Shown here: positions 1 to 64,000 of the stretch, one piece after another
Layout: each line of letters opens with the position of its first letter
How positions within the stretch are numbered: position 1 is the stretch's first letter
DNA from: Cymbomonas tetramitiformis
Lineage: Eukaryota; Chlorophyta; Pyramimonadophyceae; Pyramimonadales; Pyramimonadaceae
Reading direction: 5' to 3'
NCBI GenBank assembly: GCA_001247695.2
Contig: LGRX02033435.1
Span: 1 to 64,000, forward strand
Length of the DNA stretch: 64,000 nucleotides
Program-made: the position numbers and the translations under genes
The notes under the pieces: generated by a model
What the model saw: only the letters and a program-made list of their open reading frames with translations
Database searches by the model: none
What the model was told of the DNA's origin: nothing

Positions 1-2
1 GC

Positions 3-1238
3 GCGGGACCGCTTTTCGAGGACGACTCGGGTCGTGTGATGGCGAATTCGGACATCAAGACGGTGCGACGTTTAAATTACCACAAGACCACCGACGCACT
101 TCAACAGGACGAAACGGGGAATTATGGCTACTTCACCAGTTGGACCTCAAGCTACTGGGAGGCCAACCTGCTCGACTCGTGGAGCATGCTTTTTCATTTC
201 CCACAGCGGCCTCGCCGAATGCGCGTTCGGTGCGCCAATAACGAGGCGCCCGAAAGCCGCCCTCGCTGCCCAACGATGGTGATGCTGGAATACGCACTCA
301 CCGATGAGCTGCAGTGGGTAGCCTGGCGTAACGCGTCACTGGTGCCTACCGGTGACCCGAACAACGTGCGCCTGGGCGAGTGGCGCCAGGTGGATATGCA
401 CGACCCACCCCGCGTGACCGACGTCGTGAACGCGGAACACGCCAGAAACACGTGGGTGCACACGGTGGTCGCATTCGACGATGCCACCTCCACCACTCGC
501 GTGCGAAAACTGTACGCCGGGAATGCTAACGGAGGCGCGCTGCACAACGCGGTCTCTCGCGCCACGCTGCCCCTGCACGTGCCGGGCGAGCGCAACATCG
601 TCTTCGGTGCTGAACTTAGCGGTGATGACGAGTTGAGGTTGGCGGACGTGCGCGTACACACCGACGCGCTCACGTGGCGGGAGATGGAGGCCCTACAACG
701 CGAGCTGCGCACCCTGACCAGCTCGGACGACCCGTACCGCGTCACGTTGGTGACGAAATCGTCCGCCTACCCGGCGCAGGTGTCCGGTGTGCGGATCGCG
801 TCGCACCACGTCGACGCCAACGTGGCTGTGCCGAAGCTGGCTTACGCGTTCGACGACACGGATCTCCGTTTAAGGGATCCCACGGAAGCCGACGAGGTTC
901 GGCGTCTGCGAACCTTCGCGCACCGGTACGTGCCGGCCATCGCGCAGGACCGACCGCACGCAATATCCTTCACGTTGGACCGACCCGCGATGGTGCATCT
1001 CGGTGTACCGTCCGCGCTCCATTCGGAGAAACGCATGAACAACAGCTTGTACAATCAGCTGCACTCCTGGGGTCGATCACGGGGTTCAGTTTCAACACCG
1101 CAGAGCTCAATGGAGAAGTTAATGGTGTTTTTGCAATGGAGGAGAGTGGAGATTCTTTCACCTTTCTGGCAGGCCGTGCACTTGCAGTTTGAAGGATGCC
1201 CTCCGTGCCTCAGAGATGCCAAAGTAGCTGCGGTTTGA
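3..1238 (+). CDS. LamG/jellyroll (concanavalin A-like) protein, 5' partial
   Basis: The frame is open to the left edge of the window. The first in-window ATG is at 39 and it is preceded by coding-like residues, so the true start is probably outside. The segment around residues 150-225 (TWVHTVVAFDDATSTTRVRKLY..., then GAELSGDDELRLADVRV and a helix LTWREMEALQREL) follows the usual LamG jellyroll order: W-H-V strand, label-like loop, D-x-R-x-x-D-V-R-V strand, then a closing A-L-x-x-x-E-I-x-x-L helix. Such domains bind glycans or proteins, often at surfaces. No catalytic residues, signal peptide or membrane segment are visible. The last ~55 residues are antisense to the open tail of the opposing gene and may be poorly constrained. 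The stop is TGA, and the opposing gene's inferred stop lies about 12 bp further on, so the genes were convergent and nearly touching before TRIM-1 inserted. The fold is inferred by eye; substrate unknown. Confidence 0.5.
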   Translation, partial: AGPLFEDDSGRVMANSDIKTVRRLNYHKTTDALQQDETGNYGYFTSWTSSYWEANLLDSWSMLFHFPQRPRRMRVRCANNEAPESRPRCPTMVMLEYALTDELQWVAWRNASLVPTGDPNNVRLGEWRQVDMHDPPRVTDVVNAEHARNTWVHTVVAFDDATSTTRVRKLYAGNANGGALHNAVSRATLPLHVPGERNIVFGAELSGDDELRLADVRVHTDALTWREMEALQRELRTLTSSDDPYRVTLVTKSSAYPAQVSGVRIASHHVDANVAVPKLAYAFDDTDLRLRDPTEADEVRRLRTFAHRYVPAIAQDRPHAISFTLDRPAMVHLGVPSALHSEKRMNNSLYNQLHSWGRSRGSVSTPQSSMEKLMVFLQWRRVEILSPFWQAVHLQFEGCPPCLRDAKVAAV

Positions 1239-1254
1239 GCTGTTGTGTTCTAAC

Positions 1255-1259
1255 CGGAG
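1255..1259. repeat. Target-site duplication CGGAG of TRIM-1 (left copy)
   Basis: CGGAG lies directly left of the first 304-bp repeat and recurs at 2931-2935 directly right of the second. This defines both ends of the inserted element. Confidence 0.9.
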
Positions 1260-1563
1260 TCATGAGAAACCCGAAATAAACTAGCTATATGAGGGGGGGA
1301 ATAAGGCGGTACGACAGCTGCCACAGAGTCGCAGGCAGCTGAAGGACAAGGCTTGCGGATAATATTACCAAGTAAGGGTTGGCGGCTTGCGCCGCTGAGT
1401 TATTACGAAGGGAAGATTGTCTGAGAGTCAGGCGCAGGTCGCAGTGTCATCGTCATAACGCGTGACACCGCGACCACGACACTGCGATGCTAAAGGTGAG
1501 TGCTACGAGGAGTCACTAATACTAGATACTACTATAGGGTACCTAATATTGTACTCTCCATGA
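1260..1563 (-). repeat. TRIM-1 3' LTR (304 bp)
   Basis: It is nearly identical to 2627-2930. The terminal 5-bp inverted repeat is TCATG/CATGA. It is preceded on the minus strand by AGGTAGTG. Confidence 0.9.
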
Positions 1564-2613
1564 CACTACCTGACTACGAAGTGGTCACTCGCCTAGGCAC
1601 TACCCATGTAATGCAACACGAGGGCATACACGACGGTTTGCATGCTAGATATATATTTCTAGGGCACTACCGATTTATGTGCTAATTACATGCCTCTTAA
1701 GGCACTAACCTTTAACGTGCTTCTACTAAGCACTACGTACAAACGAGATCACAACGAGTCATCGAAGAGCAGATTTTGAAGATGTTGATGGAGTTACAAT
1801 TTCAGGTCCCTCGAAGATCATCACACGCCATGGGGACGTGGAGAAGGGTCAAAACTGAAAATAGGCCTTGGCAGATCGCGTCAAGTAAGATGGCTGGAAA
1901 ATTGCGACGTTGCCGATACAAAACGCGTCGAATTTTCTGAAAGTTGAAGCCGTTGATGAACAGCGTTTGAGGGGGTTGCTGTTTAGGTTGATGTCGAGGA
2001 ATTCCAACTTCTAGAGGGGTAGGGAGGAGAGAAGGGTCGACGAACGCGATCCGGCTGTAAATCTGGCCAGAAAATCTGCCAAATGGCTGATTAGTAAAGA
2101 TTGACGAAAAGGTCAAAGTCCTTGAAGTAATGATGCTCAGTCGACGGGTTGCTACTTCCCAGAAGTCCATTGTCCAACATAAAAATACGGCTGCCTCTAA
2201 AAACCTCGAAGGTGGCAAAATCGACACTCGATGGCGAAATGGGTTGGCACTACCAATTTTCAGGATCTGAAGTAGGGGGGCGATCAGAAAATAGGCAGAG
2301 AGCGGACAGCGCGGCTGGTCAGCGAACTCGGAGTTGATGCTGCGTGATAAGCCAGGGATGCGGCTGAAATTTGAGTGCCAAAAGTGGGGTCACAACTCCC
2401 ACTTAAGGCTAAGAAATTCCGGGGAGACCAAATCCCGAAATAACTGTGACTACTGGGGTCACCACTCCCCAGAAGTCGCTGTAAGAGGTCGCAGCGGCCG
2501 AAAAGGGCAAGAGAACGCGAGGAGCCATGTCGGCTGTAAAATTAAGCTAGGGGAAAGCGGGAATCTCAAGATCTGCTGATCAGAAATCTGAAACAAACAG
2601 TGGAAGCGTAAGC

Positions 2614-2626
2614 GAGGCCCATAACC
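2614..2626 (-). promoter_or_regulatory. TRIM-1 primer-binding site (half-tRNA-iMet type)
   Basis: On the minus strand the LTR is followed at once by GGTTATGGGCCTC. Its complement reads GAGGCCCATAACC, which matches the conserved anticodon stem-loop of initiator tRNA-Met (GGCCCAUAACC, anticodon CAU). This is the arrangement known for copia, where a tRNA-iMet 5' half cut in the anticodon loop primes reverse transcription. The same 13 bases follow the 5' LTR of TRIM-2 at 17499. Confidence 0.75.
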
Positions 2627-2930
2627 TCATGAGAAACCCGAAATAAACTAGCTATATGAGGGGGGGAATAAGGCGGTACGACAGCTGCCACAGAGTCGCA
2701 GGCAGCTGAAGGACAAGGCTTGCGGATAATATTACCAAGTAAGGGTTGGCGGCTTGCGCCGCTAAGTTATTACGAAGGGAAGATTGTCTGAGAGTCAGGC
2801 GCAGGTCGCAGTGTCATCGTCATAACGCGTGACACCGCGACCACGACACTGCGATGCTAAAGGTGAGTGCTACGAGGAGTCACTAATACTAGATACTACT
2901 ATAGGGTACCTAATATTGTACTCTCCATGA
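2627..2930 (-). repeat. TRIM-1 5' LTR (304 bp)
   Basis: Partner of 1260-1563. Its outer edge abuts the second CGGAG copy at 2931-2935. Confidence 0.9.
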
Positions 2931-3356
2931 CGGAGCCCTCTTCAAATCCTGGTGGGAATGGAGCCTCGTCTGGCACTGCTTCTGCTGCTGCCGCTGCGGT
3001 TCGGGGGATTTTCACGTTAGGAGATTTCACACCGTAGATCCTGGCCGGGCAGTTCTTGGTGCTGTGACCGTTAGCAGTTTTACCTTCACACTCACGGCAA
3101 GTTAAGGCTGAGCACTTTGAGATGAAGGCTGTTCCTAGGCCGGACCAGTGGTATTCCAATGGAAGAGCGTACAGGGCGTGCTGTATGTTTCTTTTGTCAA
3201 TCTTAGCAGGCTCCAGGTGACGGCCCAGTCCCGTTTTCAGAAGCACAAAGATTTGACGGATCAATCTCGAACGCCGCTTTGCTCCACGCACTCTGCTGTG
3301 AATTGTGAACGCCTGTTGGAATGTGACTTCTTTGATGAACTTTGAGAAGGGAGAGG
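2931..3356 (-). pseudogene. C-terminal part of a transposon-interrupted host gene
   Basis: An open minus-strand frame runs from the Copia-1 junction (codon at 3351) to the TRIM-1 edge. It continues, in frame across the reconstructed Copia-1 empty site, the protein whose N-terminal part is at 12275-13939. Seen here are a basic stretch (RVRGAKRRSRLIRQ), a knuckle-like cluster CRECEGKTANGHSTKNC (C-x2-C-x7-H-x4-C, longer than the canonical CCHC spacing), an alanine run and a tail ending PFPPGFEEGS. Removing TRIM-1 with one CGGAG copy completes one glycine codon, followed at once by TAG (1252-1250). As it stands the frame reads about ten codons into the LTR. The function is not recognised; the cysteine cluster hints at zinc or nucleic-acid binding. 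Confidence 0.65.
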
Positions 3357-3612
3357 TGCTGAGATTCAGTAGTTCAGTATCACGTATGACGTATGACAGT
3401 GACAGTGACAGTACAGTGACTTCCTACCTGTACTCAGTAGTTCGACTTCGGTAGCTTAGACTGTGACACACGATATGATTGCCTAGTGACGGCCTCAGAG
3501 CTTAGATAGCCTGAGAGTCGTGTATTCATTTCTATCTTTTGATATACCCGATTGCCTCGCTCAAACCCTACGGCGTTCAGCGTTTTCACTGTGTCACTAG
3601 GACATTCTAGTA
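3357..3612 (+). repeat. Copia-1 5' LTR
   Basis: 256 bp, starting TGCTGAGATT and ending TTCTAGTA. It contains short GACAGT repeats near the left end. It is identical to 12019-12274 and differs at one base from the LTR at 47576-47831. Confidence 0.97.
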
Positions 3613-3630
3613 GGCTATAGGCCCACCACT
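3613..3630 (+). promoter_or_regulatory. Copia-1 primer-binding region
   Basis: GGCTATAGGCCCACC directly follows the 5' LTR, where the primer site must be. It resembles the TRIM primer site GGTTATGGGCC with two changes, so an anticodon-loop half-tRNA primer is plausible, though the exact tRNA is uncertain. From here to 4282 the leader has no convincing ORF. Confidence 0.45.
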
Positions 3631-4282
3631 TGCCTAAAGTGGTTTTGATTCAAAGCCACTAAATGGCTGGCTAAAGCTGTAGAGGGGCGAGCGTGGCTGA
3701 GTAGGTAGAATGTTGCGGGGTGCCGCGTTTTCGCGGCGCAACTGACTGTGTAGATGGAGAGGTAAGCGCGACGAGTGGCGGAGGAAAGTACGGAGAAGAT
3801 GGGTCAGAGAGCGCTGGGGCCCCCGATGGTATGCAGCATTGCGCAGAGTTTGGTACTGAGTGCTTCGCGACACGTTAAAAAGACCATGACCTCGGACATC
3901 GACAAGCGCGGAGACCTCGACTCTACTCTCCTACCTTCCGCCCACCCCCGCCGCTCCGCATTTTTCCTCACTGCTCTATACATCTTTACCCGTATCATTT
4001 TACCTTAATTTGCCACGCTTGCCGCTTGTTTGTGAACTTTGAGCGGATCTTCGAATCTTGCGGGCGACTTGGCCGTTTTTGACCGTTTATAACTTACGTT
4101 CTACTTGGGCTCGGACATTTTCCTTTGGAGAGTGTTTTTACTTCGCCATTACCGGCCGTGTTACCGAGTTTCGTGGGCATCGGAGCAGATTTTGAATTTA
4201 TCCTGGATTTGGCCCCTTCCTTGAAGGGGGCTCACCCTTATCGTTAGGGTTTCATCCCTTCGGTGCTTCGCTTGCAGCTGTC

Positions 4283-7200
4283 ATGGCTGCCATGGATCCT
4301 TCTGATGGGTTCACCACTCCAGTTCCGGCTGGGATCGACACGCGGAGGGCGCTTCCCTTCAGCGACGGCCCTGAAGAGCCTGTGCCCCCTACACCTGTAA
4401 AGCGTCGCCCGCTTGACAGTGATGACACGGACGGTGCTTTGGTTCTCAGGGAGTTCCTCAAGGACTGCCAGACAATTCTCCGCGAGCCTGGTCACCGGGC
4501 CAGCATTATTCAGCAAGTTCGTGACCAGTGCCGGCCCACTCACATCAAGGCTTCGGAGTGGGTTTTTGACATCGACAAGATCAAAGGCCAAGTGCCTCGG
4601 GAAATTGCACTAGACCGCTTCACTAAAGCGGTACAGACCCAACTAACCGACTTCAATCTTCAGTTTGACACGGTATTCCACCCGACTGACCTCACGACGG
4701 CTGTTCTTCCTGAGGCCACTCGCATTCTCTATCGCATCTTGACGTCGCTGGTGCGTGGGTCATGCCTTCGGCTCATTGAGGAGTCGGCTACGGTGTCTCC
4801 GGATGATGGGCGCCGTGCGTGGCTGGTCGTCTGCCGGGCCGTTGCCAGGCGACGCAGGCCGTGGGTTTCCCATGGTTACCTGTTCGAGACAGCTCCTGCG
4901 ATCGAGCTGCTGGAGGATGTAGACCCCGAGCCCTATATTAAGGGTTTCATGCAGCACCACACCGCTATCCGTTCTGAGCTCAGACCTGGTGTAGAGCCTG
5001 ACGATGTGTGGGGTGTGGGGTTCGCCTTGGACCTCCTCACCCTTCGCATGTGCCCTCTGTATTATAAGGACCTTCTACAGGAGTGGAATTCTAAGACGGC
5101 CGAGGGCAGGGAGAAGCGGGCTCTCGGCATTCAACAGTTCACGTTGGCTGTGAAGGCCTTCCACCAACAGAAAACAGAGGAAAAGAAGCTGCTTAAAGAG
5201 AAGAAGAAAAAGGATGGGGTCTCCGCATTGGCGGCCTCACTTCTCTCTGGGGAGTCCCCTTCTGCCGCCCTTCTGGCCCGTGCGGGCATCCCGCAGACTC
5301 GCATTGTTGGTGGCCGCAGGCGTGACGAGCCCAGGCACCCGCCACAGACTCAGGATGCTCAGCCGCAGGCGGCCGGACAGGGTGCTCACCGGTCTGGGGG
5401 CGACAGGGGTACGGCTCCCCGCGCCAGACCGGCCCGCGGTGGGAAGAATCGACAACAGAACATGAAGGGACACAGGAAGGGCTCTCACCCTTCCCCTCAT
5501 GCCCCTCCGCCGCGGACTCAGGGGCAGCGGCAGCCTGCATCCGGTGGTTCACCGACTGCCTTGCGGGTGACGCGGGATGCACAGGGCCGCCACTCGGTCC
5601 AGTGCTGGGACTGCGGCGGCCCTCACTTCCGCCGTGACTGCCCTGGAGGGGTGCAGAGTGCTCATGTGGCGGGGTTTCACCCCGAGGGCACGCCCATTGC
5701 AGACATCCTGTCAGAGTTGGATGCGGCTTTCCTCGATCCGGAGGAGGAGGTGTATGAGTCGTGCCTATACTCTTACTCATTGGAGCTCGGGGAGGCACCA
5801 CTTGACCTCCCCGCGGCTCAGGCGGCTGCCGTTGTGCCGCACTCTGCCGTTGACAGTGAGGAGCCGTGGACTGAGTCGGAGTGGGCTATCTGGGACTCAT
5901 GTGGCCGCTCGGAGGAGCAGTACTATGACGCTGTCAACCGCTTCAACACGTACCAGGACCCTGGCGATGGGGACGGACCCGACGGTGAGATGACACCTGC
6001 TCAGCTCCATGTTGCCGTGCACCAGCCTTCGGACCCTGCCATGTCTATGCAGCACTTCAGTGTTGAGCCGCAGCAGCCAGCGGTGCCGGCAGCCGACGTG
6101 CAGATCACAACAACCAACACCGAATTCCCTGGAGCTGTGCAGCTGGTGAGCACGGCACCGCCGTCCCGACCCAGGGGTCCGGGTGGCCCGGGCCGCGGGC
6201 CCTATGGGGCGGGTCGTTTCATGTACATGAGTCTGCTGTGCATCCTGGCATTCTCTGGCGCGGCAGATGCGGTGCAGTCTGGTGGTGCCTCCGGTGCTGT
6301 GCTGGAGGTGCACCCACGAGCTCTGGTGCTTTGGCATGCTGTCACCTGGGGTCTGGCTATCTCGGCTTGTCTTCCTGCCGTTGGTGCCAGGACTCCCGTG
6401 CGCACCTGGCGACACCTTGTCAACCGGCGGTCGCCAGCGGGCGGGCCCCAGCCCTCAACAACCCAGCCTCCGGCGGGTGAGCCCCGTACCTCTCGCCGCT
6501 CCTCACCGGTCTGGACTGCTATTCTGGTTATCTGTGGCCTGGCCCTGTGTACCTCGGCACTACTGTTTGGGTATTCTCTGGGTCTGCGGCAGTCAGTCAG
6601 ACAGTCAGTCAGTCAGTCAGTCAGTCAGCTTACCCCGCCAGCAGGGGGGTCCGTCGGCCGTTCTGCTGGTCAGCTTTTCTCAGCTGATGGACTGGCTACC
6701 GGTGATACCGGCTTATGTCTGGTCTCTGGTTATGCTGTGGGTACTTATGCTTCTGTGGAGCTTGGTGTACTGTCTGGTCAGCTTGGGTCAGTTACAGTGG
6801 TCTACCCTCTGGTACCTGCTGGCTATACTGGTATTCTGGTTTATGGCAGTGCCGAGTCAGTTCCGTTGTATGTGCCCGACGAGGAGTGGGCTGCTTCTGG
6901 ATTCAGTTCTCTGGCCAGTGCTGTCCCTGCACCCGTCCGGGTTGACAGAGGCATCGTGTGTGACTCTGGAGCCACATGTGTCATGTGCGGGGACCTGTCG
7001 GCCTGCACCGACGTGGACTACACCCGTACGGTGGCCTTCACCATGGTCACGGCTGGGTCTCACAGGACGGATGCTACTGTGACATTCCACCTGTATGGGG
7101 TCTGTGTCCAGGACGGCGCCATCGACCACTTCGTTCTCCCAAACTCACACTATAAGGCCGGCTGCCGCACTCTGCTGTCTTCTCGGGTTATGCTATCCCT

Positions 7201-8230
7201 CGGCTTCGGGTCCCCCGACCTTGTGTCCCTCACTTACACCCACCTGCCTACTGGCCGTGTCTATCGGATCATTGACTCTGGCACGGACTATATGTGGGCG
7301 GAGGTCCCTGAGGGGGCAGCCAGTGCACTCACCCAGACTGTATCACGTGTCCGCACCGGTGAGATCTGTGACTGGATGTGGGCACGCTCAGAGTATGCCA
7401 AGTGGGCTTTCCTGAAGGGCTCGCCTGCTGCCCTGGCCAAGACCGGGGAACACAACTTTGACATCTCCCTCTTCGGAGACGACCTCCCCCCCGGCGTGGG
7501 TAACAACCAGACCTGCCCAGTCAGGTATTCACTGTCTGATTCCTGCTGGGGTCACCTCTGGGCCGGTGCCTATATATATGGCAACCCGCCCTTTGACAGA
7601 CTCACCTGTGAGCGGATGCTCAAGAAGGCCAACCGGGACTTTGCAACCGACCCCGAGCACACGGTATTCCTCTTCTTGATTCCCCAGTCACACCTCAGTA
7701 CCTTCAGGCAGCACCTTATTCACTGGGAGGTGCTACATGTGTATCCGGCTGGCACAGAGGGCATATTCAGCTACCGTCGGGAGCACACCTATGCTGGACG
7801 GCCCCTTCAGTCGGCTGGCTCGGAGGGCGGGGGGGACCGTGTCTTCATTGCTGGTACCCCGTTCCCGGTGGCTATCATCTACCGTGATCAGTACACGTCC
7901 ATGAGGTTCACCCCTGAGAGGTGGTGCCATTCCGCATATGCTCATGCTCATGGTCTCAGGCTGGCTCAGCTCATGGACCTTGGTGTTGACATCGCCCGAC
8001 CTGGCACTACAGTTACCGGGAGCAGCTGCTGGCTCACAGGACCTGTGCTGAGGCCTGTGCTGTGTGTGCCCGTATGCGGACAGTGCAGCCGAGTCCGAAG
8101 CACCCTCCGGCTGACAGATACAGGGCTCAAAAGCCTGGATCTATGTGGGCTGCTGATGCTACAGGCCCGATCACGCCTATTGGCTATGACGGGTCGAGGT
8201 ACCGCTGGACCTTTGTGGAGTTCACTGTGA
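4283..8230 (+). CDS. Copia-1 ORF1: gag, membrane region, protease, start of integrase
   Basis: 1315 codons starting at an ATG in CTGTCATGGCTGCC; a second ATG lies three codons on. Residues ~1-320 are a helical gag with a lysine-rich end, followed by a disordered R/G/P/Q-rich region. A shortened zinc knuckle CWDCGGPHFRRDC (C-x2-C-x3-H-x4-C, one residue short of CCHC) lies near residue 440. Three hydrophobic stretches follow (about residues 645-665, 675-700 and 741-770), which is unusual between gag and protease. A (CAGT)n run encodes SQSVSQSVSQ. The protease signature CDSGAT is near residue 892. The pre-integrase half of the zinc finger (WCHSAYAH, H-x4-H) is near residue 1215, after which homology leaves this frame. 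The matching C-x2-C is in the -1 frame of ORF2, so a frameshift falls between about 7990 and 8050. The ORF ends at TGA. Confidence 0.9.
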   Translation: MAAMDPSDGFTTPVPAGIDTRRALPFSDGPEEPVPPTPVKRRPLDSDDTDGALVLREFLKDCQTILREPGHRASIIQQVRDQCRPTHIKASEWVFDIDKIKGQVPREIALDRFTKAVQTQLTDFNLQFDTVFHPTDLTTAVLPEATRILYRILTSLVRGSCLRLIEESATVSPDDGRRAWLVVCRAVARRRRPWVSHGYLFETAPAIELLEDVDPEPYIKGFMQHHTAIRSELRPGVEPDDVWGVGFALDLLTLRMCPLYYKDLLQEWNSKTAEGREKRALGIQQFTLAVKAFHQQKTEEKKLLKEKKKKDGVSALAASLLSGESPSAALLARAGIPQTRIVGGRRRDEPRHPPQTQDAQPQAAGQGAHRSGGDRGTAPRARPARGGKNRQQNMKGHRKGSHPSPHAPPPRTQGQRQPASGGSPTALRVTRDAQGRHSVQCWDCGGPHFRRDCPGGVQSAHVAGFHPEGTPIADILSELDAAFLDPEEEVYESCLYSYSLELGEAPLDLPAAQAAAVVPHSAVDSEEPWTESEWAIWDSCGRSEEQYYDAVNRFNTYQDPGDGDGPDGEMTPAQLHVAVHQPSDPAMSMQHFSVEPQQPAVPAADVQITTTNTEFPGAVQLVSTAPPSRPRGPGGPGRGPYGAGRFMYMSLLCILAFSGAADAVQSGGASGAVLEVHPRALVLWHAVTWGLAISACLPAVGARTPVRTWRHLVNRRSPAGGPQPSTTQPPAGEPRTSRRSSPVWTAILVICGLALCTSALLFGYSLGLRQSVRQSVSQSVSQLTPPAGGSVGRSAGQLFSADGLATGDTGLCLVSGYAVGTYASVELGVLSGQLGSVTVVYPLVPAGYTGILVYGSAESVPLYVPDEEWAASGFSSLASAVPAPVRVDRGIVCDSGATCVMCGDLSACTDVDYTRTVAFTMVTAGSHRTDATVTFHLYGVCVQDGAIDHFVLPNSHYKAGCRTLLSSRVMLSLGFGSPDLVSLTYTHLPTGRVYRIIDSGTDYMWAEVPEGAASALTQTVSRVRTGEICDWMWARSEYAKWAFLKGSPAALAKTGEHNFDISLFGDDLPPGVGNNQTCPVRYSLSDSCWGHLWAGAYIYGNPPFDRLTCERMLKKANRDFATDPEHTVFLFLIPQSHLSTFRQHLIHWEVLHVYPAGTEGIFSYRREHTYAGRPLQSAGSEGGGDRVFIAGTPFPVAIIYRDQYTSMRFTPERWCHSAYAHAHGLRLAQLMDLGVDIARPGTTVTGSSCWLTGPVLRPVLCVPVCGQCSRVRSTLRLTDTGLKSLDLCGLLMLQARSRLLAMTGRGTAGPLWSSL
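6588..6632 (+). repeat. (CAGT)n microsatellite inside Copia-1 ORF1
   Basis: About ten CAGT/CAGA units lie in the coding frame directly after the third hydrophobic segment. A 4-bp unit can slip and change the frame, but here the frame stays open to the protease. Confidence 0.85.
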
Positions 8231-11200
8231 GGTTTACACTTTGCTACTTCTCTGCTGAGAAGTCGGCATACAGCTTCATCCTGGCTCAGTTCCTGGCAGA
8301 TGTTGTTCATCACGGCTTTGCCTGCACTGGCCTAGTCCTCCGCACTGACTGTGCCCCGGAGCTGTGTGACCCTGCGGCACAGGCTCTGTACAAACACCAT
8401 GGAATCAAACACCTGCAGTCGTCACCCACCCTGCACTGGCAGAACTTCATGGCTGAATATGTGATTGGTAAGGTCTCGTCGGTCTCCCGTGCACTCCTGG
8501 AGACAGCCGGTATGGACCTCACCTACTGGCCTCTTGCGGACAGTCATGCCTGCCTGCTATGGGATATCCTGCCTCATGGGCGGGACGCCGTGGTGCCATT
8601 CTATCACCTTATGGGCTATCACTTTACCTACTCCCGTATCGAGATATTCGGCACCCTGTGCACTGTGGCCATGGATGCTCAGCAGATGCGGGCCCGCCAT
8701 CCGGGGGTCTCCAAGAAGCGGACCCCCCGGGCCTGGCAGGGGCGGTTTGTGGGCATCAGCCTCAGGTCCTCGGCCTACAAGGTACTGGACCTGGAGAGAA
8801 ACAAAGTTGTCTCCGAGGGCCGGCCAGACTTCATCAGAAACTACTCAGAGTTCGGGCAGGTGATGTCATCGTTCCCTGCCCCCGCTCCCGACGAGCAGCA
8901 CTCCGCACCCGTGCCCAGTGACAGGCCGGAGCCGTGGAGGGACTACACCACTGACATGGTGGTGACAGTCCATTCCGTGGCTGCCTATTATGACACCCGG
9001 GACGGTGAGACCTATGCCACCGTGCAGTTGCTTGACACTGGTTCAGCAGACACTTTCTGGACCACCGCCCAGCAGTATGTCATGGCTGACCCTGCGGGCA
9101 CTGCTTGGTTTGACTTGGTCCACTGGCTGGACCGCCGCAGGGTCATTGACTGTGTCAATCAACACTACCCGCTCTGGACTCTGGCTAAGGCTCAGGAGGC
9201 CCGCGGTGATCCGCTGTATCCGGCACTCATTGTGTCCACGGACATGAGGCGGTCCAGGTCCTATGGGGTGCTCTTCCGGCCTATGGCCTACGGTGATGTG
9301 ACTGCCCCACGTGCCTATGCCATGGACCTCCGTGCCAGTCTGGTGGTGTTCCCTGATACCCACAGTGCTTGCCACCTTCCCTTCTCCGACCACCCGGAGC
9401 AGGACCAGTGGCTCCTTCCGCACTATGTGGTCCCACCAGAGGACACGGTCGGTACATTGCCAGCCAGCGGCACACTCAGCTTCAGTCATATCTCTGCTGA
9501 CCTCGCCGAGCGCCTGTACCACACTGCAGCTCCTGATCTGCCACTGCCGGGTGGGTACCGCCAGGCACTGTCTATGCCTGATGGGGCTCAGTGGGAGGAG
9601 GCTATTACCGGTGGGGAGGTGCAGCCTCTGATTGACCAGGGTAAGATAGAACCGGTGGAGGTGCTACCCGACGGTGAGATCGCCACCAGCACCATCTTTG
9701 TGCTGAATAAGCCCTGGAAGCCACGGGATGGTCTACCGCCCGTCCAAATTCATAAAGCTCGGATGGCCGTGGCTGCCACATGGCACTGGGGCTACACCCA
9801 AGCTGAGACCGCATGCACGGTAGCAGACCTGCCCACCTTCCGCCTTCTCTTCATCCTGTCTATTATCTTTGCTGGTATGGGGGTTATGGTCTATCACTTT
9901 GACGTCAGTCAGGCCTTTGTTCATGCCCGTCTGGAGGTTCCTATATATGTGCGGTTCCCCTCTGGGTATATGTATAAGGGCAGATATGGCTATGCCAAGC
10001 TGCTCTATGCTCTCTACGGGCTACGGACGGCTGGTGCTTCCTGGCAGAAGCTGGCCAACAAATTCATGAAGTCCTTCACCTATCAGGGAATGCACTTCAC
10101 CCAGTCCACATATGACCCGTGCCTATACTATATTGTGACCTCTGTGTTCGTGGCCTTCGTGGCTGTCTACGTGGATGACTTCGGGCTGACATGTGATGAT
10201 GCCTTCCACCAGGCTTTCTGGGCAGCTTTCCAGGCGGCATTCAAGAGCAAGAATCTTGGCCGTATGACAGCCGTCCTGCAGCTTGCGGTTGACTATGATC
10301 GGTGGGGCATTGCATTGTCCCAAACCAGGCAGATCAAGGAGCTCATGTCCAAGTTCAAGCTTCCGGCCAAAACCTATCACAATCCGATGGATGTGAACCT
10401 CGTTATCCAGAAGCCGGAGCACCCTGATCTCACCCTTGTCACCCCGTATCTCTCACTGCTTGGGTCCCTGCTGTGGATTGCACGGTGCACCAGGCCAGAT
10501 GTGTATTACTCAGTCATATATCTGGCACAGTTCTCCTCATGCCCCTCGGCTCAGGCCTGGGAGGCACTTCAGAGAGTGGCTCAGTATCTATACTTCACAC
10601 GGCACTACCGTATCCGTTATGCTTACCCCAGTGCACCGCTTTCTGTGCTCACAATACAGGTGTATTCGGATGCTGACCATGCTCGTGACAAACTCAACGG
10701 GTGTCTCTCCTACTCGGGAGGCATTGTATTCCTCAACGGCATGGTCCTTCATTGGGTATGTGCCCGCCAGACTGATGCTGAGATGTCCTCCACTGGATCT
10801 GAGTATGTGGCCGCCTCTGTGGTTGGGCAGCGGGCCATGTCTGCTATCCATATGATTGTGGAGATGTTCGGCTTTATCAGAATTACGCAGCAGGAGCCGG
10901 GTGTGTCTGCTCTGGCTCTGTCTACGGCCTTCCCTGCAGCTGACACTTCTTGGATGCAGAGGGCGGCCACGTTCTTCGAGAATCATGCTATGGGTCATGG
11001 TCAGATGGGCCCCGCCTCCCCCCTACACTACCGGGAGGCTGAGCCTGTTCCTGACAGCAGCCTGTATGCCCTGCCTCACGCGGTGCCAGTACCATATGAT
11101 GGCACGGGCTACGAGGACGGTCCGCGGGAGTACCACTCTCAGCGGTCTGGCATGTATGGTACCTCTGGACCCTTCATTCCCAGGCTGGAGCTCCCGGTGG

Positions 11201-11475
11201 CTGTCATGATTGACAACCAGGCGGCCTCCTCCATTCTGAGGAATGTCATGCTATCCACCAAGATTAAGCATGTGTTGATCCGTTTTCACTGCTTTCGGGG
11301 GTGGGTGTGTGCTGGGTACCTAGTGCCTGTTTACATCAACACTTTACTCAACCTGGCTGATATCTTCACCAAACCTCTTCCTGGGCTCAAGGACAAGGTG
11401 CGGGTGATCATCAGCATGATCGAGTCCTTCATGGACGTGATCCGCCCGCACCCCAGTGGTGCGGGTGACTCCTAG
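7990..11475 (+). CDS. Copia-1 ORF2: integrase, reverse transcriptase, RNase H
   Basis: Open from just after a TGA at 7987 to TAG at 11473. It has no start of its own before homology begins, so it is read with ORF1 by a -1 shift or is separated by mutation. The integrase zinc finger resumes with CAEACAVCAR. The catalytic triad is visible as WAADATGP, LRTDCAPE and HWQNFMAEYV (D, D, E). Reverse transcriptase shows FDVSQAFVHARL, LLYALYGLR and YVDDFGL (YVDD active site). RNase H shows VYSDADHARD, then MSSTGSEYVAAS and NLADIFTKPLPGL, all standard copia landmarks. No internal stops occur. I found no good X-XXY-YYZ slippery heptamer in the 240-bp overlap. Confidence 0.9.
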   Translation, partial: HRPTWHYSYREQLLAHRTCAEACAVCARMRTVQPSPKHPPADRYRAQKPGSMWAADATGPITPIGYDGSRYRWTFVEFTVRFTLCYFSAEKSAYSFILAQFLADVVHHGFACTGLVLRTDCAPELCDPAAQALYKHHGIKHLQSSPTLHWQNFMAEYVIGKVSSVSRALLETAGMDLTYWPLADSHACLLWDILPHGRDAVVPFYHLMGYHFTYSRIEIFGTLCTVAMDAQQMRARHPGVSKKRTPRAWQGRFVGISLRSSAYKVLDLERNKVVSEGRPDFIRNYSEFGQVMSSFPAPAPDEQHSAPVPSDRPEPWRDYTTDMVVTVHSVAAYYDTRDGETYATVQLLDTGSADTFWTTAQQYVMADPAGTAWFDLVHWLDRRRVIDCVNQHYPLWTLAKAQEARGDPLYPALIVSTDMRRSRSYGVLFRPMAYGDVTAPRAYAMDLRASLVVFPDTHSACHLPFSDHPEQDQWLLPHYVVPPEDTVGTLPASGTLSFSHISADLAERLYHTAAPDLPLPGGYRQALSMPDGAQWEEAITGGEVQPLIDQGKIEPVEVLPDGEIATSTIFVLNKPWKPRDGLPPVQIHKARMAVAATWHWGYTQAETACTVADLPTFRLLFILSIIFAGMGVMVYHFDVSQAFVHARLEVPIYVRFPSGYMYKGRYGYAKLLYALYGLRTAGASWQKLANKFMKSFTYQGMHFTQSTYDPCLYYIVTSVFVAFVAVYVDDFGLTCDDAFHQAFWAAFQAAFKSKNLGRMTAVLQLAVDYDRWGIALSQTRQIKELMSKFKLPAKTYHNPMDVNLVIQKPEHPDLTLVTPYLSLLGSLLWIARCTRPDVYYSVIYLAQFSSCPSAQAWEALQRVAQYLYFTRHYRIRYAYPSAPLSVLTIQVYSDADHARDKLNGCLSYSGGIVFLNGMVLHWVCARQTDAEMSSTGSEYVAASVVGQRAMSAIHMIVEMFGFIRITQQEPGVSALALSTAFPAADTSWMQRAATFFENHAMGHGQMGPASPLHYREAEPVPDSSLYALPHAVPVPYDGTGYEDGPREYHSQRSGMYGTSGPFIPRLELPVAVMIDNQAASSILRNVMLSTKIKHVLIRFHCFRGWVCAGYLVPVYINTLLNLADIFTKPLPGLKDKVRVIISMIESFMDVIRPHPSGAGDS

Positions 11476-12018
11476 GTTCTCTGGTCCTCTGTCCGGCTGA
11501 GCTGCAGGCCTATGAGCCGGCAGCGGTCGGGCAAGGGGTCTTTCTGGTCTGACTGGATTGATGCCCTTTGACGTGGTGCCCTTCTGGACTGGACTTTGTG
11601 TTCGTGGACAGACTGGTACCTATGACCTGCCCTATGAGACCTTAGACACCGACAGCTCTACTCTGACCTTAAGCACATCTGACTGGATTCTGGCCTTTGA
11701 CTACATCCTGTACCTCTTTGACATCTTCTATGACCTCGAGTACTGGTTGACCGTCGAGCTGAGCAGCATCAGATGAGAGTATCTATCGGGGAGCGAGATC
11801 TGGCAGAGACCAGTTGCTATTTTCATATCCTTGTGGCAGTCCACCTAGTTGGCATGCATATACTAGTACTTTAGCATTCGGTTTAGAGGGTTAGCCGGAA
11901 GCGGGGATGGCGGCAGGTCGGCCCTTTGGTTGATGTTGTTCTGATCCGTGGACGGGGACCTCTTAGTTTGCATTAGCTACCTGTTTCACATTCTTGTGCC
12001 ACCTCAGCCGAGGTGGTG
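11476..12018 (+). other. Copia-1 3' untranslated region
   Basis: Between the pol stop and the 3' LTR. It holds a 72-codon ORF (11558-11776) that also stays open in the other copia copy (52039-52260), with a few substitutions and one extra codon. I do not recognise a product. The region ends with the inverted repeat ACCTC...GAGGT and the tract AGGTGGTG. Confidence 0.6.
12011..12018 (+). promoter_or_regulatory. Copia-1 polypurine-tract position, AGGTGGTG
   Basis: This octamer abuts the 3' LTR where the plus-strand primer tract must lie. The same or nearly the same octamer abuts the 3' LTR of TRIM-1, TRIM-2 and the gag-only element. Confidence 0.75.
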
Positions 12019-12274
12019 TGCTGAGATTCAGTAGTTCAGTATCACGTATGACGTATGACAGTGACAGTGACAGTACAGTGACTTCCTACCTGTACTCAGT
12101 AGTTCGACTTCGGTAGCTTAGACTGTGACACACGATATGATTGCCTAGTGACGGCCTCAGAGCTTAGATAGCCTGAGAGTCGTGTATTCATTTCTATCTT
12201 TTGATATACCCGATTGCCTCGCTCAAACCCTACGGCGTTCAGCGTTTTCACTGTGTCACTAGGACATTCTAGTA
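12019..12274 (+). repeat. Copia-1 3' LTR
   Basis: Identical to 3357-3612, followed directly by the AGAGG duplication. Confidence 0.97.
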
Positions 12275-13939
12275 AGAGGTTCTGATGTGAGTGAGAATGT
12301 GAGTCAGTTTTGGTTGCTTGCCCGCCCTGAGAGACTTAAATCCTAACGTGATGCTGGTTAGTTTGCTGTTCTTTGGTGTAATGACAAAGTCTTGAGAGTC
12401 TACGACCACGATCGCGTATTCAACAAGTACTCTAGCTTCCTCGATTGAGGCAACTTTCACGTGCAGGAAAGGGGTAGCGCTGTTTGGGTATTTTTTCCCT
12501 TCCACACTGAAGATTGCAACTGTTTTTTGAGCTTGCAACAGCACCCCTTTGAGGAGTCTACTAAATTCTGAAATCTCGCGCTCTGTGAAAGGTCCTGCGG
12601 TCAATGCGCCCAGTCTTTTGACTTTGACAGATGCTAGGAAGTCGTCGTTGCTGAGACCACCGTCTTCGTCGTCAGTGTCGTAGTCGTCGTTCTCTTGCAG
12701 ATCCTTGTCGAGTTTTTCAAATTCTTCTGCTTCGTCGAAGGCAGAGAGGTCAAATTCGTCACCCTCTTCGTAGTCTTGCATACCCGTTGGTTCCTGTGAT
12801 GCGTCAAAAGAATGGGGCGCTATTCTAAGCTTGCACTCGTGAGAATGCAATTGTGTGAGCATATAATTTGAGCTTACCTCAGGTGGGGTGCGATCCTCTG
12901 CCGGTGAGTGCTGCGGCTCAGGTGGTGGCTCCACTTCAGGATCAGGTGACGCTTTCGTGGCAATGTCTTTGAGCTTCTGCCTCTCCAATGACTCCACTAG
13001 AAGCGAATGCTCACTCCTCGTGTCGTGCTCGCCTGAAGAGATGTCTCTGAAAATGTTGGCAGCAGCTTCCAGCACACGCGAGTACTGGTCGTAGTCCAGC
13101 AGCTGTTCTCCACAGTTCTTCAGGTTCTCGACGGTCAATTCAGAATTCGTGGCGGAAAGGATCTTCTTGGCCACGTCGCTCGCGCCAGCAACAAGCACTA
13201 CTTGCTCTCCGTCCCTTGTCGCCACGTAGAAGAGGTCACTACAATTCTGTGCAAGATGCGCGTTATTTACAGTTAGTGAATTCCACACTGGGTTAATTTC
13301 AGTTAGAGCTAACTTTCTGGAGTCATAATGGAAGATGAAAAGAAAGAATTTAACAGGATTATTTACAGTAGCGTTATTTTGCGCAGGTTTATTCATAACA
13401 ATGCTCTTGAAGGTTTGAGTGGAGGGATTATAGGCTTGTACCTTGAAAATTGTGGCTGAGAGAAGTACTCGATTTCGCAATGCCAAGTCTCCAAAGTAAA
13501 CAGGAACGTTCACTTCTTCGTGTTCGTCCAGGTCCTCTTTTACTGCCTTCATAAACTCAGTGTAGATGCAGGAGCCAATTTCAATCCTCGTGAAACCAGA
13601 AGTTTCCCATACTTCGAATTGCGTTTTGATCTCAGCGCTGCGGTGTTTAATCTCTTCCAGGGTGGCAGCTTTATCCCAAGCTTGCCCTTGCGCGCTTTCT
13701 TGTTCAGCTTCCATATCTGTTTCAATTCGAGAAATTGACAAACACACAAGCAAGATCGTTAGAATGTTTCGCGTATAGCGTCGTTTGTGATGTTTGTTTA
13801 TTTTCGTTTGTTGTACGATGTCGTTTGAAGTACTAGATGTTTGGTACCTCGCGAGCGCAGAGCAGAGCTCTTTGCTCACTTCACCAGGCTTATTTTTACG
13901 TGCCTTTCCCGCAGAGATTAACTCACTGGGCTCAGACAC
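12275..13939 (-). pseudogene. N-terminal part of the host gene interrupted by Copia-1
   Basis: A long minus-strand frame encodes about 555 residues before running into the 3' LTR, where a TAG stops it two codons inside the insertion zone. The first ATG (13939) precedes a low-complexity stretch. A likelier start or exon boundary is near 13,690 (MEAEQESAQGQ), just after an AG. A part near 13,260-13,390 may be an in-frame intron ending at TTGCACAG. The middle is acidic and disordered (EEGDEFDLSAFDEAEEFEKL; DDYDTDDEDGG). A folded-looking C-terminal part includes FTEREISEFSRLLKGVLLQ and FLHVKVASIEEARVLVEYA. Joined to 3351-2932 it would give a protein of about 700 residues. I do not recognise the family. 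Confidence 0.65.
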
Positions 13940-15492
13940 GGGTTAGCCGGAAAGAAGATCATAGCAAAATTTTGCGGAAAGGGCATATGTAAGACAGGGT
14001 TTGGGCATACGTTTAACAGAACAGGAAGGCGCAAATCACGCTGCAAAAAACAGCGCGCTTTTACCTTCGCTTTTATCTTCCTCCAGCTTCGAAAAACCTT
14101 CAGAAAATATTATATCATAGTATTATTTTTCAGAAAAACATTTTCAGGTTCGCCTCATAGGGCGAACGCGTTTTTTGCTTTGCACTGATTGTTTTTTGCG
14201 CTGCACTCATATCCCACCAAACTATTGCGTTTCGCTATGACCGTTCAATAACAGCAAACGTCACATATATTGTTCGTATAGAACCGCGATAATGACACAT
14301 CATGTATTCTATCAAGTTATCTTTCGCTTCCACCGGGTTCTGTGCCAGCACTCGCCTCTCTCTTCATATATCGGCAAAGTGTGTTTTGCCACCAGGGCCA
14401 AGACATGTTCCATCACAGTATGGTAGCAGGGGGTGGGTTGCCCACACTTTGCCCCTATGGGGGGGGGGGAGCACAAGACATTTTTTTACCCCTACCCTTT
14501 CATAGGCTCGAGTCCCTCCCAACACAATTTGGGGACCAGCGGTTGGTCCCGCGGAGAGGCATATGCTACGAAGCGTGCAGGGACTATCTTTCACCCCACA
14601 GGAGGTGACCCTCGCTAATACAAAAACAATCGGCCATCAGAGACGGCGAACAAAGGAGGGCATACGATGAGTTGCTCCGGCCTCCACGGGTCACCATTAT
14701 ATACGCGTCCTCCCCCAACAATGCCGCAGGTGAGCGGCAACCAACTTCTCTTGAAGAAAGCCGAACGGGGTGTGGACGAGGTGGGTGCAAGCACACGAAT
14801 AATACACCGACATCGGACCTGTTTATCGCCGCACTCTGGGGATAAGCAGCATGATATCCACTTCCCTGCGCTGCAGCACACAAAGGAGAGGCAAAAGAAA
14901 CGACTGATTTCCGTTGGTTTGTCCAAACTGAACAACAACGAGATCTCTAATCTTGTTCTTTTATGCACTAGGTGATGAATCAAACAAAAAAGTGCAGTTG
15001 CTACTGTAGTGGCAGTTATTGTTTTGGCTATGGCAGCGCTGGCACAGAAACTACGCTCTCGCTCATTAATATGGTGGCTAAAACCGTCGAAGAAGCAGAT
15101 GAGTTGCAAGAAGTTCTACCAGTGAACACGACTTAACAAAAAAAAGTGCTGATAGCGATGGGATGTCCCTCACCCGTACCGCAACGTCTTGACTGCGCAA
15201 TAATAGTTACAAAGGTATACATTGTATGTTATCTAGACACAATCGAAATCACCTATGCCTTGCGTCAAGCGACCAATTTCAGACGTGACTCCGTTGTGCA
15301 CTTTATTTTACATGGTGTCCCACCAGAGATAAGAAGTTACAAAAAAATCTAGTTTCAAAGCTCGTAGTTGAAGATGCGAGTCATAACCTTGCTCACACTT
15401 CCAACCCTTGGTCGAAATGGCCACTCCTCCGCTACTGTACGGCAAAATATCACGAAGGGCGTTTAGACGATAGGCGATTGTTGCGACCGTCC
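13940..15492. other. Intergenic region, no supported gene
   Basis: AT-rich near 14,100, with a short G run (about 14,461-14,469) and scattered short ORFs that look random. I see no RNA gene or transposon ends. It separates two minus-strand genes. Confidence 0.5.
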
Positions 15493-16607
15493 TTAGTACA
15501 ACCTCGTCGGACCATTCCGAGTGAGACTCTTGGTAATCTCTTGGGGTTTCTTCGGTGGTGTCAGCAATCTAACAAAGTTATCGTATTCTAACGTACGCTC
15601 TCCTGTCTCCTCGTTTACCTTTGGTTCATATTCGTTCAGGTCAACCTGCAGGCCGAACTCCTGCAAATACACACCTTGTCTCAACAGTCGATAACTATGG
15701 ACAGCGAGGCAGTGTCCGAGAAGAAAGATTGTATTCTCGCCATGATTCAGGTCAAAAGGAAGTCGCGATAAACACAACAGTTGTTGCGTAGCTCTCTAGA
15801 AGAGCGCGGGAACCCGTCGCACAAAAATGTTTCTGCTGCAAAGATAAGGAGCAGTTGTAGGGAGCAAGCCACGCCACAACGTTCGGGAAGCCTTGCAAAG
15901 AGCACCCAACGTCGAAAGATTCGGGAGCCCTCGCAGCGAGCAAGCCACGCCGGAAGCTGCTTGGGGGGCACTTAAAGAAAGCAACCCACGCTGCAAGCTT
16001 AAGGGAGCACTTGCAGAGAGGAGGACAACCAATGTTGTTTGCCACTTCTGACTGTAAAATTTCCAAATATGGTACCGCGTCCCATATGCAGCTGGCTGGC
16101 ATAGGACAATGTCTCACTCTAGGATTTGGGAGCTTATGGCGAAAGGAGACCCTGGAGCTTCACGGTAACGCGGTGTGACATCATCCAAAAAACGCGTCCG
16201 TTTCCTCTTAGAGTCAAACTAGCGTCATGCGAGTGAGCGCAGCTTCGGACGACGGGACAAACCTCAAGAAACGACGTCAACTTTTCTATTTTTGCTCCTT
16301 CAGACAAGTCGCTGGCTCCTCCCATAGCCTCGAACGCTTCACGATTATCAACATCTGCATCTTCAGGTTTCGGCAAAGATTGCTCACGTGCAACTTGGGA
16401 AAGAAATTCTGCAAAGTTCATCTCCTGACTACTATCGCGGTCAACTTTGGCCATCATTAAGTGAAGCTCGACGTCAGAAGGGGGGCATCCCATTTTTGTT
16501 AAAATTAGCTTCAGGTTGGGAAGATCGATAGAACCGCTTCTGTCTTCATCAAAAGCATCAAACGCCTCTTTGCACTGCTTTATTTCTTCCTTTGTCAAGG
16601 GAGGCAT
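15493..16607 (-). CDS. EF-hand calcium-binding protein, two exons
   Basis: Exon 1 is 16607-16263, from ATG in AAAGTCATGCCTCCC to the donor GAG|GTTTGT. Exon 2 is 15660-15493, from the acceptor TTTGCAG|GAG to TAA. The join is in phase (TSFLE then EFGLQVDLNEY) and gives about 170 residues. Two EF-hand-like regions are visible: EAFDAFDEDRSGSIDLPNLK, a canonical loop, and MAKVDRDSSQEMNFAEFLSQV, a loop with weaker spacing. The C-terminal part has a hand-like pattern ending LEYDNFVRLL with poor calcium ligands. Length and layout recall calmodulin/centrin relatives, including small EF-hand subunits of axonemal docking complexes, but that assignment is a guess. The intron (15661-16262) holds degenerate ~40-bp repeats. 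Confidence 0.75.
15855..16030 (-). repeat. Degenerate ~40-bp minisatellite in the EF-hand intron
   Basis: About four diverged units share AGCAAGCCACGC...GGGAGCCCTTGCA-like cores. The array lies fully within the intron. Confidence 0.5.
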
Positions 16608-17251
16608 GACTTTGACCAAAAAAATGCTGATTTCGGTTATTTCTCCTATTCCTGCTGGTCTGCAAATTGAACGATTATACGTCTCGAAAACCACCCTACA
16701 TCTACTATCGTGTACAACGCATCGGCAGGTGGTCGTTAATTGTCGCTTGCAACCACAAGAGAGGTGGGGGTCGCTACCAAATCTAACATTCTTTTACACA
16801 CCCAACCAGTTCACTGTTTTATAGAGGTTAACAGTTTTAACCTTCGCGTAAAAGTTAGTCTGCGCGTTTGGAACTTTCCTGTTCCATGCTGAGTTTCAGT
16901 TTGTTCGTCAAAGATGCCAAATTTACGTTGACCGTCAAGATCGTAACACAAGAAAGTTCGCAACACAAACAGGCAAACGACAGGTACTGTAGGGTGCAGT
17001 TCGAGTTGGCGTGCTGTACTGTAGCGGCGTGTAGCTCGATGCCCAAGCAGTGCTGTAGAAATCCGACGTAGCACCGGTAGCTACCGGTAGCGATACCCCT
17101 TAGCTACCGGCAGCCATCGGATAAAATTCCATACTTAAGAAGCATATATCGGTTAAATGCCCCCCGTACCCACTGGCAACCGTCGAAATCTTACCGGTAC
17201 CACCCATCAGATTCCAGCAACACTGTGCTCAAGGCAAGATGCATGGTGGGG
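16608..17251. other. Upstream region of the EF-hand gene
   Basis: This region holds the EF-hand gene's 5' side and probably its promoter. Near 17,070-17,220 are several ACCGGTAGC/GCTACCGGTA palindromic words. No gene is supported. Confidence 0.4.
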
Positions 17252-17256
17252 ATGTC

Positions 17257-17498
17257 TCACGCGGGACCTGACTTTGTGTCACGTATGACAGTCAGTGTCC
17301 CCGTAGTGTCATGTCACCCCTAGCCCTGAGTGTCACTTGCAGCTTGCCACCCTGTGATCGCCCGATAATAAAACCCTCTTCGGTAATTTATTATTCATCT
17401 TAGTCCTCTATCCGAAAGCCCGAACGTAGTCCAGTTTCCGTCTCTGCAGTGATATATATATACGAATATACCTATTATATATATCTCCTATTTCATGA
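17257..17498 (+). repeat. TRIM-2 5' LTR
   Basis: Starts TCACGCGGGACC and ends ATTTCATGA. It has an AT-rich ATATATAT tract near the 3' end. Confidence 0.88.
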
Positions 17499-17511
17499 GG
17501 TTATGGGCCTC
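17499..17511 (+). promoter_or_regulatory. TRIM-2 primer-binding site
   Basis: GGTTATGGGCCTC is identical to the TRIM-1 site and complementary to the anticodon stem-loop region of initiator tRNA-Met. Confidence 0.75.
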
Positions 17512-18561
17512 TTCCACTCGGGTTACGTTTTTGGCATTTGGTAGGTGGCTTTGATCACCCCGTCGCGTCTCCAACGACGTCGCGTCTCCAGCGACCGCAT
17601 CTCCAGCGAACCCCTGTTTGCATCTCCGGCAACGCCCCGCTGTTACCGTAAGATTACGGCTACGGGAATCATCTGGGCGTGCCGTATCACGCCACTGTCG
17701 GCTTCATTAGCATCTCCAGCTGCGAGACCAACTACAATCTATTCGCGGTTGTGCCTCTCTGAACAGCAGCACCCCTTCTGCACGAAAATTGGCTTACCGC
17801 ACGGTATTTTTGACGTCACCAGCGTGTTCCCCGTCAAAATTCACCATATTTTGACTTTTCCATCACTGGAAATTGTCGATTTTACGAAAAGTTGGGTTTT
17901 CGCTTGCGAGCCCTATCTAATATTTCACGGAATTCTGCAGTCTGCTGTCGGCCATGTCCAACGCGCACCAACGTGCGCGCATGACCGCTATTCGGGCTGC
18001 CCTAGAGTCTCTCCGAGTATATCGACGGGATTCTGCCACGGGCTATGGTCTGGTGGTGTCTGGTGGTGCTTATGCACCAGACACCAGACTCGAGTCCATC
18101 GCTTTCGCCATCGACTAGAGCTTTGACTCCTTCGAGCTCGCCCCGCGGCATCCTCAGCTTTACCCTCGACCTTACGCGCCTCTTGGTCGTTGTCTGGTGG
18201 TGGCGTGTGGTGGTGCTAATGCACCCATCGCATCCACTCTTCTTTTTACTTTCGCCATCATGTGCGGAGAGGATCCACGCCGCGTTTTTTACCTCACGTC
18301 CATTGCCACGCCCGCTCTGGTCGTGCCAGGCCGCGTTGGGTCGTGGCACCGCACAGGTATCGGTTTTAAAAAAAATATAGAAGTTCCTCGGGAGTTCGAA
18401 GACAACACGGAGCTCGTCGTGTGCTTTAGCTTTGCAATGCTTGTAGTCTAGGTCATCGCCCATGCGGAGAGCCGCCTCTAGATGGATTGGAAAAGGTCCC
18501 TTTGGGCCTAGGTCAACTTGTGGATTTGCCTAGCTAGGGTTTAGGGAGCATGTTGCATCTT

Positions 18562-18594
18562 ACGATGACCTCACACCTTCGGGGTGAGGTGGTG
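18562..18594 (+). promoter_or_regulatory. TRIM-2 hairpin and AGGTGGTG tract
   Basis: CCTCACACC-TTC-GGGGTGAGG forms a near-perfect stem with a 3-base loop. It runs directly into the AGGTGGTG octamer that abuts the 3' LTR. Copia-1 and the gag-only element also have short stems at the same place. Confidence 0.6.
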
Positions 18595-18838
18595 TCACGC
18601 AGGATGACCTGACTTTGTGTCACGTATGACAGTCAGTGTCCCCGTAGTGTCACCCCTAGCCCTGAGTGTCACTTGCAGCTTGCCACCCTGTGATCGCCCG
18701 ATAATAAAACCCTCTTCGGTAATTTATTATTCATCTTAGTCCTCTATCCGAAAGCCCGAACGTAGTCCAGTTTCCGTCTCTGCAGTGATATATATATACA
18801 ACGTTGTATACCTATTATATATATCTCCTATTTCATGA
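18595..18838 (+). repeat. TRIM-2 3' LTR
   Basis: Partner of 17257-17498, followed by the second ATGTC duplication. Confidence 0.88.
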
Positions 18839-18843
18839 ATGTC

Positions 18844-19190
18844 GAAGGACATCAGGCGGGAAGTGGGACTACCGCGCCTTGCCACATGAAGGCTCGGGAC
18901 ACCCCTAATTCTAGTGCAAAAGGTTGTTGATGTAGACTGTGGTAGGTGGGGGCATTGGAGGGGGTGTGGCCCGAGCATGGTTGCGCTGACGGAGCAGGGC
19001 GTAGCGAGCGAACCGCTTCGATTCGTGCGGCGCGCGAGGTGTCCCAACACACTAGAAGAGTGGCGAAATAATACTCTTGGGGTGGTTGGTGGGGGGCAGG
19101 GTGGGAGGTTCGAAATGCAGGCCGGCTCAGGCGGGTTCGGGTCTTACGCGTACGTGGCAAGGCTGAAAAAAGCCGGACCGTCATAGAGTT
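18844..19190. other. Spacer, nothing supported
   Basis: GC-rich, with overlapping short ORFs on both strands and no recognisable domain. Confidence 0.4.
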
Positions 19191-19192
19191 AT

Positions 19193-19391
19193 GTGTGAGA
19201 TATATTGTTCAGCCAATATATCGGGTTCACTGTGAAAGGCTCGTACAAGTGTAAATTAGATGAAAGGTAAACGAATATATATTGAGTGGTTGTGACCTAG
19301 CTAGGTATGTCACCTAGTACTGTACGAGTACTAGTACAGCTGACCGGGAGTCAGGACCCCTTACGGTGGGCACAATATTGATTCCAGCACA
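19193..19391 (-). repeat. Diverged LTR fragment (minus orientation)
   Basis: On the minus strand it begins TGCTGGAATC, preceded by AGGGTGGTG (19392-19400), as in the gag-only element's 3' LTR junction. Its far end GAGATATATTGTTC resembles that LTR's end. It also shares GAGTACTAGTACAGC with the fragment at 19845-20494. No duplication or partner is clear. Confidence 0.4.
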
Positions 19392-19844
19392 CCACCCTAT
19401 GATTATACGTAGGATTGTTACTGGTGGCAGATAAAGGCACGCAGTCAAAGCAAGAGTGTATCGAAAACAACAAACAACAAGAAGCTGGAAACTGCTAGTG
19501 GGAGGCCTGTGCTTTCTGCCAGGGCGGTCCCATTCTAAAACTGCTGCTAGGATACCGCTTTCAGCTAAGTTCCTACAGCTCATCCCACAGCTACTCAGCC
19601 ACTTTCAAAGTGGTCCACAATGCTGCAGAGTTCACCAGAGTTGAAGAAGTTGTACATGTCAAAGATGTGCAACCAGAACCGGAGTCCAGAAGCCATGGTC
19701 CAGAACCAGTGTCTAGAAGCCACAGTCCGGAACCATAAGCCAGAACCAGATTCGTAGAAGAAATTTAGGAATCCAGAAATGTAAAAGTCAAAGTCCACGT
19801 CTGCCGAAACCGAATAAGCAAAAGGAATGGTAAAAAGAAAGGTG

Positions 19845-20494
19845 TTAGATATATAGTTTCAGCTATATATCGGGTTACGTTCAGAATGCTTACACTTTCC
19901 AATCGGTAAATAGACTAAGTGTCGGTTAACACTTAAAGGCGATCTTTCATACTGTATAGCTGATATTCGCAGGCTTGTGGGTAGAGCTCGCTAAAAGGAG
20001 TACAACTTTCGCGTTACTCGTCCATTTACGCCCATTTTGAAGTATGTAAGAGATGGGTGGCATACCTACTTGTGGTTGCGTCCCCGGGGTTTAAAATCAA
20101 TCCACACTATACGCAGCGTCGCAGGTTACACAAGTCATGGACGAGGCGTTTGCAATGGAGCAGAGAAAATTCCTTCTTTTCGGTTTGGACAACCGGTGAT
20201 ATTTGAGTGTGTGGTGACATTTCGCCAAAGAAATAGTTTCGCATATGTGTATACTCAATGGGGATACCATATACGCCTCACCGGGGTGCCTAATGCATCC
20301 ACAATGTGCCGAAACGTAACTACATGTACAATAGCTGATATTCATACTGTATTTCCCATATCGCCTTTTAAGTGTTAAGATAACGATAGCTCGGCTTACA
20401 GTATGCCGGAAACCCTAAACCTGTGACACCCGTACTGTATCGAGTACTAGTACAGCAAATATGAAAGTGACCCACGGGGCGTCACATCCAGCAC
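19845..20494 (-). repeat. Second diverged LTR fragment, split by a MITE
   Basis: Outer parts 19845-19929 and 20375-20494 match the layout of 19193-19391 (TATATATCGGGTT, then GTACTG...GAGTACTAGTACAGC, then TCCAGCA followed by CACCACCCT). The 445-bp MITE accounts for the extra length. Confidence 0.4.
19930..20374. mobile_element. TTAA-flanked MITE (piggyBac-like ends)
   Basis: Terminal inverted repeats begin CACTTAAAGGCGAT and, on the opposite strand, CACTTAAAAGGCGAT. TTAA is duplicated at 19926-19929 and 20375-20378. An inner inverted match (CATACTGTATAGCTGATATTC against GAATATCAGCTAT) lengthens the stem. No transposase is encoded. TTAA duplication is the piggyBac hallmark. Confidence 0.65.
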
Positions 20495-20499
20495 ACCAC

Positions 20500-20660
20500 C
20501 CTGTACCAAGGGCCGGTATCGATATTTTGATATCTTGATATATCGATATATCGGAAATATCATATCTCTCGATAGTTTTTTTGGAGTTATTCGCAGAAGA
20601 GAGGATATATATATATGTGATAGGGTATATATATATCTCACGGTAAGCAGTGTAACAGAA
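20500..20660. repeat. AT-rich palindromic tract
   Basis: GATATCTTGATATATCGATATATCGG and the (TA)n-like runs on either side form several overlapping self-complementary words. No gene. Confidence 0.5.
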
Positions 20661-20775
20661 TGGCAGGGGGCAGAGGTTCACTGTGTGCTAAGATGATATA
20701 AAATACTGAGCAGAGTGTTTTATGAGTCGAAAAGCTGTGACACGGTGACAGGTGACAACACAGGTCGAGGGGTGA

Positions 20776-21114
20776 ATGACGGGTGACCCACCGTCCCCCC
20801 TTCGCCATCCCGACTTTCCGAACCTGCTGGTATTTCCGTTTGCTGAAGTGTACACGTATTATTCAGTTACTTCTGACGATCTGGTTGAGATGGGACCTAA
20901 GTCTGGACAATTTGCGACTCAGTTTGTGTGCAGGATTACGAACAGTGATGGCACCGCCTGCGGCACGATACGCAACCTATTTCACGAGCTTGGGAAGTCA
21001 GTAAGCACGAGCAACCTGATCACGCACATTAGGCGCTATGCACATGCTATACACATGCCTCCAAACAATGAGCTAAATTTGCCCCACTCAGATGAGCAAA
21101 GAATGACTAAATGA
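20776..21114 (+). pseudogene. BED-finger-like remnant, possibly hAT-derived
   Basis: A 112-codon ORF includes FVCRITNSDGTACGTI followed by STSNLITHIRRYAHAIH. Two cysteines, then S-T-S-N-L-x-x-H and a distal H, is the BED zinc-finger layout found at the N-terminus of hAT transposases and derived host proteins. Spacing between the cysteines is longer than usual and nothing of the catalytic domain follows, so this is at best a fragment. Confidence 0.35.
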
Positions 21115-21287
21115 ACCAACAACCGAAAATATCCGAAAATCATGATTAAGCTAATCAAGTCTTGATTAGACCCGACAGGGCACTAATCACGTCTTGACTA
21201 GTCACGGGAGGGTACTATTCAAGTCTTGATTAATCACAGGACCCCACTAATCAAGTGTAATCATAGTATTCATGACGAGCCCTGCCT

Positions 21288-22010
21288 CAAACAGTCGCAT
21301 ATTGGCATGAGGCGTTTTGGGTTCGGGTTTTGATTTACCCAAAACTGCCTTGCAGAATTGGAGTTGTCGTGCACCCCAACTCACGAAACCTGGCAGATAT
21401 ATTCATAACAATATTATGAATATATCCCGTCAGTTTCAGGCCATACCTTGGAGCATACTTCAAACAGTCGCATATTGGCATGCGGCGTTTTGGGTTTGGG
21501 TTTTGATTTACCCAAACCCAAAACTGCCTTGCAGAATTGGAGTTGTCGTGCACCCCAACTCACGAAACCTGGCAGATATATTCATAACAATGTTTTGAAT
21601 ATATCCTGGAAGTTTCAGGTCATACCTTGGAGCATACTTCAAACAGTCGCATATTGGCATGAGGCGTTTTGGGTTTTGATTTACCCAAACCCAAAACTGC
21701 CTTGCAGAATTGGAGTTGTCGTGCACTCCAACTCACGAAACCTGGCAGATATATTCATAACAATATTATGAATATATCCTGGAAGTTTCAGGTCATACCT
21801 TGGAGCATACTTCAAACAGTCGCATATTGGCATGAGGCGTTTTGGGTTTTGATTTACCCAAACCCAAAACTGCCTTGCAGAATTGGAGTTGTCGTGCACT
21901 CCAACTCACGAAACCTGGCAGATATATTCATAACAATATTATGAATATATCCTGGAAGTTGCAGGGCCTGCCGTCAAGTATGCTTCAAACAGTCGCATCT
22001 TGACAAGAGG
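21288..22010 (+). repeat. ~173-bp tandem repeat, about four units
   Basis: Copies of CAAACAGTCGCAT begin at 21288, 21461, 21640, 21813 and 21985 (periods 173, 179, 173, 172). Each unit contains two perfect-looking palindromic arms, around TTTTGGGTTTGGG...CCCAAACCCAAAA and GATATATTCATAA...TTATGAATATATC, so each can fold into two hairpins. The short ORFs seen on both strands are by-products. Confidence 0.85.
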
Positions 22011-22260
22011 CGTTTTGGGTTTAGATTTATCCTCTTGTCAAGATGTGACCGTTTCGAGCGTACTCGACGGCATGCCCTGAAACTTACGGGATATATTCAT
22101 AATATTGATACGAGCATATCCCGTAAGTTTCTTGCGCTAAACCGCACGAAACCCCTCAGCTGCAATGAATTAGTCGACCCTATCTTGAACCGCATCGGCT
22201 TAGCTTGCAGTCGCGACTGCAAACGAAGCTGATGCGGTTGCGGATGGGGTCGATCAAGAG
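22011..22260. repeat. Cluster of further inverted repeats
   Basis: Three successive imperfect stems are visible: TCTTGACAAGAGG/CCTCTTGTCAAGA (from about 21999), a GGGATATATTCATAA... arm, and a CGACCCTATC/GGTCG-type arm around the palindrome TTGCAGTCGCGACTGCAA. They continue the fold-back character of the preceding array. Confidence 0.6.
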
Positions 22261-22696
22261 CTCAAAAGAAAGGTATTCGCCTTGTGAGTACATGTATATT
22301 CGTTGCGAACGTTGAAAAAAATTGCACTTCATGTAACGTGATTAAATTCACAAGGGGGTGTGCCTGCAGTAGCGCAACAAAGTATCTAGGTTATCGGCGG
22401 GCAGCCGATAACCTAGATTTCCATACTTAATAAGTAACAAACGGCACTCCCCTCGACTGCAATATTTTACCGCTGCGATATTTCCTCTGTTCTTCAGAGC
22501 AATTCCGCCCCGTTTCGTGACGTGGCAGTCGTCGTCTGCGAGCTGCACTGTGTACACAGCGAAGAAACTTGAATTAAATCTGTGAAATCTCCACCATGGA
22601 AAGGTTTTAATCGTCCGTTATCAGCGACGCGCCATTTGGCAGAATCCAAATAAAATGTCGCTTTTTTGACAGTGGCTCAGAAAAGGGTGTGAGGAG
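22261..22696. other. Spacer before Gypsy-1
   Basis: Holds the perfect stem CTAGGTTATCGGC/GCCGATAACCTAG near 22,388-22,416. No gag-like reading frame is present, so the Gypsy-1 remnant lacks a recognisable gag here. Confidence 0.5.
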
Positions 22697-23551
22697 ATGA
22701 TACCATCCGACATGGCCTGGTTCCGTCGCAGTCCGGTATGCTTTACTGTCTGCAACGATGACTCAAGGAAATCCATACTGGTCATGAATCAGCGCACAGG
22801 AACCTACATGATCCTAAAAATCATAATTATCGATACAGGCTCCATGCTGTTCGTGATGAACCAAATTCTTGTCACTCAGCTAGGCATGATCACCACGTTG
22901 GGCAAGGCCAGCATTGACACCAGCCTAGGCAGCCAAGGCACCCAGCAGCACAGACAATGGGGTCCAGGCGAGATGATGCTGGTCATATGCCCAGGTACCA
23001 CACACGAGATGATACTAGCCGATGTCACAGGCATTAGCCCTTGCTCAGCAGTGAACTTCGACGTACTGCTCTCAGTGGACGTGTTGCACGCAATGTCAGC
23101 CGGTATACTCCCTGCAACCCCTCACCGGGACGCAGCTTTGGTATTCCATCCCCACAACCAGCAAGGTGATTTTGACACCAAAGCTTACATCCCTATCCGC
23201 GCTCTCAATAAGACCAACAACCACAACAACGGCAGCCATTTCATTGCAACCCCCAGCTGGAACGAGCCCGTCAACCCGCGCCAAGACGACACCCCGCCCG
23301 CACATCATACACCGCACCTACCAGCCAGGCGTCACCAGGCGCCATCCAACACGCGCTGGGGCGCACTCTTCCGCGTCGCTTGGGCCGCCATTGCCATCGC
23401 GTCTCTGCTCCAGCCGGCAACCGGAGCTCTCGTGGAGGTGGAATGGGCAGACATCAGTCCGGCAAACGCCCTGCCCGTGGTCGCCCTCCTGTGGGGCCTG
23501 TTCGCCGTAATCATCAGAATCTGCGGCGTCGCCCTCGTCAGACGCACGTAG
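22697..23551 (+). CDS. Gypsy-1 protease segment with membrane tail
   Basis: 284 codons. IIIDTGSMLFVM near residue 45 is a retroviral-type aspartic protease active site (D-T-G-S), with the second half at VNFDVLLSVDVLHAM. The C-terminal 60 residues are strongly hydrophobic in two blocks (WAAIAIASLLQ and VVALLWGLFAVIIRICGVALV). The frame ends at TAG (23549-23551) but is open beyond it to about 24190, so the stop is probably a nonsense mutation (CAG to TAG would suffice). No gag precedes it. Confidence 0.65.
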   Translation: MIPSDMAWFRRSPVCFTVCNDDSRKSILVMNQRTGTYMILKIIIIDTGSMLFVMNQILVTQLGMITTLGKASIDTSLGSQGTQQHRQWGPGEMMLVICPGTTHEMILADVTGISPCSAVNFDVLLSVDVLHAMSAGILPATPHRDAALVFHPHNQQGDFDTKAYIPIRALNKTNNHNNGSHFIATPSWNEPVNPRQDDTPPAHHTPHLPARRHQAPSNTRWGALFRVAWAAIAIASLLQPATGALVEVEWADISPANALPVVALLWGLFAVIIRICGVALVRRT

Positions 23552-25553
23552 GTCAGACACGCGCTGCCAGACGCGCAGACTGCGGCATCCCTGTGCGAAT
23601 CACCACCGCTTACGCCCACCAGCGACTCCCGCAACCCCATGCAGGAACGTAACGACTCCCACCTGTCAGCCGATGCGGTACATAATATCTTCGACACCCT
23701 GAGCCGCACTCACCGTGGCCCCGCCAACCAGGAGAACCTGCAGCCTGCACGCGCTCGGGCAACCACGCGCGCAATACGCCGCACTCAACCGCTCACCTTT
23801 GCCGAAAGCATGCACGACTGCCCATGCGTCTGGATGACCATCCAACGTCCACGCCATTCCTACAAGCCCGCGCGTTGCATTGTGTCTGGACACCGCAACG
23901 ACCTCGTGGTCGCAGGACGCAAACCATGCCAGCACATGCCCTACGACCACCAGCGCAAGACGTGCAACCTTATGATGATTAACACCGTCAAGGTACGCAG
24001 TGGGTTCGAGCCAATGACCTTGCAGCAGTTCATCGACAACCTGTACCAATGGGCACCGACGCCGCCTCTCAACCGTCCACAGTCACGCGCGCAACATGCG
24101 CGCAGCCCCTTCCCACAACTACGCACGTGGCGTTCGCGTCGACAACCGCCAACCCACAGCAGAAGTCGCCACAGCTGTCGACGCCCCTGACGAACCTGTC
24201 CCTGTGGCACACCCCGCCTCCACCTACAGGACGCACCGTCGTGCACGACGCGCCGCGGCACCTGGGACACCGCGTTCCAGCTTCTCCTACATGGGTCGGG
24301 CGCTGGCCGTCATCATATGCTGCTCATGCAACACTGCCTCAGCCGCACAGATCGACAACGCGCCCATCAGTGGCTACATCACCCAGTCGCTCAGCAACAA
24401 CACTTGGTGCGGGACAGCAATATTCGTGGTTGTGAGCACAGCCATCACGTGGTGGCGCAGACGCAGCGCAGGCCCAGCCGTCAACCAAACCTCCTTCACC
24501 CGTCCGCCATCAGCACCTTTCTCACAATCACCAGTGTGCTCCTCGCCCTCACCTACACCCAACACACAGCTTCACACGCCTTATCAGCAGTACCAGCAGA
24601 CCCTACGCCTCACACCGCAGTCCCAATGCTGGGGGGGTATTATGTCAATTTCAATCCCAGAGCATGGATCGTCAGTTGCACTCATGACATGTCCTATGAC
24701 CCTTCTCGATAGGGAAACAGGACACCTGCCATCAGATGCAGACAGCAGCAACAGCACAATGACCACAAAAATGGGCAGACAGAGCAGCCTGTATCAAGAT
24801 CTATACCCTTGTACGGTGGGCGCTGCCCAAGTGGTGCAGGTGGGGGCCAGCACGCTGGTCACCATGATGGCGTTGGTCGAGCGCAAAGAGCAGGTGGCGT
24901 GGATGACCCTGTACGTGCTGGCTTCTTCAACTATGGTGAATGGCGGGATCCCGACTGCCATCACCGCCAGTGATACAGCAGCTACGTACGCTACTGACTG
25001 CAATCATGGGTGGCGTTGCGTGGGTAACACAAAGCGCCATACCTTAGTCCATCGTCATGCTAGACACGCAGCAACACATCACAAGTCACATCAGTGTCGC
25101 CGCGCTTACAGTAGTATGTTGGACATGGAAGCAGCTCGGCAGATGTCGCAGATGTTCGTCACGAACCTCTCGGCGCTGTCATGACTAGCTCGGAAATCCC
25201 TGAACGCCCGGGTGAAGTGGGCCTTCACCCAGGCCTGGGGACCTGTGCCCAAGTCTGCAGGAAGGCGCAACCTGCGGGCTTCCACAAGAGCCAGCGCGGT
25301 CATACACAAGCTGGTCTCGGCCTAGATTAGCAGGACCAGTGAAGTATGCCACTACGCCATCATGAACACCGCCACGCTCTTCAACACCCAACCCTACAAT
25401 GTTGGCCACGCTGTAGTGGCCCTAACGACAGTTCTCGTCAAGGAAACGGCTCGTCACATCCCACCGTATCTGTGGGGCGCGATAGCCGTTATGCTCACGG
25501 GTCACGTATAGCGCCAGTTCTGCCTTGCCAACACCAGTGCCACACTGCGCTTC
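23552..25553 (+). pseudogene. Gypsy-1 linker between protease and RT, with hydrophobic segments
   Basis: Coding character alternates between two frames (23552-24190, then 24096-25184 and its in-frame continuation). The second frame is interrupted by TGA (25182), TAG (about 25323) and TAG (25509). Hydrophobic blocks occur at about 24289-24345, 24414-24452 and 25395-25505. The stretch between stops is rich in basic and small residues. I recognise no domain. It lies where a Ty3 element normally has little sequence. Confidence 0.45.
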
Positions 25554-26800
25554 GTGGTTATCAACCCCACGGAGGACGTCCGGGACAGCCGCTTCAAGCG
25601 TTCATCCAGGCGCAGGACACCGCGCAACAGAGGCACACCGACGTGCCATCATCAACAGCGTGCTGCCAGCAGTCGGCGAACCAGGATGCGGGCACGCCAG
25701 CGGCGAACCCCACACAGCAAGAAACGTGGCCGTCCACGACACGCTTACAACGCGAGCCAGGGAGGAGCAGCACGATCTTTCACAGCGCAGGCAGGCGACG
25801 TGGACAGCTCCATACCACTGTGCAGAGAGGACGATGTGGAAGCGCTGCACTGCCTGGACGCGGAGCTAAACGTCATTATGGGACCCCAGGCTGGGTTTGA
25901 AGGCGAAGGCGCCTGGTCCGACGAAAAGTGGAACGCCCTACACAGTATGCTCAGGCGAACGAACGGCTTCATGGCAATAACAGCCACCGATTTACCTGGA
26001 TACACCGGGGAGATCGGCAAGTTTGACATCCCCTTCAAGGACGAGAGCACCTCACATCATCACAAGCCGCGCCGCTTATCACCAGTAGAACGTGGTCTGA
26101 TTGGCGATCATTTCAACAAGCTACTGGAAGCTGACATCATCGGCAAAGCCCCTAAGTACTGCGACAACACATGCAACGTGGTGGTCGCTATGAAAAATGC
26201 GCTGGACGGCTCCTGGACTGACACGCGCGTGACACTGGACCTGAGGGGCATCAACGAGCTTTCGCTCAAAGACCGCAAACCGCCAAGATCACCTGAAGAC
26301 CTGTCCCACGACATTGGGAAGGACCAGTACATCACTAAATTGGACCTTCGCAGCGGTCTTCGCCAGATTGTCCTGACGGACGATGCTTCCTTGAAGACTT
26401 GCTTCTGGTGGGCGCGAGAAGGGGCGGCACCTGAGCAATATGTGTACAAGCGTATGCCCTTCGGCAGCACCAACAGCACGCTCGGCCGCGTTCGGCAGGG
26501 CGATCGAGCACGAACTGAGGGGACTCAACTGCGCGAAGGTATACTGTGACGACATCCTGATCACGTCGCCTACAGCTCAGCAGCATATCGCAGACCTGGA
26601 GGCTACCATGGAACGACTGAGCAAGGTGGGCCTGCGCGGCCATCCTGGCAAGTCCGTATTCGCCGCTGGGGGTTGCGAGTTCCTTGGGTTTTGCTGCGTC
26701 GCGGACAACTCTCACCGCACCAAGCTAAAGTTGCCGCCATTCGCGACCTTCCAACGCCTACCGACGTGCGCGGCGTGCGCGCTGTGCTGGGGTTCATGAA
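25554..26800 (+). pseudogene. Gypsy-1 reverse transcriptase, two frameshifts
   Basis: RT landmarks occur in order: the N-terminal region ERGLIGDHFNKLLEADII, then VTLDLRGIN, then ITKLDLRSGLRQI, then YVYKRMPFGSTNS. The frame then switches at about 26,480-26,530 to one reading VYCDDILITS (YCDD active site) and LGFCCV, and near 26,680 switches again into the RNase H frame. Order and motifs are Ty3/gypsy. The two shifts show decay or assembly error. Confidence 0.85.
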
Positions 26801-27929
26801 ATTTTATCGGAACATGGCAGCGCGCATCGGGAAAGAAGACTACTCCACAATGGCCTGGCCGCTGAACTGTCTACTCAGAAAGGGCAACGAGAACATCAAG
26901 GCCGTGTGGGGCAAGGAGCACGACGACGCGCTCGCACAGCTCAAGAAGCGACTCATCGAGCCAGGCATAGTCGTGCATGCCTACGACCCCCAAAAGTCAT
27001 TGTACCTCATGACTGACTGGTCCGGCGTCGGCATATCAGCCATCTTGGGCCAGAAGGACGACGAAGGACAGGGCGTGATCATTGCCGCGACCAGCCGCAC
27101 GTTGTCGCGTTCAGAGGTGCAGTACAGCAGCTTCTACGGGGAAGCCCTGACCGTTGTGTATGGAGTACGGACATTCCGACATTATTTGCACGGCGTCAGA
27201 TTCACTCTCATCACCGACCACAAGCCACTGACCTGGCTGCAGCGATCTCAAACGCTGACAGGTATGCATCTGCGCTGGCAGGTGTCGCTGCAAGAGTTCG
27301 AATACGAATTCGTCATTGTGCACCGTGTCGGGAGCAGCCACACCAACGCCGATGTGCTATCCCGCTATCCGCGAGATTCCTGCCTCGATCCCACCGGGGC
27401 CAGCCTGGACTCCATGGTCAACCAGCGATCGCTGCTTACAGCAAGCACTTTTGCGTGCCTGTGCGCAAGGCATCCACGCGACGCCGCCCACGACACCATG
27501 CCAACCGCAGTCTCCGCCGCATCATGGCAGTATGAGCGTCGTATGGGCAGCCGTGACCGCGACCCATGCACTGGCGAAGATTTGGTCGCCCACCACATGG
27601 GAGACTATTGGGCGTGCCACAGCACCTACGCAGACCTCGATGAGGAACGCGACGATAGCCTGTGGTCCGATGTTTGCGAATGGGTCGCCCAGCACAGTGC
27701 GCGCTACCAGCACGTGACCAACGAGCCCACGCGTGTACTCGACAACAACATGAAGGAGGACAGAGTAATCAGCCTGAACACTCAACCAGTCCCACGCCTC
27801 ACAGTCACCAGCATGCACAAAAGCGGGGCAGTGGTAGTGGAACTGTGCGCGGGCATTGATATGCTCCGGCTTAGAGGCATACCTGGTCACGGGCGGCAAT
27901 GTCAATCGCTACATATACTGCGACAATAA
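26673..27929 (+). pseudogene. Gypsy-1 RT thumb, RNase H and first methyltransferase motif
   Basis: Continues RT (VLGFMKFYRNMAARIG, connection KKRLIEPGIVVHAYDP) into RNase H: LYLMTDWSGVGISAIL, YGEALTVVYGVRTFRHYL, LITDHKPLTWLQ, GSSHTNADVLSRYP. After about 180 low-homology residues comes VVVELCAGID, which matches C5-methyltransferase motif I (the SAM-binding F-x-G-x-x pattern). Just after this motif the homology passes to the +1 frame (27856 onward), so a single-base change splits the methyltransferase. Confidence 0.85.
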
Positions 27930-28953
27930 CCCTACGAGTCAACGGACAGCGCAATACCGCTTGACGAGCTTGCACAACCAGTATCCCTCGCAGCTACCAT
28001 TGGACGCCCTCCAGGGCGCCTTCACCACCCTACCTAACGACCTACGACAGATAACACCCCACCACCTTGCCAACTTGGCCGCAGATGACGAATACGTGTT
28101 TGCCATGGTAGGTACGGAATGTCAGGACCTCTCATCAGCCGGTTCCCTGCAAGGCCTTCAAGGCAAACACTCCTCGATGTTGTACGACGTCGTCAACGTG
28201 CTAGGCCAGCTGCAGCGCTTGATGGGCCAGCACAGATTCATTTACTCGATTGAGTGCGTCGCCGCCCAGCACAACTTTAACAGCCGCGAAGTAAGAGAAA
28301 TTATGCACCCGCGCATGTGCTCTATGATAGGTATCGCCATTACCATCGACGCCGCGCAAATGGGCGCGCGTGCCCACCGCCTAAGAAACCACTGGTCCAA
28401 CATGGCATGCCCAATCAGCGCCCAGCAAGTGTTGACAGCGGTGGAACGCGACCCCAATCGCCTTGTCAGTGATATCTTGGATCCTGGACGCACGGAGCGC
28501 CCGGCAGCCTGCGACACGGCGCGCAGCCAGTATCGCTGCAACGTCCAGGGGGAGCCTATGCGAGCATGGTCAACTATGATGTCTTTTCCAGAATCTTACC
28601 AATTCCGTGGCGATGGCAAAGGCACGGTGTGGGACGAAACCACCCAAACATGGGGTCCGCCCACTCCGGAAGAGAAGGAACGCGCCATGGGCTTCCAGAC
28701 GGGAGCCACCGAGGCACCCGGCGTCACAGCGAGACAACGAGGCGAAATGCTGGGTAGAGCATTCGATGTACGTGCCGTCTCGCGGATTATGGCTACGTGC
28801 TATTTGCTCAACAAAACCACGACAGCTCACTTCCAGCAGTGCTCCATGGGCAGCATGGCCGAATACAGCCTGCGCTCCCCAGCTAACGCCGCGTCGCCGC
28901 CGATAGTTCCCAAGGCGCTGATGACACTAACGCCATCCCCTCCTCTGTTCTGA
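27856..28953 (+). CDS. DNMT3-like C5-cytosine methyltransferase domain inside Gypsy-1
   Basis: With motif I just upstream, this frame gives the DNMT3 order. GLEAYLVTGGNVNRYIYCDN corresponds to the segment after motif I. GTECQDLSSAG is motif IV, with the nucleophile Cys at codon 28120-28122, residue 89; the usual P before C is E here. YSIECVAA is motif VI (E-N-V pattern, E kept, N replaced by C). RAHRLRNHW is motif VIII (A-H-R-x-R). EERAMGFQTG-like text (KERAMGFQTG) fits the DNMT3 ERVFGFP region, and RQRGEMLGRAFDVRAVSRI fits motifs IX-X (R-Q-R-x-x-L-G-x-x). The enzyme type transfers methyl from SAM to cytosine C5. It sits between RNase H and integrase. The changes in motifs IV and VI leave activity uncertain. 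It ends at TGA. Confidence 0.85.
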   Translation: MICSGLEAYLVTGGNVNRYIYCDNNPTSQRTAQYRLTSLHNQYPSQLPLDALQGAFTTLPNDLRQITPHHLANLAADDEYVFAMVGTECQDLSSAGSLQGLQGKHSSMLYDVVNVLGQLQRLMGQHRFIYSIECVAAQHNFNSREVREIMHPRMCSMIGIAITIDAAQMGARAHRLRNHWSNMACPISAQQVLTAVERDPNRLVSDILDPGRTERPAACDTARSQYRCNVQGEPMRAWSTMMSFPESYQFRGDGKGTVWDETTQTWGPPTPEEKERAMGFQTGATEAPGVTARQRGEMLGRAFDVRAVSRIMATCYLLNKTTTAHFQQCSMGSMAEYSLRSPANAASPPIVPKALMTLTPSPPLF

Positions 28954-29153
28954 CGCAGTGGACCCAGTCACTACACGCAGCCTGAAACAACGCACAGGTG
29001 AACTCCGCAACCTTACGCTGGCTTTATGACAAAGGCGCGACCCCATCACTGATGGAGGCCGCTCAGCGCCACGTGCCCACAGAGTCCTGGCAAGCACCAT
29101 ATCGCGGAGCAGGCTTATGAGCAAAGGTCAACTCAGCACCCTTCCGGCCACGC
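28954..29153 (+). other. Gypsy-1 connector to integrase
   Basis: No continuous frame is convincing here. It probably contains another frame change between the methyltransferase and integrase. Confidence 0.4.
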
Positions 29154-30221
29154 ATGACGCCATCCAACCCGCGCAGTTTGTCCGATCCGGCACCATCGCC
29201 CACGCCGCAGGCGCAGCAAACTCCCATTATGTCAAAAGTCGCGATACCGCGCCAGATTTACCCGCAGCAGGCCACCCGCTGTGCCTCACCGCAGCCCTCA
29301 GCGCTGCAGCCGGAGCACGGGAAACCTGCGAACCTACTACCGACGGGCGACGCCATGATACAGTGGTTGCAAGGCAAGCGTATTGGCAGTCCCGAAGAGC
29401 AGCAGGCCGCATCCCTTCGCGCCAGACATTATGCTCTGGAGGAGAGCACCCTGGTCAGAATTTAACCAAACGGTGCTAGAAAACCGGTGCCCCCCGTCGA
29501 CCAGCGAGCACGCATCGTGCGACAGATGCACGAACGCCTTGGTCACTTCGGGCGCCGACGCACCGCCGCTATGGTAAGGGACGCGTTTTACTGGCCCGAT
29601 GTGATACGCACCTGCGTCGAGGTGGTGAGCACCTGCGACGCATGCGCCCGTTATCGCGCGCACTTTGACAACCATGCGCCCCACCTCAACCCCTTGGAAG
29701 TCAAAGGAATGTACTACCGTTTTCCCACAGACCTCGCCCGCATGCCACGCAAGGCCAAGTGCAACTACCAGTGGGTGATGGTCGTGGTCGAGCACTTCAC
29801 CAATTACGTCTGCTTCATCCCGCTGCAGTCTAAGGAGCCTTCTGAGACAGCGCAGGCCTTCGCCTTGCATATCATCGCGCGATTCGGCTGCCCTGCGGAG
29901 GTACTCACGGACAATGGTGGAGAATGGGAGAAAGACTTCGCCCAGCTGCTAAATGACCACTTCATTGACCACCGCACTACATTCCCTTCCCACCCGCAAA
30001 GTAACGGACTTAGCGAGAGAATCGTGCAGATGGTTAAGGCATCCCTGACCAAAGCCTGCGCGCGGGCCGGATCTATCGATCATCGGGAAACCTTTCTCCC
30101 CTGGATCATGCTGGGCTATAACGCCACCCCCCAGGAGTCCACCAGACTATCCCCATACAAACTGGTGTACGCCCAACGACCAACACTGCCGCCAGCTATC
30201 AATCAAAGAGCGCATCAATGA
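29154..30221 (+). pseudogene. Gypsy-1 integrase
   Basis: The frame holds a pre-integrase segment (MIQWLQGKRIGSPEEQQAA...RARHYALEESTLVRI), a TAA at about 29463, and then, in the same frame, the zinc finger (HERLGHFGRRRT ... CDACARY) and catalytic core: FPTDLARMP, VLTDNGGEW and NGLSERIVQM carry D, D and E. The frame ends at 30221. The typical continuation, IAQHRQTERYAQVRSGKYLPQ, is readable in the adjacent frame to about 30,390, where similarity to the element stops abruptly at an inversion or junction. Confidence 0.85.
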
Positions 30222-30225
30222 GCCG

Positions 30226-31467
30226 CTAGACAACTGCATGGACGCAGATGCTATGGCCGCCAGCTATCTGGAGCGAGCAGAGTATGTCAAGCGCGCAGCC
30301 GTAATGGCTGGCTGCAACATTGCCATCGCGCAGCACCGCCAGACAGAACGCTACGCTCAAGTGCGCTCCGGCAAATATCTGCCTCAACAGTTCAATGGAC
30401 TTGGTACCAGCGTAACGGTCCCACACGCGGTCACCTTGCTGCCACAGGATGTGATCCTGTAGCTGCTTGATTTCAGCGGGCGTGGTCACCACTAGTTGTG
30501 CGCCCCATGCCTGAGCGCTGATGCGCTTGCACTCCTCGTTGGACATTGGATGGCAGACACGGAGCGGGGCAGTAGGTGCTTGCGCTGCCTGTTGCAAGTT
30601 GTCGTATTGCTGCTGAACGTGTCGTGCCAGTTTGGTGATGTGAGCCGGGTCCCATGGGCCTGGCATAAGGGTATTGGCCGCGCGTAATATGGTGGCCCTG
30701 GAGCGGAGGTCCCACTCTTTGGGCAGGGAAGCGTACTGTATGCTGGGACTGTCGTTCGCAGCGCTGTCGAAGATGATAGCGGCCAAGGCCGCGGACTCCA
30801 CTGTATGCTGTGTGATTTGTGCCTGTGCTACCGCCTGCTTCTGCGGGGCAGTTGCGTCGTCAGGCAGCAGGTATCGCTGCAGCTGTGCTAACGTGAGGGT
30901 TTCCTCATCGCCGTCGTCATATTTGCATTTCAAGGCGAATGGTCGCTCCCCAACTCTTAACCACGCCAGTGTGCCTTCGTATGGTTGGCCGTTGATCACC
31001 TTGAGCATACGGCGTCCGTCCAACTACTTGCCCCGGTTCTCATACGCGTGTAAATATTCGGGGGTCAGATCAGTGTCGGGCAGCTGCCCTAAACATTTGG
31101 GGCAGTACCAGAATTCTTCTTTAGGCACCCGGGTCAGTTTGGGTTGCAGGCAGCTTAAGTGGTACCCTTGGTTACAGTCGTCACACAGAAGAATGCTGGC
31201 GGGCCGATTGGCTTTCTGACATACTTGGCAGCGGGCGTCCTCGTTGTCATCCAGATTGTGGTAGGGGCCACTAGTGTCTTTCCATTTCCACTCCGCCGGC
31301 GCCATGTTGCCGCGCTGCCTAAGTGATAGTTCCCGTGCACCACCACCAGACGCCTGCGGTGTGCTGCCGTCACCACCAGGTTCAGGTGGCATCGGAGCGC
31401 CACCACTAGAACCCGCTGCGCGCGATGAGAAGCGGGCCAGACGACTGGCCCCCTTGCGCGCTGCCAA
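30226..31467 (-). pseudogene. Inverted PHD finger, Tudor-like and methyltransferase-start segment
   Basis: Two minus-strand frames (31467-31024 and 31023-30226) are one frame split by a TAG. The first part ends with a PHD finger (CQVCQ..., LLCDDCNQGYHLSCLQPKL, FWYCPKC; Cys4-His-Cys3). After the TAG comes FALKCKYDDGDEETLTLAQLQ, a Tudor/SGF29-like strand pattern. Further on are EWDLRSRATILRAAN, HITKLARHVQQQ and GDRVWDRYAGTKSIELL. The last of these resembles SAM-binding motif I (D-P-W-A-G-T-G) of the Dam-like methyltransferase tails known in some algal Ty3 polyproteins. The methyltransferase is cut off at about 30,400, where the opposite strand is integrase. Confidence 0.6.
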
Positions 31468-31646
31468 GTGCGGCGAATCGTGTGGAGCACCACCGTGTCA
31501 AACGTACTATCGCTGCCGAGGTACAAGTTGCCAATGACGTTCTGGTAGAGTGGGACCTCGTAGGGTGAGCTCTTCGCTGATTTCTCCAAAATGACCCGGA
31601 GCGTCTCCACACTTGCAATGTTAGAGTCCGAATGACCAAAGGTCAT
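31468..31646 (-). pseudogene. Probable upstream continuation of the PHD frame
   Basis: Minus-strand residues starting MTFGHSDSNIASVETLRVIL look coding but are in a different frame from the PHD part. A frameshift near 31,470 is needed to join them. Confidence 0.35.
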
Positions 31647-31676
31647 CAGTCATCAGTCATCAGTCATCAGTCATGA
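31644..31676 (+). repeat. (TCATCAG)n heptamer repeat
   Basis: Four to five tandem TCATCAG units lie directly right of the PHD segment. Confidence 0.85.
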
Positions 31677-33047
31677 CAGACTGCGCTATAGATTTTCTAT
31701 GGCAGTCGTGGTGACGTCAGTCGAGTACGATATCATGACGTACGCGACATACGCAATGCTATGATGAGTCGTATAGCATTGAAGCGGAACTGTCAAGCAA
31801 GTACGATGTATGTACGACAACAGTCGTTTCATGCTTGGGGGATGATTACGCTAGCATAGCATGAGCAAGCATGTGAAAGTGACAATGGTATCCAATGTAC
31901 AATGGATACCAACGTTGTCGCCCGTAGACTCTCGCTGAGGTTCACAACCTCGACAGGCGTGTCCATATGATGGAGGCGAGATGTCTATATAAGAGAGTGG
32001 CCGATTCTGGCAAAGCATAGTCCGTGCTTACACTCTCCGCCATTACATATCACCGTATAAGCGAAAAGCTGTAAGGTACCGCAGTGTAAGCTTTAACATA
32101 TGGTATTCTAACGTCCAGCAGCGAACTAGGTACCTTCAGTAAGTGAGACGAGTTATATTTCATAGACGCGCATCATCGGCAGACGATATATTGCTTGGTT
32201 CAGCGCACACATCATACAGACGTGACTTACGCGCATTCATTCTCATCAACGCGCGCTAGACACGGAAACACGCGTACGGCCGATATCAATTGTTCACTGA
32301 TCTCACTCTCGTAGATAGATTATCTGATAACCTCAGCTTCAATTGCAGACTAATTGAATGATTAAATGATTGTTTGTCTATCCAAAATTACTAACAGCCA
32401 TCTGGCATTGCATGGCGTGGCATCTGGGATATGCGATATGACATGGTATGCGTTTGTTCGGCATAACTGGAGTGTCGCAATCCACTCTGCCATATTCGTA
32501 TGTCTACGTGTCATTTAATTGTGGTCTGATGACAACATAGTAAAGGACATACATGGGTAATGTTATGTGCCCCTGACGCTAACGCGAACATTTATACTGG
32601 GAATTAGTTATATGCCTTGTTGCCGTCAGCTGCTGATTTCATTGGTCGATTCACTCTTCGGTATTTTCGAATCTTTCAGGTGTCGGAGGAGGGTCTGCTC
32701 TTGCAATTGCTAGGTCAGCAATGGCAAGAGGGTGGCATCATGGAACTCGGCCCGATTTCGATTTGCTTAGTTCCCCGTCGCGACTACAAAATGAATGCAG
32801 ATGCTGACGTCATGCAGTCTTTTTAAAAATTGTCAATATTTTAATGAAAATATGTGTGGTATAAATCTATAAATAAATCATCTTCCTAACCTTTGTGGCA
32901 GATTTAGAAGAGTTCTTCTGCCGATCATTACTATCAGCACAACCTGCTCACATGTCAACTGTCACAAAATGTGATGAACCCAAAAGTTTGACATTCCCAC
33001 CTCGTTTGGGTCGCTGCGTGGAAATTGGTCCTCCGATTTGCCAAGAA
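31677..33047. other. Non-coding region with a possible TATA promoter
   Basis: Near 31,984 on the plus strand GTCTATATAAGAGAG is a good TATA-box candidate, with a dense cluster of direct and inverted words around it (CAATGGTATCCAATGTACAATGG). It could be the LTR of the adjacent element, but I found no partner LTR. The right part is probably the 3' flank of the phosphodiesterase gene. Confidence 0.35.
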
Positions 33048-36000
33048 CTATGCACTCGCATTAGCCAGTTTCGCATTTCTCTCTCGATTCGTTTGAAGAT
33101 TCCCCAACCAGAATTCTTGAAGTGACGGAGCAAAAGCAACAAAACTCTTGATATAGGGTTGGACAACATTGTCCACAAAATTTGCTTGCATCGAGGCTCT
33201 GTATGTCAAAACCACAGAGCCCTCAAAAACATGCCTCTTCAGCACAGGTTGCCACCCCAGACCTTCTTGGAAATCTGAATCACTGACAGTTTTTCATCCC
33301 TGCAGAGCGTCGTGATAACTTGATGCATGAATCACCCTTTTGAGCAGACAGGGGCGGCATCACGTGCCAGCAGTCACAAGTCACAGATAGGGGCGGCATC
33401 ACGTGCCAGCAGTCACAGGTCACACGCTATTCACCAGACCCGTCTCAATTGGTACCCATAGGGCAGGCGCGGCAAGGCATGCAAGCTGCACCGACACAAA
33501 TTTCTACAGGCACCGCGCAAGCAGGAGCATTTTCTCCCCAGATTACCAAGGTGTCTATGGTGGCATGGCCCGCTATTTTGCTGGCGCGAGGATACCGGTC
33601 GATTTTGTCACCGAGGGAAATTTGGGCAGAGTGAGGGGCATCGCACATGGCCTTCGTCGTGTTGAGGTTAGCCATGAACTGAGAAACTGGGACATTGTTC
33701 TCCCTCTCTTTCACCGCCTGCTCCCTGAACTCTCTGATTACGCGCTCCTCCCATAAAACGGCCTGCTCTGTAGCAAAGCCCTGCAACACAGAGCCCCTCC
33801 CCACACCCACAGTTGTTTCACACACCAGGCAAAAACGCAACGAGCACGCTGTGATATACACTGATGCAAAGTGCGCAGCACACACCTGTCCGCACAGATC
33901 TGCTGCGTGTACGAGGGTGGCAATCAATAAAGAACGCATGCACTCCTGCAGCAAAGAGGTCCCATTGCACCCCATCACTTTCCTCGTGCCCATCATTGAT
34001 CCCTCGTGCACGGCACAGAGGATGCTCCAAGTCCATCGATCCCCGTCTTCGGTGCAACGGCAGAGAAGCAGAGAATGCAAATACAAAGAGGCATGCCCTG
34101 ACATCATCCCGTGCAGTCCTTTGTTGAAGCATTTCTAGGGTGCAGGGAGGGTGGAGGGACCTGGCGCTCGTCATCCCCGTGCAGTCCTTTGTTGAAGCCG
34201 TCTTGCAGCAAGGACTGCAGCTTGCCATGCATCATCATGTCGGTGGATAGAATCGCAATGCGCGCGTTTATCATGCACTCCTTGCGTGCCTCCTTACTGA
34301 AGTTGGTCATCACTTTGCACTTCAGCAGCAATCTATGCGTAACCGCCGACGCCATCATCACTCCGCATATCAGCAGTCAACTATGCACTGACGCCACGCG
34401 GCATGGTTGCGCTTCATGTGTAAATGTTACATTGACGGCGACGCTCCCTGAGCACTGCAAATTGATGTTCATGCTGTCTTTGCCGAAGTGATCACCGCTG
34501 CTGAGAACGAAAGTCGGTACATCAGACGCGTAGCACGCCTGCCTGAGGGGAAGGCATATAGTGAGACTGGTACAAGGGCCCTCATGTAATACAGGGGGGT
34601 CCTGAGCCGCATGGAGTGGCGGCTGGTGGGAGCTGCACCGGAAGCAGCAGGCACAGTGATGATTCTCCAGCACCGATGCGTTCTCATACGCCAAGGATCT
34701 GGCACTCTTCGTGGCAATCTCGAAGGCATTATTGTGCCCCTAGCAAAACACAAGAGATCCCCCATCTCCCCGGTCAAGAGAGGCATAAATAGGGACAGGG
34801 TTGCAACAGATGCAGAAGTTAGAGAGCAAATATGGAAGAAAGAGTAAAAGGCTAGGTTATGAATGCTGGCAGACATGGGGACAAATTTGACATGGCATTG
34901 GTGTTCGAGTTTTGCTCCTACATCCCTGGATGCTGATGCCCACCAAGTAGAAAGTTGTGAGCAGGCACTTGTGCAGGGCTGGGACGTTCTTTGTTCTCAG
35001 ATCTCAGCAGCTTCAGAAACATATACACTCATTGATGCTGAGGTGCTATTCCTAATCGCCATTATTGCTAGGGTGAGCAAAATACACCAAACACACACAC
35101 ACGAAAGAAAGCAATTTCTTTACAAACTAAACGTTACTCTAGAGCGGAGTTTATTCTAGTTCCTTAGGTGGCGATCTGTCGGACTTGCCACGCAAAGGGG
35201 TCCCAGGGGTCAGAACTACCCCCCCCTAAGCCTAGGGGGCTGTCTAAAGTCCTGGGTACCCCTCCTCCCCTTCCCTTCTCCCCAGGTTGTGGGCGGCAGG
35301 TGGGTTAACAAATCTGAGACACTCGTCAGGTTGAAATCTTCACTCTGTGGTCTCCGCTAGTGGTGCAAGTTCAGAGCGATTGCAGCTCATCCAAGAGTGA
35401 GCTGCATCTTCCCAGAAAACTGCTTCTAAGAGTCTAGGCTGGTGGCCGTCCAATAGCCATTCATCAGAATCCATGAAATGGATTCATTTGTCACTATCCA
35501 CCAATGGGTGGGAAGGACCGAGCTCCCTTTGATGGGCTCAGCTACGCGGCCACACGACTTGGCCAAGTTGTCACTCCTCACGGCCAGCCCTCCCTTGGCT
35601 GGGTGTCATCAGTGTTGATCCAGTGGTCCCACTCCAAGTGTATTTCTCAGATCTGCATCTGAGGGCTGTCCTCGCCTCGGGTGCTTGGCCCCAGCTAGAG
35701 ACAAAATGAGAAAAGTCTTTACTGAGCTGGGGGTCATTTGTCCCCCACAATAAACTTAATTAAACCCCTTGCAGTCTTAATTGACAACCATGGAAGATAT
35801 AATTACTTCTGCGTGTTCGCTTCGTTGGTAACAGCTGCAAGAAGTGTCGGTGGGATGACCAGGGCTCTGTGCGAATTCTGCGGCGAGAAGGGAGTGCTTT
35901 GAGAGCTTGAAGGTGGAGCCTACACCTGGAGTCCACGGAACTACCGGACAAAAGTTCTGCACATCGATCACCACATGGCTCACAGGCATCAACAGTGCTG

Positions 36001-39000
36001 GTGTGAAAACACGCGTGCTTCAAGAGCAACCTGCCGACGGGTTTTTTATGCAACATTGCGCCTGCATCCGTGGAGACAGCTCTAATCTGATTTGCAGCGA
36101 CTGTTTTCGCCCCTTCCCAGAGCTCTTCGTGCACTATCTGGCCGCCTGGCACGCTCAACAAGACTCATCATTCCACCTTTCCGTGGATCCCACATGAGCC
36201 AGCGTGCGTGTAGCAGAGTCCCGCAGACCTGCGAGTCGCTTTCTGGGCCTAAACTGGGCTTTGACTCGATGAGACCTGCGACGTGGCTGCGCAATCAGAG
36301 GGTGGAACGGTGCCACCAGTTGCGGAGCCTGACTAAACCAGGATGAGCTTCTGGGCAGTTTGCTGAAGACTCGTCGCTCTTCGCAAACCTGGCTCCCTCC
36401 CAAGGTGGCAGTCCGCATGACTCCTCTGATCTCTGAGGCGCTCCTCCTCGCAGCCGCCCTTCTGGAGCTTGCCTTGCACCTCCGCTACCTTCCTCTCAGA
36501 GGGCACTCTGAGGAACCGTCGCATCACCCTTCACTTTTGACAACTCCCCTACACATGTCGCGCCATCGCCACACCGGCTGACCAAGGCCCATCCGCAATA
36601 TGTCCGGCCCGCGCGGCACGGAGTCCCACCGGCTCCTGTGACAGGTCTGAGCACCAAATCGGTTCCCACTGCGACTGCTCCAGCAGCAAGCCTCCAGACA
36701 TGCGATGCCGTAGCCCTGCCAGTGATTCCAGCAGTGGCAGCGCCGCCGATTTGCTGGGTATCCACTGCCTGCAGCTCTGGAATCTATAGCACTGAGCAGT
36801 TCCGGTAGGTCTGGGAATATAATTCAGCCTCGTACTTTCGCTCCTGATTCTACTACACTGCCTCTGACCTAGACAGCTGCTTCTCTCGCACCGCCGCTGC
36901 GCCATCCAGTGTCCCAGCCATAGGTCTACCAGCTCACCCTCCAGGTCTTATCATATTCTGTGCATAGTCCTACGCCTAACCTAGTGTCGGGTACCACTGA
37001 AGGCCTCGCGGCTCGAAGGCTGCCCACGCTTTGCTCCGGGGGGGACACAGGACATTCGATTTACCCCCTAGACTGATTTTGGATCTTGGGGGGACATTTG
37101 ATTACCCCTTCGCCCTCGAGACCCCCCCGAGACTCCGACTTTCAGTTGTTGGGGGTTCGATACCTCCCCTACCCCCCCAACCTGAATATTTTGCATCGGG
37201 GGGTTTCCAACCCACCCCCCCTTAGACCACAGTACCATTCGTTCCGCCGCTGTCTGTAAGCGACAGATGCAATGGCTGAATTGATATGCAGTGTGATACC
37301 CTGGGTGCTAGCATTGATCTCCAGGTGACAGCTCTCCGGGAGCATGCTCGGAACATAATGATTCAGGAGGGTTCTCTGTTCGTTAAAGGATAAACTGCAG
37401 TCCCCGCATGCTGCCGGCTTCATGCTGCGGCACTGCCGGCGCACAGCTCCCACATGCTGCTGGCTTCATGCTGCGGCACTGCCGGCGCACAGTTCCCGCA
37501 TGCTGCCGGCTTCATGCTGCGGCACTACCGGCGCGCAGCTCCCGCATGCTGCTGGCTTTATGCTGCGGCACTGCCGGCGCACAGTTCCCGCATGCTGCCG
37601 GCTTCATGCTGCGGCACTACCGGCGCGCAGCTCCCGCATGCTGCCGGTTTCATGCTGCGGCACTGCCGGCGCGCAGTTCCCGCATGCTGCCGGCTTCATG
37701 CTGCGGCACTTCCCGCATGCTGTCGGCTTCATGCTGCGGCACTGCCGGCGCACAGCTCCCACATGCTGCCGGCTTCATGCTGCGGCACTGCCGGCGCACA
37801 GCCCCCGCATGCTGCCGGCTTCATGCTGCGGCACTGCCGGCGCACAGCTCCCACATGCTGCCGGCTTCATGCTGCGGCACTGCCGGCGCACAGTTCCCGC
37901 ATGCTGCCGGCTTCATGCTGCGGCACTACCGGCGCGCAGCTCCCGCATGCTGCTGGCTTCATGCTGCGGCACTGCCGGCGCACAGTTCCCGCATGCTGCC
38001 GGCTTCATGCTGCGGCACTACCGGCGCGCAGCTCCCGCATGCTGCCGGTTTCATGCTGCGGCACTGCCGGCGCACAGTTCCCGCATGCTGCCGGCTTCAT
38101 GCTGCGGCACTTCCCGCATGCTGCCGGCTTCATGCTGCGGCACTGCCGGCGCACAGCTCCCACATGCTGCCGGCTTCATGCTGCGGCACTGCCGGCGCAC
38201 AGCCCCCGCATGCTGCCGGCTTCATGCTGCGGCACTGCCGGCGCACAGCTCCCACATGCTGCCGGCTTCATGCTGCGGCACTGCCGGCGCACAGTTCCCG
38301 CATGCTGCCGGCTTCATGCTGCGGCACTACCGGCGCGCAGCTCCCGCATGCTGCTGGCTTCATGCTGCGGCACTGCCGGCGCACAGTTCCCGCATGCTGC
38401 CGGCTTCATGCTGCGGCACTACCGGCGCGCAGCTCCCGCATGCTGCCGGTTTCATGCTGCGGCACTGCCGGCGCACAGTTCCCGCATGCTGCCGGCTTCA
38501 TGCTGCGGCACTTCCCGCATGCTGCCGGCTTCATGCTGCGGCACTGCCGGCGCACAGCTCCCGCATGCTGCCGGCTTCATGCTGCGGCACTGCCGGCGCG
38601 CAGTTCCCACATGCTGCCGGCTTCATGCTGCGGCACTGCCGGCGCACAGCTCCCGCATGCTGCTGGCTTCATGCTGCGGCACTGCCGGCGCACAGCTCCC
38701 GCATGCTGCCGGTTTCATGCTGCGGCACTGCCGGCGCACAGTTCCCGCATGCTGCCGGCTTCATGCTGCGGCACTACCGGCGCGCAGCTCCCGCATGCTG
38801 CCGGTTTCATGCTGCGGCACTGCCGGCGCGCAGTTCCCGCATGCTGCCGGCTTCATGCTGCGGCACTTCCCGCATGCTGTCGACTTCATGCTGCGGCACT
38901 GCCGGCGCACAGCTCCCACATGCTGCCGGCTTCATGCTGCGGCACTGCCGGCGCACAGCCCCCGCATGCTGCCGGCTTCATGCTGCGGCACTGCCGGCGC

Positions 39001-40816
39001 ACAGCTCCCACATGCTGCCGGCTTCATGCTGCGGCACTGCCGGCGCACAGTTCCCGCATGCTGCCGGCTTCATGCTGCGGCACTACCGGCGCGCAGCTCC
39101 CGCATGCTGCTGGCTTCATGCTGCGGCACTGCCGGCGCACAGTTCCCGCATGCTGCCGGCTTCATGCTGCGGCACTACCGGCGCGCAGCTCCCGCATGCT
39201 GCCGGTTTCATGCTGCGGCACTGCCGGCGCACAGTTCCCGCATGCTGCCGGCTTCATGCTGCGGCACTTCCCGCATGCTGCCGGCTTCATGCTGCGGCAC
39301 TGCCGGCGCACAGCTCCCGCATGCTGCCGGCTTCATGCTGCGGCACTGCCGGCGCGCAGTTCCCACATGCTGCCGGCTTCATGCTGCGGCACTGCCGGCG
39401 CACAGCTCCCGCATGCTGCTGGCTTCATGCTGCGGCACTGCCGGCGCACAGCTCCCGCATGCTGCCGGCTTCATGCTGCGGCACTGCCGGCGCACAGTTC
39501 CCGCATGCTGCCGGCTTCATGCTGCGGCACTGTGCGAACCGTTTCACGACCGGCACACAATGCAAACCATTACTCTTACACTATGACTGAGCCATGCGTG
39601 TCAAATTCTGGGTCTCTGGAGCCAGGCACACTTTCATGCTGGCTGCAGCTCTGGGTCTCTGGAGCCAGGCACACTTTCATGCTGGCTGCAGCTCTGGGTC
39701 TCTGGAGCCAGGCACACTTTCATGCTGGCTGCAGCTCTGGGTCTCTGGAGCCAGGCACGCTTTCATGCTGGCTGCAGCTCTGGGTCTCTAGGAGCCAGGC
39801 CTTTCTCTACTGGCTGCAGCTCTGGGTCTCTGGAGCCAGGCACGCTTTCATGCTGGCTGCAGCTCTGGGTCTCTGGAGCCAGGCACACTTTCATGCTGGC
39901 TGCAGCTCTGGGTCTCTGGAGCCAGAGCACACTCATGCTGGCTGCAGCTCTAGGGTCTCTGGAGCCAGGCACACTTTCATGCTGGCTGCAGCTCTGGGTC
40001 TCTGGAGCCAGGCACACTTTCATGCTGGCTGCAGCTCTGGGTCTCTGGAGCCAGGCACGCTTTCATGCTGGCTGCAGCTCTGGGTCTCTGGAGCCAGGCA
40101 CGCTTTCATGCTGGCTGCAGCTCTGGGTCTCTGGAGCCAGGCACACTTTCATGCTGGCTGCAGCTCTGGGTCTCTGGAGCCAGGTACACTTTCATGCGGG
40201 GTGTATACCTCGGATGGTTTTCACCGATTCTTGGGACTGAAAGCACAACCGAGGAAATTTTTGCAAGGGCATGAGTAGCTTTCAAATGCAGCCGCAAGGG
40301 CAGGAAGAAAGGGAGAGAGGGGCAGCTAAAGAGGGGCAGTGGGTGGAACCGGATGCTCCAGATCATGACAGAGGGCGGAAGTCAGCATTGTGAATAAGTC
40401 GAGAGGGCGATTCCCCAAAACTCGAAGCACATGGTGATCCTGAAGGATTGTGTGAGTAGTCTGGCACAAAGAGGCAAACATCCACGTCATTCTTGCTTTC
40501 CCTTGCGTCATACACTAAACAGCTTGTTCTTGGGCTGGGAGGAGGCGCGGATGTCAAAAAGCACAGTGCATCGCCACTACAAGGGCTGGCCACTAAGCAA
40601 GGTGCGTTGTATGCTAAGTTACAGTCACTGTTTGCAGCTTGACTATCACGTGGTATGTCGCGAGAGGGAGTCGCAGGGTGCACGAAGATAGCACTGAAAC
40701 AAGGCAACATTAACGAAAAAGTATGAGTTTTAAAGGTTACCTGCAAAACAGAAAACGCATGGTGAAAATTGTGAAAGGGATTGTCTGGATACATGTCTGC
40801 TGCCATTTGTATAAAT
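33048..40816 (-). CDS. Class I 3',5'-cyclic-nucleotide phosphodiesterase, catalytic exons
   Basis: Catalytic exons on the minus strand are 40816-40741, 40460-40350, 34739-34639, about 34313-34161, 33945-33886, 33780-33612 and 33196-33048 (TAG). Joins I checked are in phase with GT..AG borders. Motifs occur in order: YPDNPFHNFHHAFSVLQ (HNxxHA), ALCHDLEHP|GHNNAFE (HD metal site across an intron), AYENASVLENHH, RIAILSTDMMMHGKL (ATDM helix), TLVHAADLCGQ (HAAD metal Asp), LWEERVIREFREQAVKERE and ANFVDNVVQPYIKSF. These are the metal and substrate-pocket landmarks of PDEase_I, and none is lost. The enzyme hydrolyses cAMP and/or cGMP; specificity cannot be read here. A small exon around 34493-34425 is possible. 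The 5.6-kb intron 34740-40349 carries two minisatellites. Confidence 0.9.
34740..37401. other. Phosphodiesterase intron, left part
   Basis: Contains C/G-run DNA at 37,030-37,230 (runs of CCCCC and GGGGG) and an AT-rich tail near 35,740. Short ORFs look random. I see no transposon ends. Confidence 0.5.
37402..39531 (+). repeat. 46-bp minisatellite array (~46 units)
   Basis: The unit is CATGCTGCCGGCTTCATGCTGCGGCACTGCCGGCGCACAGCTCCCG-like (46 bp) with A/G, C/T and G/A variants. Several shortened units lack 13 bp (CACTTCCCGCATG). Blocks recur at higher order: the CTGTCGGC/CTGTCGAC variants about 1.16 kb apart share the same neighbours. 46 is not a multiple of three and the unit has no stops in three plus frames, which produces three overlapping giant ORFs (up to 956 codons) of A/C/H/L/R. 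They are not genes. The array lies in the phosphodiesterase intron. Confidence 0.95.
39611..40193 (+). repeat. 43-bp minisatellite array (~13.5 units)
   Basis: The unit is GGTCTCTGGAGCCAGGCACA followed by CTTTCATGCTGGCTGCAGCTCTG. Variants have GCACGC for GCACAC and one- or two-base indels. It follows the 46-bp array in the same intron and shares the words CATGCTG and TTCATGC. Confidence 0.93.
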
Positions 40817-41239
40817 CTGCACACCTCTCAACATCTTCCTCATCACTCGTACCCTGTTCAAGTTTCGCGCTTTACCGCACACGTTCACAGTACCAATATA
40901 TGCCACGATCAAAATAGTACATTTTCTAGGAAATAACGCATCAAATTTCAGGGTATATCTCCAGCCCAAAGGGAATGCAGGAAATCCTTTTTACCAACAA
41001 TCCAGGGGATGGGTCCACCATGCGGCACATATCAATTGTTCACTGGCAGTGGATAAGAAGGGAGACTGTCTTTAAGGGCAGAGAATGGCAGAGAAATTGA
41101 GTGGCACATAGGCTGAAGGCAATAAGGGTAACCGAGCCACAATATAATACGTCTTGCACTGAGATGCCATATGCAGATGCTAGTCTGGGAAGGAACGTTT
41201 ATATGGCACAGTACAAGCAGTTCGGAGTGCAGTGCTGAA

Positions 41240-44200
41240 ATAAAACAGGGGCAAGTGGACAGCACCTCCATAAATTCCCGCGGGGGATGTTTAGCAAGGT
41301 GGGAAGATTCCAAAAATCAAATACCCCCAAAGTAAGTTGGACAAGTTGATCCTTTGTATGATGCAGTGCACTGAAGCTCCAGTTGAGATGTGCCACCTGT
41401 TTACAATACAGTCGAATATGATCAAATTCGCAAGGGCTTCTAAACCTCCAATCGGTGTTCACCATTCCACCATGTCTTAGGACCGTCTTGCGACCTTGGC
41501 CCTGAAAAAATAAGTATACAGATTGGAATGCTGGCTTCGTGCAAAGAAAGATACAAAACGTACACGACAAGATCTGAGTACAGCTTGATATTCCGACAGT
41601 GTCTTTGGCACAGAGCTTTGAAAAGTGCAGTGCAACATGAATTATTGTTCCAGGGGAAATAATAATAACATATTTCAGTGGTGCAGGGGACAATACTATT
41701 TAAGTGGAAGCGCCGGTAGCATACTCATCAGCTCACTCCAAGTAATATCATCCCAAGATCATTTGCTTGTGGTTAACCAGGATAGCAATGTCGTTAAGAC
41801 ACCAATGTCATTAAGACACTTACAGTATCAAGGACGCCGTGGTTCATACTGACGAAGTGAACCGTTGAAAGTGCAGGAATATTATTACAAAAAAGCTTGG
41901 GTAGAATAAGAGCTCTAACAACAGGGGTTTCAGAGAATTATGAACGAGCCACCATATCCAAGGGATTATAGTTTGATAATGATGCTTTAATGGGAAAGCC
42001 AAAACATTTAGTGGCTGAGAACAAAGAAAGCGTAGATATTGTGGGATGGGAAAAGGACGTGAATCGTACATCTTGGGGAGGCGGAATCTCCCCTTTGACA
42101 CCCGAGAAAGAATACTTCCTCGTGCTTGGAGATCCAGGCCTTGGGTCTTCCGATAAAATTTCTCTCTCCAGCCTGAAAAGCCACCATATTTCACACATTC
42201 TGTCCTCTTATACACACGTGTCAATAAGCCCCCTCAAACCGAAGCCCGTGGTCTTGGCGGCTCATGCACTCACTATGATGTATTTCGAGCTAAGCTTAGT
42301 TTGGTTTAATCTCAAGCTCGGCATACAGTTGTACTGAAAGGCCCGTGCTTGGACACGTATACCACAGCTGCGCACCTTTCACGAAGGTAAAACCAACTTG
42401 TCCAGATACAAAAAGTTATGACTCCCGAGATCAATCGGGACGGAGACTTTCTAGTGAACTGCTGTTTCGAGTGGTTTACAGCTATCAGCCCAAACACCGA
42501 AATATGTACCCTGAGCAGTGAATATGCAATCTAGCATCACGTTGCAAAGGAACACTATCATACCCGTCAAGTGGTGAGCAAAGATCACGGTATTCTTCTT
42601 TTCCCCCAATTTTAGTTTCGACGTCCAAAAGGTCCAGATCGATTGGAATCTGAAGGATAAAATTGCTCTTGTTGTCCCAAGCCGCCTGCAAATACATTCT
42701 CCTTAATATTCTGAGATTCTCCCCTTGACTGCAGTAGTTTTTCTCACGATGAAGTGTCCAGCTGAAATTAGCTCATATTTCACTAAGATTATGAGCATAA
42801 GATGTACTAGGCGCAGTATGCAGGCAGGCCCTGCAAATCAAGCATCAAAACAATTATGCCTATCACGCGAAGGGGCAAATGAAGCACGGTTATGCGTCTT
42901 AAAATCAACAAACTTGTATGTCCCCGAGAGTGGTGGCAAGCGGCTGTCCAAGAGTATCACGAGTATTTGCCAAGGTCAGTTTGACATACACATATGGGTT
43001 TGGAAGGAGATGCCAGGCTGGACCAAGCACCTCAAATAAGGTGCCAAAAGTTTCGTCTACATTTTCCACAAGCATTTCCTTCAGACGGATTCCATTCAAC
43101 TTCAGCCACATCATGGCCTGCATGGGAGCGCACTTAAAGCAAATTATAGTCCGAGAACCACCCCACACGTGAGTGGTTTACACGCTTGGGGTGAGCAAGA
43201 AACATTCGCGCACTCACGCTTCGGTGCATCCTTCGCACAAAGTGAACTGCGGGTAGCCGGATCGATTCTTCTGTCCATCCACTACAAGCATAGGGTTATC
43301 TAGGTTACTCCTGGAGTGCAAAATCCTGCGCAAGCGTTTGGCCGGCATCCTGGTAATCCGTTCAGTGCATCCTGCACCAGTGATCGTGTGAGACATTGTG
43401 GGGATCCAAGTATTCCATTCAGCAAAACCTCATCATTCTGTGTCCGGTCATTCAGATCAAGCCCTCAGAGCATATCCTGCACAAGCTTGCGAATACTTAG
43501 GGAAGCCCAAGTTCCCTTCTGCGCAAGAAGATGTGGCAAGTCGCTAATCAGATGCAGCGGGGCAAGCACGCACCGCTGTCCCGCCCCTTAAGACAGCATC
43601 TCGCGTATTCTCCGACAGCAATATTGCACTATTTGCCGTCTTACACAGCTCCCTCGCCCCTGCCAAGATTTCTTCTTTTTTGGCTGTCTTCGCTACACCT
43701 TCCTCAGGTGGCAGGGCAGCAGAGTGAAGGCTGACACTGATCCCAACTCCGAGCAGCATCAGCACTTCAGCTATGCTTTGGTTGCTGCCTGGGGCAACTG
43801 ACACCTTAAGCATCTTTGCCAGGCATACCTGCAGAAGGCAGTTCACAACTCCCCGGTCAGCGCCCACGCATATTCACTCCCAATAAGATGATAACGACCG
43901 CCACTCTATTAGAAGTTTCTGTGCACCTCGGCCACTCAAATCCGCCCTTACACAGCTGTGCGCTTGGAACAACCAAGAGCACACAAATGCTATTTCATGC
44001 AACACCGCTTTTAAGTCAGTCCCCATTTAACTTTGCTCCGCGATCGGCCACTATTCAGCGATACTCCCTAGTGTACCAACGCGCCGAACCCAACCTCCGT
44101 GCACCACTTGTCCCCACAGGCCCCCCAAAACAACCAGTCCTCGTCAGCCTCCATAAACCTGGCGTCCCAGTCAGCGCTTGTAAAACCCTCTTACCCACAT

Positions 44201-45569
44201 AGCCCCCACTCGCGGTCAAACCCTTTCAATGCCCTGCACCAGAACTTCCCCAAGAAAATTGAGCCACTCTTATCCCACAAGTAGCGATACCTTCGAGTAA
44301 GTCCAAAAGCACTTCCACTCCCTAGCCAGCCCCCAGATTCCACAGGTGCCAGGGTGAGGTATTGTGGTTGTAGTGACAACATGGAAAGTTGCTCGCGGTC
44401 TTCAACCTGACTTGACCACTTGAAGGCCGAGTCCAGCTTCACCGCTCAGTTAAAGTTGGACCATAAAAAGACTTCGGGGGGCTTCAACATAGTAAAAGGT
44501 CCTATGCCCACCAACAATGCAGCTGTGTAATATCTAAAGAGAGCAGATATGGCAAGTGGGGTCTAAAGGTTGAACACTGACGAAACGTCAGCATTCAGCA
44601 GCAAAGCCACAGGCCACTCAGTGCAGTGGGCCTTAGAAGACGCAGGCGGACGCTTTAGGTAAAGCGTACCTGCATCGTGCAACCCATCAATAGCGCCGAC
44701 TGGGCATCTGAGAAGCTTGCTGTCACTTCACCAAATTCAGCCTGGCGCCAAAGGGGAACCGATCCTCAGCAAGCAATTCCCTCACAGTAACGTGAGGCTG
44801 GCTGGTGCTCGCAACCAAGATATTGCACGAAAATGGCGTGTGCGAATGACGGTCGCAAGTGTGTCAAGTTTAGGACGTGTTCATAACTCTCTTGTCAGGC
44901 ACAGGCTTGCACGCGATCGCACACGTGTCAAGTTGTACAAAGACCCAGTCTTCCGTATCATCAGACTGAGGCAACGTGCAACTGTATCAACCCTCAGCGG
45001 ATGCATGACCAGGTCAGCAGGTACGATCAGGGTATGTTGCGGTTGCTCTGCAACCAGATTAGCAACCATATTGGCAACCGAGGGCAGAGTAACTCGTCTC
45101 GTTAAAAGCGAGTGCATAACCATGTATGCAACACACACTCGCGTGTATCAGCAGGAGGTCATAGCACCAATTTAAGCACATCAGCAGCCAGTGTGTGCAA
45201 AACAAGGTAAATTCTATCGATATCAGCACGCGTATTCGGAGCACCATATGAGTGACAACAGCAGCGAATGACGCGTCTGAGCATGGCAGGGCGCTGGGAG
45301 TGCAGTCCTGCAGTTCTTTCAGCCTCTGGTTGTGAGTGGGGCTGCATACCGTAAAGTCTTCACATCCGAAGTCTTCGCCTGCTTCTGAGAGAAATATCTT
45401 GAGCGCCTCAAACAGCTGCTGGGAAATGCTAGCAGACACAGCGATTGGTTTGCAGTTGAGGACAGTGTACCACATCTCCCGGGAATTCGCTGGGGTGGGC
45501 CGGGAGCTCTCCGCGTCACCAAGACCAGGGGGTATGTGGTGCTTCCGGATGCCAATGACCGTGGCTAAT
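41240..45569 (-). CDS. Probable upstream exons of the phosphodiesterase gene
   Basis: Segments with good splice borders and coding character lie upstream on the same strand. 45569-45350 is TTGCATAG|A to ACG|GTATGC and includes MWYTVLNCKPIAVSASISQQ. About 43,825-43,560 (acceptor CTGCAG) includes KKEEILAGARELCKTANSAI. 43371-43218 runs from GTGCAG| to GC|GTGAGT and includes NPMLVVDGQKNRSGYPQF. About 43,115-43,040 includes IRLKEMLVENVDETFGTLFE. About 42,690-42,570 includes FILQIPIDLDLLDVETKIGG. A candidate near 41,425-41,290 includes LVQLTLGVFDFWNLPTLLNI. Their fold is not recognised. The 43.8-kb exon weakly recalls the end of a class III cyclase domain. The 5' end of the gene is not identified. 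Confidence 0.45.
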
Positions 45570-45909
45570 CTATGCAAGCAAAAAATATGAGGAGCAGGAG
45601 CAGTTTAAATGTGGAGAATGATGTGTCAACGATTTCCTAATCTTGAACCTGAAAGATCGTTCGCAACTTCAGATCATCAGATGGTTCTGCTCGCTCCCGT
45701 ACCCGTACACGACGACCTAAAGATCAGCTTGAGCTTCATCGAAGCACGCAGGCTTGCCTTTCGTTAGGCTACAATAAAGCAAAAGGGTCACACGACAGCC
45801 GAGCGGTCGGGTGACACACCTGACGACATCGACAGCGACAGCGACACCTGAGACACCTACACCTCTACCTCTCGTCTGACCCAAGGGGCATAATAAGTTA
45901 ATAACATAA
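45570..45909. other. Spacer, nothing supported
   Basis: Contains short GACA/CGACA repeats near 45,820-45,870. No gene. Confidence 0.4.
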
Positions 45910-45911
45910 TA

Positions 45912-46680
45912 CAGTGGCCGTGTGCATTATGACGCACTTTTTTGATCGCTCCCCAGGACGAGGTCGATAATTCGATATGCGCGCGCAAACGGTCGAGATG
46001 TCACATTGCCAGTCAAGATTGGTTCCCAAAAAACCGAATTTAAAAATATTAAAATCTCGAGCTTCCACAACCTTGCGCATTGATGGGGGTGCGATACTGA
46101 TACTGGTGTGTGCATTATGACGCAACGCCTTAATATGGGATTTGTTATGAAACAAACCGATCGTTCGGTGCCAATGTATAAATATACGGAAAATCTTGAT
46201 TTGCATCCAAACGTCGTGCCCATATGAAAATTTTGACCACCCCATGGTATATAAATGGGGGTATTTTGTATATCGCGCTGGGTCCGCGACGCCAACTCGA
46301 ATATCATTGGGAGAGAATATATGCAATGTATACACAATCGAGCTTCGAATCGTCAAAAATCAGGGGGAAACATTTGTTTTTTTCGATGCCCATCCTTTTC
46401 CAGCTACGTTTTGCCAGATCGAATATATCACGCGTTCGAACGCTATTTCGTGAAATCGCGCGCTATTTTTTCGGGCATTTTACTGGATAGGAAGAGAATC
46501 GATATTTATATAAATTATCATTTACACTCTTAGTTTTATAGCGCGCGCAATCGGACGATTGAGTGAAATCCTTTGTTTTTATTGTGAAATCGAAGATTAT
46601 ATCATCTTAGAATATGGAGTTTCTAATGAAAAACTGATGTACGTCATAATGCACACACGTCATAATGCACACGGTCACTG
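45912..46680. mobile_element. Tc1/mariner-type MITE
   Basis: Terminal inverted repeats CAGTGGCCGTGTGCATTATG and CAGTGACCGTGTGCATTATG (opposite strand) enclose 769 bp. TA flanks both ends (45910-45911 and 46681-46682), the mariner target. The word GTGCATTATGACG is repeated inside (near 46,104 and 46,645) as subterminal copies. No transposase is encoded. Confidence 0.8.
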
Positions 46681-47099
46681 TAACCCGTAATTTTAACGAG
46701 GAAATTACCAGGGTTGTGGGGTTATATCGATCTGGGGTGATATGATATAAGGGTTAGGGTTATATACCCCCCCCTGGGGCTTGATATAACGTTTATGGGG
46801 AGGTTATATAGACCCCGATATGAAGGCGCGTTGCGTTGGACCCTCCGCTCCTCTCCCGTATCAATACGGAAAAGTTTTTTAAGGCGCCGAGGGGGCTCCG
46901 CCCCACACCCCCGTAACTACACTTTTTTGGGGACTGCGCTGGGGGTCCGCCCCCCACACCCCCGTTACCCCGAACCTTTTTCTTTAAAGCGCGCCCACTC
47001 CGCCCCCCACAACCGCCCCCCTGGGGTTCAAACCTTTTTGAAAATACTGCGCCCAGTGGGGCGCCCCACACACAACCTCGTTACTTTCGCTTTTTTTGT
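46681..47099. repeat. GC-rich imperfect repeats
   Basis: GGGG(C/T)CCGCCCC(C)CACACCCCCGT-type words recur about every 65-70 bp between 46,880 and 47,080. No coding frame is convincing. Confidence 0.5.
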
Positions 47100-47480
47100 T
47101 CATACATATCTTACATATGCACCTACTTTCGGTAGTCGTCTATCACGGCGTGCCATGAATTTCTATCACATATGTTAGAGAGTCGTATATCGCGGAATGC
47201 GGTGATTCGATATCACATAATTTCGGGAGGCGTCTTGCACGGCGTGCCATGAATTCCTAGCACATATTTTCGAGAGTCGTATGTTGCGGTATGCGGTGAA
47301 TTGTTATCACATATTTTCGGGAGTCGTCTAGCACGGCGTGCCACGATTTCCTAACGCATTTTTTCGAGAGCCGTATACTGCGGGATGCGGTGAATTGTTA
47401 TCACATATTATCGGTAGTCGTCTAGCACGGCGTGGTACGAATCCCTAGCACATATTTTCAAGAGTCGTACATCGCGTAAT
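47100..47480 (+). repeat. 94-bp tandem repeat, four units
   Basis: TCGG(G/T)AG(T/G)CGTC begins at 47129, 47223, 47317 and 47411, exactly 94 bp apart. Each unit has two related halves, one around GTCTAGCACGGCGTGCCA and one around GTCGTATGTTGCGGTATGCGG. Confidence 0.85.
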
Positions 47481-47575
47481 GAATAACAAAACTTTGCACG
47501 AAAATGGGGCAAGGTCATCTCAATCATGAAAAGCATACACTAATTAGAATTACGCGTGTTCTTGAGAAAGTGTTC

Positions 47576-47831
47576 TACTAGAATGTCCTAGTGACACAGT
47601 GAAAACGCTGAACGCCGTAGGGTTTGAGCGAGGCAATCGGGTATATCAAAAGATAGAAATGAATACACGACTCTCAGGCTATCTAAGCTCTGAGGCCGTC
47701 ACTAGGCAATCATATCGTGTGTCACAGTCTAAGCTACCGAAGTCGAACTACTGAGTACAGGTAGGAAGTCACTGTACTGTCACTGTCACTGTCATACGTC
47801 ATACGTGGTACTGAACTACTGAATCTCAGCA
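47576..47831 (-). repeat. Copia-2 3' LTR
   Basis: 256 bp, one difference from the Copia-1 LTRs (AGTACCACG for AGTATCACG on the minus strand). Confidence 0.95.
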
Positions 47832-47918
47832 CACCACCTCGGCTGAGGTGGCACAAGAATGTGAAACAGGTAGCTAATGCAAACTAAGAGGTCCCCGTCC
47901 ACGGATCAGAACAACATC

Positions 47919-48132
47919 TGCTGGATTTGACACTGTGACACTCAAAACTGTCACATGTCACTTCCTATGGTAGGCTGGGTGACCGTCACCAGTAGACGGG
48001 AAACACCCGTTAGGTATTTATGTATGCCTCTCTTTTATCTATCACACTTTTACCGTTCTGATTCCGTAACCCTTAACTCGGGGTTTATCTCACCAGTTAG
48101 ATATATATTACCGCCGAACAATATATCTACCA
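47919..48132 (+). repeat. Gag-only element 5' LTR
   Basis: 214 bp, starting TGCTGGATTTG and ending ATATCTACCA. The following bases GGTTTGGCCCCACTT are the primer-site position and resemble the other sites only loosely. Confidence 0.93.
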
Positions 48133-48539
48133 GGTTTGGCCCCACTTGCGCTTTATTTAGCCACTGCGAGATTGCCACCATGAGTGGCTAAGCTCGGACG
48201 ACTGGGATGGAGTGAGGCGCTCCGCGCGTGAGAGTGCCGGCAGTCACGGGTATGGCCTAAATTTTATGGGTTGGTTTACGGCACGCCGCACCGGTTGGAG
48301 AACGATTTTCTGCGGGTCTTAACGTTGGCTTGGTTTACATTTTCTGGTTGGATCCCACACCGTTGCGTATTGGCCGCCGCTGCCACACGACTTCCCGGGA
48401 TTCTTTGATCTCTCACGGCTGCCGTATCGGCGACCCACGCGTTTCTTGGCCACCCGAAACTGCCGCACATCTCACGTTCCATTGCCTCACTCCGCCCCTT
48501 CAGTCCTTCTCAAGATGGTTGCTTCTACTCGAGCCACCG

Positions 48540-49110
48540 CCAGGGAAGATATCTTCCTGGGATTGGCCGGCCCGGGGCCGTGTCACGGAGGCCCGGGCAG
48601 GGAAGATATCTTACCCCGATTGGCCGGCCCCGGGCCGAACTGAGTCGCCAAAATGAGGCCCGGGCCGAAGAGGGACCGAAAGAGAAATTGCTTTGGGGCC
48701 GAACCAATTTGGCGCAAATTTCTAAAAATTTGATGAAAATTTTGCGATTTTTGCATTTTCCCATACTTAAGATTAAAATTTTCGCGGGCATTTTGTAGTT
48801 CGGACCGGGCGGGCCGAAGACGGGCCGAAAGAATTTTTGATTTGGGGCCGTACCAGCTCAACGGAAGATATCTTCCCTGGGCCCGGGCCGAAGGCGGGCC
48901 GAAGGAAAAGTTGCGGATGGGCCGAGTCGCATTGAGGGGGAAATCGATAAATTTCCAAAATTTTATCGATTTTTGACAAATTGTCATACTTAAAATTAAA
49001 ATTTTGCGCCTGCGCCGGGCAATTTTGGGTTCGGGCCGAGACGGGCCGAAATGTGGCCGAAGTAAATTCCCAATGCGGGCCGAGTCACCTCCGCGGAAGA
49101 TATCTACCCT
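48540..49110 (+). repeat. Leader repeats of the gag-only element
   Basis: GGAAGATATCTT-type words recur near 48,544, 48,601, 48,861 and 49,095. They bracket diverged ~230-260-bp copies with alternating GGGCCGAA-rich and AAATTTT-rich blocks. The region lies between the LTR and gag. Confidence 0.6.
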
Positions 49111-51412
49111 GGCCACCGCTAGCAAGGCGAATCGCCGACGCGCACTAGCCACGATTTTTGATTCAGCAGCTGTGAGACACGCCAACACTCCAGCCACACC
49201 GCCGGCAGCCCAGCCGGCTGCCAATTCAGCAGGTGCTGCGTTCCTAGCCTCGGTGCGTACGCTTCAACGGGAGCACTTCGACATGAAGGTCTCCAAGTCC
49301 GTTCGCCAAAAGTTATTCGAGGACAAGAACGGGCGATTTTCCGGGACTGAGTGCCACGCGTCCGCACTCTTCGCCAGGATGGTCTCTGCGCTGCAGACGG
49401 CATTTGTCGCGGAGGACATTGGTTTTGTACCCCTTTTCCTGCTGGACAATGCTACCCTTCCCGTCCGCGTGGAGGCCAACGCCTTGTTGTTCTCCGCGCT
49501 TGAGCTCATGGTTGACCCCACGTCACCCGCAGCTGACTGGATGGACTCCTCGCACTCCACGTTCCCGAACGACGGTAAGCGGGTGCTGCTTGAGTTTGCC
49601 CGCCGCATGATCCCGGCGGGTGACCCCTTTCAGGGTCAAGCGGACATGTTGGGCATCCGCATCTCTGCGGGCGTGGACCCGCATGACAAGATCGGCGACT
49701 TCAACGCCGCTCTGAAGGCTGCGAGGACGCGGGCGACACTCCACGATGAGGACGTGAAGTCGCTGTTCATCAAGTCCCTCGACACCGTCTTCTACCAGCC
49801 GGTGGTATCACGGTTGCTTCTCCACGATCAACGAGCCGCTCACGACTTTCTCACGATTCAACAATGGGTGCGTGAATGCTACTCCGAGCACGTGCGGGCG
49901 GGCACCGCCACGGCGTCCGCACACCGCTACTCTCACGGCAAGCATTTCATGGAGGGGGCCGCCGATGACTCCGGTGGACCCGGCGAGCTCGCGGACTTGA
50001 GGACGATGGTCCTCGACTTGAAGCGTCAATTGGCCGCATTCCTCGACGCCGCCGGGTCCGAGCCGTCCCCACGGGGATTTACCCCTCGCGCGGACAAGCC
50101 GGACCGCCGCGTCAAGACCCGCTTCGCGGCCTCACCCCTCCCCAAAGGGGGGAATTGGTCTCAATCCGTCTCAAGGAAGGTGGCCTTCCACCGAGACACC
50201 GGTGCGACCATCCCGTACTGCCAAAATCAGGTGTGCGCTAAGGGGAAAGCGCGGCATTGGCATCGGGACTGCCCGAACGGGGGCAGGACCGGACTCTCGG
50301 CCTACGCCTTCGCCGAGGAGGCCGAGAACTCCGTGCTGGCCGCGAAGTTCCAACACGCCATCGACAACGGCGACCCCGTGGAATTCGACGCCCTCTGCAT
50401 GCTTGCGGGCGGGAAGCCGGAGGTCTTCACCGATCTTTCCGCGTGCTCGTTCTGCGAGGAGGACGGTGAGGTCCTCGTGTCCGCTGTCACCGAGTTCTCT
50501 GAGATGGCAAGCACGGCTGGGGCTTCGACGTTCAACATCAACACCTTCACTGCCGGCTTGCCGGTGGTGTCGGAGCCGACCGCACACTCCCCACCCGCGT
50601 CGGTTGAATCCGAGGAGGAATGGACCGGTCCGCCGAACCCCTTCTGCCCTCCCGTCAACCGCACATTTGCCGATTTCATTGAGAGCACGGGGATTGCATT
50701 GGGGGCGCCCGACGAGCCGGCCGCGAGCATGAATTTGCTCTCCGCGGTTGAGGCACCGGAGCGCGTGATGGACTACAAGCCCGCGACCTACGCCACGAGC
50801 GACGATGACGACGAGGATGCCTCGGTAACACCGCCGCGGCCACGGTACGGCTGTGGGAACGCCATTCCGGGCTTCGGGAGGTCTCTTCTCACTTCGTCCT
50901 TGGTGTGTGCGCTGTTTGTAATTTGTGCCAACGCCGCGCCGCACACCGTTGCCGATGTCGGTGGTGCCGGTGCGCGCACATGCACGGCTCCACCGGTCGG
51001 TGGTGCTACGTGGACTGCCTCGGCAGTCCCGGCTACGGAGACTTCGCCAACTGCAATGGTTCGTAACGATCTTGGCGACGCGGTGGGTGGTGCGGGCACG
51101 GCTGCTATCCCGCCACATCGACAGACGCGGTATCGGGAGCTGCGGCAGGGGTTCCACACTCTCCGCAATGTCCCGCGGCCACCATGGCTGTATGACCCCG
51201 ACCCTGATTATGTTCCGCCGTCACCGCCTTACCCGCCACCGCCGTACTCGTCCGATGACGAGGAGCCGAGCTCTGGTGACCATGCGGCTGTGATCGAGGA
51301 TTCAACAATTTCTTCTACGAATGATTTACCACCGGCCCCGGAGGCCGGCAACTACTTCACCCTCACGCTGCTCCGAGCCGGACCGCCAGCTCCGAAGACC
51401 TCTAGTGGCTGA
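49073..51412 (+). CDS. Gag protein of the gag-only element
   Basis: The open frame starts further upstream, but the first ATG is at 49073 (MRAESPPRK), giving about 779 residues. A helical capsid-like region (KSVRQKLFEDKNGRFSGTECH; HDEDVKSLFIKSLDTVFYQPV) precedes a basic region and a knuckle-like CQNQVCAKGKARHWHRDC (C-x4-C, then H-x4-C). After a long acidic disordered part comes a hydrophobic segment (SLLTSSLVCALFVICANA, nt ~50881-50935), then a proline-rich tail with PPYPPPPYSSDDE. The tail contains PPxY words, the class of late motif that recruits NEDD4-type ubiquitin ligases in retroviral Gag proteins. Whether it works so here is inference. It ends at TGA. No protease motif (D-S/T-G) is present. 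Confidence 0.8.
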   Translation: MRAESPPRKISTLATASKANRRRALATIFDSAAVRHANTPATPPAAQPAANSAGAAFLASVRTLQREHFDMKVSKSVRQKLFEDKNGRFSGTECHASALFARMVSALQTAFVAEDIGFVPLFLLDNATLPVRVEANALLFSALELMVDPTSPAADWMDSSHSTFPNDGKRVLLEFARRMIPAGDPFQGQADMLGIRISAGVDPHDKIGDFNAALKAARTRATLHDEDVKSLFIKSLDTVFYQPVVSRLLLHDQRAAHDFLTIQQWVRECYSEHVRAGTATASAHRYSHGKHFMEGAADDSGGPGELADLRTMVLDLKRQLAAFLDAAGSEPSPRGFTPRADKPDRRVKTRFAASPLPKGGNWSQSVSRKVAFHRDTGATIPYCQNQVCAKGKARHWHRDCPNGGRTGLSAYAFAEEAENSVLAAKFQHAIDNGDPVEFDALCMLAGGKPEVFTDLSACSFCEEDGEVLVSAVTEFSEMASTAGASTFNINTFTAGLPVVSEPTAHSPPASVESEEEWTGPPNPFCPPVNRTFADFIESTGIALGAPDEPAASMNLLSAVEAPERVMDYKPATYATSDDDDEDASVTPPRPRYGCGNAIPGFGRSLLTSSLVCALFVICANAAPHTVADVGGAGARTCTAPPVGGATWTASAVPATETSPTAMVRNDLGDAVGGAGTAAIPPHRQTRYRELRQGFHTLRNVPRPPWLYDPDPDYVPPSPPYPPPPYSSDDEEPSSGDHAAVIEDSTISSTNDLPPAPEAGNYFTLTLLRAGPPAPKTSSG

Positions 51413-51651
51413 GATTGATCACACCGTGCCTGCCTAGAGATTAGCTATAGAGTAACTTCCTAGATGTGCAGAAGAGCTCTCTGAATTTGAGCTGTGTTTA
51501 GGGTTTTGGCACCTAACAACAGTATCTGACAATCTTTGCTGTGAACTGGGACCGCCCTGACCAAGAGTACAGGCCCCCAGTTGTGCTACAGTTTCCTCCT
51601 GAAGTTGAGTAGGGAGTTTGTTGCTTCGTTTCACTACTAGCTCCGGTCACC

Positions 51652-51664
51652 ACCCTAGGTGGTG
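51652..51664 (+). promoter_or_regulatory. Gag-only element hairpin and AGGTGGTG tract
   Basis: CCACC-CTA-GGTGG makes a short stem overlapping the octamer AGGTGGTG (51657-51664) that abuts the 3' LTR. Confidence 0.65.
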
Positions 51665-51878
51665 TGCTGGATTTGACACTGTGACACTCAAAACTGTCAC
51701 ATGTCACTTCCTATGGTAGGCTGGGTGACCGTCACCAGTAGACGGGAAACACCCGTTAGGTATTTATGTATGCCTCTCTTTTATCTATCACACTTTTACC
51801 GTTCTGATTCCGTAACCCTTAACTCGGGGTTTATCTCACCAGTTAGATATATATTACCGCCGAACTATATATCTACCA
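51665..51878 (+). repeat. Gag-only element 3' LTR
   Basis: One mismatch to the 5' LTR (CGAACTATAT against CGAACAATAT), so the insertion is recent. Confidence 0.93.
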
Positions 51879-52342
51879 ACATCAACCAAAGGGCCGACCT
51901 GCCGCCATCCCCGCTTCCGGCTAACCCTCTAAACCGAATGCTAAAGTACTAGTATATGCATGCCAACTAGGTGGACTGCCACAAGGATATGAAAATAGTA
52001 ACTGGTCTCCGCCAGATCTCGCTCCCCGATAGATACTCTCATCCGATGCTGCTCATCAGCTCGACGGTCAACCAGTACTCGAGGTCATAGAAGATGTCAA
52101 AGAAGTACAGGATGTAGTCAAAGGCCAGAATCCAGTCAGATGTGCTTAAGGTCAGAGTAGAGCTGTCGGTGTCTAAGGTCTCATAGGGCAGGTCATAGGT
52201 ACCAGTCCGTCCACGAACACAAAGTCCAGTCCAGAAGGGCACCACGTCAAAGGGCATCAATCCAGTCAGACCAGAAAGACCCCTTGCCCGACCGCTGCCG
52301 GCTCATAGGCCTGCAGCTCAGCCGGACAGAGGACCAGAGAAC

Positions 52343-53525
52343 CTAGGAGTCACCCGCACCACTGGGGTGCGGGCGGATCACGTCCATGAAGGACTCGATC
52401 ATGCTGATGATCACCCGCACCTTGTCCTTGAGCCCAGGAAGAGGTTTGGTGAAGATATCAGCCAGGTTGAGTAAAGTGTTGATGTAAACAGGCACTAGGT
52501 ACCCAGCACACACCCACCCCCGAAAGCAGTGAAAACGGATCAACACATGCTTAATCTTGGTGGATAGCATGACATTCCTCAGAATGGAGGAGGCCGCCTG
52601 GTTGTCAATCATGACAGCCACCGGGAGCTCCAGCCTGGGAATGAAGGGTCCAGAGGTACCATACATGCCAGACCGCTGAGAGTGGTACTCCCGCGGACCG
52701 TCCTCGTAGCCCGTGCCATCAAATGGTACTGGCACCGCGTGAGGCAGGGCATACAGGCTGCTGTCAGGAACAGGCTCAGCCTCCCGGTAGTGTAGGGGGG
52801 AGGCGGGGCCCATCTGACCATGACCCATAGCATGATTCTCGAAGAACGTGGCCGCCCTCTGCATCCAAGAAGTGTCAGCTGCAGGGAAGGCCGTAGACAG
52901 AGCCAGAGCAGACACACCCGGCTCCTGCTGCGTGATTCTGATAAATCCGAACATCTCCACAATCATATGGATAGCAGACATGGCCCGCTGCCCAACCACA
53001 GAGGCGGCCACATACTCAGATCCAGTGGAGGACATCTCAGCATCAGTCTGGCGGGCACATACCCAATGAAGCACCATGCCGTTGAGGAATACAATGCCCC
53101 CCGAGTAGGAGAGGCACCCGTTGAGTTTGTCACGAGCATGGTCAGCATCCGAATATACCTGTATTGTGAGCACAGAAAGCGGTGCACTGGGGTAAGCATA
53201 ACGGATACGGTAGTGCCGTGTGAAGTATAGATACTGAGCCACTCTCTGAAGTGCCTCCCAGGCCTGAGCCGAGGGGCATGAGGAGAACTGTGCCAGATAT
53301 ATGACTGAGTAATATACATCTGGCCTGGTGCACCGTGCAATCCACAGCAGGGACCCAAGCAGTGAGAGATACGGGGTGACAAGGGTGAGATCAGGGTGCT
53401 CCGGCTTCTGGATAACGAGGTTCACATCCATCGGATTGTGAAAGGTTTTGGCCGGAAGCTTGAACTTGGACATGAGCTCCTTGATCTGCCTGGTTTGGGA
53501 CAGTGCAATGCCCCACCGATCATAG
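52343..53525 (-). pseudogene. Copia-2 pol fragment (end of RT plus RNase H)
   Basis: The minus frame matches Copia-1 ORF2 from YDRWGIALSQTRQIKEL to the stop GAGDS with few changes. It is cut at 53525 by the Gypsy-2 LTR. The frame opens a little into the LTR (to 53581) but that is not copia sequence. Confidence 0.9.
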
Positions 53526-54218
53526 TGTGCCAGGGGCACGACGACAGATGCTCGGAGATATGTTTTTGATTGAACGTGCAAAGGTACACAATTCGGATTT
53601 TTATAATATACTGGATCAGGGCCAGATTGAGGTACAAACGATAATTCGGTTCCGAGTTCTGAAGGCTAAACACTTCTCAAGTGCTCTACTTATTCACTCG
53701 TCACTCAGGTTGCAGGGTCAACCACTCGAGAGCCGATGTCACACTTCGGCTCAACGTTCAGTTCTCGATCCGATCTCATTTCTAATTCCGATTCGTCATT
53801 CTCGATTCAGATGTTATGCCAACAGACTGACACGATGACTGCCCCACAGTACTGTCATACTACTGTACTGTCATACTGTCATACTGTCATAGCGTCATAC
53901 TGTCATACTGTCATAACCTTAATATCCGATATTCGATTTCATTGTCTTTTCAACCCCGATGCGAATCTGACCATTCTTCGAGGGTCTGACTGAGTTCCAC
54001 GATGACACCCCCCACAGTACTGTCATACTACTATAGTGTCATACTGTCATACTGTCATAGTGTCATAGTGTCATACTGTCATACCCCGGACATCTGGTAT
54101 TCATTCTCATCGTGGTTTCAAGCCCAATCTCACTGTCATCGTGCCAATCCCAGATTACCCCCGATGACACACATACGGACGCATAGACATATCGGCTCAC
54201 GCTGTGCCTCCGGGCACA
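53526..54218 (-). repeat. Gypsy-2 3' LTR (~693 bp)
   Basis: Boundaries are inferred. The left edge is the exact point where Copia-2 homology stops (CATAG|TGTGCC). The right edge is where TGTGCCCGG on the minus strand follows a purine run. The ends form the inverted pair TGTGCC...GGCACA. Inside are arrays of TGTCATAC words (about 53,850-53,925 and 54,020-54,085). The 5' LTR is outside the window. Confidence 0.7.
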
Positions 54219-54234
54219 ACTCTCCCCCCCTTAG
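54219..54234 (-). promoter_or_regulatory. Gypsy-2 polypurine tract
   Basis: On the minus strand CTAAGGGGGGGAGAG precedes the LTR start TGTGCC. It is a conventional polypurine tract, unlike the AGGTRGTG octamer of the copia group. Confidence 0.65.
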
Positions 54235-54406
54235 GAGTGGTCTACCTCCTGGGATCACTCCGCTAAGGTACCCATCTAAGTTCCAGTTCTTAGGTTCTCT
54301 GGTTCCTTGCTGTTTCCAGTTCTTAGGTTCTCTGGTTCCTCTTCGAGCATAGTTCGCCTGCCGCTACCAGGGCACCACTTTCAAGAAGAAGGGTGCCACT
54401 TGGAAT
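54235..54406 (-). other. Gypsy-2 3' untranslated segment
   Basis: Between the pol stop and the purine tract. It contains a near-perfect tandem copy of TTCCAGTTCTTAGGTTCTCT at about 54,282-54,345. Confidence 0.6.
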
Positions 54407-57400
54407 CTAAAGCGGGTCTTCAGTGTCGCGGAGGCGTAAATGTCGGAAAAGTTGTCGTAGCAGGAGTGCTGGTACGGGGTATACACTCGCAGATCGACCT
54501 GCTCCAGTCTGCTGCGGGTGAGGTCCAAGCTGAGCAGTCTCTGGGTGAGCACCGGTTGCCCATCTGCACGCACACGGTGTCGAAGTGGTACAGCGTAGCA
54601 GGGGCGAGGGTGGTGCTGAGTTCGTCCATATGCAGGTGGGTTTCATGTACTGCGTACCATACATGCAGTAGGTACACACCAGCGGTGGGGGAAGCTGGCG
54701 CATCATAGGGCGAAGCCGTAGCGCGTTAGGGAAGCGACCTCTGGGGTTTTCCATGAACCAATGTTTTGGCTCTAGGTAGTCAATGATCTGCAATGCTCGT
54801 CGTACGATTTTGTCAGCCTGGGGAAGGTCAGGGGGTCCACCAGTGGTGCGCGCTTGACTGTACTGCCTGCAGGGGGGACTTGCCCAAATAACATCGAAGA
54901 ATCCAGGCGGGTATTGCTTGTAGTCCCATTGCAGGATGTCACACACATGAGTGGGTTGCCAGATATGCCCGGAGTCGAGGGTCACCACTGAGGCGGAGGG
55001 GAAGCAATTTAGGAATTCTCTCTCTACTGAGCCAGTACCGCTGAAAAGTACGAGAATCCTGGGCGTGCGGGTTGTCTTTGCCTGTATTGCCAGCAGCTCT
55101 GTCACCAGTGCCAACGACCCATCTTCCACGCGCTCCTGGCGTTCCCACGGCAGGGGGATATCATCTTCCATCTGTTCGAGCTGGTCCAGTTCATCGCAGG
55201 GATTGGTGATGAGGTGGGCCAGTGTCATTCCGGCTTGAGCGGAGTGGCGGCCACGCTGCTCGCGTCGCCGAGTGGCTTCGTCGCGGACTTGCGCTTCCAT
55301 GTGCAGTCTCGCTTGCTCGAATTCACGAAGTTGTTGAAGTGGACTTCCGCGTTCAAGTTTGTCACGCGTCCTCCATTGGTCGTGAGCTTTGGAGTAGCCA
55401 GTCCAGCGAACCTTCCACTCTTCCACCTCCTTTCCTCGAACAGACCGCACTCGACGTGCAAGGATACGCTCAACGTGTGCTTCCTTCTGACCGTCTACTA
55501 CCACCTCTTCAGGTACTGCTAGGTGATCGCGTGCGGCAAAAGCATCTTGACCGCTGGTGTACGGTTTGAGGCGATGTTGAGCGAACACGTCGTGAATCCG
55601 CCAGTGAGGAGGGAGGCGTAGGCGGTAGGCTACTGGAGCTCCTCTGTCGGCCTCGGGCATGGTCATCTGTATATCGCTGAAGAAGCGTTCGGTCACAGGA
55701 ACTGGTCCATGCCAGCGCTTGGTCAGTTTCCTACAGATGGAGCGATCCATCACCTTCTCCGTAAGGTGCTTCGCCTCTATCCAGACCAGATCTCCAACAG
55801 CATACTCCCGCTGCCCGTGTCTGCGATCAAACTGTTCGCGCTGTCGCTGTTGAGCCAGCTCCAACCGCTGTCTGGCGTCCCGCAGCTGCGACGAAAATTT
55901 CACAGCCACTTCGTGTGCGGTGCCTACTCCCCCAGTTCGTCGTCCGGCGGTGGACTGCGCGGCCTCCAGGAAAAGATCCAACTGCGACAGCGGCGAGAAC
56001 CCGAACACCAGTTCAAACGGCGTGAAGCCAGTAGATTCACTCCTGGAGTCATTGATCGCGAACTCCACGTTAGTGGTGAACAGATCCCAGTCCTCCACAT
56101 TGGCGTCAACAAAGGACCTGAGCATGTCCTCAATAACTCTGTTGCTGTGTTCTGCCTGGCCGTCAGACCGAGGGTTGTACGGCGTGGTACGAGCCACTTT
56201 TACACCCATCAGTCTCATGAGTTCCTGCCAGAAAGCATCTTGAAACCGCGGGTCACGATCAGAGACAATCTTCATAGGCGCGCCATGTAAGCGCCACACC
56301 GAGTCAAAGTAGATTCTGGCCACCACAGCTGCGGAGCTGTCGCCAAAGTTCATCGGTACAACGTGGACCATCTTCGTCAGCTTGCAGGTGAAGGCCACGA
56401 AAGCATCATTGCCCCTCTCCGATACCGGCAGGCCGGTGACGAAGTCCACCGCGACATCCTGCCATGGCCTGTTCGGGATGCTGTGAGGGTTTAGCAACCC
56501 ATCCGGGTAAGTTCCCCGCGGTCTCACTGATTGGCACACTGCGCAGGATGCAACCCCGGTGCCCACATCTTCCGCGGCACCACGCCAATAGAAGCGTCGC
56601 AGCACCCTCTCCAGAGTCTTGTCCCGCCCAGTATGGCCTGAGGACAATGACTCATGAGCATGGCGAATCACTACTTCCCGAAGTGGAGAGTCCTCCCCCA
56701 GCACCAGCTGATATCTCCCTGCTGCGGTCCTCCAAACCACTTCACCCACCAGCCTGAAGTCCTGTAGGCATTGGTGTGGTGCCGCCTTCACTTTCTCTCG
56801 CAGTGAACGGAGTGTCCCCTCTCGGGTGTACTCCGCTTTCAACGCACGCAGGAACCTTGAGTCTGACTGCTGGGAGGTTGCGTCTCTGAAAGCTGCTGCC
56901 TCACCTGTCCTTATCACAGCGGGGGCCGTTCGCGGGTGCCTCACGCGTGACGGCTGTGGTTTGGCAGAAGGGGCGTGTACTATCAGAACAGGCCAACGAA
57001 GGTCGAAGGCCTTCCCATCTGGGTTCTCGAAGAACTGATTGGGCTCGCCCTTATCATCGTGAGTAGGGATGACCTCCACGATCTGCATATTGGCCTTTCT
57101 GAAAAGTTTGCGCCACGCGGGGAGCTTGGACTGGTGATCTGGTAGGACGAAGACTGCTGAGGTGTTTTCTGGGTCTGCCTTCCATTCTGCGATATACTTG
57201 TTCAAAATCGCCTCCACTGTAATGTGCTTGGAGTTATATGGGGGGTTACACCAAACCCGAAGGCCCCTCCATTTCTCTGAAAGGCAGTCTGTCCAGAACC
57301 TATCCGCCTGTCTGTTGCGGCCACCAAAGTCACAACAGGCGTCCACATCGAAGGGTCCAAACTTCTCGGCGTACTTCGAGGAGTACTCTGCTCGGACACG

Positions 57401-60400
57401 CCAATTCTGTGAGTCTTCGGGGGGAGTCTGCCGTTTCTGCGGGTGAAGGGCCGGGGATGGAGATGACTGCTGGGGCGCCTGCTGCGGGGGTGGTGAACTC
57501 TGCACCTTCTCAGTGGGCGCCTCCGATGCGTCAGCTCGTGATGGCGTTCGCGTCTTCGGTGACGCCAACTGTGGAGGCGCTGGGGTCGTAGAGGCTCTTC
57601 CAGCACGTGACATGCTCCTCGTTATCCTTATCTGGGGTGGAGCTCTGTCAGGGGTTTGGTGTGGAGCTTCTGTCGGCTTCGCGCTATCAGCTTCAGGCCA
57701 GTCAGGCATGTCGAAGTCGAGGTGATCCTCCTTCATTTCCTTATAGAGCTTCGGATTAACGAGAGCGATGGTCTCCCCCATGTCCATGGCCTGTTCCGCC
57801 ACGGAGAGGGTCTCCACTGCTGAGAGCCAACAGTCAACCGTCTGAGCCCAGTGGGGATGAGCTGCGGGTGGTGAGCTGGAGAAGCATTCAGACTCCAGCG
57901 TTGCCAGAGAGTCTTTCGGCAGGTCTGAGGTGGGGTCGATCACTCCTGCCTCCTTCAACCCCTCGCGAACGTCCTTGTCTTTGAAGTCGGGTCTTCTGGA
58001 CAGGGCGTCTGGTACCAGCAGCAGCGCTCCCTTGATGTACTCCATTCTCGGGACTCCCACCTCTACCAGATCCATGTACCAGCGCGCCTGTCTGCGGCTA
58101 AGCTCTCTGCCAGGTTCCATCAGCCATTCAAGGGGGCGGTGATCACCCTGGATGCGGAAGTTGGTAAAGATGAGGTAATGCCGCCAGGTGACGGTGGTAC
58201 AGTGGTGTAGAGCACCTAGCTCACGCTCGCCGGTGTGGTAATTCTGCTCGGCGGCTGAGAACTGGCGGCTCTCGTATGCTATCACGCGCAGCCCAAGACC
58301 ATCTCCATTGTCTTGCATAAGTACTCCCCCAAGAGCGATGCCGCTAGCATCCGTCTGCACCACGAAAGGCGCGGTGCCGTCTGCGGCACCCTTAATGTTG
58401 GGCAAGGCGAGCACTGGCGCTGATGTGAGGGCCTTCTTCAGCTCCTCGAAGGCCCACTGCTGCATAGGACCCCACTCCCAGGGTACGTCCGACTTGGTCA
58501 ACCGGGTGAGGGGCTGAGCGATCTCGGAGAAGCAGTGGATGAACCTGCGGTAATACCCCGCTAGGCCCAAGAACTGCCTGACGTGGGTAACCGTCTCCAG
58601 CTCAGGCCAGTCCCTCACTGCAGCCACCTTGTCGTGTTGGGGTCTGCAGCCATCTGCGGAGATACAGTGGCCAAGGAACCGTAAGGATTTCATCAACAGC
58701 TGGCACTTGGACCTCTTGAGGAAGACGCCCTTCTCCCTGCATGTCAGGAGCAGTTGTTTGACGTGCTCGTAGTGCTCTGCAGCAGTGTTGCTGAAGACGA
58801 CCACATCATCGATGAAGATCCGGACAAATGGGAGATGGCCCAAGGCCCGCTGCATCCGTCGCTGGTACTGAGATGGTGAATTCTGCAGCCCCTGCGGCAT
58901 GACCAACCACTCATATGACCCCATCTGGGTGGTGAAGGCGGTCTTCTCAACATCTCCTGGTGCCATCGGTACTTGCCAGAAGCCATCCACCGCGTCGAAC
59001 GAAGAGAAGAACTTCGCACCCTGCATCTCGTCGAACATCATCTGGATGTCTGGGAGGGGATACTTGTCCTTAACTGTCTGGCGGTTGAGGAGCCGGTAAT
59101 CGATCACCAGTCGCAGCTCCTTGGGGTTCCCCGGTTTGGGGACCATCAGACAGGGAGCTGCATAAGGGCTGGAAGAGGGTCGGATGTAGCCCTTGGACAG
59201 CAGAGTCTCCACGCGTTCTCGAAGTTGGCGGAGTTCCTCTGCGGACTTCTTGTAGATGCGCTGGCAGGGAGGTCCCTTCTTGCTCAGCTCAGGGTCCAGG
59301 TTGATGTTGGCTTCATCTTGGGGGTCATGTCTGAGTCCATCGATGTTCGGTAGAGCAGTCGTCATCTCCTTCTTGTACTCCTCACCCCAGAAGTCCTGAA
59401 ACTTGAGGGTCCACTCAGGGCTCACTTCTGCATCTTCAGTATCCGCAGCGGGTTCGGCGTTCTCAGAGTCGATAGCCGTGGCTGAAAAGGCAGAAGCGGT
59501 ATCGTCGGGGGACTTCTCGGCCACCATGAGCCAGGCGGGCTGTATCTCCGGGTCGTCATTGCCGCGTAGCTTCTGCGTCTCCGCATACACCAGGTACTTC
59601 TTCAGCTGGGCAGGGGTCAGGAACACCTCATCCACCAATCCCGCGCAGGCCGTGCCCTTCGGAGACTTGTCCCCAGATGCTTTCCCAGGAGAACAGCCTG
59701 TGATGGTGACGCGGTCCCCAATCTTGCCACTGCGGGACTTCCTGAGGAAGGAGACGGAGCCATTCCCTTCATAGCCCAGAGTGACAGGAGAGTGACTGCG
59801 CAGCCACCTTCCGCCGAGGATGACATCCACCTGTATGCCCAGTGGCAGGATCCGGAGGGCAAGGGCGTTCTCCGTATAGGTGCCCGTGGTGGTGTGCGTG
59901 TTAAACTTGGCGTACGCGGTGGCGCCGGTGATCTTCACAGATCCATCCGCCAGGGTGACTCGCATCTCGGAACCGGCCCGTGTTGTGAGGCCACATCGCT
60001 TAGCGCTCTGCTCCGAGATGAAGTTGTCAGAGGCCCCCGAGTCAATCAACACCTTGACCGTGTGCCCTCTGAGGGTTGCATAGAATACCAGTAGTAGCGG
60101 TCCTTCTTCGTCATGTGCCGCTGCGAGGGTACCCTCGATGTCGGTCTTCCACTGAACTCCCCCATCTGTGCGTATGCTTTTGCACTTGAGGTTGGGGAGG
60201 AGGTTGTCCGAGGCCTCGCGGCATTCTTCCAGCGTTTGCCTACACGCGGCGTAGAACTCCTCATCCAGCAAATCAGCATCTTCAGGCGGATGACTGACGA
60301 GGTTGTCTGCACTCGCCGTCAGCAGGGTGCCCGCTGAGGTGCATTCGCTCGAGGTGGGGCTGACATGAGTGGTGTCGCTGGTGGTAGGGCTCACATGGGT

Positions 60401-61942
60401 GGTGTCACTGGTAGTAGGGCTCACATGTGTAGTGCCACTGGTGGTAGGGCTAACATGGGTAGTGCCGCTTACTGTGGGGCTCACGTGGGTAGCGACACTA
60501 TCGGTGAGACTGCCATGGGTGAGAGGGTCCTCGTCATGCTGAGGGCTGCCAGCAGGGGAGTTGTGGGCGAGTTGGTGGGAGTTCTGGTGGTCGGTTCTCG
60601 TCTGAGGGGTCCCAGCTGCTGCCATCTGCTGGGTGAAGCAGAGCGAGTTGACCGAGGACTCCTCTTCCATCACCTCAGGGTCTTCAGCGATGGGGTGGCT
60701 GTCGAGGCAGGGTGGCGCTTCATCCGCTTCATGCGTTTTGACGGTGGTCATCTGCTGGGTGAAGCAAAGCGAACTGGGTGCGGAGGTCTCCTCCGCCTCT
60801 GAGCAGTAGGGTGAACCTTCGGGGTTTCCTCCCGGAGTGGCCGGCGCGTTATCATGGTGCGAAGATGTGGTCTCTGCTGTGGGCTCGGCCAGTGAGGATG
60901 ATGGAGGGGATGCTCCCAGGGTGCTGGGACCCAGCTTCCTCATCTTGTACTGGTGTACTGCGTGCAGACTGCACCAGGCACCAGGTAAACCCACATCTCC
61001 CGCTGTCCCAGGTATCGTGCCCTCTTCAGTGTCCAGGGTGCAGAGGGATGTCGAAGACCTCGCTGCTGCTCTTCGTGCGCCCTCCTTTTCCCACAGCCTG
61101 CTACCTGGGGAAGAGTCTGGACTCGAAGTGGCGATTGCCTTTTGCTGCTCGGCAGGCGACAGCTCTCTCCAAGCCACGTAGAGGTCGTGGGAGCTGGTGT
61201 TAGAGGATTCGGGGACTTGCTGGCGACCGTCGTGTGAAAGGAGGTGCCACAATGCTATGCGCTGATGGCCTTCCTTGCGATCTTGAGGTTCGCGGGCAAT
61301 GCGTATCCTCTCTGCCAGCTGGTTGGCGCGGTTCACGCGTTCCTTTGGCGATCGACTCCCAGAGTGTACGCGGCTGCGGACGCGCTCCGACATTTTATCT
61401 ACCAGGTCATTGGCAGCCTCTGGGGACTTGCGCAGAGCTCTGCGGACCTTCTGCATGGCGACTTCGAGGGGGAGGGAGTACAGATCTCTCTTCCAGTGCC
61501 ACGCAGTTAGCCTTTTCCGTGGGTCTGCGAGGTTGGACTGATAGATGGGCAGCGGTAGGACAACACGCGGTCGGGGGCGAAGGTCGCGGGGCTCTCCGCG
61601 GTTGTTGCCCATAATGGGGGGTCTGTGCCGGGGGAGTCGCCGTCCCCTCCGACCCTCGATCCTCGCTTGTGTATAAGCGGGACCGTCATCAAGAGGTAGC
61701 GACGGCTCATCGAAGGGGGTGCTTCCTGCGAGAGGGTGGCTGGACAAGTCATCCCTCGGCGGCGATGGGGCACCAGCTGAGCGGTAGGTGCGTCGCAAGC
61801 GGGTCCCAGAGGTGAAGGCCACACTCTTGGGATGGGGACGTTGGCCCCAAGGGTCTCTGCGTCCTCGGGCGCGACGGGGTTCCACTGGTTCTGACCGCTT
61901 CTCCAGGGCGGAGAGGGTCTGATCATCAGGGCAAGCCCTCAC
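54407..61942 (-). CDS. Gypsy-2 pol: PR-RT-RNaseH-Dam-like MTase-integrase-chromodomain-C5 MTase
   Basis: 2511 codons without interruption. Residues 1-520 are disordered, ending in five TTSDTTHVSP-like repeats. Protease: KVLIDSGASDNF (~633). RT (~900-1100): LRLVIDYRLLNRQ, FFSSFDAVDGFWQV, RIFIDDVVVFS (FIDD). RNase H (~1190-1330): VVQTDASGIALGG, LLVPDALSRRPDF. Dam-like adenine methyltransferase (~1511-1655): FGPFDVDACCD, FWTDCLSEKWRGLRVWCNPPY (NPPY motif IV), SAVFVLPDHQSKLPAWRKLF. Integrase (~1750-1997): HAHESLSSGHTG, CAVCQ, VDFVTGLP, VSDRDPRF, RSDGQAEHSNR (D, D, E). Chromodomain (~2137-2212): AHVERILARR, EWKVRWTGYSKAHDQWR. C5 methyltransferase (~2293-2500): ILVLFSGTGS (motif I), DVIWASPPCRQYSQART (motif IV, nucleophile Cys ~2353), HWFMENPRGRF (motif VI), YCMYGTQYMKPTCIWTN, YPVPALLLRQLF. 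All catalytic residues named are present. The upstream frame is open back to the gag stop at 61982. Confidence 0.93.
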   Translation of the reverse strand: MRACPDDQTLSALEKRSEPVEPRRARGRRDPWGQRPHPKSVAFTSGTRLRRTYRSAGAPSPPRDDLSSHPLAGSTPFDEPSLPLDDGPAYTQARIEGRRGRRLPRHRPPIMGNNRGEPRDLRPRPRVVLPLPIYQSNLADPRKRLTAWHWKRDLYSLPLEVAMQKVRRALRKSPEAANDLVDKMSERVRSRVHSGSRSPKERVNRANQLAERIRIAREPQDRKEGHQRIALWHLLSHDGRQQVPESSNTSSHDLYVAWRELSPAEQQKAIATSSPDSSPGSRLWEKEGARRAAARSSTSLCTLDTEEGTIPGTAGDVGLPGAWCSLHAVHQYKMRKLGPSTLGASPPSSSLAEPTAETTSSHHDNAPATPGGNPEGSPYCSEAEETSAPSSLCFTQQMTTVKTHEADEAPPCLDSHPIAEDPEVMEEESSVNSLCFTQQMAAAGTPQTRTDHQNSHQLAHNSPAGSPQHDEDPLTHGSLTDSVATHVSPTVSGTTHVSPTTSGTTHVSPTTSDTTHVSPTTSDTTHVSPTSSECTSAGTLLTASADNLVSHPPEDADLLDEEFYAACRQTLEECREASDNLLPNLKCKSIRTDGGVQWKTDIEGTLAAAHDEEGPLLLVFYATLRGHTVKVLIDSGASDNFISEQSAKRCGLTTRAGSEMRVTLADGSVKITGATAYAKFNTHTTTGTYTENALALRILPLGIQVDVILGGRWLRSHSPVTLGYEGNGSVSFLRKSRSGKIGDRVTITGCSPGKASGDKSPKGTACAGLVDEVFLTPAQLKKYLVYAETQKLRGNDDPEIQPAWLMVAEKSPDDTASAFSATAIDSENAEPAADTEDAEVSPEWTLKFQDFWGEEYKKEMTTALPNIDGLRHDPQDEANINLDPELSKKGPPCQRIYKKSAEELRQLRERVETLLSKGYIRPSSSPYAAPCLMVPKPGNPKELRLVIDYRLLNRQTVKDKYPLPDIQMMFDEMQGAKFFSSFDAVDGFWQVPMAPGDVEKTAFTTQMGSYEWLVMPQGLQNSPSQYQRRMQRALGHLPFVRIFIDDVVVFSNTAAEHYEHVKQLLLTCREKGVFLKRSKCQLLMKSLRFLGHCISADGCRPQHDKVAAVRDWPELETVTHVRQFLGLAGYYRRFIHCFSEIAQPLTRLTKSDVPWEWGPMQQWAFEELKKALTSAPVLALPNIKGAADGTAPFVVQTDASGIALGGVLMQDNGDGLGLRVIAYESRQFSAAEQNYHTGERELGALHHCTTVTWRHYLIFTNFRIQGDHRPLEWLMEPGRELSRRQARWYMDLVEVGVPRMEYIKGALLLVPDALSRRPDFKDKDVREGLKEAGVIDPTSDLPKDSLATLESECFSSSPPAAHPHWAQTVDCWLSAVETLSVAEQAMDMGETIALVNPKLYKEMKEDHLDFDMPDWPEADSAKPTEAPHQTPDRAPPQIRITRSMSRAGRASTTPAPPQLASPKTRTPSRADASEAPTEKVQSSPPPQQAPQQSSPSPALHPQKRQTPPEDSQNWRVRAEYSSKYAEKFGPFDVDACCDFGGRNRQADRFWTDCLSEKWRGLRVWCNPPYNSKHITVEAILNKYIAEWKADPENTSAVFVLPDHQSKLPAWRKLFRKANMQIVEVIPTHDDKGEPNQFFENPDGKAFDLRWPVLIVHAPSAKPQPSRVRHPRTAPAVIRTGEAAAFRDATSQQSDSRFLRALKAEYTREGTLRSLREKVKAAPHQCLQDFRLVGEVVWRTAAGRYQLVLGEDSPLREVVIRHAHESLSSGHTGRDKTLERVLRRFYWRGAAEDVGTGVASCAVCQSVRPRGTYPDGLLNPHSIPNRPWQDVAVDFVTGLPVSERGNDAFVAFTCKLTKMVHVVPMNFGDSSAAVVARIYFDSVWRLHGAPMKIVSDRDPRFQDAFWQELMRLMGVKVARTTPYNPRSDGQAEHSNRVIEDMLRSFVDANVEDWDLFTTNVEFAINDSRSESTGFTPFELVFGFSPLSQLDLFLEAAQSTAGRRTGGVGTAHEVAVKFSSQLRDARQRLELAQQRQREQFDRRHGQREYAVGDLVWIEAKHLTEKVMDRSICRKLTKRWHGPVPVTERFFSDIQMTMPEADRGAPVAYRLRLPPHWRIHDVFAQHRLKPYTSGQDAFAARDHLAVPEEVVVDGQKEAHVERILARRVRSVRGKEVEEWKVRWTGYSKAHDQWRTRDKLERGSPLQQLREFEQARLHMEAQVRDEATRRREQRGRHSAQAGMTLAHLITNPCDELDQLEQMEDDIPLPWERQERVEDGSLALVTELLAIQAKTTRTPRILVLFSGTGSVEREFLNCFPSASVVTLDSGHIWQPTHVCDILQWDYKQYPPGFFDVIWASPPCRQYSQARTTGGPPDLPQADKIVRRALQIIDYLEPKHWFMENPRGRFPNALRLRPMMRQLPPPLVCTYCMYGTQYMKPTCIWTNSAPPSPLLRCTTSTPCACRWATGAHPETAQLGPHPQQTGAGRSASVYPVPALLLRQLFRHLRLRDTEDPL
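54560..55075 (-). other. C5-cytosine methyltransferase domain of Gypsy-2
   Basis: This is the C-terminal domain of the pol polyprotein. It has SAM motif F-S-G-T-G-S, catalytic S-P-P-C, M-E-N-P in place of E-N-V, and the Y-C-x-Y-G-x-x-Y-x-K-x-T-x-I-W-T-N signature of short Dcm-type enzymes from phages and large viruses. It is clearly a different lineage from the DNMT3-like domain in Gypsy-1. It would methylate cytosine in DNA, perhaps element cDNA or the integration site. Confidence 0.85.
56960..57411 (-). other. Dam-like N6-adenine methyltransferase domain of Gypsy-2
   Basis: It lies between RNase H and integrase. The layout FGPFDVDACCD ... FWTDCLSEKW ... VWCNPPY (N-P-P-Y at nt ~57236-57250) followed by VFVLPDHQSKLPAW matches the phage Dam family (DNA_N-6-adenine-Mtase), in which D/N-P-P-Y/F is the catalytic motif. 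Related Dam-like domains are known in DIRS elements. Activity is inferred from the intact NPPY only. Confidence 0.75.
60358..60507 (-). repeat. 30-bp in-frame repeat (five units) in Gypsy-2 pol
   Basis: Units of 30 bp encode TTSDTTHVSP-like decapeptides upstream of the protease. The period is a multiple of three, so length changes keep the frame. A Ser/Thr-rich linker. Confidence 0.85.
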
Positions 61943-61965
61943 TTCCCCGAAGGGCAGGGTCTGGG

Positions 61966-61984
61966 GCTGGCCGCCGGCCAGTCA
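61966..61984 (-). promoter_or_regulatory. Gag-pol UGA stop with adjacent stem-loop
   Basis: On the minus strand gag ends GAT-GAA-TGA and the same frame continues into pol. The stop is followed without a gap by CTGGCC-GGC-GGCCAG, a perfect 6-bp stem with a 3-base loop. UGA followed by CU and a downstream structure is the arrangement of known readthrough signals. Confidence 0.55.
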
Positions 61985-63313
61985 TTCATCGCTCTCCACC
62001 GGGGGAAGGCCGGCGTCACCCTCCACAAGCTCGATGCCCGCAAGGGCCGCCAGGGTCTGGTAGCTCTGCTCGTCCTCACAGGTAGCAAGAGCCAAGACCT
62101 CCTCGGAGAACTCCTCTGGGCCGCCATCCACCGAGGAGATGTCCTCCTGCTGCTCGATGGCCCAAACGACGGCGGCTACGTACCCAGGGGAGTTCGCCAG
62201 TCGAGCGGGTGCATTGGCCCTCCACTCCTTGAGCTTAGCCTCGTCCGTACAGTTACGGACGATGTGCTCCGCAGAGCCACAGGCGAAGCACCGGCGGACT
62301 TTCGGAGCATCAGGGCGGGAGAGGCCAGGTGGTGGTGGCAAAGGAGTCACTGCCGCGGCGACGGTGGTGGCAGGCCCGTTCTCCAGCATGGCAAGAGCTG
62401 GGCGGTTCGAAGAGGGGGTACGCCTGTAGAAGGGGGTGCGAGGTGGTGGGTTAGCGAAGGAAACGGCACGGGGAGGACGGTCTTGGGAGCGTCTCTGAGC
62501 CGCCTCCGTGTCAATGTCGCTCTCCACCTCCTCAGCAACTTCCCGAATCTTCAACAAGGCGTTGTGGGTGCCGGGGATGTCGTCAGCGACGGCCTTCCTC
62601 TCCCACTCTTCTGGTTTGGAGACATCCAAGTGGATGGCTCTCAGGCGCCGCATCACCTTGGGTGCATATTTCAGCCCCCGGCGGTACGTGGAGAGCATCG
62701 ACAGGTTGGTCATCTCCACGCAATTTGGGACTCTGCCAGCCAAGAAGTTGACGGAGGCCATGCGGGTCTCCAGTCGCGAGAAATACTCCGCCGCGGTCTC
62801 GCTCACCGCCTGCTTCAGGGCAATGGCCTCGCCGTGTGCGTTCTCCAGGTAGGCCTGCGTCAGAGAGCACACCGCCAGATCGCTGAAGAACACATCCAGG
62901 TCCCCGTAGCGTTGGTGCCAAGCTTGCTCGGACCCAAAGGTCCCCGCCGCGCGCTCCAAGAACTTCCTCTGCTGGTCTTGAAGAGTGTACTCCTTGAAGC
63001 TCCACAGAAGACTTGACACACTCGCCTGGTACTCTGATACTGATGGCGTACAACTGGGAGTGGTCAGTGCTTCGATCACGATGGCCTCCTGGAATACCTT
63101 CCGCACCATGTGGGAGTAGTGCTCCAGCTGCGTCAGGAGGCCCTCCTTGTCGGCCGATTTTGTGTCGGACGCGGAGCGGGGGAACCTGGTGACGCTCTTG
63201 ACCAACTTTAGCACCATCTCTTTGGTCTTGTGGCCACTTGTGCTCCAGGCGGACCTCGTCTGGAGATGCTCGCAGGTTAGTGCCCTGCGGCAGACGGACG
63301 ATGCCTGGAACAA
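61982..63313 (-). CDS. Gypsy-2 gag, C-terminal part with zinc knuckle
   Basis: The 443-codon frame encodes capsid-like helices (EYQASVSSLLWSFKEYTLQ; AAEYFSRLETRMASVNFLAG; STYRRGLKYAPKVMRRLRAI) and a canonical CCHC knuckle CFACGSAEHIVRNC (C-x2-C-x4-H-x4-C). The first ~30 residues, before GHKTKEM, do not look coding; real gag probably enters this frame at about 63,190-63,240 from the frame upstream. It ends at TGA 61984-61982, in frame with pol. Confidence 0.8.
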   Translation of the reverse strand: MFQASSVCRRALTCEHLQTRSAWSTSGHKTKEMVLKLVKSVTRFPRSASDTKSADKEGLLTQLEHYSHMVRKVFQEAIVIEALTTPSCTPSVSEYQASVSSLLWSFKEYTLQDQQRKFLERAAGTFGSEQAWHQRYGDLDVFFSDLAVCSLTQAYLENAHGEAIALKQAVSETAAEYFSRLETRMASVNFLAGRVPNCVEMTNLSMLSTYRRGLKYAPKVMRRLRAIHLDVSKPEEWERKAVADDIPGTHNALLKIREVAEEVESDIDTEAAQRRSQDRPPRAVSFANPPPRTPFYRRTPSSNRPALAMLENGPATTVAAAVTPLPPPPGLSRPDAPKVRRCFACGSAEHIVRNCTDEAKLKEWRANAPARLANSPGYVAAVVWAIEQQEDISSVDGGPEEFSEEVLALATCEDEQSYQTLAALAGIELVEGDAGLPPVESDE

Positions 63314-63992
63314 AGGGGGTGGCGCTGGGAGAGAGCACGGGGTTTGCAGCGGCGGCAGAGTGAACGGGGTTCACGGCAGCGGCAGGGTGGACGGAGTTTG
63401 CGGCGGCGGAATGGGGAAAACGGGCAGGGGGTGGCGGTCCCGGGGCATGCGCGGGCGGAGGCGCAGGCGCGGGATTTGTGGGGACTGCGGTCGGAGTGGG
63501 CGGTAATGCAGGGGCTGACGGTGGTGCGGGGAGTGGAAGAGGTGTATGGAAGGGCAGGGGTGTGGATGGTTGTGCGGCCACCACGCTCATGCTCCGGTAC
63601 CAATCGGAGTTGCTGACCTCCGACCACGCGGCGAGCCCGTCCTGATCGAAGTTCTGCATCTCCGACTCCCGCGCAGTAGCAGGGATCCACTCCCATACTG
63701 GCTGCCCCATGCTGGTAGACCGCACATTGGCCGCGGCTGGGTCCCCCATTGCCATATCCATGACCTCGCGGTCGACCATAAGGACCCAGGTCTCCACACG
63801 AGGGGTGGTAAGGGGTAGGGGTGCATGGTGTAGCCGGCCCCCCATGCGCGCATATGCAGTCAGCGGCGCTCCCAGCAGGTGCATGATCCTGAACAAGATG
63901 GCGTCGCCCTGCACCCCAGCCCGGCGGCGTTCGTCCCATGGTGGGGAGACGGTTGCCGCGCCTCGCACCCCAGCTGACTGATGCACCCACAA
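63200..63992 (-). CDS. Gypsy-2 gag, N-terminal part (different frame)
   Basis: From the right edge a frame encodes DAILFRIMHLLGAPLTAYAR, then QPVWEWIPATARESEMQNFD, a proline/alanine-rich linker and PGIVRLPQGTNLRASPDEVR. It must pass to the +1 frame (KTKEMVLKLVKS) near 63,200. One inserted base would explain this; a programmed shift inside gag would be unusual. The 5' end lies at or beyond the window edge. Confidence 0.6.
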
Positions 63993-64000
63993 TGACCCAC

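Follow-up and report, generated by a model that had tools for sequence, protein, structure and literature searches.

Background

Across the literature that we found, retrotransposon methyltransferases occur one chemistry at a time. KnitGypsy-Dnmt3 of Klebsormidium nitens is, like the element described here, a Ty3/gypsy retrotransposon of a green-lineage alga, and its pol carries a C5 methyltransferase under purifying selection (PMC5890265). That enzyme is Dnmt3-type and an adenine methyltransferase is not mentioned in the passages devoted to it (PMC5890265), whereas the element analyzed here combines a compact C5 domain of the phrog_757 type with a Dam domain. C5 methyltransferases are also carried by SymbioDIRS-Dnmt3, within Pol, and by SymbioLINE-Dnmt; these represent different classes of retroelement and different groups of C5 enzymes, and Dam is likewise unmentioned where that source describes them (PMC5890265). 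DIRS retrotransposons contain a Dam-type domain in their polyprotein (PMC5890265, PMC6338049). These reports agree with the original prediction that each chemistry is singly known in retroelements. Our literature search found no paper with N6-adenine and C5-cytosine methyltransferases in one polyprotein, in line with the further claim that both had not been described together in a Ty3/gypsy polyprotein. In the prasinophyte alga Cymbomonas tetramitiformis, Chlamyvir-related chromodomain pol genes have been noticed (PMC10675990), and the word "methyltransferase" has zero occurrences in the main text of that paper.

Architecture of the element

We analyzed a window of 64,000 nucleotides of C. tetramitiformis contig LGRX02033435.1. 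Positions 54407-61942 encode the pol of an LTR element of the Ty3/gypsy type with a chromodomain. Domains of the open reading frame (ORF) were assigned by Pfam profile search, with residues numbered on the listed ORF:

53526-54218, minus strand: 3' LTR, 693 bp, TGTGCCCGG...GGCACA
54220..54233, minus strand: polypurine tract, AAGGGGGGGAGAG
54407..61981, minus strand: pol reading frame of 2,524 codons, opening right behind the gag UGA and closing with a stop of its own
54428..55063, minus strand: compact C5-type methyltransferase domain, residues 2294-2505, limits drawn by us
55316..55477, minus strand: chromodomain, residues 2156-2209 (PF00385, 29.0 bits, cut-off 25.1)
56171..56470, minus strand: integrase core, residues 1825-1924 (PF00665, rve, 23.4 bits, below the cut-off of 32.6)
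56516..56689, minus strand: integrase H2C2 zinc domain, residues 1752-1809 (PF17921)
56963..57412, minus strand: Dam-type N6-adenine methyltransferase domain, residues 1511-1660, limits by alignment, motif CNPPY
58064..58474, minus strand: RNase H, residues 1157-1293, two models combined (PF17917/PF17919)
58667..59143, minus strand: reverse transcriptase (RT), residues 934-1092 (PF00078, RVT_1, E 2.9e-31)
59798..60079, minus strand: aspartic protease, residues 622-715 (PF13650/PF13975)
61982..61984, minus strand: gag-pol UGA stop, gag and pol in one frame
61982..64000, minus strand: gag, partial within the window, frame-shifted in this copy

The Pfam matches reproduce the order originally predicted from the letters alone (protease, RT, RNase H, Dam, integrase, chromodomain, C5-type methyltransferase), and the motifs VWCNPPY, ASPPC, MENP and D-D-E are all present in the sequence. 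The integrase core is of the DDE type by eye, with the E possibly just downstream of the rve match, and a Tf2-1 SH3 match lies at residues 2102-2128. The features of the Ty3/gypsy chromodomain class, namely the protease-RT-RNase H-integrase order and a chromodomain ending the integrase, are present in pol and are common to this element and the chromoviruses. DIRS elements use a tyrosine recombinase, whereas the Cymbomonas element is flanked by LTRs and encodes a protease and a DDE integrase; Pfam returned no phage-integrase match on the pol ORF, with H2C2 and rve integrase domains instead.

We found the hallmarks of an LTR element, including TG..CA ends, a short target-site duplication, a primer binding site and a polypurine tract. 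The window copy holds only the 3' LTR, and its contig stops at 64912. Among seven dated copies, LTR alignments measure 693-695 bp in six and 496 bp in the remaining one, and target-site duplications of 4-5 bp, read by eye from the flanks, are present in five (none in C18221, and C19214 is unreadable). The polypurine tract AAGGGGGGGAGAG occurs in all seven, and TTTGGTATCAGCG, which we take to match initiator-Met tRNA, lies behind the LTR as the primer binding site in six. Since the two LTRs of a copy are separated by 1 to 8 mismatches, the seven measured copies are recent.

The claim of an uninterrupted pol ORF held in that the minus-strand ORF at 54407-61942, 2,511 codons counted from GTG, contains zero internal stops. 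The GTG, however, is a listing artefact and not the true start; the frame opens after the gag stop (61981) and really comprises 2,524 codons. Because gag ends in UGA and pol continues in the same frame, our data suggest that Pol may be produced by readthrough. The UGA is directly followed by a perfect 6-bp hairpin (61967-61981), and this site is identical in seven of eight other copies examined; the predicted RNA fold of the junction is no more stable than shuffled sequences (z -0.84). Pol is open in the window copy and gag is frame-shifted, at a site where the other copies (8/8) are of equal length among themselves.

The Dam-type domain

The N6-adenine assignment of the original prediction is supported by the CNPPY motif and by a PF05869 match at residues 1505-1578 (E 2.2e-7, 31.2 bits, above the cut-off of 28.1), which spans profile positions 3-78 of 169, i.e., the first half only. 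PF05869 matches 10/10 members of the Dam alignment at E up to 0.1, and NPP is invariant in all 10 rows; the Dam domain of L160, an element on a marine metagenome contig, scores 27.4 bits, below the cut-off (28.1). TIGR01712 (phage N-6-adenine-methyltransferase) gave 25.1 bits (E 1e-5) and missed its cut-off of 97.05. A search of solved structures with the Dam domain returned four weak matches (E 0.13 or worse), none of them a methyltransferase. When viral contigs were searched with the Dam alignment, 80 of 145 loci were kept, and the 24 viral loci that were translated are free-standing Dam-like ORFs.

The compact C5-type domain

The second domain had been described as Dcm-like. Its C5 type is supported by PF00145 (DNA_methylase) and by the SPPC and ENP motifs, while its likeness to Dcm is not: TIGR00675 (dcm) reaches 14.8 bits against a cut-off of 100.65, and capture of a Dcm enzyme is thus not supported. 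On the whole ORF, PF00145 matches residues 2329-2401 at 21.8 bits (E 1.4e-4), just under its cut-off of 22.0, and the excised domain alone scores 26.3 bits, above it; the alignment covers profile positions 43-112 of 324 only. All members of the C5 alignment (6/6) match PF00145 at E up to 0.1.

The motifs of the domain are FSGTGSVE, SPPC, ENP, YG..YxKPTxIWTN, C..PC..H and Y.vP..LL..LF. It has no target-recognition domain, and K-P-T..WTN stands where the canonical motif VIII (QxRxR) is expected. In 44 rows, hand-chosen from the window and 120 listed relatives, SPPC and ENP are invariant (44/44), as are the SAM-motif glycine, whose neighboring residues are nearly so, and C142, C167 and H182; C173 is nearly invariant. 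The phrog_757 profile of small phage DNA methyltransferases matches along the domain (E 4.7e-17; residues 3-195 of 215 on profile positions 14-205 of 247), and free-standing relatives share its motifs over ~200 aa. Among eight solved chains at E <=1, DNMT2 was best (E 0.0026) and there was no Dnmt3. Judged by its sequence, the domain falls into a family of compact enzymes (~200 aa) of phage/virus type, with phrog_757 nearest. Members of phrog_757 are free-standing genes, whereas here the C5 domain is fused to the integrase-chromodomain. Relatives were found in phages and viral contigs; within the viral contigs, the retrotransposon-C5 alignment retrieved zero loci and the free-standing C5 family search retrieved 79.

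We considered a frameshift in the C5 tail, the last ~60 residues, where P0002, P0003 and P0005 diverge. This was rejected, as the same frame is kept to the end in P0006, P0007/P0008, P0010, P0013 and P0014, which belong to lineages other than that of P0001. The gene models of P0002, P0003 and P0005 probably skip the tail through predicted introns.

Copies and relatives

A genome search found at least 150 near-identical Dam places, at least 46 of which lie in frames open for 2,511 codons or more, and at least 150 further places of a second lineage in the same genome, making at least 300 together; places of both lineages were scored for Dam only, and alleles may be counted twice. L160 is 35% identical and shares the order RNase H-Dam-integrase-chromodomain-C5 with motifs intact. 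Of 18 Dam-bearing proteins, seven contain a complete C5 domain, five a partial one, five end before it and one, P0018, keeps Dam with a degenerate, weakly matching C5-like tail lacking SPPC and ENP. L160 is thus a distant intact relative and P0018 a possible degenerate natural variant. The fusion of Dam and C5 spans lineages merely 35-65% identical. The many genomic copies, lineage 2 and L160 rule out a unique chimera; neither of the two outcomes that were to count against the original prediction, domains failing methyltransferase profiles and copies lacking the domains, was observed.

P0002 differs from the window copy by seven residues in Dam and two in RT. Between the window copy and P0001 there are 36 differences, with none in Dam, one in C5 and 31 outside the eight domains; in this comparison alone, Dam and C5 are each not significant (p 0.07 each).

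Selection on the two domains

The window-family set comprised 15 copies, reduced to 12 for C5 because L176-L178 reach Dam and not C5; L172 and L175 (other strand) and C3501 (flank common with the window copy) were left out. In the C5 domain we counted 19 synonymous and 5 nonsynonymous changes (piN/piS 0.10). Within 29 loci of lineage 2, Dam has 24 synonymous and 5 nonsynonymous changes, compared to 63 and 162 in the linker before it (Fisher p 1.6e-8), and L208 compared to the other 29 loci of lineage 2 gave pN/pS of 0.07 for Dam and 0.45 for the linker. The nonsynonymous shares, 5/24 for C5 and 5/29 for lineage-2 Dam, are far under the neutral ~3:1 of nonsynonymous to synonymous (binomial, 0.75 assumed). 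For the RNase H-Dam linker the ratio is 0.39 in the window family and 0.96 in lineage 2. Dam of the window family shows 19 synonymous and 0 nonsynonymous changes, a count biased because the copies were found by Dam similarity, as lineage-2 copies likewise were. Two window-family linkers, the one that follows Dam (19 to 4) and the one that precedes C5 (6 to 0), show constraint equal to that on C5. Between lineages, where pS is saturated, pN/pS of C5 (0.27) is slightly lower than the 0.34-0.36 of its short upstream linker, and the integrase looks relaxed in the decayed copies of lineage 2 (0.46). Taken over the genomic copies, the counts for C5 (19:5) and Dam (24:5) indicate that both domains are under purifying selection, as had been argued from their intact motifs, with an uneven contrast to the linkers.

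The CpG shortage in pol is mild, with an observed/expected ratio of 0.75 compared to 0.78-0.98 elsewhere in the window, and CpG transitions are ~1.8x those at other C or G (53/980 vs 104/3,430). These CpG tests say little.

Possible roles of the methyltransferases

The element is young and high-copy, and its two virus/phage-type methyltransferases are integral to Pol. We propose, at what we judge to be even chances, that they mark the element's own cDNA. Pol would arise through readthrough of the gag UGA, enter the particle and be cleaved there by the protease; Dam would travel with RT/RNase H or with the integrase, and C5 would remain on the integrase tail. Both enzymes would use SAM on the new double-stranded cDNA, before or during integration, and the copy would enter chromatin already bearing adenine and cytosine methylation. 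The likeliest benefit would be that the cDNA is taken for self and spared by nucleases of unmodified DNA and by foreign-DNA recognition, and the element might set the early expression state of the new copy. Position inside Pol would give the enzymes access to the cDNA, an argument that de Mendoza et al. made for DNMT-bearing DIRS elements (PMC5890265). The original prediction likewise saw the cDNA or the insertion site as a possible target, with the chromodomain as a possible guide. In their tests, as that source reports them, the DIRS enzyme produced de novo CG methylation and a LINE-type DNMT tested in yeast gave no DNA methylation (PMC5890265).

Since neither a target-recognition domain nor the motif VIII arginines are found in the C5 family, its specificity may differ, its substrate may be RNA, or there may be no substrate at all. 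The domain might be no DNA cytosine methyltransferase, now or ever, and instead bind nucleic acid or mark RNA, leaving Dam alone to mark DNA. The narrow span of the PF00145 match (43-112 of 324), a Cys/Cys/Cys/His set (C142, C167, C173, H182) that could form a zinc site and the degenerate tail of P0018 are consistent with this, as is DNMT2, an RNA methyltransferase, being the best solved relative, but at an E of only 0.0026. SPPC and ENP are, however, invariant in the aligned rows and present in L160, and the SAM-motif glycine is invariant, as would be expected for catalysis rather than mere binding; we regard this reading as unlikely but worth serious consideration. Captured genes without function, retained only through the youth of the elements, would fit the recent age of the seven measured copies (1-8 LTR mismatches) and those window-family linkers that are as constrained as C5. 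Yet the fusion persists across lineages 35-65% identical, and changes in the domains fall far below neutral expectation while the RNase H-Dam linker stands at 0.39 and 0.96. The selection tests contradict passive carriage, unless they are artefacts of how copies were found, and we consider it very improbable.

Marking could equally be self-limiting. 5mC commonly silences transposons, C5 lies downstream of the chromodomain, and copy number is high; methylation by an integrase-chromodomain-C5 unit might keep new insertions silent and harmless, or place them in chromatin, such that the host tolerates many copies. Selection acting on single elements would, however, hardly preserve self-silencing unless the element profits, and the family seems not to be held down, given the young dated copies and the 46 of 150 scored places that are open over at least 2,511 codons. 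We consider this improbable. There is also a small chance that the domains protect the host, and with it the element, from large DNA viruses, or that they derive from such viruses by capture and shield cDNA from viral restriction nucleases. A giant virus is integrated in the C. tetramitiformis genome, which also contains numerous Polinton-like viruses (PMC10675990); transposon methylases have been proposed to act against viruses (PMC6338049), and the C5 relatives in phages and viral contigs support a viral link. A direct link in the sequence is absent, however, and such a role is compatible with, and here inseparable from, marking of cDNA.

Implications

The element is also a case of compact virus-type C5 enzymes having entered retroelements, a source distinct from host Dnmt3. 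Native sequencing of the alga took nine nanopore flow cells and yielded 17.4 Gb of reads (raw data under BioProject PRJNA286761; PMC10675990), and so the question of 6mA and 5mC on young copies can be put to existing data, if signal files were kept. Extending cDNA marking to an ancient class of marine algal retrotransposons that write 6mA and 5mC on their own cDNA with enzymes from the viral pool, possibly surviving giant-virus nucleases, is a tentative reading that we consider less likely than not. If true, no mobile element known before would have labelled its own copies in this way, with an epigenetic code of two letters private to it.

A single pol frame with two methyltransferase domains

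We found that the predicted 2,511-codon pol frame is real and uninterrupted (54407-61942, minus strand; 2,511 codons counted from a GTG, 2,524 from the preceding stop). Pfam placed along it an aspartic protease, reverse transcriptase (RT), RNase H, Dam, integrase zinc domain, integrase core, Tf2-1-type SH3, chromodomain and C5 DNA methylase, the same order as in the original prediction. The expected profile support held for Dam (PF05869, 31.2 bits; cut-off 28.1) and for the excised C5 domain (PF00145, 26.3 bits; cut-off 22.0), while C5 searched with the whole ORF fell just short at 21.8 bits. The integrase core was under its Pfam cut-off (23.4 vs 32.6), and its D, D, E motifs were readable by eye. 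In the Dam motif, all 10 aligned relatives keep NPP, and the Y is nearly invariant; the closest phage family is phrog_111, and the NCBI phage N6-adenine model scored 25.1, under its cut-off of 97.05.

C5 methyltransferases in gypsy, DIRS and LINE elements, and Dam in DIRS elements, are each known singly (available portions of PMC5890265 and PMC6338049). As the original prediction proposed, no description of both chemistries in one polyprotein was found among the matches listed from open-access PMC texts other than preprints. The word methyltransferase is absent from the main text of the Cymbomonas tetramitiformis genome paper (PMC10675990).

Copies in the host genome

The host is a prasinophyte of Pyramimonadales, and two Dam-bearing relatives of the window pol, P0002 and P0014, are annotated as belonging to it. 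We searched its 851.7 Mb genome (25,745 contigs, the window being contig C23350); alleles on separate contigs may count twice in the copy numbers that follow. The window Dam gave 7,713 first-look candidates and at least 150 scored places at 98-100% identity, none with an internal stop among the matches listed, and open frames of 2,511-2,537 codons contain 46 of these 150, the window copy among them. The Dam of P0014 has a 100%-identical match on contig C20275 and, as query, revealed a second lineage (lineage 2) with at least 150 places, 148 of 150 being stop-free among the matches listed.

The Dam and C5 combination in relatives

The ORF is not a unique chimera. Among 18 Dam-bearing database proteins, seven contain a whole C5 domain (P0001, P0006-P0008, P0010, P0013, P0014), five a partial one (P0002-P0005, P0009), and five end upstream of C5 (P0011, P0012, P0015-P0017). 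The last, P0018, has an intact Dam motif and a C5-like tail (residues ~1690-1970; a weak match, 9.9 bits for the tail alone) without SPPC and ENP, possibly a natural pseudoenzyme. Compared with the Cymbomonas-type lineages P0006-P0014, the window pol is 50-61% identical in Dam, 62-83% in RT and 50-70% in C5 where complete; linker identities are 24-32% (RNase H-Dam), 29-48% (Dam-integrase) and 21-42% (chromo-C5).

Furthermore, a distant element, L160, on marine metagenome contig NHEN01000032.1 contains RNase H-Dam-integrase-SH3-chromo-C5 in the order of the window pol with motifs intact, at 35% identity to the window pol (482 of 1,395 aligned positions). Its Dam scored 27.4 by Pfam (cut-off 28.1) and its C5 had no Pfam match at E 0.01; direct alignment shows both domains clearly. 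The record is filed as a Verrucomicrobiaceae metagenome bin, although the DNA is evidently eukaryotic. Since L160 has both domains in the same order at this divergence, these sequences indicate that the combination is old and not a recent accident. L160 also has a long gag-like frame of 1,995 codons (4391-10378), in which a zinc knuckle (zf-CCHC) is the only Pfam match; the middle of this frame resembles an OTU-type protease by eye.

Selection on the domains

We counted segregating changes in 15 window-family copies, near-identical to the window element (3 partial; 12 reach C5). C5 had 19 synonymous and 5 nonsynonymous changes (piN/piS 0.10, 12 copies), compared with 20/3 in RT, 30/11 in integrase and 20/24 (0.39) in the RNase H-Dam linker (C5 vs this linker, p 0.010). 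Dam had 19/0, a count biased because copies were found through Dam similarity. Not every linker is free, since those behind Dam (19/4) and upstream of C5 (6/0) are constrained.

In lineage 2 (30 loci, likewise found through Dam), Dam had 24 synonymous and 5 nonsynonymous changes within 29 loci, and locus L208 against the other 29 gave pN/pS 0.07 (mean 20 nonsynonymous and 80 synonymous differences). For the linker upstream of Dam we counted 63 synonymous and 162 nonsynonymous changes (0.96 within, 0.45 between; Dam vs this linker, p 1.6e-8), and integrase gave 0.46 within, decayed copies counted in, and 0.09 between. Lineage 2 C5 gave a ratio of 0.27 between these two groups, represented by 1 and 3 copies (pN 0.20; pS 0.74, saturated), 0.13-0.24 within the 3 copies, and 0.34-0.36 for its short upstream linker. 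When 0.75 was assumed as the nonsynonymous fraction under neutrality, p was 4e-8 for window-family C5 and 1e-10 for lineage 2 Dam; these counts support purifying selection on both domains, in keeping with the selection proposed from their intact motifs.

Between P0001 and the window pol 36 residues are different, none of them in Dam and one in C5, a distribution that does not reach significance by itself; P0002 has 7 changed residues in Dam and 2 in RT. We also observed higher piS in Dam and the linker behind it (56690-57412; 0.05-0.06 vs 0.02-0.04 elsewhere in pol), which, with the greater P0002 divergence there, perhaps reflects recombination between subfamilies.

Origin of the C5 domain

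Six aligned C5 rows share F.GTGSVE, ASPPC, ENP, YG..YxKPTxxWT, two cysteines and a histidine, as well as Y..P..LL..LF at the C-terminus. None of 44 rows, hand-chosen from the window and the best 120 of 1,859 database matches, departs from SPPC or ENP. The family matches phrog_757 (E 4.7e-17). In a tree of 130 rows (87 without a long N-terminal extension, 24 with an extension of 34 residues or more, 8 pol proteins and 11 viral), the pol and most extended forms nest inside the free-standing family, in a 46-row set of 8 pol, 21 extended and 17 'alone' rows, some of which may be fragments. Support for this set is SH-aLRT 86, under the 95 mark, a value attained by the enclosing set of 54 rows; the other 3 extended rows are not in the 46-row set. 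Because of this nesting, a phage/virus gene pool, rather than host Dnmt, is the most likely source of C5, with direction and donor inferred.

On viral contig L082 (569-6660), a compact C5 gene lies near ORFs that by eye are ATPase-like (packaging), capsid-like and N6/N4-type methyltransferase-like; Pfam gave no match on the ATPase-like and capsid-like ORFs. This putative Polinton-like virus is a possible donor type. Separately, C142, C167, C173 and H182 (numbering of window 54410-55090) are conserved across the compact family (54428-55063), and could form a zinc site replacing the target-recognition domain.

Element structure and the gag-pol junction

Further features of the window copy
53526-54218: 3' LTR
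61967-61984: gag UGA and perfect 6-bp GC hairpin (UGA-CUGGCC-GGC-GGCCAG), in-frame pol behind
61982-64000: gag, frame-shifted at a site where the other copies all match one another in length (8 of 8)

LTR pairs (TGTGCCCGG...GGCACA) of 7 copies aligned over 693-695 bp in six and 496 bp in the seventh, with 1 to 8 mismatches. All 7 have a polypurine tract upstream of the 3' LTR, and five have a 4-5 bp target-site duplication (flanks read by eye). The window copy lacks a 5' LTR because the contig ends at 64912.

In 8 copies the frame ending at the gag stop has 1,158 codons (four copies), 1,169 (one), or 956, 917 and 673, the last three having frame breaks upstream. In all 8, gag closes with UGA, and pol continues in frame with no further stop before the stretch ends. 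The UGA-hairpin sequence is identical in the window and 7 of 8 other copies, the eighth having no exact pattern match. This arrangement suggests that Pol is made by stop-codon readthrough, with UGA and hairpin as candidate signal; the fold of 91 bases around the junction was not more stable than shuffles (z -0.84). Given its frame-shifted gag, the window copy, despite an open pol, probably lacks autonomy and may depend on other copies.

By eye, a copia-type pol fragment (52343-53581) adjoins the 3' LTR end, which suggests that the element landed in an older retroelement. Copy C3501 has the same flank and may be the other allele. A second reverse transcriptase region (26208-27371, plus strand) is 27% identical to the window pol over 403 aligned positions.

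Possible roles of the methyltransferases

Transitions were found at 53 of 980 CpG positions vs 104 of 3,430 C or G positions outside CpG, a weak signature of CpG mutation that does not prove methylation. Rival readings are that the C5-like domain modifies or binds RNA, that the methyltransferases serve self-silencing, or that they act in antiviral defence (available portion of PMC6338049). That both domains are passive passengers is very improbable, although the linkers behind Dam and upstream of C5, as constrained in the window family as C5 itself, count in favour of this reading.

Together, the place of Dam and C5 in Pol, their kept catalytic residues and the selection on them point to predicted enzymes used in the replication cycle. 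The simplest reading is that the element's methyltransferases would mark its own cDNA, as proposed for DNMT-bearing DIRS elements (available portion of PMC5890265).
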